Source: a virus. Taken from it: a DNA stretch of 39,697 nucleotides. The notes under the pieces were generated by a model. That model was not told where the DNA came from. It saw only the letters and a list, made by a program, of their open reading frames with translations, and did not search any database. A program made the translations under genes and the position numbers. The stretch spans positions 1-39,697 of the IMG/VR virus record IMGVR_UViG_3300020474_000042; one strand, given 5' to 3'. Of this stretch, positions 1 to 39,697 are shown one piece after another (the first letter of the stretch is position 1; every line of letters begins with the position of its first letter).

Positions 1-2641
1 TACCAAACCACAAATCTGCACTTGAATTGGTAGAGCCATTAGCATTGTGAATGAATATACCAGATGACGTAGAAGAATCACCATATGCTGTAATACCATT
101 TGATGTGGTTTCAAATTTCTTGGAGTCATTATGATAAAGAGAAACTGAACCACCATTAACAAACTTTGCCAGGGTTTCATTAACAGCATTATTCGTAATT
201 CTTAAATCATCAGCTGCAATATATGATGCAGTACCATCATGATAAAGTTGTAAGTCATCACCAGCACCAATCAATAGTTTTTGGTTGTCACCAACAAGAC
301 TTAAATGACCATTAGAAGTTAAACGAAGTAATTCTGTTCCATCTTTTCTGAACTTAAGATTGTTTGAACCATGATCTCCACCAATCTTATAATTTGCTGT
401 CCCAACAAAGAATTCAACATACGCACCATTACCAGCACTACCAGCAGAATTAATTCTCAATGCAGAAGTATAAGATGATGGTTGAGTAATTTCCATCATA
501 CGACTGGAATTAATCGAAGACTGATTGAGACCTAATCTACCATCACTATCGATACGAAGTCTTTCTGAACTTCCTGTCGCAAATCTGATGTCAGTTGCTC
601 TGATACCAAATGATGTTAAAGCACTCGCCGCAGTATTTGTTGCTTGGAATCCTGTTACATTACCAATTTCACCTATAGAACCAGTAAATCTAATAACCTT
701 ATCGGTGTCTTCATGAATAGCAACTCCGGTACTTTCTGTTTCAAGTTTCTTAACGTTGTTGTGGTAAAGTTCTACTGCACCATCATATTTAACAATAACA
801 CCTTCCTCTCCATCTTTAGGTTGTAATCTAATCCATCCATTTGCAGAATTTATTACATTTAAATTACCTACACTATTAGTAATATTCGAATCACCACTAC
901 TATGGTACAGTTGTAAGTCATCACCAGCACCGGCAGTGAACTTACTGTTATCAGGAACACTAACACCAGATCGAGCAGTTATAAGACCAACTGAATCTAC
1001 ATTAGTTACATCTTCATAAGTAAGTGTTCCACCAACAGATACATTACCTGTAACAGAAAAGTCACCAGTTACACTATTAGTAATGAAACCTGCACCATTT
1101 GTTAATTGGTTATTATTGGTGGGTATTGTTGGTTTATTTGTAAGATCGTCATAGTCAACACCAGTTAGGTTACTACCATCACCATAATAAGTTGCACCGG
1201 TTACAATACCTAATGTACTAATACCAGTTACAACTAAAGATGTACCAGTTATATTTGAGGGGTATTGACTTACATTAGGAGAAGCTTCAATCCATTGAGA
1301 AGAACTACTATCTGTATAGTAAATATATGTTTTTGCAGCTACATCAGAATACCACAAATCACCTGCGTCTGGTGATGAAGGTGGTGTTGAAGATATTGTT
1401 ACTCCGCCACTCACACCAGTAAGGTTGGACCCATCACCATAGTATTCTGTTGCACTAACAATACCACTATTACCATAAACAGTAACACCAGTACCAACAT
1501 TTAGATCACTAGTGATGTTTACACCACTAGTTGTAGTTTCAAGTTTCTTACTATTGTCATAGTAAAGTTCTACCGTACCCGGTGGTGTTACCACCAGTGC
1601 TGTCTTATTTTCAGCGACGTTAGTAAACTTAAAAGCGTTTGACCTAAACTTTAAGTTTCCTGTTCCTTCATCACTAATATATGAGTGCTCAGAATCGTGG
1701 TAAATCTTTAAGTCACCACCACTTGCATCACCAAGTCGAATCTCTGCATCATCTGGCAAAGTAATATGAGTAGTGATACCAACTCCACCAGTAATATTGA
1801 TACTACCAGTTCCTGTTATATTATTTCCATTAAGATCTAGATTGCCTCCTAGTTGAGGTGTTGTGTCATCAACAACTTGTGATATACTTCCACCAGCTGG
1901 TGATGTATCTATCCACTGTGAAGAGTTGGCATCAGTGTAGTAAATATATGTTCTTCCTGTGCTTGTGGAGTACCACAATTCACCTGCTTCTGGTGATGAT
2001 GGTGCTGATGATGATATTGTTACAGTGCCACCAACACCGGTAAGATTTGATCCATCACCATAATAAGTTGCACCAGTTACAATACCTAATGTACTGATAC
2101 CAGTTACAATTAGAGATGTTGCACTGACGTGTGTAGCAAAACCAGCAGATCCTGGTGGAGAAGAATCGATCCACTGAGAAGAACTTCCATCATTATAGTA
2201 AATATATGTTCTTCCATCACCAGAGTTGAACCACAATTCACCTACTTCTGGTGAAGAAGGAGCGGTTGTTGATATTCCTATTGTTGAACCAGCACCTGCT
2301 GCACTGATACCAGTAAGTTTTGATCCATCACCATAATAATAGTTTGCTGTTACAATACCAACATTTAAAAGTGCACTATTTTCCGAATGTGCAGCTCCAT
2401 CTGGAAACTCTGTTCCAATGCCAACATTACCCTGAGTAAAATATGCATTATAAGTTTCAGTTCCTGCTCCTACCCTAAAGGGGTTGACTACAAAAGCAGT
2501 ATCTCCAGCACCTGAATTTCTTGAAGAATATAAATATCCATCATTCGTATTTACTGCTAACTCACCAAGTGGAACCTGATCCGCGGTCGGGACTTTACCA
2601 GCAACCGAACTGCGCTTTAACTTAATTTTTGGATCTGACAT
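1..2641 (-). CDS. Repeat-rich tail fibre protein, C-terminus beyond the window
   Basis: An open frame runs from an ATG at 2641 to the window edge with no stop, giving at least 880 residues. The N-terminus (MSDPKIKLKRSSVAG, then PLGELAVNTNDGYLY) resembles the leader seen on many myovirus fibre and baseplate-attached proteins. The body is built of repeats such as GISTLGIVTG, YYGDGSNLTG and WIDSSPPGSAG, plus YIYYNDGSSSQW-type units, and the visible end reads ADLWFG. There are no enzyme motifs. The role is inferred to be a host-contact or whisker-type virion fibre. It shares a 43-base identical stretch with the fibre gene at 18493-21678. A late-promoter-like site lies 51 bases upstream. The start has only a weak ribosome site. 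Fibre identity is likely; the exact receptor or attachment point is unknown. Confidence 0.75.
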   Translation of the reverse strand, partial: MSDPKIKLKRSSVAGKVPTADQVPLGELAVNTNDGYLYSSRNSGAGDTAFVVNPFRVGAGTETYNAYFTQGNVGIGTEFPDGAAHSENSALLNVGIVTANYYYGDGSKLTGISAAGAGSTIGISTTAPSSPEVGELWFNSGDGRTYIYYNDGSSSQWIDSSPPGSAGFATHVSATSLIVTGISTLGIVTGATYYGDGSNLTGVGGTVTISSSAPSSPEAGELWYSTSTGRTYIYYTDANSSQWIDTSPAGGSISQVVDDTTPQLGGNLDLNGNNITGTGSINITGGVGITTHITLPDDAEIRLGDASGGDLKIYHDSEHSYISDEGTGNLKFRSNAFKFTNVAENKTALVVTPPGTVELYYDNSKKLETTTSGVNITSDLNVGTGVTVYGNSGIVSATEYYGDGSNLTGVSGGVTISSTPPSSPDAGDLWYSDVAAKTYIYYTDSSSSQWIEASPNVSQYPSNITGTSLVVTGISTLGIVTGATYYGDGSNLTGVDYDDLTNKPTIPTNNNQLTNGAGFITNSVTGDFSVTGNVSVGGTLTYEDVTNVDSVGLITARSGVSVPDNSKFTAGAGDDLQLYHSSGDSNITNSVGNLNVINSANGWIRLQPKDGEEGVIVKYDGAVELYHNNVKKLETESTGVAIHEDTDKVIRFTGSIGEIGNVTGFQATNTAASALTSFGIRATDIRFATGSSERLRIDSDGRLGLNQSSINSSRMMEITQPSSYTSALRINSAGSAGNGAYVEFFVGTANYKIGGDHGSNNLKFRKDGTELLRLTSNGHLSLVGDNQKLLIGAGDDLQLYHDGTASYIAADDLRITNNAVNETLAKFVNGGSVSLYHNDSKKFETTSNGITAYGDSSTSSGIFIHNANGSTNSSADLWFG
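2051..2093 (-). repeat. 43-base repeat shared by two fibre genes (copy 1)
   Basis: Identical over 43 bases to 20062-20104 in the other fibre gene, same orientation. A third copy with one mismatch lies at 1176-1217. It encodes the STLGIVTGATYYGDG unit. Confidence 0.85.
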
Positions 2642-2667
2642 GGTGAAGTTAGTATATACCTTTTAAA

Positions 2668-2683
2668 TTTCTTATATAAGAAA
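2668..2683. repeat. 16-base perfect palindrome
   Basis: TTTCTTATATAAGAAA is a perfect dyad lying between the candidate late promoter and the start codon of the left-end fibre gene, so it would fall in the 5' leader of that mRNA. It could be an operator-like site or a leader hairpin. It is AT-rich, so chance is a real possibility. Confidence 0.45.
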
Positions 2684-2691
2684 CCTTTAGA

Positions 2692-2699
2692 TATTTATG
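2692..2699 (-). promoter_or_regulatory. Possible T4-type late promoter (CATAAATA)
   Basis: CATAAATA on the minus strand lies between two genes, 51 bases before the ATG of the left-end fibre. It departs from TATAAATA at one base and is further from its start codon than the other sites in the window, so it is one of the weaker calls. Confidence 0.4.
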
Positions 2700-2703
2700 T
2701 CTT

Positions 2704-2916
2704 CTACTTCGGAGTTCGTTTTCTTGGAGAAGAAACTTCCATCTTATCCTCAAAGGTATTTTGTTGAGAATTCAGTTCTTGAATTTGTGATGTTAAAGAT
2801 TCAATGATTTGTTGAGATTTTAAAATTCTAGCCTCAGCTGATATAACTTGAGCCAATAAGTCAGCGGATTTGGATTGATATGCAGAAATCAATAGCTTAA
2901 GATCATTCTCGTCCAT
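2704..2916 (-). CDS. Small coiled-coil protein, unknown function (70 aa)
   Basis: A short protein starting MDENDLKLLISAYQ, with a heptad-like run of Leu, Ile and Gln (about residues 5-55) that suggests one helical coiled coil, and a basic tail ending SPRKRTPK. Two ATGs are possible. The one at 2934 lies in the loop of a strong terminator hairpin and is preceded closely by GAGGG. The one at 2916 follows the terminator T-run and has no ribosome site. I chose 2916 because the extra residues (MFPSFF) are simply the stem sequence translated, but this is uncertain. It sits between two fibre genes and may be a virion accessory or chaperone; the function is not recognised. Confidence 0.65.
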   Translation of the reverse strand: MDENDLKLLISAYQSKSADLLAQVISAEARILKSQQIIESLTSQIQELNSQQNTFEDKMEVSSPRKRTPK

Positions 2917-2943
2917 AAAAAAAGAGGGAAACATGTTCCCTCT
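2917..2943 (-). terminator. Rho-independent terminator after the 467-aa fibre gene
   Basis: On the minus strand an 8-bp perfect stem (AGAGGGAA / TTCCCTCT) closes a 5-base loop (CATGT) and is followed by seven T residues. It begins 30 bases after the stop codon at 2973. The loop holds an ATG that is in frame with the next small gene, so terminator and gene start overlap. Confidence 0.85.
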
Positions 2944-2972
2944 ATATATCGTTATTTAATTTATTATCAGAA

Positions 2973-4376
2973 TTATGTGAAAGTTCCACCATCAATAGTT
3001 GCGTTTGTAATAACTACCGTACCACTATCACAACCAATAACCTCAACTGCAGATCCTGTACATCCATTAACATACAAAGAACCAAGTTCTAATGTACCAC
3101 TGGTATTGTTTGTTATAACACCTGTATTTTCAGTGACATCTGCGGAAACTACAATACGAGAAGAACTGTCATCCCAGTAAATGGCTGCCTTCTTAGCAGA
3201 AACATTGAAGTAGTTGAGAACCAAACCAATATCAACGTTCAGATCAGAAGTTGGTGCAGAACCATCAACCATCCCCAATTCAAGGAGTTGGTCTTCAATA
3301 GTCGTTTGTGATGTATTTACCTGTGTAGTGGAACCATTAACAATCAGGTTTCCACCAACAGTAAGGTTTTGTGCACATGCAACAGCACCAGTACTATCTG
3401 TGATAGTAATAGCAGTAGTACCATCTTTTGCTTTCAGGTTGGTTGCTTCAACAGTTGGAACATCAAGGGATGTTGTAACTACAACCGCTGCAGGAAGACC
3501 AACAGTAATAGTTTGACCAGATGCAGAAGTTTCAACCTCATTAGCTGTTCCTGCAACAGTCAGTGACTGAGAATCGAGGTCAACTGCACCAGTTCCAGAA
3601 TCACCAGCAATATCAAGGTCTTCTGCAGTTAGTTGAGCATCAACATATGTCTTAATTGCTTTAGCTGATGCAAGAGTATCATCACTACCAGATACTGATG
3701 TAATATCAGTGTCAATAGATGTGATTGCGGTTCCACTAGTAATTGTTAAACTATCAATGGTTGCGTTGTCAGCATCTAAAGTTGCTGTAGTTACAATACC
3801 AGAAGCAATATCAATACCAGTACTGTTAATTGTTACAGCAGAACCAACAACTACTTCAGTGAAAGATGCCCCAGATGCACCACCAAGAACATATGACTTT
3901 ATTCTTGAAGCTGCCGTCTTTCTGTTTGTTCCTGAAGCGCCATCATCAACAATAAACAGGTCAGCATCAACAAGATCTGCACCAATATCGGTTGCACCAT
4001 CTATATCAATATTAGCAACCTGTGCGTCACCAAAAGACAGAACACCAGATGCATCTGATTGAAGAACTTGACCAGATGTAGAAGCATCAGTACCTGGTAA
4101 AGTTAAGGTAAGATCACCTGCTAAAGTATCTGGTGATTTGAGTGCTACAGAATTTGTTCCATTATTAGTTCCTTCTACAACTTTTACAGAACTACCTGTA
4201 GTTGCCGCCTCTCTTGTCCAGTAACGATGAGAACCAAAGAATTTATTGCCACCAGTTGTGCTATTAAAGCCAACATATAATTCAAAAGTATCTGTTGTAA
4301 GAGCGGGTTCGCCAACCTGAAGACCTGGTAGATTAGCAAAAGCACCTCTCTTTATCTGAATTACAGGAGAAGCCAT
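2973..4376 (-). CDS. Tail-fibre-like virion structural protein (467 aa)
   Basis: The protein opens MASPVIQIKRGAFANLPGLQ and continues with GEPALTTDTFELYVG, a leader of the kind found on phage fibre proteins. The body is low in aromatic and charged residues and rich in Thr, Ser, Ala, Val, Asp and Gly (for example TLAGDLTLTLPGTDAS, LTVGGNLIVNGSTTQV, LELGSLYVNG), as expected for a beta-helical or beta-prism trimeric fibre. It ends DGGTFT, similar to the ends of the two small proteins upstream. It has its own consensus late promoter 26 bases before the ATG and a strong terminator after the stop, so it can be expressed as a single-gene unit. A virion structural role is likely; specific fibre identity is inferred. 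Confidence 0.75.
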   Translation of the reverse strand: MASPVIQIKRGAFANLPGLQVGEPALTTDTFELYVGFNSTTGGNKFFGSHRYWTREAATTGSSVKVVEGTNNGTNSVALKSPDTLAGDLTLTLPGTDASTSGQVLQSDASGVLSFGDAQVANIDIDGATDIGADLVDADLFIVDDGASGTNRKTAASRIKSYVLGGASGASFTEVVVGSAVTINSTGIDIASGIVTTATLDADNATIDSLTITSGTAITSIDTDITSVSGSDDTLASAKAIKTYVDAQLTAEDLDIAGDSGTGAVDLDSQSLTVAGTANEVETSASGQTITVGLPAAVVVTTSLDVPTVEATNLKAKDGTTAITITDSTGAVACAQNLTVGGNLIVNGSTTQVNTSQTTIEDQLLELGMVDGSAPTSDLNVDIGLVLNYFNVSAKKAAIYWDDSSSRIVVSADVTENTGVITNNTSGTLELGSLYVNGCTGSAVEVIGCDSGTVVITNATIDGGTFT

Positions 4377-4401
4377 TACATATAAAACGTTTTGATAATA
4401 T

Positions 4402-4409
4402 TATTTATA
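4402..4409 (-). promoter_or_regulatory. T4-type late promoter (TATAAATA)
   Basis: An exact TATAAATA octamer on the minus strand, 26 bases upstream of the 467-aa fibre start and just beyond the stop of the preceding gene. This is the known consensus bound by the T4 late sigma factor gp55. Confidence 0.8.
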
Positions 4410-4410
4410 C

Positions 4411-4650
4411 TTAAAAGGTGCCAGCATTCAGATCAAGGAAAAACATTTTATTGGGATCCACTTCTGCTTCTATTTGATCAATAAAATCATCAGGTAAATC
4501 ATTATCACTTACAGATAATGAAAGAATATCATCCGCTGAAATCAGATCAAATTCATCAGTAGTGGCATTATATTTCAGTAACTGCTTATTTTTAGGAGAT
4601 CCCAATTGTTTAAGATCTGAATCAGTAGTGTCTCTCATTCTTATTGGCAT
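4411..4650 (-). CDS. Small acidic virion-associated protein, paralog of its upstream neighbour (79 aa)
   Basis: The core (SADDILSLSVSDNDLPDDF followed by IDQIEAEVD, about residues 38-65) matches the neighbouring 107-aa protein almost residue for residue, and the DNA beneath it is also very similar. The pair therefore looks like a tandem duplication. The protein is strongly acidic and ends LDLNAGTF. Its ATG overlaps the upstream stop in a TGATG junction, which implies translational coupling. It sits between baseplate-type and fibre genes, so a structural or fibre-assembly role is inferred. No domain is recognised. Confidence 0.7.
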   Translation of the reverse strand: MPIRMRDTTDSDLKQLGSPKNKQLLKYNATTDEFDLISADDILSLSVSDNDLPDDFIDQIEAEVDPNKMFFLDLNAGTF

Positions 4651-4973
4651 CAGAAGTTTCCTCCATCGAAGTTAGTAATTGAAATATCGCCCAAATCCAC
4701 GTCTGTTTCTATTTGTTCAACAAAATCATCAGGCAAATCACTATCATCTACAGATGTTGAAAGAATATCATCTGCTGTCACTAGTATAAATTTGTCTGAT
4801 GTACTATCATAAGAAACAATTAGATTGTCCTTTGTTGCATCCAAAGTTCCAAATTTGACATCACCCATCTCTCTAATTGCTGATGGTTCTCTTACCGATC
4901 GAACACTTAAATCGACTACTCTTTTTTTTGATACTTTGTTAGGACTGAGTGTTGCCTTTTTAACAACTGGCAT
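4650..4973 (-). CDS. Small virion-associated protein, paralog of its downstream neighbour (107 aa)
   Basis: It has a basic N-terminal region (MPVVKKATLSPNKVSKKR, residues 1-18) that the shorter paralog lacks. An acidic shared core (TADDILSTSVDDSDLPDDF, then VEQIETDVD) follows, and it ends ITNFDGGNF. The gene begins four bases after the stop of the gene before it and overlaps the next by one base, so the small genes here form a coupled cluster ahead of the fibre gene. The function is not recognised. The shared core and the terminal Gly-Gly-Asn-Phe suggest a role in attaching or assembling neighbouring fibre proteins, as inference only. Confidence 0.7.
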   Translation of the reverse strand: MPVVKKATLSPNKVSKKRVVDLSVRSVREPSAIREMGDVKFGTLDATKDNLIVSYDSTSDKFILVTADDILSTSVDDSDLPDDFVEQIETDVDLGDISITNFDGGNF

Positions 4974-4977
4974 AAGA

Positions 4978-5316
4978 TTAACCGGTAGTAATTCCTGCTG
5001 TTACATTTACTTGTCCTTCAACCAATCTTGACACTCCACCTCCTGGTGATACTAACTTAACATCATAAACATAACGTCCTGGTTTTAAAGCGGCAGTTAA
5101 AGTAGATGCTAAACCAATACTAACTTCACCAGTAGAAGATATAATTGCAACTGAAAAGTTTGTAGATTGAGAAGCACTAGGATGCTTTCTCATCGATGAG
5201 GCCCCAGTGAACCCGGCAAGGTTGGATGTTGAGCCATTAGCTTCAGTAGAAACGAAAGTTTCTGAGAAATCAGCACCTTGAGAAATAGATATATTGATTA
5301 CTGGGTTGACTGCCAT
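4978..5316 (-). CDS. Small baseplate/fibre-type beta-sandwich protein (112 aa)
   Basis: The layout INISISQGADFSETFV, then NLAGFTGASSMRKHPSAS, then GEVSIGLASTLTAALKPGRY, VYDVKLVSPGGGVSRLVEG and VNVTAGIT follows a pattern found in small phage tail proteins. In these, a polar beta domain carries a statement-like 'LTGA...MR' strand, 'G.v.i.L...T..l..G.Y.YD' and a terminal 'G.v.V...vT'. This resembles the N-terminal domain of baseplate upper proteins. The gene follows gp16 and has a GATAAATA late-promoter-like site 20 bases before its start. A virion role is likely; which part it occupies is unknown. Confidence 0.65.
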   Translation of the reverse strand: MAVNPVINISISQGADFSETFVSTEANGSTSNLAGFTGASSMRKHPSASQSTNFSVAIISSTGEVSIGLASTLTAALKPGRYVYDVKLVSPGGGVSRLVEGQVNVTAGITTG

Positions 5317-5334
5317 TGTCTCACCTATTTAAAA

Positions 5335-5760
5335 CTATTTATCTGTTGTCTGTTGTTTGAGTAATTTTTGTAGTTCTGCTGTAGAACCAACAAATAATGC
5401 ATTGTTGACTGTAGTCGGTCCTTTTGTATCCTTCTCTTCGTTGACATCCTTCAATTTCTGTTGAAGTGTTAGTAACTTATCAGTTGCATCAGCAACATTC
5501 TTAATTAACTGACCAGCAACTTCATAAGCTCTAGGCATTTCACTTTCCTGAGCAAGTTCAAGAATACCATCAATGGCTTCTTGACCCTTTTCAATAATAG
5601 AATATAAATTACCTCTTGTATATTCGTAATCTTTCTTTATATCTTCTGATTGAGATTTGATGGTCTCAATCTTTTTGCTTACCTTCTCTATCTTTTCAAC
5701 TTCTACTTCTGTGGGTTCCACATCAAATGTTTCATCGAGTTTATCATACTTTTTAGTCAT
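5335..5760 (-). CDS. 16: Terminase small subunit gp16 (141 aa)
   Basis: This is the small terminase that regulates DNA cutting and headful packaging with the large subunit gp17. The match to T4 gp16 lies in the central helical region: DYEYTRGNL (residues 44-52, compare T4 DYGVVRRNM), SEMPRAYEVAGQLIKNVADATDKLL (split here as SEMPRAYEV and GQLIKNVADATDKLL, about 73-97), and the C-terminal NNALFVGSTAEL (119-130, compare T4 QNATVFMGSPTEL). It is slightly shorter than T4 gp16 (164 aa). The start has a good ribosome site (GAGGT, seven bases upstream). Its position right after gp15 matches T4. The large subunit gp17 is not the next gene in this window; fibre-type genes follow instead. Confidence 0.92.
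   Translation of the reverse strand: MTKKYDKLDETFDVEPTEVEVEKIEKVSKKIETIKSQSEDIKKDYEYTRGNLYSIIEKGQEAIDGILELAQESEMPRAYEVAGQLIKNVADATDKLLTLQQKLKDVNEEKDTKGPTTVNNALFVGSTAELQKLLKQQTTDK
5336..5343 (-). promoter_or_regulatory. Probable late promoter (GATAAATA)
   Basis: GATAAATA on the minus strand, 20 bases before the ATG at 5316 and overlapping the 3' end of gp16. The same octamer at the same spacing precedes gp13, which supports both calls. Confidence 0.6.
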
Positions 5761-5768
5761 ATATTACC

Positions 5769-6773
5769 TCAAAAAAGATTAGCACTGAAACCAAAGTCAT
5801 CACCAAACTCAATGAGTTTGTCGTCAGCTGGTGTAATACTATAGACAGCAGAACCACCAACATGTGTCTGAGCCTTTGTATTGTCTTGACCACGTTTGAC
5901 ATATAAAGTATTACCAATCACCTTCTCAACATACATCTCTTCTTGATCGACATAGATGTAAGATTTGGAAGTAACACCAGATCCACTTTCAACGTCAAAG
6001 GATGTATCACCCAACTCAATATTCTCAGATAGATTGGTAACAATACTTCCATCATAATCTTTAGTAGCTCTAGGTGTCACTTGATACGTGAGATCTCTTG
6101 TAGCTACACCACTATCTCCAGTTCCAGCTGCAACATAACCAACAGTAACCTTCTTAATGATATCTCCAGTAACATCAGTAACAGGACCAAACAGATATGT
6201 CTTAGCTGTAAATGTTAAGGTATAGATGAGAGCTCTTCTAGTTTCAAATGTACCCTCATAATCATCTTCCATTGTGATGTTATCCAAAACAATAGGAACA
6301 TCACGAATTTCATTCAGATTGCCAAGAAACTTAATTCCAAGGTTATAAGTAGGTTGAAAATATGGTAAGATTTGTTCAACAATCTGTAACATATCATCGT
6401 TCAATTTCGTATAAATCGAAAGAACGATTGTCATATTATATGGAACAGGAGAATATACCCTCTTAACATCAGTTCCATCTGGGGCAGATGTTATGAAGGT
6501 TTGATTCTTTGTTGACTTCCTTGTAGGGTCATATTGTAAGTTCGTAAACTCAAATGACATCCTAGGAAGTGTAATCTGAGTAGGACGATTCAATTCAGTT
6601 TCTTGCTTCATTCGAGCAAGAAACTTTTGAGTAGGACCATATGCTAATGGAACCTTAATGACACTCTCTACAGCATCCTGAGAATTCTCATGCTTAACTT
6701 CGATATCATTAAAGAGAGATCCGAAGGCAATAATTACCGAACGAAAAATCTCATTGTAAAAGTACTCAAACAT
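5769..6773 (-). CDS. 15: Tail sheath stabilizer / completion protein gp15 (334 aa)
   Basis: T4 gp15 caps the finished tail tube and sheath and provides the joint to the head-neck complex. The start MFEYFYNEIFRS matches T4 MFGYFYNSSFRR, and QIVEQILPYFQP (residues 130-141) is identical to the T4 signature. The motif YSPVPYNMTIVLSIYTKLNDD precedes it (107 onward). The protein is about 60 residues longer than the T4 version. The extra C-terminal part (about 265-334) carries a fibre-like module (YVDQEEMYVEKVIGNTLYV, then KRGQDNTKAQTHVGG) that also occurs in other virion proteins here. gp14 lies 32 bases upstream and gp16 8 bases downstream. Confidence 0.95.
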   Translation of the reverse strand: MFEYFYNEIFRSVIIAFGSLFNDIEVKHENSQDAVESVIKVPLAYGPTQKFLARMKQETELNRPTQITLPRMSFEFTNLQYDPTRKSTKNQTFITSAPDGTDVKRVYSPVPYNMTIVLSIYTKLNDDMLQIVEQILPYFQPTYNLGIKFLGNLNEIRDVPIVLDNITMEDDYEGTFETRRALIYTLTFTAKTYLFGPVTDVTGDIIKKVTVGYVAAGTGDSGVATRDLTYQVTPRATKDYDGSIVTNLSENIELGDTSFDVESGSGVTSKSYIYVDQEEMYVEKVIGNTLYVKRGQDNTKAQTHVGGSAVYSITPADDKLIEFGDDFGFSANLF

Positions 6774-6798
6774 TGGTGAATATATTAACCTATACTAT

Positions 6799-6805
6799 TA
6801 TTTAG
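6799..6805 (-). promoter_or_regulatory. Probable late promoter before gp15 (CTAAATA)
   Basis: CTAAATA (octamer ACTAAATA) on the minus strand just past the gp14 stop, 26 bases before the gp15 ATG. It has the xxTAAATA core and spacing shared with other sites in the window but lacks the leading TA of the T4 consensus. Confidence 0.5.
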
Positions 6806-8233
6806 TTAAGGCATTCCAAATGGATTCTGTTGTGTGAAATCAATAATATCTTTAGCTTCTAATTCGATAGTATCGTTATCCGCAAATCCTGATACTAAAT
6901 CATATTCCTGTTGAACACCTAATATAAATCTAGCACCAGATTCACCACCAACAACAACCTCACCAGGAGTAAAGTCACCATCAACAATAGAAACTTCTAA
7001 TAAATTAGTAGTAATATTCCACTCTTTCACTCTAGCAGTGGTTCCAGAAGTTTCTCCAGTAATTACTTCATTAAATATGTAATTAGTTGTTCCAATTCCA
7101 GAAGCGAATGATGGTGGATCTGACAACACTACTGTTGGATTTGAACCATATCTGTTTCCTGAATTTGTTATGTAAATTGCGGTAACAATACCAGCTGCAC
7201 TAATGGTTGAGATTCCTGTAGCTGTAACAAATCCTGTTGGTTGTGATCCAGAATAATTGAATGTTACTGTAGGTGCTGATGTATAACCAGTTCCACCACT
7301 CAATACTTGAACTGATCTTACATTACCCTCTGTTGTGATTCCAGCAGTTACAGCAGCACCAACACCAGTATCACCACTAGCTGATTGAATTGTGACCATT
7401 GGTGGCACAGTATATCCACAACCAGCATTGGTTAATAGGATAGCATCAATCATACCACCATAAAGACCATTACATTGAATATAATCATTTGTAATAGAAG
7501 CAATACCACTGGCAGTTATGCCTCCATCTGGAGCAGAAGTAAATCCAACTATTGGATTCTTAGTGTACTTCTTGCCCATATTCTTAATGTATATCTGTGA
7601 TACAGATCCAGAAGCACAATAAGATGCAACAGCTGTTGCTGTTGTTCCACCACCCACCATAGTTAGTGTTTGAATATATCCAATCTGTGCAACTTCATCG
7701 TCAATCTCAACAATATCAGTATCAATAAGTTCATCCTCATAACGGAAGAGTTCACATGTCAGTGTATAGACATAGTTCTTCTTCAGTTGATAGAATGGTT
7801 TCTCGTGCTCTACAAACTTGATTTCAAATAACCTCTCACCAAGAGGGAAATAGATTAGATCACCTTCTTTGGGTCTATCGGAAAGTTCAAACTTATCCTC
7901 ATCCTCAAACATCTTCATCAATGGAGCAATATAATTCTCATACCTTTCTCTCGAAATGATGAGTGTCAAATCGTCCTTATCCTCAATGCCAAACTTGGAA
8001 AGAATAGTTCCTTGTCCTAGATAACCCTCATAGTTATCCATATATGCTTCAAGAGGAAACGCACTCTTAAATTCAGATTGAATTACTTCTTGTAATACAG
8101 TTTTTGATGTGACATATGAACGAGGCATATAATAGCACTCAATTCCATACATCCTCAACTGTTCGTTGATAAGACTTTGAACTAAACCTTGTTCTGATTG
8201 TGTTCCGTTAAGAAAGAATGGATTAAGTGCCAT
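6806..8233 (-). CDS. 14: Neck protein gp14 with a repeat-rich C-terminal extension (475 aa)
   Basis: gp14 forms the neck ring joining head and tail in T4. Residues 27-40 (RMYGIECYYMPRSY) match the T4 sequence RGVECYYVPREY. YMDNYEGYLGQ (64-74) and KEGDLIYFPLGERLFEIKFV (122-141) followed by FYQL are further clear matches. T4 gp14 has 256 residues, so about 220 residues here are extra. From about residue 190 to the end the chain is a string of short beta units such as SGGTGYTSAPTVTF, NSGNRYGSNPTVVL and NAGCGYTVPPMVTI, unrelated to the T4 neck fold. The gene follows gp13 by four bases. Identity is firm; the role of the extension is unknown and may be a decoration or stabilising domain. Confidence 0.94.
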   Translation of the reverse strand: MALNPFFLNGTQSEQGLVQSLINEQLRMYGIECYYMPRSYVTSKTVLQEVIQSEFKSAFPLEAYMDNYEGYLGQGTILSKFGIEDKDDLTLIISRERYENYIAPLMKMFEDEDKFELSDRPKEGDLIYFPLGERLFEIKFVEHEKPFYQLKKNYVYTLTCELFRYEDELIDTDIVEIDDEVAQIGYIQTLTMVGGGTTATAVASYCASGSVSQIYIKNMGKKYTKNPIVGFTSAPDGGITASGIASITNDYIQCNGLYGGMIDAILLTNAGCGYTVPPMVTIQSASGDTGVGAAVTAGITTEGNVRSVQVLSGGTGYTSAPTVTFNYSGSQPTGFVTATGISTISAAGIVTAIYITNSGNRYGSNPTVVLSDPPSFASGIGTTNYIFNEVITGETSGTTARVKEWNITTNLLEVSIVDGDFTPGEVVVGGESGARFILGVQQEYDLVSGFADNDTIELEAKDIIDFTQQNPFGMP

Positions 8234-8237
8234 AAGA

Positions 8238-9110
8238 TCAACCTATCATGTCCATCGGAGGTAACTCATAATTAAATGTCATTCTCTCACGAATTGTCTC
8301 TAGTTCTTTTTCAGCATCATCATAAATCTGTCTACCATTGAACTCAATGCCACCAGGTAGTTTTACACCTTGGAACTTAATCAAGTTCATACCCCATTGT
8401 CTCTTGATAAGAGAAGTCAAGTAGGGTTTAATGAATGAATCATTCCAGATTCTAGTGTAATCAGTCCCGTCTAATGCTACGGTACAATCAATAACAATAA
8501 ACTCACCAGCTTTAAGATTATCCCAATCGACATCCAAATATAATCTGTCTGACCTCTGATTAAATCTAACTTTCTTATGAGTATTGAGGAGAAAGTTCAT
8601 CGTCTCCAAATAACTCATTGACATCGAATATGACGTTAGGTCATATCCAGAAGCACCCCATCCTTGAATGCCAGCTAGGTCACTCAACATCATTTGGTAC
8701 TTCACATTAAACATCCCTGTACCCATAGTATCGTGATACTGGAAGATACCGGTCACACCAAATACACTTGGTGGAAGTTGAATATAGTTACTATTCTGAT
8801 AGTATGAGAATGTTGTGGCTGTACCTACAATATTAGTTGTTACAGATGTAGTAGAAATACCAGCCGAACCTGACCCATTACTGGGAGCTCCAGGTGGTCT
8901 AGCTTTTCCTCTATCAACATCATCTTGTGATATTTGATACTTCAAATAAGATTGTTGGACACCATCAAAGTGTCTTTCATTAAAGAACTGTAGAGCGTCA
9001 TCTACTAGATCCTCTATTTGTTCTTCGGCAACATTGATTTCCAATACAGGAGCACCTAATTGCCTCAGACAATAATCAATAAGTTCTTGTCTACTAGAGG
9101 GTTGTGCCAT
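8238..9110 (-). CDS. 13: Neck protein gp13 (290 aa)
   Basis: With gp14 this protein makes the head-proximal neck ring in T4-like phages. The N-terminus (QELIDYCLRQLGAPVLEINV, residues 8-27) and DALQFFNERHFDG (38-50) match T4 gp13 (ELKDVILRRLGAPI and ALELYGEYHFDG). The C-terminal LPGGIEFNGRQIYDDAEKEL also matches the T4 pattern MLPGGVTIDGQRLIEEA. Length is close to T4 (309). A GATAAATA late-promoter-like site lies 20 bases upstream. The gene leads directly into gp14. Confidence 0.95.
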   Translation of the reverse strand: MAQPSSRQELIDYCLRQLGAPVLEINVAEEQIEDLVDDALQFFNERHFDGVQQSYLKYQISQDDVDRGKARPPGAPSNGSGSAGISTTSVTTNIVGTATTFSYYQNSNYIQLPPSVFGVTGIFQYHDTMGTGMFNVKYQMMLSDLAGIQGWGASGYDLTSYSMSMSYLETMNFLLNTHKKVRFNQRSDRLYLDVDWDNLKAGEFIVIDCTVALDGTDYTRIWNDSFIKPYLTSLIKRQWGMNLIKFQGVKLPGGIEFNGRQIYDDAEKELETIRERMTFNYELPPMDMIG

Positions 9111-9128
9111 TACTCACAATACTTTTTT

Positions 9129-9356
9129 CTATTTATCTGCCAGTTTCAATAAGAGATTTTTGATATCATTAATATCATCCCTTATTGATTCAACTTTAGT
9201 TTCTAAACCATCAATACGTTCCTTATCGGATTGAAGTTTGTTCCTATTGGCAATGTAAGAATGGTATTCACTACTATTAGTGTTCACGATTGAGTTTGTT
9301 GAAGTATTCCTGTAAAGATTATCGTGATTCTTTACAGGAAGTTTTCTGTTGTTCAT
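9129..9356 (-). CDS. Small coiled-coil protein between the DUF4815-like protein and gp13 (75 aa)
   Basis: The N-terminal half is Asn-, Ser- and Tyr-rich (NLYRNTSTNSIVNTNSSEY). The C-terminal half (about residues 40-75) is a clear amphipathic coiled coil (DKERIDGLETKVESIRDDIN, then DIKNLLLKLADK). It begins one base after the stop of the 2512-aa protein, so it is translationally coupled. In T4 the whisker fibritin (wac), a coiled-coil trimer, occupies the slot just before gp13. The position and coiled coil are suggestive, but the protein is far too short to be a fibritin and no sequence match is visible. Function unknown. Confidence 0.7.
   Translation of the reverse strand: MNNRKLPVKNHDNLYRNTSTNSIVNTNSSEYHSYIANRNKLQSDKERIDGLETKVESIRDDINDIKNLLLKLADK
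9130..9137 (-). promoter_or_regulatory. Probable late promoter before gp13 (GATAAATA)
   Basis: GATAAATA on the minus strand, 20 bases before the gp13 ATG and overlapping the stop codon of the small gene upstream. Confidence 0.6.
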
Positions 9357-9357
9357 A

Positions 9358-12300
9358 TCAAGCTAGTGCTAGTACTCTAATGTTTCTAATTAGTGGAACG
9401 ATAGCCTGATTTGTGCTTGTTCCGAGAACCTTGATCCTAAAAGCGGTGAATGATGGAAGAAGTTCAGCCGTAAAGGTATACTCTTTGAATGATGATCCCG
9501 TAGGCTGTTGTACAATCTGATCATCTCTAACAGTCAGAGTATCAGGAGTTCCATCACTCAATGAGGTGTCTAGAATAACACCAGGTCTTCCAGAAAGATC
9601 CTTATTTTTGTATCCTGGGAAAGGAACAAATGTGGTATCCTGGACATCTTCTCCTTGATCGAAAGAGTAGAATACCCTAACATCATTAGAAGTGTGAACA
9701 TACGCATCAAACTTAACTTGAATTGAAGTAGCTGGATTCTCAACGTTAATCTGTTTAGTGACATATATGAATGATGTTGGGTCATCACTGATACTATTTG
9801 GTCTAGGATCGGTGCTGTAGTCAGTAACGATACTATTGACTCTATTAGTAGTCAACTGAACAGTTGTACGATCCAAGTCCACCATAGGTGTGATTCTAGG
9901 ATCCTCAGTATTGAAGAATGCGTTAATGGCCAATGATTTGTTACCAGGAACATCATCAAGATACTGATCTTCATTCACTTTGGATGCTACGATTCTTGGA
10001 GTATCAAAATATGATTCACCATTGAAAGATACAGATTCAAATCCCATATCTTCAAATGAAGCTTCTTTTCCAGAAACACTAGTTCCACTAGTAGTTCTCA
10101 TAGTGGACTGAATTGAAGTTCCTGATGGTGTGATGTAGTTGAAGTTGGCTTTTGCCATCTCAAACTGTTGGTTGTATGATGAACGACCATTGGTACCACC
10201 ACCACTCTTTGTTCTATTGAAGAACAATTCTGGAAGATCTCCCAAACCACTTCTATTTGTACCATAATCTGTATCACTAACATTAATCTTCAACTTATAG
10301 GAGTCGAGGGTGATTGCGTCTGATTCTGTTACATTATTGAAGTTATGAGTTCTGTTGATTCTTCTCAAAGAAACACCATTAATCTCATACAAATAAACTA
10401 GATCATCTGTACTGTGTGCAACGATGTTTGTATTGTCCACACCTCTTGTGATTCCAGTGAGAGTGTTTCCTGAGTAACCAGTATAAGAAATAATCTCACT
10501 ACCAATGTTCACATAACCAGGATTAGTGGCTCCAACTCCGACACCTTCAAATACTGAGAAGTTAGATGTACTGGCGATCGAGATAGCTCCACTTTCTGTT
10601 GATGAATAATTAGTTGTAAGTTTTGTTGGAACTGTTTCACCCTTAATTTCACTCAATTTAACAATATTGACTGGTGAATGCATCCCGTGGTTTCTGAATC
10701 TCACATTCATATGTTGACCATCAGATTCAACTCTGATTGGTGATAGTGGATAAACTCCACCACCATTGATAAGTGCATTAGTCCCAAGGCTATCAGTAAA
10801 TGTGAGTGTATCAGCCGAATTTGTACTAAATCTACCTTGAATTCCAGTGATACTCATCTCATCGAAATCAGTAATAGTGGAGATGGTGAACTTCATCCCT
10901 TGACCAAGGCTAAGATTGCCAATAGAGATGGGTTCAACCAAATCACCAACCTGATATCCAGTTCCATTTGAGTTAATGACTGCACCAGATGCGATTCCAT
11001 TATTAACTGTAATATCCACAGTAGCGTTAATTCCACTACCAGTCAAACTAGTTACGGCAACTCCTGAGAAAACATATGATCCAGCGGAAGGAGTATATCC
11101 AACACCAGTATTGGTGATTGTTAATCCACTTACCTTTCCTGCAAAGTTCTCAAACTTACCAGTTGCTCCAGTATTTGTTTGAATGATACTGTTTCCAGAT
11201 TCAATAGTAGAAGTGATCGGAGCACTTACATTCATCCTAACTTCTCTAGAACTCATATCAATATTATCTTTAGAGATGATCTCTAATTTCTTAGGTAGAT
11301 CTGGATTAAAGAATTGTGCGGCACCACTTGAAACAAAGTTAGCTCTATAGAGATTAAATGTTAGATCTTCATATTGAGAAGGTGTCCAAGTAGAAGCATT
11401 TTGTGACTTGAACAATGAACCCAGAAGTGGTTGAGTAGAAACAATAATCTGTCCTTCCTCTTGTCCAAGTGTAGAAATATCAGTTTCACCAAGTCTAGAA
11501 ATCCAAACAGAGTACTCTGTATTCTGAGACAAGAACACAACACAATATTCTCTCAATGTCTCCATATACACAGGTGCATGGAACTTAATGTTATAAGGAA
11601 TACTAGAGTCATCTGAAACAGTAATGGTTCTAGGATCAATTACAACCTCAGAGTATGGTAGAACCTTTTTGGTTGGAGTTCCAAATGCAACTTCTCTCAA
11701 CTGACAAACAGCAGGTGTCAAACTAGTCTCTGGTTTTGCTGCAAAGAAAACATCAATAGAAGATACAAATATACCAGTGGGTTCATCAATATAGAATGAC
11801 TGTGCCAGTGGATCTGTCCATGCGCGTCCGTTCCAACCACCATGACCAGCTGGCATCGAGCCCGGCCGGGGAGGCCTTGGAGTTGGGGGACTTGGTGGAG
11901 ATGGTGGTGGAGATGGTGGCGGAACGAAGATTTGTTCTACATCTTCGTAGACAACAGTTGGTGCTGCCGAGATAACTTGTACTTCACTAAAGTTAGGATC
12001 GACATCGATATCAGCGTTAATAAGTGATAGTGTCGTTTCTTGAGTAGTATCAAGACTACCTTGAGAGTAGAAAGTAGTTTCAGCTTCACTACTAAATGTT
12101 CCAGCAACTTTGCTATTGGTAACACTAGTTGTCAACCTCATCCTGTTGATACCAGTTTCAAATAACTGATTGCTTGGATTATTTGAAGGTGGAACCATGA
12201 ATGAATAGATCAAAGTTCCAAGTCTATCTGAAACAAGTCTAACCCTAGTAAGGGTAGCAGAAGCACCACTAGAAAGACCATTCAAGATCATAGTCTCGGC

Positions 12301-15300
12301 AACATAACCATCAAATTGTGGGTTCTGTTCATCCTGAAGTGAGAAAGTATCAATATTCAGAAGTGTAGATGTTTCTGAGTATTCATCAGGAACTACTTGA
12401 TCCTTATTGTAAGGACTGAACTCATATCTTTCAGATGGATTGTTATACTCACCATACTTGTGATTTGATGATGCAACTCTGAATGCAATAGCAGGAACTA
12501 CTCCAAACGTAACATTTTGAGTTTGGTCGAAGGACGGCATAACACCAATAACAACTTCTCCGACTTCAAATGCACCATTGGTCATTTGAATTTCTAGAAG
12601 TTTTGGAGTACAGAAAGGATTGACATCAACAGAATCAAAGAAGGAATACATTCTTGTGTATGGCTTCAATGAAGTACCATTACACTCAATATTTCTGGAT
12701 CTCATGAAGTGAATAACTTCACGACTGACGACAGAATCACCAAGACTCTCCGTGTCAATTCTTTCAGTTATGGTAAACTTTTCACCACTTCTCTGTTGAT
12801 CTAAAGATATAACCTGAGTGTTAGTTGTAGTAACATCAACCATACCATAACCAGGATCCTGAACCACTGTTTGGGTTACCTCATTATTGATGGCTGTTGT
12901 TTCCCAAGAATCCCAAATAACAGGAGTAATACCAACACGATTTCCATCCTCAGCTGATGAAATTTCTGCTTGAAGTAAATTTGTTATAGATTCAAATGAA
13001 CCTTCCATAGTAACTTCATTGGCTTGAATTTGATTAACATCAATCCAAACATCACTGGTAGGTGTCATTGAAATGTGACCAGCCCAGAACACAACCATGT
13101 ATGGAGTAATACTCTCAACTCTTGTTGCGAATGGGTTCTTCAACCACTCAACTTCCTCAAATTCTAGACAGAGAACAGAATCCATTCTCCTAACATTAGT
13201 TCCAAGAATATCTGCAAATCTGACATCTTGATTAGCAGATGTGGTACTTCCAATACCAGCAATAGTTGTATTTCCAAGTGTTAGATTGAAAGCATTGGTG
13301 TAGTGTGCAGGCCTGAGGATAGATCTCTTTCTATCGATACTGTTTCTGACACCAAGATTTGGATCCTGTGGAATAGTTGATTTAAAGTTGTCAACAAAGA
13401 TACCAGACTTAAATCTATCAAAACCATTTGCATCTGGTGTAAACTGATTGATAGCATTGGTTTCAAGTTGACTGAGTGCTGTATAATATTCTAGATTACT
13501 GAGTCTCTTTTCCAACCTAGCAATATCAGTCATCTGATATCTCTTATGGCTGATGAATTTGACCTTAGCATCCTCTACATTATAGAGATATGGGGGTAAT
13601 TCGATCTCCGCAACATTCATAGATCCTGATGTTGGATTAGGATGCTTTGGATTATCAGAAGCAACACCAAGTTTATTGACAAACCTACCTTCTGGAGAAA
13701 GGTAGATCGAATCGATTCTTCCAAGATAGTATTGAAAATCAACATTGATGGATTCATCAGATGCGATAATGTTCTTAGAACTATGTTGGTTTCCAGAGAA
13801 TGATCTACCTAAGAACTCGAATGGTGACCTTTGACCTGCGGCAACAGTGTAGTTAGATACTCTAGGACGAGCATCGATAATATCTGTATTTCTGAATCCA
13901 TTATATGATTGGATCTCTTTACCATAATCGAAAGTCAAATATGATGATGCTGTAGTAATATCTCCATCATCAGCACTATCATAAGTGGAAGATACATAAC
14001 ATACTTTCAGAGGACCATTGGGTTTCTGTGATCCACGCTTTCTCTTTATTCTTGAAACACCATAGAAAGTATCTGATTGACCATTGATGAATGAGAAGTC
14101 AGAAAGAATATTCTTATCTCCCTCATCAATACTCAGTGCTACTGCAGAAACACCAGATTCCTTAAAGTTTATAACCTCACCATTGACAAATTTGATATCA
14201 GTACTGAAGATGAACTCAATACTAGTGTCACTCTTCTTAGCGAAGTAGAATGCTCTAGCTCCACTTAATGTACCAATGATAGTATCACCAACAATTAAAT
14301 CATTAGTAGTAGATGTAGGACCATCAAGTGACCCTGCTGTCATACTTGGGAGATTAGGATTTGACGCGTCATTACTTTCATATATTGCATGGATACCAAT
14401 GACATCAGGAACATTGATACTAATCTCTTCGTCCTGAACCCTAGTTCCATATGCATAGTTACCATACTCAAGTCCATCATTCAATGTGGTTCCACCGATA
14501 CCCGATGATGAATTGGTGGACTTGTTAATGATTACAGTTTCTGTGGAGTTTTTCTTCTTCAGTTTAGACTTAATCTTACTCTTAGAAATAGTAGAAACTA
14601 GAGTACATCCGCTATCATTGGAACCAAGTCCATTGATTACAAGAGTTGTGTTTCCACCACTGAATATAAACTTGTCTTGAGTCAGAATTTCAAACTGACC
14701 ATTTGAACGAACAAGTGTATATCTCTCTTCATCAAAAGGAAGGAAAGTTTCATTAGTACCAGCATTTACAGAACTCATCGTTCCGTTAGTAATTGATACT
14801 GTGAATGTTTTACGAATTGCAACATTCGAAGAAGTAGTATCAACTTCAGATACATTGCGTTTTGGCATCTCACTGAAGAGTGTTCTTCCTCCAGCAAGAC
14901 TACTTGGGTCACCAACTCTTTGTTGTCTTGTTTCAACAATTGAAAGATCAGAAACAGAAATATCCGATGTTGGAAGGTCACCTATGATATAGTTTGTGAC
15001 ATTTTGTACTGGTTCAATTGTCAATCTACTAGGACTAACATTAGTAACTCTTGCCAATGAAGGAACATCATTGGTAGATATAGAGTACTGAATAATGTTT
15101 CCTGTAGAAGTAATACCAGGCCAAGATGTTGATGGTGTTGTGATGATGGATGCTCCACCACTTTCTGCAGAAATTGAAGCAATACCAACAGAAGTTTTAG
15201 GGCTCTGGATCAAATCACCACTAAAGATGTTTCCACTAATACTAGAATATAGTGACTTGATATCAGAAATTTCATAGTTAGTTACTGAAGTAACTGTTCT

Positions 15301-16896
15301 GGAAATAACTTGATCTCCATTGAAGGACAATCTCTCTCCAGTAATGAATTGACCTTTTACGTCATATACAATTAGGGTGGTTCCTGTTGAATTACTTCTA
15401 AGGAATGCGGTAGCACCACTATTCTCACCCTTCACACGCGTGGGGGTATTGAGAGTAATAGATTGATTGATATCCAAGTATGTGTAGGTTTGGAGATCAA
15501 ATAGTGCAATGTCCCACTGATTCAGATCTGGAGATCCAGTGTTATATGATCCAGATTCGAGCACAATATCATATACTCTGGCAAGACCAATCTCAATACC
15601 AGCAGCTGTTGTTTGATTGTTACCAACTCTCTCGCTTCTTAATTCGATATAATTGTCATTATCAAATCCCAAAGTCGGTGAACCATAAACTCTATTCAGA
15701 GTAAATGATGGACCAAAGTTAAAGTTTACACCTTGAGATTGGAGAAGTTTTGTTGTTCTTGGCTTATATGAATCTACATACGTTGGAGAAATGATATCGA
15801 GTTCATAACCCTTAACATACGCTTTACCTGGTGAGATCTTATAGATTGCCAGATCTTCACTAGGTACACTTCCATTATCTGTCGTTTGACCTTCTTTGTA
15901 TATACCTCTATTTCCAATCTCATCATTGAGAGATTCTTTAACCGTAGTGACAAATTCTTTAACATAGTAATGGCCGGACTCATCAAAAGTCCTCCTTGCC
16001 ATTTCGTCACCTAAAAAATTATATTCTGTGCCAGCATTACTCTCTCTAAGAATACCATTCTTTACTTCTGCCAACTGAACAAAGTTGGAGTCCTCAAAAT
16101 CATCAAGATCTCTCTTTCCTAGAACAGCAGTAACTTGCAGTCTATCAGCACCTGGTGCGGTATAGTTAGAGAATCCTTTAGCATTATCGTTCAGGGATGG
16201 ATCTTCATCAGAAGAAACAACAAATTCACTAATATCGAAACCAATTCTGAAATTGGGCTTATTAGAATACTGATCAAGAATCAGAATATCATCATAAACA
16301 TTTACAAAAGTTCCTCTAAGATAGTAAACACCATTACTGATGGCGTAGGCAGAACCAACCTCAGCAGCGTTTTGTGTTAGTGTTTTTGCAAATCCTTCAC
16401 CAGATGCAATAAATGTGGTTGCATAAGAAATTGGTTCAGTGAGAGTTAGAATCTCATCACTCAAAAATGGATCTGATCCCGCATCACCACCACCTGATTC
16501 AAAATAATTCACATAAAGAGTATAGTTACCCTTTTCCGATTCTTCATTGGTGATGTACTTTACAACCTGAGCTGTTACTCCAGATACACTTCCTCTAATT
16601 GTTTTACCAATTAGTTGATCCAAGTAAAGAGATACTGGAACACCGAGAAATGTATCTTCAATTTGAATGGCATTAAAGTCACTCAAATATGTGAGTTGAC
16701 CAGGAATAACCTTGGCTCCCTCTTTGAATACATGGTTGCCAAATTGTTCTACCTGATTCTGCAGAATAGACTGAAGATTATTCAGCTCTCTGGCTTGAAC
16801 CGGATATGCTGGCTTGAATAATACCTTGTAGTAGTTACTCTGAGGATCAAAGTCGTCAAAGTAAGGAGCAACGTTTAGGTTAGTTTCCTGTGGCAT
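9358..16896 (-). CDS. Giant baseplate/tail-fibre virion protein with DUF4815-like N-terminus (2512 aa)
   Basis: The N-terminus (NVAPYFDDFDPQSNYYKVLF, then KPAYPVQARELNNLQSILQN and EGAKVIPGQLTYL) matches the DUF4815-type domain found in large marine myovirus structural proteins. Synteny places it exactly where T4 carries gp9-gp12 and wac, between gp8 and gp13, so it probably forms the outer baseplate and fibre connector. A polyproline hinge (PPPSPPPSPPSPPTPRPPRP, residues 1659-1678) divides the chain, and WTDPLAQSFYID follows soon after. Downstream regions contain GxGY beta units (NTGVGYTPS, SNGTGYQVG) and a module IGSEIISYTGYSGNTLTGIT with RG (about 2115-2160). The gene begins six bases after gp8. 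Virion placement is confident; the precise baseplate part is inferred. Confidence 0.82.
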   Translation of the reverse strand: MPQETNLNVAPYFDDFDPQSNYYKVLFKPAYPVQARELNNLQSILQNQVEQFGNHVFKEGAKVIPGQLTYLSDFNAIQIEDTFLGVPVSLYLDQLIGKTIRGSVSGVTAQVVKYITNEESEKGNYTLYVNYFESGGGDAGSDPFLSDEILTLTEPISYATTFIASGEGFAKTLTQNAAEVGSAYAISNGVYYLRGTFVNVYDDILILDQYSNKPNFRIGFDISEFVVSSDEDPSLNDNAKGFSNYTAPGADRLQVTAVLGKRDLDDFEDSNFVQLAEVKNGILRESNAGTEYNFLGDEMARRTFDESGHYYVKEFVTTVKESLNDEIGNRGIYKEGQTTDNGSVPSEDLAIYKISPGKAYVKGYELDIISPTYVDSYKPRTTKLLQSQGVNFNFGPSFTLNRVYGSPTLGFDNDNYIELRSERVGNNQTTAAGIEIGLARVYDIVLESGSYNTGSPDLNQWDIALFDLQTYTYLDINQSITLNTPTRVKGENSGATAFLRSNSTGTTLIVYDVKGQFITGERLSFNGDQVISRTVTSVTNYEISDIKSLYSSISGNIFSGDLIQSPKTSVGIASISAESGGASIITTPSTSWPGITSTGNIIQYSISTNDVPSLARVTNVSPSRLTIEPVQNVTNYIIGDLPTSDISVSDLSIVETRQQRVGDPSSLAGGRTLFSEMPKRNVSEVDTTSSNVAIRKTFTVSITNGTMSSVNAGTNETFLPFDEERYTLVRSNGQFEILTQDKFIFSGGNTTLVINGLGSNDSGCTLVSTISKSKIKSKLKKKNSTETVIINKSTNSSSGIGGTTLNDGLEYGNYAYGTRVQDEEISINVPDVIGIHAIYESNDASNPNLPSMTAGSLDGPTSTTNDLIVGDTIIGTLSGARAFYFAKKSDTSIEFIFSTDIKFVNGEVINFKESGVSAVALSIDEGDKNILSDFSFINGQSDTFYGVSRIKRKRGSQKPNGPLKVCYVSSTYDSADDGDITTASSYLTFDYGKEIQSYNGFRNTDIIDARPRVSNYTVAAGQRSPFEFLGRSFSGNQHSSKNIIASDESINVDFQYYLGRIDSIYLSPEGRFVNKLGVASDNPKHPNPTSGSMNVAEIELPPYLYNVEDAKVKFISHKRYQMTDIARLEKRLSNLEYYTALSQLETNAINQFTPDANGFDRFKSGIFVDNFKSTIPQDPNLGVRNSIDRKRSILRPAHYTNAFNLTLGNTTIAGIGSTTSANQDVRFADILGTNVRRMDSVLCLEFEEVEWLKNPFATRVESITPYMVVFWAGHISMTPTSDVWIDVNQIQANEVTMEGSFESITNLLQAEISSAEDGNRVGITPVIWDSWETTAINNEVTQTVVQDPGYGMVDVTTTNTQVISLDQQRSGEKFTITERIDTESLGDSVVSREVIHFMRSRNIECNGTSLKPYTRMYSFFDSVDVNPFCTPKLLEIQMTNGAFEVGEVVIGVMPSFDQTQNVTFGVVPAIAFRVASSNHKYGEYNNPSERYEFSPYNKDQVVPDEYSETSTLLNIDTFSLQDEQNPQFDGYVAETMILNGLSSGASATLTRVRLVSDRLGTLIYSFMVPPSNNPSNQLFETGINRMRLTTSVTNSKVAGTFSSEAETTFYSQGSLDTTQETTLSLINADIDVDPNFSEVQVISAAPTVVYEDVEQIFVPPPSPPPSPPSPPTPRPPRPGSMPAGHGGWNGRAWTDPLAQSFYIDEPTGIFVSSIDVFFAAKPETSLTPAVCQLREVAFGTPTKKVLPYSEVVIDPRTITVSDDSSIPYNIKFHAPVYMETLREYCVVFLSQNTEYSVWISRLGETDISTLGQEEGQIIVSTQPLLGSLFKSQNASTWTPSQYEDLTFNLYRANFVSSGAAQFFNPDLPKKLEIISKDNIDMSSREVRMNVSAPITSTIESGNSIIQTNTGATGKFENFAGKVSGLTITNTGVGYTPSAGSYVFSGVAVTSLTGSGINATVDITVNNGIASGAVINSNGTGYQVGDLVEPISIGNLSLGQGMKFTISTITDFDEMSITGIQGRFSTNSADTLTFTDSLGTNALINGGGVYPLSPIRVESDGQHMNVRFRNHGMHSPVNIVKLSEIKGETVPTKLTTNYSSTESGAISIASTSNFSVFEGVGVGATNPGYVNIGSEIISYTGYSGNTLTGITRGVDNTNIVAHSTDDLVYLYEINGVSLRRINRTHNFNNVTESDAITLDSYKLKINVSDTDYGTNRSGLGDLPELFFNRTKSGGGTNGRSSYNQQFEMAKANFNYITPSGTSIQSTMRTTSGTSVSGKEASFEDMGFESVSFNGESYFDTPRIVASKVNEDQYLDDVPGNKSLAINAFFNTEDPRITPMVDLDRTTVQLTTNRVNSIVTDYSTDPRPNSISDDPTSFIYVTKQINVENPATSIQVKFDAYVHTSNDVRVFYSFDQGEDVQDTTFVPFPGYKNKDLSGRPGVILDTSLSDGTPDTLTVRDDQIVQQPTGSSFKEYTFTAELLPSFTAFRIKVLGTSTNQAIVPLIRNIRVLALA
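11860..11922 (-). other. Polyproline linker coding segment, locally GC-rich
   Basis: These 63 bases encode residues 1659-1679 of the 2512-aa protein, almost only Pro and Ser with a few Arg and Thr. The DNA (including gcccggccggggagg) is far richer in G+C than the AT-rich surroundings. It marks a flexible or stiff rod-like junction between an N-terminal baseplate region and a C-terminal region. Confidence 0.8.
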
Positions 16897-16902
16897 AATT
16901 CT

Positions 16903-18462
16903 TTAGAATTGCAAGATAATCTTTACGTCTTCTTTCTGAGATGATGAACGAGTGACCGATGGTCTGTTATCAACATAAATTATATTTCCAGTGTATTTCT
17001 CAATTTCTGGTTGAGAGATACCATTTACGAAATTCTGACCCAGATAGTAGGTACGACTATTTATCACTGTAGAAACACCCTGAAATGAGGTATCAACACC
17101 AAGATTATTACTACCACCAAAAATAGTAAAACTTCCACCTGGATTGATATTCTCAGTGAATCTGTTCACTCTGAATCCATAAACAGCACTGGTTGGATCA
17201 GGATTACCTTCAGAGTTGAATCCAGTATTTGTTCTATCTTGCCAATACTTCAGAACACCAGTAATTGGATCATATGATACAACTCTACCAACTGCAGTTG
17301 ATCCAAATCCAACAGTTTGTGTGACATATGAGTCATACACAAATGATGTTTCACTATAACCAGTACCAGTAAGCCTGAGTGCATAAACTGCACTGGCCTT
17401 ATCTGTGGTCAGTATCTCTTCAGTTCCTTGTGCATCTGGATCTTTAACAATTCCAACTCTTGAGAACTGGTTACCTGTAACAAAGTCAGGGTTCTCAGTA
17501 TCATTCTCAAACCTGGCATAACTCATAACATTGTATGCACCAAGTTCATTGTAAATGTCATAACCATGACCACCTTTTGGGGGAATGATGACATTGAACA
17601 ATGGAGTAGTAGTTCCAGTAGGAACACCACCAGCCACAAGATCTACAGTTCCAAATGTATATCCTCTACCACCTTTTGATACTACAATAGATTCAACCTT
17701 TGATTCATTATTAACAGTGATGGTTGCTTGACCACCTTCACCATCACCAAGAATAGGGACACCAGTATATGTTATATTTGCAGTTCCTACACCAACTCCA
17801 CGATTTTTGATAGTGATGACCTTCAGCTGACCTGAAACTCTGGAGTTTGCTCTAACAGAAGCAGTTTTGGTATTTGTTTCCCAATCAGTTGGAACGGGAA
17901 TATAATTCGTAGAATCAAACTTGATAGCGTCACTAGGAGCAATGCTATACAGATACTTCCAAACATATCCATCACCACTACTACCAGCTTCTCTTGGTTC
18001 TAAATCAGTGAATTGTGGTTCATCCAAAGAAGGACCACCCTGATAGTTATTCTCAGGAGTTGCATTATTGAACAAACAAATATACACCCTATAATCTGAA
18101 TTGACTACAAAGTAGTTTGCGGAATACAGATCAAAGGAACCTGATGGCTCAGAAGGATTGTCCCTACTGATATCATTTCTGAACATATCATAAGTGATAC
18201 CAGAAGTCCATACGGTCTTCTTAACAACTTGAGTCACATCACCAGGATTGATCCTTTTCAATGCAATCATCGTGTCATAGTCATCATCATATTGTGAAAA
18301 ACTATCTTTAGGACTAGGAGGATCCTGATCCCAAGTAGGAGAGTAATCTAATGCATTCGGGAGACCAATAAATGCATAGTGTGAACTTGATGCTGTCTGA
18401 ACACCAGCAACAAAATTCTTTGCATTTAAAATACGAAGTTGGTCAGTAATTATCGCTGCCAT
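16903..18462 (-). CDS. 8: Baseplate wedge protein gp8 (519 aa)
   Basis: gp8 is a core part of each baseplate wedge in T4. GDGYVWKYLYSIAP (residues 163-176) matches T4 GDGYVWEYLFEIPP, followed in both by a valine-proline strand (YIPVPTDW here). The C-terminus IIYVDNRPSVTRSSSQKEDV, then KIILQF, matches T4 MIYMENRPPI with a terminal INILFTF. At 519 residues it exceeds T4 gp8 (334); the extra central part includes a GxGY beta unit (SKGGRGYTFGTVDLVAGG) like those in gp14 and gp7. A perfect TATAAATA site stands 20 bases before the ATG. Confidence 0.94.
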   Translation of the reverse strand: MAAIITDQLRILNAKNFVAGVQTASSSHYAFIGLPNALDYSPTWDQDPPSPKDSFSQYDDDYDTMIALKRINPGDVTQVVKKTVWTSGITYDMFRNDISRDNPSEPSGSFDLYSANYFVVNSDYRVYICLFNNATPENNYQGGPSLDEPQFTDLEPREAGSSGDGYVWKYLYSIAPSDAIKFDSTNYIPVPTDWETNTKTASVRANSRVSGQLKVITIKNRGVGVGTANITYTGVPILGDGEGGQATITVNNESKVESIVVSKGGRGYTFGTVDLVAGGVPTGTTTPLFNVIIPPKGGHGYDIYNELGAYNVMSYARFENDTENPDFVTGNQFSRVGIVKDPDAQGTEEILTTDKASAVYALRLTGTGYSETSFVYDSYVTQTVGFGSTAVGRVVSYDPITGVLKYWQDRTNTGFNSEGNPDPTSAVYGFRVNRFTENINPGGSFTIFGGSNNLGVDTSFQGVSTVINSRTYYLGQNFVNGISQPEIEKYTGNIIYVDNRPSVTRSSSQKEDVKIILQF

Positions 18463-18481
18463 GTGTACAAGAAGTTTTTAT

Positions 18482-18489
18482 TATTTATA
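18482..18489 (-). promoter_or_regulatory. T4-type late promoter before gp8 (TATAAATA)
   Basis: An exact consensus octamer on the minus strand in the short gap between the 1061-aa fibre gene and gp8, 20 bases before the gp8 start. Confidence 0.8.
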
Positions 18490-18492
18490 GGG

Positions 18493-21400
18493 TTATCTGA
18501 GAGTTGGATAGATAAAAATAGTTCCACCCATTCCAGTATGTGATGCACATTGATAATATAGTGTATCTGGAGCGTTGAAAGGTACTGTAAACGACACACC
18601 TCCATTTGTTTGTCCATTACCAACAACACCATTATCATATGGGGTACCAATAGTTCCATTCGGAGTCTCCTGAATCTGGAATGGATGGATTCCCATCTCA
18701 TTAACAAACACATATAATCTACCTCTTGCAAGATAGATATCAGGATCATTTGTTGCTTCAGTGAATCCAACACCAGTGAAGGTATAATGATTAGATCCAA
18801 CAGCACCCAGAGTCCATTGACCAGAAGTCATGTTTGAACCATCACCAATGTATGATGTTGCGGTCAATGTACCATCGACTGCATTGGTAATAAATCCAGC
18901 ACCATTTGTTAATTGGTTAGTGTTAGTGAAGGATGTTGTAATGAATCCTGCATCATTTGTTAATTGGTTAGTGTTAGTAAATGATGTTGTGATGAAACCA
19001 GCACCATTGGTCAGTTGATTATTGTTTGTTGGTACTGTTGGTTGATTGGCTAGGTCGTTATAATCACCAGAGAATGTCCCAATACCAGATATTGTGACTC
19101 TGCCATTGGCGAGAGTGGATACTGATAAGTGATCTCCAAAATCTATTGTTCCTGCAGTTCCTACAACAGTTCCACCATCTTCAATAATGGTACCAGAACC
19201 AGAACCAATAACACCAGTTAGTCCAGAACCATCACCTAAGAAAGCTGTTGCAGTTATGATTCCCGTAGTATTGATGCTGTCAGCTGTTCCAACACCTGCC
19301 TGAACACCAGTTAGGTTACTACCATCACCTATGAATGAGTTGGCAGTAACATTACCAGTAGCAGTAATATCTTGACCAGTGTATGTGGTAGCATCAACAT
19401 TACCAGTAACAATAACACTTTGACCAGTGTATGTGGTAACACCACTCAAGTTACCAGTGGATGGAGTCCAAATTAGATCTCCAACATTCACTGTTTCGTG
19501 ATTACTTACACCAGTATCAGCGTCATTAATAAATGATACTCTTCTTCCTGTTGTAGATGTAGTATCTGTTACCGCTAAAACCGAATCACTACTATCAGAA
19601 TTTCCACTAATTTGTGATGCTGTAATTGAATTGGTGTATATATCTACAGCCTCAATGGAGGTGACACCAGTAACAATACCAAGAGTAGAGACACCAGCAA
19701 CAACCAAACTGTCTGTTCTGGTATTAGCTGTGGCAGCCAATCCAGTAACAGTGTAGATAGCAGTGGTTCCAGTACCACTAAATTGTGCTTCTATCTCCCC
19801 TTCATACCTGAAATCAACAGTAGTAAATCCAGAACCAACAACTACATCATCAAGTTTCAATCCAACTGATTTTGATGCAGTTACATTCGTAAGTCCAGAA
19901 CCATCACCACTAACGGTTGTTGCGTCAATATTGGTTGCGTAAATTTGATCAGATGAAAGTGATTGAACAGAAGTTACAATACCAAGAGTGGATACACCAA
20001 GAATCTCAAGATTTTGGAAAACTTGAACTGATCTAACTGGAACAACACCGGTAATATTTGTTCCATCACCATAATAAGTTGCACCAGTTACAATACCTAA
20101 TGTAGAAATACCAGTTGTAATTAATTCATTAGCCTCAATACAATCGACATCTAGCTTACCAATTTCAATATCAGGAATTCCTGTAAGTCCTTGAGCGTTT
20201 GTAGCTACTGTGGATATTCCAGATATTGTGGCATAAGTTGCAATTCCTGATGTTGTAGAGTAGGTTGCAATACCAGCTATTTCCGAATACCCAGCAAAGG
20301 TTGCATCAGTTGCAAGTCCAGCAGTTGTTGCGTAAGTTGCAATGCCAGCCAGAGGTGAATATGATGAGAAAGTGGAGTTTGTAGAAATACCTGCTGTCTC
20401 GGCATATGTGGATATAGTGGATAATCCAGATGTGGTCGAGAAACCAGATACAACCGAATACCCAGCAAAGGTTGCATCAGTTGCAAGTCCAGCAGTTGTT
20501 GCGTAAGTTGCAATACCAGAATTTGTTGCGTAAGTTGCAATACCAGAAACGTCTGAGTATTCTGCAAAATCTACATAATTATTTAAAATCTCAATGACGC
20601 CACCCATAACATTATGAGCAGTACACTGATAGTACAGGTGCTTCGGAGCATCAAAATGAACATCGAATATCAGATCACCATTTACTACTCCGTTATTGGT
20701 GATTCCAATTGTATATGCTGATCCAACAGAACCATTTGGTGTTTCTTGAATCTGGAAAGGATGTACTCCTAACTGATTAGTAAATCTATAAACCTGACCT
20801 CTTGTCAAATAAAGAATAGGATTGGTTTCTATACCAGTGAATCCATTTCCAGTAAATGTATAATTGCTTGTGCCACCTGCACCTATAACCCAAGAACCAG
20901 TGAAAGAAGAAATTCCAGCAGTTATTGAATGTGTAGATAAGGTAGAAATTCCTGATATTTCTGCAAATCCAGCAAAGGTTGCATCGGTTGCAAGTCCAGC
21001 AGTTGTTGCAAAGGTTGCAATACCAGACAAACCAGAGAATGTAGATACTCCACTAGATGATGCGTAAGTTGCAATACCAGATGTTTCTGAATAACCAGCA
21101 AAGGTTGCATCGGTTGCAAGTCCAGCAACTGCTGAATATTGAATATTGTTAATATTTGCACCATCACCATACAGGTTAGTGGCATAAACTTCTGTGGACT
21201 GGATTGATGGTACTCCAGTAACAATACCTAAAGTAGATATACCTGATACAACTAATGAGACACTTGAAACTCTTTCTGTTGTGGCCAATCCGGTGATCTG
21301 TGATCCATCACCAACCAAAGTGCCACCAATAACAGCACCACTACATTCAACCCTCGGAGTGTAGATAGTACCAATACCCATAGATTCGGTACTGGTAACT

Positions 21401-21678
21401 ACACCAAGAGTTGAGACACCAACAACTACCAGTGATTCGGAATTGATGTTTTCTGTATTAGCCAATCCAGTGATTGTTACTTCCCCAGTAGGGGATGAAA
21501 CACTAACGAAATCACCGCCAACAATACTGGTTACAATACCTGAGAATATGTTAGTTCCATCCCCAAGTGAGGAGTAGATCTCATCAAAATTAGTATTGAT
21601 TTTGCCACCTGCTTCTCGCAGAGTATCACCAGTTCCATCATTAGCAGTGGTTCCTGTGTTTATACCTAATTTTGCCAT
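18493..21678 (-). CDS. Repeat-rich tail fibre with two cupredoxin-like domains (1061 aa)
   Basis: The N-terminus MAKLGINTGTTANDGTGDTL, then GGKINTNFDEIY, is a leader shared by many marine phage fibres. The shaft consists of GIATYATTAGLATDATFAGY repeats, GVSTLGIVTG units and tandem NTNQLTNDAGFITTSFT units. Two about 100-residue beta domains interrupt and end it. One carries H306 in VHPFQI and C352-x2-H355-x2-M358 in YYQCTAHNVMGG. The second has H998 in IHPFQI and C1044-x2-H1047-x2-M1050 in YYQCASHTGMGG, and it forms the extreme C-terminus. Both have the cupredoxin lead-in 'lyltRGqvYrFtN'. These are complete type-1 copper ligand sets with amicyanin-like spacing. The gene lies between the gp7-like gene and gp8, suggesting attachment near the baseplate. 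Fibre role likely; copper binding is inference. Confidence 0.85.
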   Translation of the reverse strand: MAKLGINTGTTANDGTGDTLREAGGKINTNFDEIYSSLGDGTNIFSGIVTSIVGGDFVSVSSPTGEVTITGLANTENINSESLVVVGVSTLGVVTSTESMGIGTIYTPRVECSGAVIGGTLVGDGSQITGLATTERVSSVSLVVSGISTLGIVTGVPSIQSTEVYATNLYGDGANINNIQYSAVAGLATDATFAGYSETSGIATYASSSGVSTFSGLSGIATFATTAGLATDATFAGFAEISGISTLSTHSITAGISSFTGSWVIGAGGTSNYTFTGNGFTGIETNPILYLTRGQVYRFTNQLGVHPFQIQETPNGSVGSAYTIGITNNGVVNGDLIFDVHFDAPKHLYYQCTAHNVMGGVIEILNNYVDFAEYSDVSGIATYATNSGIATYATTAGLATDATFAGYSVVSGFSTTSGLSTISTYAETAGISTNSTFSSYSPLAGIATYATTAGLATDATFAGYSEIAGIATYSTTSGIATYATISGISTVATNAQGLTGIPDIEIGKLDVDCIEANELITTGISTLGIVTGATYYGDGTNITGVVPVRSVQVFQNLEILGVSTLGIVTSVQSLSSDQIYATNIDATTVSGDGSGLTNVTASKSVGLKLDDVVVGSGFTTVDFRYEGEIEAQFSGTGTTAIYTVTGLAATANTRTDSLVVAGVSTLGIVTGVTSIEAVDIYTNSITASQISGNSDSSDSVLAVTDTTSTTGRRVSFINDADTGVSNHETVNVGDLIWTPSTGNLSGVTTYTGQSVIVTGNVDATTYTGQDITATGNVTANSFIGDGSNLTGVQAGVGTADSINTTGIITATAFLGDGSGLTGVIGSGSGTIIEDGGTVVGTAGTIDFGDHLSVSTLANGRVTISGIGTFSGDYNDLANQPTVPTNNNQLTNGAGFITTSFTNTNQLTNDAGFITTSFTNTNQLTNGAGFITNAVDGTLTATSYIGDGSNMTSGQWTLGAVGSNHYTFTGVGFTEATNDPDIYLARGRLYVFVNEMGIHPFQIQETPNGTIGTPYDNGVVGNGQTNGGVSFTVPFNAPDTLYYQCASHTGMGGTIFIYPTLR
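18885..19030 (-). repeat. 51-base tandem coding repeat in the fibre gene
   Basis: About three imperfect copies of a 51-base unit encode the 17-residue unit NTNQLTNDAGFITTSFT. A related unit (NNNQLTNGAGFIT) also occurs in the left-end fibre near 1080-1140. Confidence 0.8.
20062..20104 (-). repeat. 43-base repeat shared by two fibre genes (copy 2)
   Basis: The partner of 2051-2093, about 18 kb away in the same orientation, inside the 1061-aa fibre gene. Confidence 0.85.
20283..20514 (-). repeat. 61-base perfect direct repeat pair within the fibre gene
   Basis: The stretches 20283-20343 and 20454-20514 are identical over 61 bases, 171 bases apart. They encode the IATYATTAGLATDATFAGYS unit. Diverged copies lie near 20967 and 21092. 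Identity at the DNA level implies recent copying or ongoing recombination. Confidence 0.85.
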
Positions 21679-21705
21679 TACTCGCCAGGTATTTTATCGT
21701 AGAAG

Positions 21706-21713
21706 TATTTAGA
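21706..21713 (-). promoter_or_regulatory. Probable late promoter before the 1061-aa fibre (TCTAAATA)
   Basis: TCTAAATA on the minus strand in the 47-base gap after the gp7-like gene, 28 bases before the fibre ATG. Confidence 0.5.
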
Positions 21714-21725
21714 TAACATATATCA

Positions 21726-24700
21726 CTACACTCTTGGAGTATCATCATAAGGGATAATATCATATCCTCTGAATTTCAAATCATTGTGTCTTCTCACATA
21801 AGTTGAAGTTGTCAGACCCGCATATCCGTTTCCACCATAGAAGTTGAAACTTTGTGCATCTGGTCTACCTTTGATATCAATCTTACCCCAACTATATCTA
21901 CCCAGGATTTGAGAAGAAGCGACAGTTCCAGAATAAACAACATATTCTTGAGTATCCATTGAATACGCTGTCGAATCAAGTGTCTCACTATTATTGTCAA
22001 AAGAAACACCACCAATGGGTTGTCCAACAATATTTGTGAACACTCTTCTTACATCAGTAACACCAACTCCAATGACATTCTTACTTACAGTAGTAACATG
22101 ATCGACCTGATAGATGTTGTCCAAAGAATCTGTGGAAACACCAATTCTGGTAGTATTGTCAATTTCCTTAGTAACAACTGTTCCACTAGAATGTGATCCA
22201 TTTGAATCAAACACAGTGAAGAAGTCACCAGTAGAAATGCCACTAATAGTTGTATCGTCAGAAACCAAATCTTGATCTCTCATCCAACTATCGAATGGAA
22301 TATGGAAGTCGAATATGAGTTGAGTTTTGTCTCCAACAGTATTAGTTCCAAATCCAACAATAATACCATAATCACCAGAGTAATCACTTACATCAACAAT
22401 CTCAATTGGATATCTTGGTGGTTCAACCAAAACAACTGGAGGATTATCTTGAGAATATCCACTACCAGGAGAAACAATATCAAAACCAACTATTCTGTTG
22501 TTTTGAGTTATGCTACCAACAACTGCCTTTTGTCCATTGAGTGGAGTTGAAATTGTGATAGTTGGGTTGGCCGTATAACCAAGGCCAGTGTTCACAATAT
22601 CCATATCAACAATTGATCCTGTTGGTCCAACAATTGCGGTGACAATTCCAGTTTCATTTACATCTTGTGAGATGATCTGAATCTTGTTCTGATACTTCTC
22701 ATCGGAAGTTTCGTTGAGGCTATCGAATAGTGGTTTCACACTATCAACATACACAACTGAGGTGGTGACACCAATTGATTGGATGAGATATGAGAATGGG
22801 AAGATATTTGGCTCATAGTGCATCCTATCCTTACCAACAAACACGCCATCAACAACAACATCACTGAGTTGTTTGGACCAAGAAACTGGTCTAGTGAGTG
22901 TTGTATCGGTAGTAACACCGGGTCTGATATATGGAGTTGTGGTTACAGAATCGACAGTGTTGATACCAGTAACTGGTCTATCATTCTGACTCAAACCAAT
23001 ACTCTGACCCCTGAGTGGGTTATTGTTGACATTGAGAATGTCACCCTCTTTGACAGTTTCTAAAATATCTTTGAAAACGACATCCTTATCTCTTGTTCCT
23101 TTATAGAAGAACACTTCACCCTTTTCTCCAGCTTTAGGTGCTTCGTTGAATCTGATAACAGACCCACCTTGCATACCGTATGACCTGGTTGGATCTTGTA
23201 ATACACCATTGATGAATATGAGAAGTGTATTCTCGACAACAATCTGAGATCCTTTTCTTGCAATAATTGCAACACCCTCACCACCAAGTTTGAGGTTGAA
23301 GGTTTTGGTCTTTCCATCAAATTCATCACTAATATCATCAAGAACTTGAATTTCACCCAAGAACCAAGAATTGAAAGTATCTCTTTGAGTTCTACCAACA
23401 TCAACGATAAACTCACTGAAATCAGAACCTGTTGTAGGAATACCAACAGTACCACCAATGGCAACAGTCAGTTGTTGTCTATCACCATATCCAGTTCCTT
23501 TGTCTGTCAACTCGAAGTTGATAACACTAGAACCATTACCAACAACAATATCAACTTTAGCTCCAGTTCCAGCGTTACCCAATGAAGAAGAGTTGTATAT
23601 TAAAGGAACATTGCTATAAGGAAGAGGTGCATCAATAACAACATTTGGAGGAGTAGAATACCCAGAACCACCATTAGTAATAGCAATACCAGTTACATTA
23701 CCATCAGTAATTGTTGCAGTACCAACATAGTGTGTATTTGGAATACCATTACTATAAGTTTGAACACCAACTCTAACAGTCTGGAGTCCTGAACGATAAC
23801 CAGAACCACTATTTCCAATGCTAACAGAAGTAACAGCTCCACCAGAAACAATAGCAGTACCACCAGCAGACACAAGAGGTTGATAACCAAAACCAGGTCG
23901 AGAACCAACTTCCATCAGAATACCACCTCTTGGGTATGACTGAGTATTGTTTTGTCCGTTATAAGGATCAGCTAAGAATCTAATATTTGTTTCATTAAGA
24001 GATTCTGATAGTGAATAAGATGGGAACTCATCTTTTCCATTTCTAGAAACTCCGTCAGGATGTTGGAATATACCATTAACTAATACAACTGCATTATCAG
24101 TAGATATACCGGTAACACTGTCACCTTCATATTTCAAAACAAAGTCACTTCTAATACCAGTGAAGTTATTAGAGATGTCATCATATACGTGATTGAGTGC
24201 GTAGTTCTCAGTACTAATACCCAAACCTTGGAAAGATGTTCTATTGAACACTCTTCCCTGGAATGATGAGTGAGTTGTAATACCAGTCCAATCGAATTCA
24301 TCAGGATCAGTTGTTGTACTAAGAGGTATAGATCCTTTTGGAGATTGAATAAAGTTAATTGAGTTTTCAACAATATTATACTGACCGGTAACTTTAACTA
24401 CTGAACTGTTGATATTGTGTGTTGCAAGTCTCGATCCCATCATCCCTCTAACAACTTTCATGTAGTAGTTGCCATCATTGGGTTCGAACCATGTAGCAAT
24501 TACCAACATATACTCATCATCGATTCTGACAATATCATCAGAGAAGAATGAAGTGATACCGGCAACTCTAATTTCTGTTTGAGTTGCAACAGTAACCGTG
24601 TTGACTGTAGAGATATCCGTATCCGCTAGTGGTGATTGAATCATATTATCAATCAGGATCATAGTTCTCTCTTCAGTTTTCTGAGATTTGATTTGGTGGA

Positions 24701-27700
24701 AAGTACCAATACCAGCAGATGTAATCTGGAAGGTTTTTGGTTGATTCAGAAGTGCGTCAGCCGCAGATTCTGCAAATGCAACCTTTGCGTCATTGTACTT
24801 AACAATATAACAATCTCTAGGAAGTTTGTCAGTTGTAACACCAGCAACTGATGTTGCCGCAATTCCAATTCTATTGACAGAAGTTCCAAGTCTACCTTCG
24901 TTTCCGTTATAGAGAATACGATCACCAGTTTCGAACTTATGATAAGGAAGAGTGACAGTATTGGTACCAACACCAACAATATCGTCAGAACTTCCATCGA
25001 AGTTTCTAATGAAGATGTCATCTCCATCCGTCTTCATAAGGAATTTGGACTGCTGTTCGAGTTGAGTTGCCTTATACACCTCATTGGTGTTAATAAGTTC
25101 ATGGTAGTTGGAATCCAAAGTATCTGAATAATCATTACCCAAGAATACTTGAATCTCCATACCATATACCCTAACATCTACATCAATATTAGGTTCTGGT
25201 GTAAATGTTAATATAGTATTACTGGTATCTGTATCAATACCAAATGTTCCAATCCCATTTTGTGTACCAGTGATGATACTGGCAAATTCTGTGATATATT
25301 CTCGGGTATTTGTATTCATAACCGAGATTTCAGTAAATTCGTGATTACCATTTGTGGTATCACTAGTTGTCACATAATAGGTTGCGGATTCATATGGATA
25401 TCCATAAGCTGCAATTGAATGTTGTGTTGGTGTTGCAGAAGCAGGAATATTAACATAGTTTGAAAGTAATCTACTAGTTTTCATATTAGTAGATCCAATT
25501 CCAACTTCAGAAGCACTGGTCAAAAGTGAAGTAGATGTAGTTGTGACTGCAATTCCAGGATTGGGTTCAAAAGTAATTTCAACATTACTACCGACAATGT
25601 TTGCATCAAAGGTTCCAATATCAGAACCAAGATAATACTCATTACCAGTACCAGAAAGTGTTGTCAGGTTTCCGTATTCAACAATACTCACATCTGTTCC
25701 ATCATGAATAGTATTCAGTTCAACACCATAAGTAATCTCGTTATCTTGCTCATCTGCACCAATCACCAACACTCTAGATTTTGCTGATCTGTAAGTTGTA
25801 CCATAAGATACAATTGTATCCGATGAACCAGCCCCAATGACTGCATTTTCTGTCTTGAACTCGTTGATAGGTGTAATTGCAATATTATCATTACCAATCA
25901 ATTGAGAGTTGGTGAACATATTGTCCACAACTAGAGACACTTCATAGTTGTTGAATTGTGCATTGGTTGGGAAGAATCTAAATGTCCACCCAAGTTCATT
26001 CTTAACCCACTCAAAATATCCCATTTGGACATTACTGAGCAAATTGGAATATGTATTAGTAAGTGCGTATGAGTTATTGTGAATAAGTGATGTAATGGTA
26101 AATTGTCTTTCCTCGATAAAGGTACTATCTTTCACATAAGCGTACATTCTGTTGAATCTAGCACTTTCATCAAATTGACCAAGATCGATGAAAATATCAT
26201 CTCTGGTATTACTATTGAATGACTTACTGATGTCATCAATGATATAAACTCTATTACTGATAGATTCAAAGTGATCAGTTAGAATTCTATTTTCAAAGTA
26301 GATTTCTCCAGAAAGGTGTGACCCATTCAAGAAAGAGGTTCTTTCAGTAACATAATCAAAATCGAAGAATGTATGAATACTAGATTCACTGATAATTTCA
26401 ACCTTGATGTCAATTTCAGAAGGAGATGTGAGTGGAGTTCTGTCAATATCTGGAGTACTGATAATTTGAAGATCAGAGAATTTCTGAACACCCGCTGGGT
26501 GTACAATAGAACTCACAGCATCATCCCACTGATCAAATGGAATTTCTGAAGCGATTGAATATGAGAAGTTCTGATAATACTCATTATTAGGAAGTTTCTG
26601 GAGGCTATTATTCATGAAACCAGTACTTCTCTCCCAACCACCAACAACGGTAGCACCTGGAGTTGTTGTGATTTCGGAATCATAGTTCTTAACATCAGAA
26701 ACGAAACAAATCGCCCCTGTTGTCTGACCCACTAACTTGTCACCAACCTTGAATCCAAGCCTAGATGAAATTTTAGCAACTTCAATGATAGGATTCCAAC
26801 TCAACACCTTAGCTTTACTTCCACCACCAATGATTGTTTCACCAACTAAAAGGTTACCCTTAGAAATTTGTGGTTTGAAGATCGGCATTGTGGATCTTTG
26901 GATAATCTTACCAACAGAACCGCCAATATCATAATCTCCAGCAACATCAGTATCACTGACATAATCACTCATGTCATAGGTTACAGATGCATTGAAACCA
27001 CCAACATTAGGATCAATAGCAGTAATCTTAAAGTATGCGTAAGTGTGATCTGAAGAGTTGAACCCAAATCCATCAGAACTCAGTGTTGTATTTTCAATAA
27101 AGATCTCATCATTAACCTTGAATGGGAAATCTGAAAGATTCTTAATCGGCTTCCTTAGGAAAGCTTGTGCTTTCTTGGTCGAAGAGTTATATGTGATCGA
27201 ATTGATACCAACACCATTGGAATTGTTGACTGCAACAATTCTTGGCTCAACAGGATACAATCCACTAGTATTTTCTTTGATGTCCACAAAAGGATCACCA
27301 AGTTTATACTTCAGATCAACACCAGGAACAACCTTATTGGTGAATCCGTCAATAACGATAAGATCTGGTGAAATTAAGTAGTTCCTACCTTGAGATGCGA
27401 TGCCAATATAATCAAATGTAGCAAGAGTATCTACTGTGATAACCTCAGGAACATTAGAAACAATTCTCATTGTTTGATCCGTTGGATAATCAAATCCAAT
27501 CTTATTAGCTTTATACTTTGTTTTTAAAATATTACCAATATTGTTACTCTTGGATAGAATAATAGCATCTCTTCCATTTGCACTTCTCACACTAGTGATT
27601 CCGGGCAAACTGAGATAATCGTATCCAGAATTGTTGATATCTACTCCAACAATAGGTCCATTAGCTGTCAGTGACTTTGTTTGATATGTAATTGTAGCGA

Positions 27701-30700
27701 TATTTTGATCCCAATATGATTGGTGAGGAATTTGAGTCAAATTGAAATCAAATGACGTAGATGCAACACCAACAATACTATAAAAACCATTATATTCACT
27801 TTGGATGACACCAATTTGATTATGTGATAAAGCTTCTTCATCAACATAATACTCTCTATAGACATTATCGATCTTATCAAGATTCTGCAACTCAAAGTTA
27901 TACCACAGAGTTTGTGGAATATGATCACTAACATATAATGTCAGTTTTGCATCAGAATCAATACCAGGAAGACCACTGGATGATACTTCAAACTCTCTAG
28001 TTTCTGCAGAGGAAATATATGATTCCAGATATTGATAATCTGAGAATATATTCATCTCAAAAGCACTATATCTAGTGTCATTTCTCATAAAAGAAAGAGA
28101 TGGGTCTGATAAGTCAAACTCCAAGATCTGGTTTCTTCTAATATTGACCAGAGGATTGACTTTAGAGAAAGATCCACTTCCAACTGAGGTCAAATCGACC
28201 ATATTTGGAGATTGTGAGTTAATATCGAACTTGTGCTCTACAAGTTGAATTTTATCCTTATTATAAGGGATAACATAATACATCGAATTGTCAATCAACC
28301 CACCCACAGGACTTTGGGCAAGATATACAACCTTGTCACCCTTGAGGAAATCGTGATTTTCAATTGTGATAGTATTTCTTGTTAAATCTAGTTTAGATGA
28401 ATTAAAACTTGACTGACCAAAGAGAATTCTTCTGTTTGGTACATTGTAAGTGACAGAAATTACTTCTTTAGTTAATGGCTTCAGATTAAAGGTGATATCA
28501 TCACCAATCTTCATTCCATGAGTACTTGCAGTAGATACAGTTGCTAAATTCTTATTGATGTTACCTTTAATGACAGAGGAGAAGTTGGAAAGGAAACTCT
28601 GATAGTCACCATCACCAGAATTGGTGAAGTACATGAGCCCCTTTCCGTCAGCCGAAACATATTCACCAGTATTACCAATACCCATTCTTTGGGTAGAGAT
28701 TCCAATAGTATTTGAAGTTAGTGGAACTGCATAAAACTTATCAAAAGTACTGAGTGGTAGATAAGGTGTTCCTTCTACACCATTCCACATCTGAATGGTT
28801 GTATTTGAATGAGAATTGTAGTATAATTCATCATTAATAATCAGATTATGATTTGGGATGAAGATTGATTGAGGAGTAAGGAATCTAGATGTAGCTCCTA
28901 CACCAGAATCAGAAAGGAATGCAGTATAACCAACACCAACTCCAAGAATTGTACCAACACCAACAGATTCTTCTGGGATGAAGTAATACTCTTCATTAGT
29001 TCTGAGTTTCTTTGTGGTAGTCAATCCAACAATATTGACTCTAAACTTACGAGGATCTTCTCTAAGTACTGTATTGTTTGTATGTGCAGAACCAACAGTA
29101 GAATCCTGTTCTCTTGCAACACGGATCCTGGAAGATCTTCTATCAAGGTTAAGAACCTTAACTCTCTCATCCCCAATAGTGAGAATATCGTTAGGTCTAA
29201 TAAATGGATACTCTAAAGCTCCAGCAACATAGAAGTATGTTGTGAGACCAGTGACCCCAGAATTATTGACACCGAGAGTTAGTACCGTACTATCGGTTCT
29301 GACTCCAACATTATACTGACCATCAAATCCCTTGATATAATCCGAAATGCCATCAATTCTGACACTTTCACCTTGCAACAAGTTTGTTGGAATTGAAGAG
29401 AAACCAATATAAGTGTTGGGTGAATTGTCGGCAACAAATTCTATATTGTCAATGATGAAAGAAGTAGATCTAACATCTATTACTGATTTGCCATCAATTA
29501 TGGAAACTCTTGCTTTAGCGTTTCTTCCACTAGTTCTTTCGTTATTGAATATAAGTTGATCACGAACCTTGTAGTAGTTTCCACCTGTTACAATACCAAC
29601 ACCAGAGATACTTCCTTTTGAAGCTCCAGTAACCTGAAGGCTTTGATCTTGAATACCACTAGAATTTACAATATACTCATATCCAGATCTATCATCATTT
29701 AAGTGATATACATCAGTATTTCTGAACCAACCATTTGATTCAAGATCATACTCTTGCTGATTTGAAGAAGATCTTAAGTTAAATGGATTTGGATTAAACT
29801 TGAAACTGTCACCAATCACATATGGGAATCTTGGTGACTTAAAGTTCTTGAATACACCCTTAGAACTTATCTCTGAAGTGAAAGTAGCGAAGTATGCATA
29901 AGTTCCATTAGGATAGTCTGGTGTTATACAGAACCTACCATTATGCTTATCTAGATCACCTTTATTGGTGAATACATAATCTTCAATGAAGAATGAACCA
30001 GGATACAATGATCTGGAAGGTCTATTCTTAGAACTCTCTTCAATACTGATAAGATTGTATCCACTCTCCATCTGCTTGACTTTTCCATTCTTACCATTGG
30101 CAAAACCATATGGTCCATAGATTGGATTACCATCATATGCCCACCCAATAATAGGTGAGTGCTTATTACTCTCTACTTCTACACCTCTTCTCTTGGTGAG
30201 ATCCTTTTTACCATAGTTTTGTGTTCCATCACCTTCCAAAGAATTTACACTTTCGCGTAACTCTCTTGGTGCATAGAGGTGACAAATCTGAAGTTCTTGG
30301 GCATCAATGGATTGAGAAATGAAGGAATCAGAATCATCAATATTATTGAGTCTTCTGCGATATTCGTTAATGTTCCAGACATTAAGAATAACATCTACAT
30401 TAGAATTTCTACCAGAACTTACGACTTCGATTTCTGTGGTATCATTGGAATACCCAAAACCAGATTGTTCAATGACAACATCAACAATTGTGCCATCACG
30501 AATAATTGGAGACAGTCTTGCAAACTGACCACCACCACGAAGAATAAGATCGGGAGTTGAGTAATACTCATGACCACCACTTATGATCAAAACATCAACA
30601 ATCTTTCCATCCAGAATAAGTGGTTTCAGTTTAGCACCTTCTCCTGACTTAAATGTAACTACAGGTGTTCTGTTGAAGTTGATAATTTCGTCAGATCCAT

Positions 30701-33700
30701 AATTCTCACCACCTTCAGTAATATCTACAGAGTCAATATTACCTCTAAAGATTGGTTGTACTTTACAACTAAAATCTTGACCAGAAAGAGTGGAAACACC
30801 AACCACACCATTAACTGATACTACAATTGGTTGATAGTTAAAGTATCCATTACCTCTTGATTGAATATCAACATAAATGTTTCTCTCATAGTAATAATCA
30901 GTAGCAACACTACCAGTTCCATAAGCAGAAAGTTTAAAGTGGTTGTCGTCTACCTTATGTACATAATAATTGGTATCTTCATCCAGACCAGCAATGTCCA
31001 CTCCACCAGGAATTCTGTAGTGATTAACTATCTCACCAGATTTGTAACCATGATTGACTATATGGATCGTATCAGTACCAATATTGATACCACCCTCGAA
31101 GAATACCTTTCTCTTCTTATTCTGGTAACCACTTCCTGGATTAGTAACAACAACACTGGTTACAATCTTCTTCCTCTCTACCGACTTAATGTCATGAATA
31201 CCCCTACCAACTTCAGTCAGTGAAATTACATTAACATTATCGTTTGCATCATCAAGTGTATTGTGAAGAGTGACCCTATAAGGATCAACAACATTCACAT
31301 GATAAAACGCACCAGTTGTCAGACCAACAATACCCTCTTGGCTATTGGTAGCATATACAACTCTCTCATTGTCTCTAAACTTATGGTAAGTAGAGAAACC
31401 AATAGTATTTGCAGCGAGGTTAATTCCACCAGTTGGTCCAATAGTGGTAGTACTTACACCTGCATTGAAGGAGATAGAATATACAAGATCAGTAGTATTG
31501 ACCTCTGCAGATGCACCCTGTCCAGAACCACCGGTAATGGAAACAAAAGGTCTCTCTACATAATCGAAACCAGTGTCAACAATTCTAATATCTTTCAGTG
31601 AACCAATTATAGCAGCATTTCCAGTTGCACCACTTCCAATAGGAAGATTATCTTCACCAGTATCAAGATCTCGAATATGAAGGTATGGAGGAGAAATAAC
31701 ATCAAACTCAGATCCACCATCTGCTACCGAAATACCTTTAACTTGACCATAATATATCTTATCACCTGATTTGTAGTTGAGAATTTCTACACCATCAAGA
31801 AAAATACCATTATAATTTCCTTGTTCTGTAGGATAGTCACCACTGGTTGTGTCTGGAGCAGCAATTTCCCTTACAATCTTCTGTCCAAGAATATTTTTGT
31901 TCCAATACTTATATTCAGAAATGGTAATATTCTCTACTACTCCTTGTAATAGGAGACAATCACCAAAGAATATATCAGACTTACCTCTGGCAAGTTGAAT
32001 TGTCTGTTGATCGACTCTCTTAACATAGAGAACCATATCACCAAGTCCATCGAACCCATTATACTCTTGAGTTACAATTTGAACACCATCAGGGGTGGTT
32101 GTTATAACATCTTTAGCGCCTCTTTGGTAATATACTGTATCACCAGTGTAAAAACCATGATCTACGTTATCAGTTAGCTTAATATTGTATCCATCAGTAG
32201 CAGCTCCAGAAAAAGTAAACTTTTTGTCGTTTGGATTGATACTTTTATCAAGAAGACTCGGAATTGAGTTCGAAGCTACTAAAGTATCACCATTAAACTT
32301 AGAATAAGTGTTTTGTACGTTTGTTATAAACTCTTTAAGTTTCGGATATTTACGAGTATTGGTTTTTAGTACCTGAGCTTCGACTTTATAAGTGATTCCA
32401 AGAGAAAAATTAGCAATTTTCGACTCAGCTGTCACAACAAATGACTTATCACTGGAAATTCTAGTAATTTTAGCATTTACAACCAAACCTGCATTATTAT
32501 AAACTAAGAGATTGACTCCAGCATAGTAATAATGACTATCAAAAGTCCTAATTTCATAAATTTTCTCATTATCATCAATAACATCAATACCTTCAACATC
32601 TAAAGTACTTTTGATGTTAGTAAACCACCCTCTACTTCTAATATCAGTGGGTTCAATACCCAATGACTTGATATAAATCTCATCATTCTTCTGAATAAGA
32701 GTAGATTTGTCGTTTTCAGTGAATTCATCCAAAGAACAACCAATTCTAACCCTTACAATGTTATCAGTACCCATACCAACGTAAGAGTATGAGTAATCAT
32801 CTTCTAAAACTTCAATATTTTCAGAAATATTACCAACAATACCCTCAACACGAAGGAATTGGTTTACAGATTTATCAAGATAGTTCAATCTGATGGAATT
32901 TCCATCCGTATCAGTCGTGATAAGGTAACCAGTTTGTGCAAATCCGACTGTAGAGTCCACATCAAGGATGGTAGAACCCACACTAACCTGGTTTAGGAGC
33001 CTTGTTTTAGGATTAATCTTGAAATCCGCAAACTTAGTTCCACTAACATCAATATCACGGTCATATCCAAGGTCAATACCTATCTGATAGAACTGACCTT
33101 TGTCATAATTGATTGGTTCAACCTTTGTAATGGTGGCTTTAGCACCAGTAGAGACCTGAAATAAGGTCTGATTGTCCAAATCAAGAGGATTTCCCTCAAG
33201 ACGCTCAACAACCATGTCTTCAGTGACCCTATAATCAGCATCAGAAGGTCTAAAGAGGAACTCAGAAGGTCTAATTACGTCAGATTCCTTGCCATATAAG
33301 GCATTGAAGAGCATCTTAAAGGAAGAATCTGTTCCTTTTGCCTGATAAAATGACTTTAGACCATAAATTAGGTTCCTTCTATCAAGATTTTCATCTAATG
33401 GTCTATTATCAAACCCAGGAGCAAACTGCTTTTTCAGTTTTTTGAAGAATTCTTGAAGAAAAAGTACATTTAGGTTGATAATTTGTACATCAGCCTTATG
33501 TTCTTCCGATTCTGTGGACTGAAAAACGAGTTGTTCTGGGTTATCAAGTGAAATATACGAGCTAATTCCACTAAAACCTCTTACACAACCCTCAAAAGTG
33601 GTGTTAGTTTTGGTTTTATAGTAGATAATTTCATTATCGATCTGAATTAGACCATCATTATCAGGAAATCCGTCAGTAAAGTTACCTTTATATGAAGTTT

Positions 33701-33941
33701 CAATCGTCGTATCAACAAAATCAATATCATATCTAAGCACACTGCTATTGGAGAGATTGAAAATCTCGTCCAATTTCACATATTTGTCAATATTTTGAAC
33801 GATATCGAGTGTTCCGCTCTCAAATTCTTGTGAAACATAATATTGTTTTAGAAATTCTGGTAGCAAAGGGAATTCTTCCCTCACATACCGCGGAAGTTGA
33901 GATTCTACGATATCCTGAAACTTTACTCTATCTACTGACAT
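21726..33941 (-). CDS. 7: Giant gp7-like baseplate wedge protein (4071 aa)
   Basis: This 12.2-kb gene fills almost a third of the window. The N-terminal 250 residues (FQDIVESQLPRYVREEFPLL; later GLKSFYQAKGTDSSFKMLFN and ALYGKESDVIRPSEF, near residues 193-230) match the C-terminal part of T4 gp7 (ESRSYDFYSTKGIEASYKFL). The position between gp6 and gp8 matches as well. T4 gp7 has 1032 residues, so this protein is about four times longer. The rest is mainly beta units: GxGY repeats (NGGSGYSTPPNVVI, NTGLGYTANPTITI, SPGSGYSQDNPPVVL), RG..G..H modules, and a YHYH-type domain at about residues 1262-1376 (GWAYDGNPIYGPYG, then DLDKHNGRFCITPDYPNGTY and FPYVIG). Domain assignment at the N-terminus is strong; the purpose of the extension is unknown. 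Confidence 0.85.
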   Translation of the reverse strand: MSVDRVKFQDIVESQLPRYVREEFPLLPEFLKQYYVSQEFESGTLDIVQNIDKYVKLDEIFNLSNSSVLRYDIDFVDTTIETSYKGNFTDGFPDNDGLIQIDNEIIYYKTKTNTTFEGCVRGFSGISSYISLDNPEQLVFQSTESEEHKADVQIINLNVLFLQEFFKKLKKQFAPGFDNRPLDENLDRRNLIYGLKSFYQAKGTDSSFKMLFNALYGKESDVIRPSEFLFRPSDADYRVTEDMVVERLEGNPLDLDNQTLFQVSTGAKATITKVEPINYDKGQFYQIGIDLGYDRDIDVSGTKFADFKINPKTRLLNQVSVGSTILDVDSTVGFAQTGYLITTDTDGNSIRLNYLDKSVNQFLRVEGIVGNISENIEVLEDDYSYSYVGMGTDNIVRVRIGCSLDEFTENDKSTLIQKNDEIYIKSLGIEPTDIRSRGWFTNIKSTLDVEGIDVIDDNEKIYEIRTFDSHYYYAGVNLLVYNNAGLVVNAKITRISSDKSFVVTAESKIANFSLGITYKVEAQVLKTNTRKYPKLKEFITNVQNTYSKFNGDTLVASNSIPSLLDKSINPNDKKFTFSGAATDGYNIKLTDNVDHGFYTGDTVYYQRGAKDVITTTPDGVQIVTQEYNGFDGLGDMVLYVKRVDQQTIQLARGKSDIFFGDCLLLQGVVENITISEYKYWNKNILGQKIVREIAAPDTTSGDYPTEQGNYNGIFLDGVEILNYKSGDKIYYGQVKGISVADGGSEFDVISPPYLHIRDLDTGEDNLPIGSGATGNAAIIGSLKDIRIVDTGFDYVERPFVSITGGSGQGASAEVNTTDLVYSISFNAGVSTTTIGPTGGINLAANTIGFSTYHKFRDNERVVYATNSQEGIVGLTTGAFYHVNVVDPYRVTLHNTLDDANDNVNVISLTEVGRGIHDIKSVERKKIVTSVVVTNPGSGYQNKKRKVFFEGGINIGTDTIHIVNHGYKSGEIVNHYRIPGGVDIAGLDEDTNYYVHKVDDNHFKLSAYGTGSVATDYYYERNIYVDIQSRGNGYFNYQPIVVSVNGVVGVSTLSGQDFSCKVQPIFRGNIDSVDITEGGENYGSDEIINFNRTPVVTFKSGEGAKLKPLILDGKIVDVLIISGGHEYYSTPDLILRGGGQFARLSPIIRDGTIVDVVIEQSGFGYSNDTTEIEVVSSGRNSNVDVILNVWNINEYRRRLNNIDDSDSFISQSIDAQELQICHLYAPRELRESVNSLEGDGTQNYGKKDLTKRRGVEVESNKHSPIIGWAYDGNPIYGPYGFANGKNGKVKQMESGYNLISIEESSKNRPSRSLYPGSFFIEDYVFTNKGDLDKHNGRFCITPDYPNGTYAYFATFTSEISSKGVFKNFKSPRFPYVIGDSFKFNPNPFNLRSSSNQQEYDLESNGWFRNTDVYHLNDDRSGYEYIVNSSGIQDQSLQVTGASKGSISGVGIVTGGNYYKVRDQLIFNNERTSGRNAKARVSIIDGKSVIDVRSTSFIIDNIEFVADNSPNTYIGFSSIPTNLLQGESVRIDGISDYIKGFDGQYNVGVRTDSTVLTLGVNNSGVTGLTTYFYVAGALEYPFIRPNDILTIGDERVKVLNLDRRSSRIRVAREQDSTVGSAHTNNTVLREDPRKFRVNIVGLTTTKKLRTNEEYYFIPEESVGVGTILGVGVGYTAFLSDSGVGATSRFLTPQSIFIPNHNLIINDELYYNSHSNTTIQMWNGVEGTPYLPLSTFDKFYAVPLTSNTIGISTQRMGIGNTGEYVSADGKGLMYFTNSGDGDYQSFLSNFSSVIKGNINKNLATVSTASTHGMKIGDDITFNLKPLTKEVISVTYNVPNRRILFGQSSFNSSKLDLTRNTITIENHDFLKGDKVVYLAQSPVGGLIDNSMYYVIPYNKDKIQLVEHKFDINSQSPNMVDLTSVGSGSFSKVNPLVNIRRNQILEFDLSDPSLSFMRNDTRYSAFEMNIFSDYQYLESYISSAETREFEVSSSGLPGIDSDAKLTLYVSDHIPQTLWYNFELQNLDKIDNVYREYYVDEEALSHNQIGVIQSEYNGFYSIVGVASTSFDFNLTQIPHQSYWDQNIATITYQTKSLTANGPIVGVDINNSGYDYLSLPGITSVRSANGRDAIILSKSNNIGNILKTKYKANKIGFDYPTDQTMRIVSNVPEVITVDTLATFDYIGIASQGRNYLISPDLIVIDGFTNKVVPGVDLKYKLGDPFVDIKENTSGLYPVEPRIVAVNNSNGVGINSITYNSSTKKAQAFLRKPIKNLSDFPFKVNDEIFIENTTLSSDGFGFNSSDHTYAYFKITAIDPNVGGFNASVTYDMSDYVSDTDVAGDYDIGGSVGKIIQRSTMPIFKPQISKGNLLVGETIIGGGSKAKVLSWNPIIEVAKISSRLGFKVGDKLVGQTTGAICFVSDVKNYDSEITTTPGATVVGGWERSTGFMNNSLQKLPNNEYYQNFSYSIASEIPFDQWDDAVSSIVHPAGVQKFSDLQIISTPDIDRTPLTSPSEIDIKVEIISESSIHTFFDFDYVTERTSFLNGSHLSGEIYFENRILTDHFESISNRVYIIDDISKSFNSNTRDDIFIDLGQFDESARFNRMYAYVKDSTFIEERQFTITSLIHNNSYALTNTYSNLLSNVQMGYFEWVKNELGWTFRFFPTNAQFNNYEVSLVVDNMFTNSQLIGNDNIAITPINEFKTENAVIGAGSSDTIVSYGTTYRSAKSRVLVIGADEQDNEITYGVELNTIHDGTDVSIVEYGNLTTLSGTGNEYYLGSDIGTFDANIVGSNVEITFEPNPGIAVTTTSTSLLTSASEVGIGSTNMKTSRLLSNYVNIPASATPTQHSIAAYGYPYESATYYVTTSDTTNGNHEFTEISVMNTNTREYITEFASIITGTQNGIGTFGIDTDTSNTILTFTPEPNIDVDVRVYGMEIQVFLGNDYSDTLDSNYHELINTNEVYKATQLEQQSKFLMKTDGDDIFIRNFDGSSDDIVGVGTNTVTLPYHKFETGDRILYNGNEGRLGTSVNRIGIAATSVAGVTTDKLPRDCYIVKYNDAKVAFAESAADALLNQPKTFQITSAGIGTFHQIKSQKTEERTMILIDNMIQSPLADTDISTVNTVTVATQTEIRVAGITSFFSDDIVRIDDEYMLVIATWFEPNDGNYYMKVVRGMMGSRLATHNINSSVVKVTGQYNIVENSINFIQSPKGSIPLSTTTDPDEFDWTGITTHSSFQGRVFNRTSFQGLGISTENYALNHVYDDISNNFTGIRSDFVLKYEGDSVTGISTDNAVVLVNGIFQHPDGVSRNGKDEFPSYSLSESLNETNIRFLADPYNGQNNTQSYPRGGILMEVGSRPGFGYQPLVSAGGTAIVSGGAVTSVSIGNSGSGYRSGLQTVRVGVQTYSNGIPNTHYVGTATITDGNVTGIAITNGGSGYSTPPNVVIDAPLPYSNVPLIYNSSSLGNAGTGAKVDIVVGNGSSVINFELTDKGTGYGDRQQLTVAIGGTVGIPTTGSDFSEFIVDVGRTQRDTFNSWFLGEIQVLDDISDEFDGKTKTFNLKLGGEGVAIIARKGSQIVVENTLLIFINGVLQDPTRSYGMQGGSVIRFNEAPKAGEKGEVFFYKGTRDKDVVFKDILETVKEGDILNVNNNPLRGQSIGLSQNDRPVTGINTVDSVTTTPYIRPGVTTDTTLTRPVSWSKQLSDVVVDGVFVGKDRMHYEPNIFPFSYLIQSIGVTTSVVYVDSVKPLFDSLNETSDEKYQNKIQIISQDVNETGIVTAIVGPTGSIVDMDIVNTGLGYTANPTITISTPLNGQKAVVGSITQNNRIVGFDIVSPGSGYSQDNPPVVLVEPPRYPIEIVDVSDYSGDYGIIVGFGTNTVGDKTQLIFDFHIPFDSWMRDQDLVSDDTTISGISTGDFFTVFDSNGSHSSGTVVTKEIDNTTRIGVSTDSLDNIYQVDHVTTVSKNVIGVGVTDVRRVFTNIVGQPIGGVSFDNNSETLDSTAYSMDTQEYVVYSGTVASSQILGRYSWGKIDIKGRPDAQSFNFYGGNGYAGLTTSTYVRRHNDLKFRGYDIIPYDDTPRV

Positions 33942-33947
33942 TTCTTA

Positions 33948-35960
33948 TTAGTACGATGACGAAGTAGTGTTATTAGTATTTACCACACTTCTTAAACCTC
34001 TATTTGAGACGGTATTTCTTACAACTGGTGTATCTTCAGAAGTATTAATAACGGGTGTTCCTCTAACAAAAGAGGTTTTTCCATGACTAGAAGATACAAT
34101 GTAATTACTACCAGAAACATCATTACCAGAAGAAATACGATCTGATACCATATTGATATTTGTATTATTCATATCTAATTGAAGATACAAATCTTGAAGA
34201 CCAATCACATCATTAGAGAAAGGTGTTGCTGAAATCTGAATAACATCAACAATTCCATTCTTAGTTGAAGTTGAAATCACATTAATAGGATTAAGCCTAA
34301 CTTCTCCTTTTACATAATCAACATATCCAATATTTTGTTTTATGATAACTGGTTCTGATGGAGATCTCAATTTAAATAACATAACATAACCCCTACTCAT
34401 ATCACCATAAGGAACATCACCAAGATAAACAGTATCACTAATACCAGATACTCTAAATCCAGAAGAACGAATATTATATCCAGAACTCTTTACATAGAAT
34501 CTATTACCAAAACATATCTCATATTCTGCAAAAGTATTAAGAGTAGGAACCATATCTCTTCTAATTGAGATATTAGTAATATTTGATGTAATGGATTCAT
34601 TACTATCATCAATAATTCTCAAATACTTACTATACTTAAATCTTGCACCAAACTTATTCAATTGTGTAGAGTTTGCATATGAATTAATATTAGCTCTTAC
34701 AATACTAGAAACATAATCAGGTGAAGGTGCCAGATTGGTATTATAATATACATCCGAATCTGCTTCCAGATACAAATACTTCAAATCTACAATCTCAGGT
34801 ATAATACCTGTAACAGAGTATTTCTTAAGTTCGTTCTTTATATTTGTTTTGATTGTTGTAGAAAGATATTCACCATGTTGTGGTTTAACACTGATAAACA
34901 CTTTACCAAATGCTGGTGGATTCAAATCCTCACCACCATATGCAGATACTGATTGAGTTTCTGCATAGATTCTAGGAATCAATGATTCATAATCATTAGA
35001 AGTTACTGCCCGATTCTGTGCAGCGTAAATCAGAGGTGCATACTTCTTAATAGAAGATACACTCTCAATTTCTGCACCACCATAAGATGGTGTTGATGTT
35101 GTGATGAATGATACACCACCTGTAATAACCTTTCCGTTATTATCTACTAATCTTCCAGAGTATTCAAATTTCTCAATATTGTCACCATCAGCTCCATCTG
35201 TGATAATATATGATGCTTTGATAAAATTGGGTTCTTGTAGTTTAACACCAAACTTACCATCACCAAATAAAAGTTCATATCTTTCTGACTCCGCTTCTTG
35301 TAGGAAGAATACTGCAGAACTACCATCAACACCAAAAAGGCTATTGAATTGTGAAAACTTTCTAGAAACTGATGATTGCTCAGAGTTGAATACAGAAACA
35401 TTCAACAAATCCGTATCAATACCAACGTTGGGTAGAATGAATCTTTGATTTGGATTTCTTGATGAAACTGTGAAAGTTTGTTCTATAAAGGTTCCTTGGT
35501 AGATACTAATATCGATAAATCTAGCTTCACCAGAATCATTAATAGGAACAGTGATATCTGATGGAATACAGAAGGTATAAGATTTTCTAGAAAATTTCTT
35601 TGAGGTAATTGCAACAATACCAGCCTTAAGTGTCAGTGTTGATGCGACAAGTCCAGTAGCATTAACAACAAAGGATACTTTAGCTACCGATGCGGTCTTA
35701 GATCTAGGAACATAACCAATATTACGTGCTAGAGAAACAACATTCTCTCGAAGAGTAGCACTATCAATAAACACCTCATTCGTCACCATGTTGGTGTTGT
35801 ATGAAGTAATATAAGTGTTATATGCTAACGTATCGATAATTGTTGATAAGTTAGAACCTTCAAAATCATAATCCGTGAAATTTGAATTAACACGGAGATA
35901 ATCTTTGATAGATTCCTTTATCTGGTCAAAATCGACATTTGAAAAATTAACTAAAGGCAT
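33948..35960 (-). CDS. 6: Baseplate wedge protein gp6 (670 aa)
   Basis: gp6 forms the inner ring of the baseplate wedges. Residues about 30-83 (DYDFEGSNLSTIIDTLAYNT, then NMVTNEVFIDSATLRENVVS and ARNIGYVP) are the conserved signature of gp6-family (gpJ-like) wedge proteins. Length is close to T4 gp6 (660). The protein ends in a Ser/Asn-rich tail (NTNNTTSSSY). The ATG directly abuts the gp25 stop codon (TAA-ATG) and the gp7-like gene starts seven bases after its own stop, so gp25, gp6 and gp7 form one coupled wedge operon. Confidence 0.95.
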   Translation of the reverse strand: MPLVNFSNVDFDQIKESIKDYLRVNSNFTDYDFEGSNLSTIIDTLAYNTYITSYNTNMVTNEVFIDSATLRENVVSLARNIGYVPRSKTASVAKVSFVVNATGLVASTLTLKAGIVAITSKKFSRKSYTFCIPSDITVPINDSGEARFIDISIYQGTFIEQTFTVSSRNPNQRFILPNVGIDTDLLNVSVFNSEQSSVSRKFSQFNSLFGVDGSSAVFFLQEAESERYELLFGDGKFGVKLQEPNFIKASYIITDGADGDNIEKFEYSGRLVDNNGKVITGGVSFITTSTPSYGGAEIESVSSIKKYAPLIYAAQNRAVTSNDYESLIPRIYAETQSVSAYGGEDLNPPAFGKVFISVKPQHGEYLSTTIKTNIKNELKKYSVTGIIPEIVDLKYLYLEADSDVYYNTNLAPSPDYVSSIVRANINSYANSTQLNKFGARFKYSKYLRIIDDSNESITSNITNISIRRDMVPTLNTFAEYEICFGNRFYVKSSGYNIRSSGFRVSGISDTVYLGDVPYGDMSRGYVMLFKLRSPSEPVIIKQNIGYVDYVKGEVRLNPINVISTSTKNGIVDVIQISATPFSNDVIGLQDLYLQLDMNNTNINMVSDRISSGNDVSGSNYIVSSSHGKTSFVRGTPVINTSEDTPVVRNTVSNRGLRSVVNTNNTTSSSY

Positions 35961-36359
35961 TTACCTAGTGGGTTCTAAAACGAACGTAAGTTCTTGTACT
36001 TCTGATGTGCCAACAATTTCATACTTAATCCGACAATTGAATTCATTGTTGTCGTAATCTGGAGTAACTACAACCTCAAGAAGTTTAACTCTAGGTTCAA
36101 AGGATCTAATTGTATAATCAATTTCACCTTTAATCTGAGTAGCAGTAATCTGATCTAAACTTTCAAATAATAATTCAGATACCCTACTACCAATAGATGG
36201 TTGAAAGGGTTTTTCACCAGGAACAGTGAAGATTAGATTACGAAGTGAACGAGCAATGGCATTCTCATTCTTCAGTGCAATCAGATCATCATTCATTGGA
36301 TTGATCTGAAAAGTTGCACTAATATCTTTGAAGCCTTTGCTTATTCTTTCAATTGGCAC
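35961..36359 (-). CDS. 25: Baseplate wedge protein gp25 (132 aa)
   Basis: This is the gpW/gp25-family wedge component that contacts the sheath-proximal baseplate. MPIERISKGFKDISATFQ, then NENAIARSLRNLIFTVPGEK, FQPSIGSRVSELLFE and the closing YEIVGTSEVQELTFVLEPTR are typical of the family, and the length equals T4 gp25 (132). The start codon is GTG at 36359, supported by the conserved MPIERI beginning. An AGGAG lies about 20 bases upstream, which is too far to be a standard ribosome site. A CTAAATA late-promoter-like site lies 27 bases before the start. It is the first gene of the baseplate operon. Confidence 0.95.
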   Translation of the reverse strand: MPIERISKGFKDISATFQINPMNDDLIALKNENAIARSLRNLIFTVPGEKPFQPSIGSRVSELLFESLDQITATQIKGEIDYTIRSFEPRVKLLEVVVTPDYDNNEFNCRIKYEIVGTSEVQELTFVLEPTR

Positions 36360-36385
36360 TTATTTGTAATACAAGAATACTCCTA

Positions 36386-36392
36386 TATTTAG
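36386..36392 (-). promoter_or_regulatory. Probable late promoter for the baseplate operon (CTAAATA)
   Basis: CTAAATA (octamer CCTAAATA) on the minus strand in the gap before gp25, 27 bases upstream of its GTG start. Confidence 0.5.
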
Positions 36393-36396
36393 GTAG

Positions 36397-36558
36397 TTAA
36401 TCCTCAATAAGTGTTACTGGTTGAGAGCCACAAGTACACTGATGATTAGGGTCAGAACAATCAGTTGTTTCAAAAAGTCCATCTGTGTTAACTTTCCTCA
36501 TTTGTCTGGGAGTTTCTTTGTCATTTGCAATTTCTCTCAAGAATTCATGTTCACCCAT
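36397..36558 (-). CDS. Small Cys-containing protein, unknown function (53 aa)
   Basis: The start at 36558 (MGEHEFLREIANDKETPRQM) has the best ribosome site in this neighbourhood, AGGAG seven bases upstream. A longer reading frame in the same phase would reach back through a terminator and an unrelated gene, so it is rejected. The C-terminal half has DCSDPNHQCTCG, a cluster of three Cys and one His that could bind a metal, although it is too short to assign to a zinc-finger type. It lies between a terminator and gp25. Function unknown. Confidence 0.65.
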   Translation of the reverse strand: MGEHEFLREIANDKETPRQMRKVNTDGLFETTDCSDPNHQCTCGSQPVTLIED

Positions 36559-36590
36559 CTTCTTTCTCCTTTTATTATATCTATAAGCAT

Positions 36591-36616
36591 TAAAAAAGAC
36601 CCTATCTCTAGGGTCT
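36591..36616 (-). terminator. Rho-independent terminator after the 48-aa basic protein
   Basis: On the minus strand a 7-bp stem (AGACCCT / AGGGTCT) closes a 6-base loop and is followed by a run of T residues. It begins seven bases after the stop at 36623 and ends the accessory segment before the structural block. Confidence 0.85.
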
Positions 36617-36622
36617 CTTAGA

Positions 36623-36769
36623 TTAACGTCCTTGTCCGCGATAACGTTTTGGTTTGTTGTTTCGAGAACTGGCTGCATACTTAGTATGTTTACCAGTACC
36701 TTGTCGTGTCTTCTTTGGTGTAGCCTCAATAAAGGAATCACCCATCAATGAACGCTTAAACTTTGCCAT
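36623..36769 (-). CDS. Small basic protein, cyanophage-type (48 aa)
   Basis: The protein begins MAKFKRSLMGDSFIEATPKK and ends NNKPKRYRGQGR. It is highly basic (Lys and Arg make up about a quarter), with no hydrophobic core, so it may be disordered or bind nucleic acid. I recall very similar short proteins from T4-like cyanophages, but none with known function. The stop at 36623 is followed at once by a strong terminator, which supports it being a real gene. A weak TATAAT element lies about 25-30 bases upstream. It is short enough to be missed by length-filtered gene finding. Confidence 0.75.
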   Translation of the reverse strand: MAKFKRSLMGDSFIEATPKKTRQGTGKHTKYAASSRNNKPKRYRGQGR

Positions 36770-36806
36770 TAGTGTAATGTATCTACTTTGTTATTATAAG
36801 GGGGTT

Positions 36807-36828
36807 AGAGGGGATTCTATACCCCTCT
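36807..36828 (-). other. GC-rich hairpin between the glycosyltransferase and the 48-aa gene
   Basis: A 7-bp perfect stem (AGAGGGG / CCCCTCT) with an 8-base loop lies 12 bases after the glycosyltransferase stop. No T-run follows on the minus strand, so it is a weak terminator at best. It may instead protect the 3' end or be a processing site. Confidence 0.6.
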
Positions 36829-36839
36829 GTGACAGTTTA

Positions 36840-37655
36840 TCAAATGATCCTGGTCTTCTCATGACCAACACGAATACGAGGATCACACCAGATATCAATA
36901 CCAGCTTCAATAGCATCCAAACAGAAGGATACATCTTCACCACACATGTCTTGAACTGCTCCTGATTCAAATACTTGCATCTTAGGAGCGAACCATGGAT
37001 ACTTCATCTCAGGGTGTTCAAACACACCCTTCTTAATCATCACCCAACCGAAACCAGTATAGTCAACAGTAAAGGGCTTCTTACGCTTGGTGATACCATC
37101 AACCATCTCATGATTCATCACACCACCATTATTACGGAAGTCATCTTCTTCCAACCAGTGTGCAACTGATGTAGTACGACCATCTTCTGTAGAGTACCAA
37201 CCAGCAGAGATAGGATGATCCTTACCTTCAATCGTATTACCATCACCATCAACTGCATCAGCAGGTAGTGCTAGATCACACAATTGCCAGAACTTCTCAG
37301 AAGTAAAGACAATATCACTATCAATCCACAACTGATAATCATACTGCAACTTACCATCCCATGGAATCTGATCAGGTCCACGAAGAACATTAGCACCAAG
37401 ACACTTACAGCGTGCAAAGTTTACCATTGAACTATAATCTTGACTGATCTGAATGGCCATACCATTCTGAACCAAATCAAAACAAAGTTGTACAAAGTTC
37501 TTTAAGTAAGTATATGAAACACCTCTTCCTGGAAGACAGAATACAATTGTCTTCCCACGCATTCTTGCCTTAATTGCATCATAGTCCCACTCTTGATCAG
37601 TAGTATTTGATGATGTCTTTGGCTTTGAAGCTTTTACTGTAAATCCTTTTGCCAT
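36840..37655 (-). CDS. Putative GT-A-fold glycosyltransferase (271 aa)
   Basis: The order of motifs suits a GT-A glycosyltransferase using a nucleotide sugar. An N-terminal strand-loop (TIVFCLPGRGVSYTYLKNF) is followed by a metal-binding DxD in LWIDSDIVF (D112 and D114), an acceptor-side GFGWVMIKKGVF (about 201-212), and GEDVSFCLDAIEAGIDIWCD (239-258) with a closing His (HEK, 265). Substrate is unknown; phage relatives could modify virion proteins, phage DNA bases or host surface glycans. I chose the ATG at 37655 (MAKGFTVKASK) over an upstream in-frame GTG at 37679, because the extra residues look unnatural. A CTAAATA site lies 41 bases upstream and a terminator separates it from the gene before. 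Confidence 0.75.
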   Translation of the reverse strand: MAKGFTVKASKPKTSSNTTDQEWDYDAIKARMRGKTIVFCLPGRGVSYTYLKNFVQLCFDLVQNGMAIQISQDYSSMVNFARCKCLGANVLRGPDQIPWDGKLQYDYQLWIDSDIVFTSEKFWQLCDLALPADAVDGDGNTIEGKDHPISAGWYSTEDGRTTSVAHWLEEDDFRNNGGVMNHEMVDGITKRKKPFTVDYTGFGWVMIKKGVFEHPEMKYPWFAPKMQVFESGAVQDMCGEDVSFCLDAIEAGIDIWCDPRIRVGHEKTRII

Positions 37656-37695
37656 TGTAATAGAGTCACTCCATTTCACTCATTATTATACTGGA

Positions 37696-37702
37696 TATTT
37701 AG
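37696..37702 (-). promoter_or_regulatory. Possible late promoter before the glycosyltransferase (CTAAATA)
   Basis: CTAAATA (octamer ACTAAATA) on the minus strand directly after a terminator and 41 bases before the glycosyltransferase ATG. The spacing is longer than for the other sites. Confidence 0.45.
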
Positions 37703-37719
37703 TTGTAAGTCAACCGCAG

Positions 37720-37745
37720 AAAAAAAGAGAGCCTTTCAGCTCTCT
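37720..37745 (-). terminator. Rho-independent terminator overlapping a stop codon
   Basis: On the minus strand a 7-bp stem (AGAGAGC / GCTCTCT) with a 6-base loop is followed by T residues. The TGA stop of the upstream small gene (37736-37738) sits in the loop, so the last codons of that gene form one arm of the stem. Confidence 0.85.
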
Positions 37746-37927
37746 AACTTAATTAAACCATATTCACTCATCACTTCACGAAAGATCTCTTTGAGTTCTT
37801 CTCGTTCCTCAGGTGTGAATACAGTTCTAATCTTAACTGGAAAGGGTCCAGGATCCTCTCCAGTAGATCTCTTGGTGAATGAGAGTCCATCACCACTCCC
37901 ACTCATGTTCTGAGTACTCATTCCCAT
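37736..37927 (-). CDS. Small hypothetical protein (63 aa)
   Basis: The N-terminal third is Gly- and Ser-rich (MSTQNMSGSGDGLSFTKRS) and the C-terminal half is a charged amphipathic helix (TPEEREELKEIFREVMSEYG). No domain is recognised. The first ATG (37927) immediately follows the stop of the gene before (TAA-ATG), with GGAGG 11 bases upstream. A second in-frame ATG two codons later is equally possible. The end of the gene doubles as a terminator stem. Likely transcribed with the methylase unit; function unknown. Confidence 0.6.
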   Translation of the reverse strand: MGMSTQNMSGSGDGLSFTKRSTGEDPGPFPVKIRTVFTPEEREELKEIFREVMSEYGLIKLES

Positions 37928-38092
37928 TTAATAACTTACCTCCTCTAATATTTTAGGTTCGTCACATACTTCATACTGACACTTAACACCTTCCATAAAA
38001 TAATGTTCCCACAAACCATTAAATGAATCTTCATTTAAATTATGATGCAAACACTTACCCTCTGAATAAATGTGAAACACTTTGTTAGTCAT
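37928..38092 (-). CDS. Small hypothetical protein after the methylase (54 aa)
   Basis: It begins MTNKVFHIYSEGKCLHHNLN and has a pattern (short beta hairpin, then a helix with Trp and Tyr) like small proteins I know from T4-like cyanophages. It contains three Cys and several His. The ATG at 38092 has a strong GGAGG four bases upstream, which decides the start over an in-frame ATG at 38113 that would overlap the methylase. Spaced 13 bases after the methylase stop, so part of the same transcript. Function unknown. Confidence 0.65.
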   Translation of the reverse strand: MTNKVFHIYSEGKCLHHNLNEDSFNGLWEHYFMEGVKCQYEVCDEPKILEEVSY

Positions 38093-38105
38093 AGAACCTC
38101 CAAAA

Positions 38106-39014
38106 TTATACATTATCTAGTAGTTCAGAAAGAATATTATTTTCTTCCTGATCCCTAGGAAGTTGATAATTCATAATCAACAACTCCTCCTTCTTATTCT
38201 TATTCTCCTTACGATGAGCTAAACTATAGCGAAACTCAAACGTCTCCATATGATAATCAGCAAACTGCTCACGTAACCATGGGTGCTCATTATAAGTAAT
38301 CATCCAGTTATGTGGACTACCCTTACATGATTCAACAAAGTCCTCATGCACAAAACCCGTATGCATCTCTTTGTTCTTACCATAAAGCATGTCCTTAATG
38401 AGATAAGGTGGATCCAAAAAGACAAATACATCCTCACCAGGAGCCGTCATTAAGTCCCTATAGTCCCCATTAGTAATCCTCCAGGGTTGGATTATATTAC
38501 TAATTTCTGGGAGTTTTTTTATTTTAGTTTGATTAAAAATAGTGTTCTTATAAGCATCACGAATAAACGCATTCTTATTCTGTTCTGTAAATCCTCCAAA
38601 GGATGTCCTGTTCAAAATATAAAAGGCTGTCGCAAGATCGTGTGGATCTGTAGAAGTCTCGATTAAACTCCTCATGTCTGCATACAATGCTCTGTGTTTC
38701 GCCTCTAACTCAGTAACATCAGTAGCTACACATGCCTTATCTTTTAATTCTAAAATACGATTTGTGAGACTATCTGAATTACTCTGTAATTGTGTCCAGA
38801 AACAATACAGATTATAATACAAGTCATTCACCCATACAGGAGTCCCTGGATACATCGTAGAGAATGTGAGTGCACAACTCCCACCTCCTAAGAACCCTTC
38901 CCGATACTCCTTGATCTGTGAAGGTATCATGTTCTGTCTGAAAAGATAGTAAATGATACGTGACTTCCCTCCTGGATATCGGAGACAATTTGGATACTTT
39001 CTTCTTTCTTTCAT
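38106..39014 (-). CDS. dam: D12-class DNA adenine N6-methyltransferase (Dam-like, 302 aa)
   Basis: Transfers a methyl group from S-adenosylmethionine to adenine in DNA. LRYPGGKSR (PGGKS at 14-18) and FLGGGSCALTF (41 onward) form the cofactor-binding motifs. The catalytic DPPY is at 201-204 in VFVFLDPPYLIKD. WVNDLYYNLYCFW and AFYILNRTSFGGF are further family features, in the order of the Dam / MethyltransfD12 group. Start set at the ATG 39014; an in-frame GTG at 39035 would add seven residues. A perfect sigma-70 promoter about 230 bases upstream reads into it. The target sequence is likely GATC by family, but this cannot be proved here. Phage Dam enzymes typically protect against host restriction or act on expression. 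Confidence 0.9.
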   Translation of the reverse strand: MKERRKYPNCLRYPGGKSRIIYYLFRQNMIPSQIKEYREGFLGGGSCALTFSTMYPGTPVWVNDLYYNLYCFWTQLQSNSDSLTNRILELKDKACVATDVTELEAKHRALYADMRSLIETSTDPHDLATAFYILNRTSFGGFTEQNKNAFIRDAYKNTIFNQTKIKKLPEISNIIQPWRITNGDYRDLMTAPGEDVFVFLDPPYLIKDMLYGKNKEMHTGFVHEDFVESCKGSPHNWMITYNEHPWLREQFADYHMETFEFRYSLAHRKENKNKKEELLIMNYQLPRDQEENNILSELLDNV

Positions 39015-39244
39015 CGGGGGTTCTCTCTGATACACTTGGAGACTTTCTTATTATAACCTATGGGGGGCCTTGTGCCTAGTGGGAATTTTTCTGAGGGGCT
39101 TCGGCATAGTTGGTAAAAAAAAATTGGGGAAGTTTTTTTAAACCGAAAGAAGACTTTTATAGCTTAGATAGAAGGTACTTTTTATATTCGGGGGTAGGCT
39201 TCTTATACCTTCCTTATGGCTACGCGATCATAACATAATAACGA

Positions 39245-39273
39245 ATTATACCATATAACTGTCATTTTGTCAA
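39245..39273 (-). promoter_or_regulatory. Perfect-consensus sigma-70 promoter driving dam
   Basis: On the minus strand TTGACA (39273-39268) and TATAAT (39250-39245) are separated by exactly 17 bases, matching the full bacterial housekeeping consensus. Transcription would start near 39238 and read toward dam. Such a promoter needs no phage factor, so it should fire early using host RNA polymerase. Confidence 0.88.
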
Positions 39274-39351
39274 GCCACTGTGTGATACTTAATGAAGTGT
39301 CCTATGTGTTACTTAGTGGTGTGACTATGTTATAACAAGGCACAAAAATGA

Positions 39352-39392
39352 CCAGAGGTTATGATCAGGACACCACTCCTAATCGCCTCTGG
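39352..39392 (-). terminator. Possible terminator hairpin after the right-edge gene
   Basis: On the minus strand an outer stem CCAGAGG / CCTCTGG encloses an inner AGGA / TCCT stem with a 6-base loop. TCATTTTT follows, a weak T-run. It lies about 90 bases past the stop of the right-edge gene. It could equally be a structured leader or sRNA element. Confidence 0.45.
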
Positions 39393-39484
39393 CCAATGTT
39401 AACCACTATTGGACGATAAGACACAAGAACCACCAAGTATCTTATCAGATCTGAGTTTAACGACCTCACCCATGGTCGTAATAC

Positions 39485-39697
39485 TTAGTGTGTTATATCT
39501 GCCTTCAATAGTTTATCACATCTGTCTGCTTCTGTTAATACATCATCATCCAACTCATCCCATTCAACATACTCATAAGCCCCTCTATTGGTCTCATAAG
39601 TGCCATCACTGTATAGGGGGTGATACATTAGAATAGTGTTGTGATTACCATCCAGTGTGTATGTACAACCGTTGACTTGAGAGATGATGAAGACCAT
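39485..39697 (-). CDS. Small acidic hypothetical protein at the window edge (70 aa visible)
   Basis: The visible frame runs from an ATG at the last base of the window to a TAA at 39485. It reads MVFIISQVNGCTYTLDGNHN at the start and has an acidic C-terminal part (EYVEWDELDDDVLTEADRCD). The ATG may be the true start, but an upstream start cannot be excluded. There is no recognised domain. It lies upstream of the sigma-70 promoter and is separated from dam, so it probably belongs to another transcript. Confidence 0.6.
   Translation of the reverse strand: MVFIISQVNGCTYTLDGNHNTILMYHPLYSDGTYETNRGAYEYVEWDELDDDVLTEADRCDKLLKADITH

Follow-up and report, generated by a model that had tools for sequence, protein, structure and literature searches.

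Cupredoxin-like domains with predicted type 1 copper sites in a baseplate-wedge/tail-fibre connector of a T4-like cyanophage

The viral DNA analysed here (39,697 nucleotides, hereafter the window) encodes a baseplate-wedge/tail-fibre connector carrying two domains which, judged from structural models, almost certainly adopt the cupredoxin fold and which each present the His, Cys, His and Met residues of a putative type 1 copper site (Table 1). The models together with the pattern of residue conservation indicate that the domain probably binds copper. Our favoured explanation as a whole, in which metal bound at a type 1-like copper site locks an exposed tip of structural or adhesive function, is a reasonably likely one, copper occupancy and a structural or adhesive role being the most likely interpretation of the site.

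Two cupredoxin-like domains in a connector protein

All eight ligand residues first proposed from the sequence-only reading were confirmed in the translated open reading frame, where a His is followed 46 residues on by C-x2-H-x2-M in each of two domains, and the second of these does form the C-terminus of the carrier, as had been claimed. The domains share 54% identity over about 104 residues, follow, like most of their relatives, the canonical ligand order with two His, a single Cys and Met or Gln as the axial residue, and are the only two of their kind found by a profile search of the window; the C-x2-H motif is absent from every other window protein checked. The carrier has just two instances of the pattern H-x45-C-x2-H-x2-M, at positions 306 and 998, and shuffling its sequence 200,000 times never produced one, which rules out a chance motif, while C-x2-H-x2-M alone appeared in 46 of 200,000. 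The whole carrier contains only four Cys and ten His, and the predicted ligands account for two of the former and four of the latter.

Modelling with AlphaFold2, from alignments of 18 sequences for domain 1 and 46 for domain 2, gave for both the cupredoxin fold that had been anticipated, and structural comparison with Foldseek agrees. Each model has eight strands, with the first His immediately ahead of a strand, the Cys at the end of another and the His-Met loop preceding the last. Nearly all of the top 50 Foldseek matches of each domain in the PDB are cupredoxins, multicopper oxidases or cupredoxin-built enzymes, with copper nitrite reductase, rusticyanin, CueO, plastocyanin and amicyanin in the lead (best E 5e-5), at moderate TM-scores to the query of about 0.4-0.57. 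A profile built from 21 relatives matched 29 PDB sequences at E <= 1, every one a cupredoxin or a copper nitrite reductase, but found no cupredoxin there once its four ligand columns had been masked. The link to cupredoxins drawn from sequence alone thus rests on the ligand motif, and because of this dependence the predicted fold is the main support for homology. The Pfam comparison came out less favourably, domain 2 matching PF00127 (Copper-bind) at E 0.034 with 15 bits, below the gathering threshold of 21.2; weak matches to the same family were obtained for 9 of the 21 relatives (best E 0.0017).

Table 1. Position in the window of the connector, its domains and predicted copper ligands, and the flanking genes.
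Feature	Position	Strand	Evidence
gp7-like baseplate wedge initiator, 4071 aa, upstream neighbour	21726..33941	-	synteny with 'baseplate wedge initiator' of RB11-B and P-TIM68
gp9/gp10-like baseplate-wedge/tail-fibre connector, carrying both domains	18493..21678	-	ORF, 1061 codons open, 1061 aa
N-terminal baseplate-anchor module, T4 gp10-like, aa 3-46	21541..21672	-	phmmer against PDB, E 1e-6
Cupredoxin-like domain 1, aa 262-370	20569..20895	-	profile iE 3.4e-37; AlphaFold2 pLDDT 90.4; best Foldseek matches cupredoxins
H306, predicted copper ligand, domain 1 (HPFQI)	20761..20763	-	translated ORF and conservation
C352, predicted copper ligand, domain 1	20623..20625	-	translated ORF and conservation
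H355, predicted copper ligand, domain 1	20614..20616	-	translated ORF and conservation
M358, predicted axial ligand, domain 1	20605..20607	-	translated ORF and conservation
Cupredoxin-like domain 2, aa 955-1061, C-terminus	18496..18816	-	profile iE 3e-40; AlphaFold2 pLDDT 94.9, pTM 0.88; best Foldseek matches cupredoxins
H998, predicted copper ligand, domain 2 (HPFQI)	18685..18687	-	translated ORF and conservation
C1044, predicted copper ligand, domain 2	18547..18549	-	translated ORF and conservation
H1047, predicted copper ligand, domain 2	18538..18540	-	translated ORF and conservation
M1050, predicted axial ligand, domain 2	18529..18531	-	translated ORF and conservation
gp8-like baseplate wedge subunit, downstream neighbour	16903..18462	-	PF09215 E 6.7e-10; phrog_438 E 1.7e-155

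The carrier had been labelled a tail fibre in the sequence-only reading, a name for which that of a gp9/gp10-like connector is better substituted. It matches phrog_677, 'baseplate wedge tail fiber protein connector', with an E of 9.8e-62, and its relatives match PF07880 (T4_gp9_10_N); its assignment as a connector between baseplate wedge and tail fibre follows from the gp9/gp10-like N-terminus, which matches T4 gp10, and from the position of its gene among wedge genes, between those of the gp7-like and gp8-like proteins. An identical order of gp7-like protein, connector, gp8-like protein and a large protein in the DUF4815 position is found in the Synechococcus phage RB11-B and the Prochlorococcus phage P-TIM68. 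Gp6-like, gp8-like, neck, gp15-like and DUF4815 proteins are encoded around the carrier, and judged by its genes the window comes from a T4-like cyanophage. The repeats GIATYA, GDGSxLTG and TNTNQLTN, found between the N-terminus and the domains, look like those of a fibre shaft, and the carrier is best described as a lengthened connector with fibre character rather than a plain T4 fibre.

Several other features of the window were recorded. A YHYH domain spans aa 1256-1356 of the 4071-aa gp7-like protein (PF14240, E 8.1e-25), and YHYH and cupredoxin-like domains are also paired in a 1162-aa protein of P-RSM4. Other receptor-binding candidates are a protein that matches the major tropism determinant N-terminal domain (PF18454; 2973-4376, minus strand) and one with repeats in common with the connector (2-2641, minus strand). 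A D12 class N6-adenine DNA methyltransferase (PF02086, E 4.4e-25) is encoded at 38106-39035, likewise on the minus strand.

Conservation of the ligand set and nature of the predicted site

Relatives of the domain were gathered with a profile masked at the four ligand columns in order to avoid circularity, and 55 of the 63 sharing less than 80% identity align as HCHM. When further loci were included and clustered below 70% identity, 52 of 69 clusters hold the full ligand set with either Met or Gln as axial residue (47 HCHM, 3 HCHQ and 2 with a loop one residue longer, C-x2-H-x3-M), a share inflated by the collection of some loci with patterns that cover part of the ligand loop. The remaining 17 clusters are without both the Cys and the second His, the Met being kept in one of them and the first His in about seven, and in none of the 69 does the Cys or the second His occur without the other; half-complete sites of this kind would not have been removed by the pattern-based collection. 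On a quick tree of the relatives the ligand state switches at least six times. The four positions, whose conservation had been left to a survey of relatives, are therefore not freely variable but are kept or lost as a set across the 69 clusters, and the ligand set appears to be under joint selection. The proteins harbouring HCHQ relatives (L053, L054, L056, L057 and L051) also carry HCHM copies, and the Gln-axial relatives recall stellacyanin, in which a Gln axial residue is likewise present; variation in loop length, too, has parallels among known type 1 sites. The existence of ligand-less relatives implies that the fold is usable in a virion by itself.

It is unlikely, in our estimation, that the cupredoxin fold is used here as a mere β-sandwich block whose ligands are metal-free relics, as might be proposed from the 17 of 69 clusters that dropped their ligands yet remain virion proteins and from a Pfam match below cut-off. 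Relics would be expected to decay one by one, but the Cys and second His are never found apart, a Met or Gln is kept with them while Met survives in just one ligand-less cluster, and the ligands are conserved about as well as the core glycines and prolines despite the masked search. Such all-or-none retention fits a metal site and not relics. That the site serves only as a structural clamp around some other metal, such as zinc or iron, is in turn very unlikely: type 1 copper has as its signature a cupredoxin fold bearing His/Cys/His/Met with C-x2-H-x2-M, and the axial Met or Gln of the relatives also favours copper, being typical for that metal and unusual for zinc or iron. An argument for another metal can be taken from the iron in HxH sites that is known for T4 gp37 and has been proposed for other marine phages, including Alteromonas phage R22Y (PMC11705849).

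According to our preferred reading, then, the domains would be modules of cupredoxin fold in which two His, a Cys and a Met form a mononuclear, type 1-like copper site. The N-terminus of the connector would dock on the baseplate wedge and the C-terminal domain would cap the free end. The connector would fold in the host cytoplasm either metal-free or with Cu(I), copper being taken up there or after lysis, and the bound copper would lock the ligand loop of the exposed β-sandwich; a loop so locked would, we propose, stabilise or shape the surface that contacts the fibre or the host. Copper in the ocean is scarce and strongly complexed, which makes the copper occupancy of the site uncertain.

Distribution among marine cyanophages and possible roles

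Although present in the window as first noted, the domain is not special to it but family-wide in marine cyanophages. A single tblastn search with domain 2 returned 322 phage records, nearly all from Synechococcus or Prochlorococcus phages, and nearly all carriers of the domain infect marine picocyanobacteria. The gp9 proteins of the cyanomyoviruses sampled are usually closed by the domain, 1-7 residues from the C-terminus, so that on the evidence of these sequences it ends the connector in most marine T4-like cyanophages sampled. Further virion carriers include a 1162-aa T4-GC 399 protein beside gp9, fibres of P-SSM2, gp7 of P-HM2, the Prochlorococcus podovirus P-GSP1 and a pelagiphage fibre, and isolates with the domain include syn9, P-SSM4 and S-SM1. 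Database records label the proteins that bear the domain as hypothetical, as gp9 or as minor tail protein. A Foldseek search of predicted viral structures gave 58 matches at E <= 0.001, mostly from cyanophages where named; a few pithovirus-/marseillevirus-like β-sandwich proteins also match the domain model in that search, with E below 1e-5.

A pattern scan of 84,980 genomes yielded two relatives only, one on a tail-like contig and one in a surface-type protein. The former (L074:3695-7459, Proteobacteria UBA4457) has two adjacent tail-like genes, one HCHM and the other DSDK; the latter (L075:3599-4252, an Actinomycetota MAG) is a cellular relative in which collagen-like repeats are joined to one HCHM domain and which adjoins ABC transporter genes. 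Recent capture from bacteria was rejected, there being no donor identified and only these two relatives. A free electron carrier or auxiliary metabolic gene of the phage petE type is ruled out by the embedding of the domain in wedge and fibre proteins.

The restriction of nearly all carriers to phages of marine picocyanobacteria, and the Cu(I)/Cu(II) cycling normal for type 1 sites, could point to a switch, linked to redox state or light, by which adsorption or the triggering of the baseplate would be tuned on photosynthetic hosts. However, no partner redox protein was seen and the domain occurs in a pelagiphage as well. A link by way of S-PM2, which shows light-dependent adsorption, was dropped, no copy of the domain being found within the 98 kb of that phage examined (31-129 kb). 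We therefore doubt that the site is such a switch, even with the light requirement for adsorption described in some cyanophages (PMC5082946, PMC2984593). Highly improbable, too, is the use of virion copper as bait for copper-uptake or copper-binding proteins of the host surface, or as a shield of the phage against copper. The capping of the connector's free end by the domain would suit a bait, as would the iron Trojan-horse precedent, itself published as a hypothesis (PMC11705849), but no host receptor is known and a connector of the gp9 type may lie hidden beneath the long fibres instead of being exposed.

If copper is bound as we favour, blue-copper chemistry, otherwise known from electron-transfer proteins and oxidases, would be a standard tail part of some of the most abundant viruses of the sunlit ocean. 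The T4 connector is a trimer present in six places, and with the same arrangement here two domains per chain would let the connector alone contribute as many as 36 copper ions to each virion. A bolder extension, which we rate as rather unlikely, would have most marine T4-like cyanophage virions bear type 1 copper centres by the tens where baseplate and fibre join or at the tip, with redox state or copper loading gating attachment to the photosynthetic host; virions would then act as machines that respond to redox state and would also hold a store of strongly bound copper in seawater. The copper-binding proposal, if true, bears on phage attachment, host copper biology and marine copper speciation and parallels the iron-in-tails hypothesis.

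Comparison with known systems

In the open-access papers searched, no description of a cupredoxin or blue copper domain in phage tails or cyanophages was found, and domain databases may already list the fold. The phage domain combines a known fold and a probable known metal site with an unexpected place, and is conserved across a large phage group.

Amicyanin, plastocyanin, pseudoazurin and rusticyanin resemble the phage domain in predicted fold, in the His...C-x2-H-x2-M set and in the order of the strands around the site, but these type 1 cupredoxins are secreted electron carriers whereas the phage domains are repeated modules within a virion protein and score below the Pfam cut-off. Of the amicyanin-type order and spacing originally ascribed to the domain, the C-x2-H-x2-M loop stands, its length being that of the ligand loop in amicyanin, while the His-to-Cys distance of 46 does not, lying nearer to the 47 of plastocyanin than to the 39 of amicyanin. 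The residue after the first ligand His is Asn in amicyanin and plastocyanin but Pro (HPF) in the phage domain, a motif that agrees with the HPFHLH of the multicopper oxidase type 1 domain; the C-terminal type 1 domain of these oxidases (CueO, laccase) is a Foldseek match of the phage domains. In contrast to CueO and laccase, the phage domain is without the trinuclear-site His, presenting a Gln instead (HPFQIQ), has a short C-x2-H-x2-M loop and stands as a single domain. This mix of features hints at a distinct subtype of type 1 site, whose spectroscopy could differ from that of the textbook proteins.

With phrog_677 (T4-GC 398, cyanophage gp9) the carrier has in common the relation of the whole protein, the gene order and the domain as the usual C-terminus, but members of that family mostly have one domain and about 400 aa, under an annotation silent on copper, whereas the window protein has two domains and 1061 aa. 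The HxH sites of T4 gp37 and those proposed for R22Y (PMC11705849) also place metal in a phage tail fibre; there it is octahedral iron within the fibre trimer, whereas the carrier would hold its predicted copper in a folded mononuclear domain.

Follow-up and report, generated by a model that had tools for sequence, protein, structure and literature searches.

The region upstream of dam in this phage fragment is best read as a locus in which transcription from an early promoter of the host sigma70 type crosses a junction site acting at the DNA level and enters a dam cassette that has been inserted there, a reading to which we give a probability of about 0.6. The window (the whole stretch of DNA analyzed) is a 39,697-base IMG/VR virus fragment of a T4-like marine cyanophage, and the phage is known from this fragment alone. 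We propose that the locus forms a compound boundary between early and late genes, into which a dam cassette has entered. Transcription of the upstream genes would end at a structured RNA with a terminator. The host-sigma70 promoter would then restart early transcription, with a start expected near 39238, and the transcript would cross a site with the core CTAASCTAYAA, continue through dam and two small ORFs, and stop near 37726. The leader would hold no attenuator; its conserved part would act as a DNA recognition site, usually single, that heads the gp25-side block.

T4-like cyanophages are very common in the sea and, to our knowledge, both the division between their early and late genes and the position at which their DNA is cut are poorly understood. 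The junction site offers a convenient entry to those questions: it has matches in 321 phage records, two of its bases change only in concert across 102 copies, and it predicts a dedicated reader with two specificities. The locus also provides a covarying structured RNA for which Rfam gave no match.

Gene Map of the Window

Near DNA matches to positions 36000–39697 occur in 34 phage records, every one of which is a Synechococcus phage. On the minus strand, the gene order from the right end of the window is the 70-aa ORF, the promoter and leader region, dam, two small ORFs, a 279-aa gene, a 114-aa ORF, gp25, and a gp6-like gene, the last named from gene order as in S-PM2 and Syn19 (Table 1). The dam product is predicted to be a D12-class adenine methyltransferase by its score against Pfam PF02086 (4e-25, 89.3 bits against a cutoff of 22, in the longer frame to 39035) together with the DPPY motif. 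Directly downstream of the gp6-like gene, a 4071-aa ORF runs without interruption (21726–33941, minus strand). A tRNA scan of the window found none.

Table 1. Features of the dam locus and its surroundings in the window
Feature	Coordinates	Strand	Basis
70-aa ORF, function unassigned (phrog_13788), truncated by window end, precedes junction	39485–39697	−	PHROG match
Structured RNA, about 140 nt, with three hairpins; a T run comes after the third hairpin, which has two stacked stems, as in an intrinsic terminator	39345–39484	−	fold, covariation, covariance model
−35 hexamer TTGACA, distal early promoter	39268–39273	−	exact consensus
−10 hexamer TATAAT, spacer 17, TGG directly before (39253–39251)	39245–39250	−	exact consensus and conserved position in relatives
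Inverted repeat GAAGGTA (39171–39177)/TACCTTC (39206–39212), plus-strand letters, one arm within junction element	39171–39212	−	judged to be chance
Conserved noncoding junction element AAAAGTACCTTCTATCTAAGCTATAA; core CTAAGCTATAA at 39167–39157 (G..T class)	39157–39182	−	BLAST and pattern searches
Proximal promoter TAGGCA-17-TATAAT (10/12), about 35 nt before dam ATG	39050–39078	−	counterpart 12/12 in L175, L176, L177, L179
dam, predicted D12-class adenine-N6 DNA methyltransferase, 302 aa, DPPY motif	38106–39014	−	PF02086, phrog_56, motif
61-aa ORF (phrog_2626)	37928–38113	−	PHROG match
63-aa ORF (phrog_1286)	37736–37927	−	PHROG match
Terminator-like hairpin, 8-bp stem and T run, possible end of dam unit	37726–37745	−	hairpin scan
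Second near-consensus host-type promoter TTGACT-17-TATAAT, before 279-aa gene	37685–37713	−	promoter scan
279-aa gene, ATG start reads MAKGFTVK	36840–37679	−	
Late block start: baseplate wedge genes gp25 (35961–36359) and gp6-like (33948–35960)	33948–36359	−	domain/PHROG matches

Distal Promoter and Upstream RNA

The preliminary description of this DNA had reported an exact TTGACA-17-TATAAT promoter, and it is indeed present on the minus strand, with 12 of 12 positions matching and an additional TGG before the −10 hexamer. It is the sole site without mismatches in the window, for which a first-order Markov model of the window (spacer 16–18, both strands) predicts 0.077 exact sites, or 0.01 with the TGn motif. 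Weaker promoter-like sites occur at the level of shuffled sequence (28 versus 25.5 in shuffles of 33900–39697), and therefore exactness alone makes the distal promoter stand out. Calling it rare was an overstatement. S-PM2, Syn19, S-WAM1, and P-RSM6 carry 3, 6, 3, and 4 perfect sites, respectively (whole genomes were scanned in 20-kb pieces, and sites spanning piece borders would be missed), so that one site in 39.7 kb is about average. The accompanying statement that nearby genes use late-type sites fails near dam, since the six exact NATAAATA boxes on the minus strand all lie at or below 18489. It is conservation that lifts the distal promoter above chance.

Conservation was assessed among loci that share the RNA located upstream of the promoter. 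This RNA contains a conserved single-stranded UAAACUCAGA and an apical GGAGUGGUGUCC. Its fold z-score is −4.6 in the window (minus strand, 39495–39340), compared with −3.9 in the relative L177 and −3.0 in L180. Between the window and L180, 36 pairs show 12 two-sided changes with 93% of the cells paired, and none of 500 shuffles scored as high, with the window's own fold being used and somewhat favored by this; the pair counts exclude a MAFFT alignment with L177 out of register and an alignment holding chance and wrong-strand matches. A covariance model built from the window and L180 finds L177 at 6e-13 and eleven more loci, which have a shorter form of the RNA, at 3e-8 to 7e-7. The eleven came from 17 contigs picked by the pattern GTGAGGNCNNTAAACTCAGA; the others comprise the L180 and L177 contigs and four that lack the RNA (one with a chance-level match). 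A looser pattern combining a promoter with AAGTACC was too permissive, and its loci entered only the nhmmer pool. We conclude that the upstream RNA is a covarying structured RNA with a terminator. It occurs in 14 loci: the window, L177 (808–945), L180 (25–165), L399, L401, L402, L405–L410, L412, and L413. The junction core lies 130–371 nt downstream of it in 13 of these, the contig of L399 ending before that point. The RNA was seen solely in uncultivated contigs: blastn gave no homologue among isolated phages, and the covariance model gave no further copy in the four whole genomes or the other loci searched.

After two identical loci were dropped, 12 RNA-bearing loci remained, several of them nearly the same. 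A host-type promoter with 10–12 of 12 matches stands between the RNA and the core in 11 of the 12, the best scores being 12, 12, 9, 11, 10, 11, 11, 11, 10, 11, 11, and 11. At least 11 matches are thus reached in 9 loci; in shuffles, 11 matches occur in 0.4% and 10 in 3.8%. The core was located in 11 loci; it lies 77–109 nt from the −10 hexamer in 10 of them, the exception being L177 with 63 nt. L177 is also the exception in score: its best site between RNA and core has 9 of 12 matches, and the aligned site has decayed to TAAGCA-17-TAAAAT. This decay in a close relative counts against our explanation. Outside the RNA-bearing group, the promoter is not general: across the 122 loci that provide 150 nt ahead of the junction site, the best promoter score averages 7.7, versus 7.4 in shuffles. 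A 12/12 promoter was found upstream of the site in four of the 122 (the window, Syn19, WH25-B, and S-SSM4) and in none of 2440 shuffles. Within the RNA-bearing group, a host-type promoter at the same place is conserved, and the promoter could serve the whole accessory segment, as had been suggested earlier.

A second terminator-then-promoter pair, formed by the hairpin at 37745–37726 and the promoter at 37713–37685, stands ahead of the 279-aa gene. The accessory unit may end at this hairpin, with the near-consensus promoter following next. Terminator-like sites near the dam unit number 3 versus 2.2 in shuffles, and the hairpin call is weak.

Two further observations concern the surroundings of the distal promoter. 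A GATC is located just past the expected transcription start in the window (39226–39229) and in L180 (281–284), and none was seen there in L177. Should Dam methylate GATC, its own promoter might be influenced. In addition, three imperfect 13-nt direct repeats resembling GTGATACTTAATG occur at 39282–39294, 39306–39318, and 39478–39490. Two are just upstream of the distal promoter and one precedes the RNA; they are possible regulator sites.

Leader and Proximal dam Promoter

From the expected start to the dam ATG (39014), the leader measures about 224 nt. It had been described as a long structured leader with an inverted repeat, of which the length and the repeat are borne out and the structure is not. 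The minimum free energy of the leader is −34.6, compared with −32.7 ± 4.1 in shuffles (z = −0.47), and 57 of 200 shuffles are as stable. The arms of the repeat are 7 nt long and separated by 28 nt; the 224 nt contain six inverted pairs with arms of 7 nt or more, this one included. No GAAGGTA arm was seen in the leaders of L176, L177, L180, or S-CAM7; one arm of the repeat falls in the conserved site, and it is the other that does not recur in the relatives. An Rfam scan of 37500–39697 returned no family at or near the gathering score. The leaders of close relatives are alike in little beyond the two promoter regions, the core, and the dam start, which leaves too little alignable sequence for a covariation count. 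A tRNA-Met gene (anticodon CAT) replaces much of the leader in three of them. It immediately precedes dam's own promoter in L176, L177, and L179, and is downstream of the core where the contig reaches: in L176 and L177 it lies between the core and dam, and in L179 it lies just before dam, where the contig begins. A search for leader conservation in related phages, proposed in the preliminary description, therefore gives a divided answer: there is no conserved structure, and there is conserved sequence, though it is not specific to dam.

The proposal that a long structured leader attenuates or regulates dam draws on the leader's length, which may be compared with the median intergenic gap of 6 bp given for S-PM2d in the relevant part of PMC5931967. 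The same part describes a hairpin in the psbA 5′ UTR, proposed to take part in psbA regulation. However, the fold of the leader is at chance level, the repeat arm was not seen in the relatives' leaders examined, relatives replace much of the leader, and a promoter close to dam is present in 11 of 28 relatives. We regard such regulation as very unlikely indeed. A riboswitch or attenuator was likewise rejected, given the shuffle-level fold, the lack of an Rfam family, and the divergent relatives. On the whole, the preliminary description was right about the promoter and wrong about the structure.

A near-consensus promoter (11–12 matches) is found within 120 nt of dam in 11 of 28 relatives with at least 80 nt upstream, several of which are near-duplicates and some of which have approximate start positions; in shuffles, such promoters occur in 0.4%. 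Its distance from the aligned dam start is 72–73 nt in L175, L176, L177, and L179, and 50 nt in the seven others. The remaining 17 relatives score 8–10. The promoter-bearing relatives (L175–L177, L179, L181–L184, L188, L189, and L202) include loci in which the 26-nt junction element was not seen. In the window, the distal promoter is perfect and the proximal one weakened; in L177 the situation is reversed. We take this to indicate promoter turnover in which dam stays under host-type control. In L406, L407, L412, and L413, the gene with the MAKGFTVK start, which is also the start of the 279-aa gene of the window, lacks a dam-sized ORF ahead of it. Since dam has its own promoter in 11 of 28 relatives and a dam-sized ORF is missing from these four loci, dam is likely to be an inserted cassette.

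Sequence, Occurrence, and Place of the Junction Site

The conserved part of the leader was recognized by BLAST as a 41–44-nt near-identity to S-CAM7 spanning 39153–39196. Weaker BLAST matches were obtained with P-RSM6, S-WAM1, S-SZBM1, Sf-FR1, and a single-cell virus. No annotated gene covers the matched copies, apart from those of one S-CAM7 genome and the RefSeq version of it. A 66-nt query from Syn19 matches 321 phage records (E up to 10), all of them cyanophages or marine viruses and three of them at two places; many of the items counted in this set, and in the sets of 12, 28, and 122, are near-duplicates of one another. Among 16 named records, 13 have exactly one match with up to 3 mismatches, and the other three have none but carry more diverged copies. 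The pattern AAAAGTACCKTCTNTCTAASCTAYAA has exact matches in 114 IMG/VR contigs; each of the 100 examined contains a single one. Because the pattern was drawn from nine phage and window copies, the conservation over 26 nt is partly a product of selection. The closest dam relatives, L176, L177, and L180, keep the 11-nt core without the 26-nt element, which was not found within 4 substitutions anywhere in L175–L275. That close relatives keep only the core is a second point against our explanation. No description of the junction site turned up in the literature searched; we do not claim that it is absent from print.

The place of the site is also conserved. It is upstream of gp25 or gp25–gp6 in S-PM2, Syn19, S-CAM1, ACG-2014f, and Sf-FR1, and in annotated examples it separates variable early genes or small ORFs from the gp25–gp6 block. 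Among 100 of the 114 IMG/VR contigs, the nearer contig end is upstream of the site in 85, and ends within 2 kb number 57 upstream versus 3 downstream. The 57 upstream ends are spread over 0.03–2 kb without a sharp peak, and this broad excess is probably due to a variable island.

Several other assignments were considered. A coding function does not agree with the variable positions 9, 13, 19, and 23, whose spacings of 4, 6, and 4 nt show no codon periodicity. GC skew was uninformative about a replication origin: the cumulative skew in four genomes follows the gene strand and has no extreme at the site. The upstream ORF (39485–39697) does not mark the junction well: relatives of this ORF occur at 22 loci, and in the downstream sequence covered, 3 kb or less, the core was present at 2 and a perfect promoter at 1. 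With the core in just 2 of the 22, the ORF is not tied to the junction site. Nine-nucleotide words of the core elsewhere in the four genomes are few and scattered, with no cluster, Syn19 having five of its class including the site.

Linked Bases and Candidate Functions of the Junction Site

Two bases of the site are linked. In 102 distinct copies, positions 19 and 23 read C..C in 57 and G..T in 45, with no mixed copies. The search pattern allowed all four base combinations at these positions, and the linkage is therefore not a selection effect. Position 9 reassorts freely with the two classes. On a tree of the flanking sequences (94 copies; a quick tree with long branches), the class switches 14 times, at least 10 of them on well-supported branches. 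No cis partner for the two classes was found among nearby words, and reverse-complement words are not class-specific; other class-associated 6-mers resemble lineage signals. Taken together, the linked positions, the repeated switching, and the absence of a cis partner point to a trans-acting reader, which the sequences suggest for this site. Alternatively, recombination exchanging short stretches could produce the linkage.

We considered three functions for the site. They are rivals of one another within the preferred explanation, and their likelihoods are not exclusive of it. The first is an RNA-level element, in which the core would be read in the transcript through processing, antitermination, or pairing with a small RNA. 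A host-type promoter upstream of the site in the window, Syn19, WH25-B, S-SSM4, and the RNA-bearing relatives would place the core in mRNA. That the window site would itself be transcribed counts against a purely DNA-level explanation and leaves room for an RNA role. However, such a promoter was not seen in most of the 122 relatives, and no cis pairing partner tracks the two classes. A terminator-like hairpin was found within 110 nt upstream of the site in 35 of 94 copies, compared with 3.7 in letter shuffles. Because these hairpins are combined with promoter scores at shuffle level in the 122 relatives, many copies seem to lie between transcription units, which argues for a function in DNA rather than RNA. 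We consider an RNA-level role improbable.

The second possibility is that the site is the upstream activator element (−55 to −30) of one special T4-type late promoter serving the gp25-side block. The late box NATAAATA is found at a fixed offset of +42, which is 17 nt past the core, in 45 of the 102 copies, where the background is 0.017 per 54 nt, and within 4 nt of this offset in 5 more. The coding-strand bias of NATAAATA in the four genomes (52:7, 34:2, 41:5, and 38:3) is as expected of late promoters, and a section of PMC5931967 reports sigma70 and Gp55 motifs together at cyanomyovirus psbA. Conversely, of the 165 NATAAATA sites on the coding strand of the four genomes, a single one, in S-PM2, has the full core, and the other three genomes have the site without an exact NATAAATA at that spacing. 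An exact late box is missing from 52 of the 102 copies, including those of the window and S-CAM7, and also from Syn19, with the core intact. At the usual spacing, a good late box is missing from the window copy. We consider this function less likely than not, though nearly as likely as the DNA-processing function described next.

The third possibility is that the site marks a DNA cut or packaging start (pac-like) or another DNA-processing site. The G..T and C..C classes would then match two specificities of a reader such as the small terminase. In favor are the usual single copy per genome, the trans-acting reader suggested by the linked bases, and the positions at which some records end. The records of RN05-S, S-SZBM1, and S-E7 end 54, 55, and 111 nt upstream of the core, respectively, and those of WH25-B (479 nt) and S-M1 (about 570 nt) also begin nearby. 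Two public "complete genome" records, MH920640.1 (S-E7; L431/L432) and PV261924.1 (RN05-S; L433/L434), have end overlaps of 127 and 77 nt that span the core. However, 127 and 77 resemble assembler k-mers, and the breaks may be assembly artifacts or variants of the neighboring island. Given these k-mer-like overlaps, the two records are probably untrimmed circular assemblies opened at the junction site. True DNA ends would be one cause of such an opening and local variants another. The end cases came from unevenly drawn lists, and an even draw of 60 rows contained one such case (RN05-S). The IMG/VR contig ends, 57 of 100 at 0.03–2 kb upstream, form no sharp peak, and T4 itself is not known to have a single pac.

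PMC4503421 reports a 2–3-fold rise in read density in S-PM2 "immediately downstream of the ORFanage", which its authors read as terminal redundancy. The S-PM2 deletion ends at 15,339; the junction site, at 25,140, is 9.8 kb beyond, and a match between the depth rise and the site is suggestive only. The termini analysis of S-SZBM1, as excerpted from PMC9146016, gave circularly permuted DNA and named no fixed end, although headful packaging from a pac site would be permuted too. The 111-nt distance in S-E7 and the permuted S-SZBM1 DNA (PMC9146016, same excerpt) weigh this function down, and we hold it tentatively, as slightly the likelier of the two leading functions but still less likely than not. 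A fuller version, in which the site would be the packaging-start or DNA-end signal of T4-like cyanophages, single-copy, served by a phage reader with two specificities, and located beside a gene-exchange island because cutting and recombination there swap islands, is unlikely in its entirety.

Comparison with Known Systems

By its hexamers, spacing, orientation on the strand of dam, and conservation, the distal promoter would be classed as sigma70-type. The host-sigma70 early promoters of T4-like cyanophages share TTGACA-17-TATAAT with it; in the four genomes, every one of the 16 perfect sites has the coding-strand orientation. The hexamers are alike, whereas the TGG before the −10 hexamer and the downstream junction site are particular to this locus and its relatives.

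The T4 late promoter is TATAAATA, recognized with gp55. The junction site resembles it in having a NATAAATA box close past the core in 50 of 102 copies, 45 of them at one offset. In contrast to ordinary late promoters, the core is an added upstream sequence, missing from 164 of the 165 late boxes in the four genomes, and the window copy has no clear box. TATAAAT is taken as the late motif in cyanophages in a portion of PMC3037559.

Like the pac sites of headful phages, the junction site is usually present in one copy and lies beside the ends of some isolates' records. Unlike them, it is on the gp25 side and is not known to adjoin a terminase gene.

PeSL are promoter-early stem-loop cassettes of T4-type phages (see also PMC4503421), in which a terminator stem-loop stands beside an early promoter between modules in a variable region. 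The window has two PeSL-like pairs: a stem-loop ending at 39345 followed by the −35 hexamer at 39273, and the hairpin at 37745–37726 followed by the promoter at 37713. By its sequence features, the first pair has the arrangement of a PeSL cassette, with a putative early promoter next to a terminator stem-loop where two modules meet; the fragment leaves out most of the early island, in which repeats of such a cassette between modules would lie. It differs in that the stem-loop ending at 39345 is part of a larger, covarying RNA.
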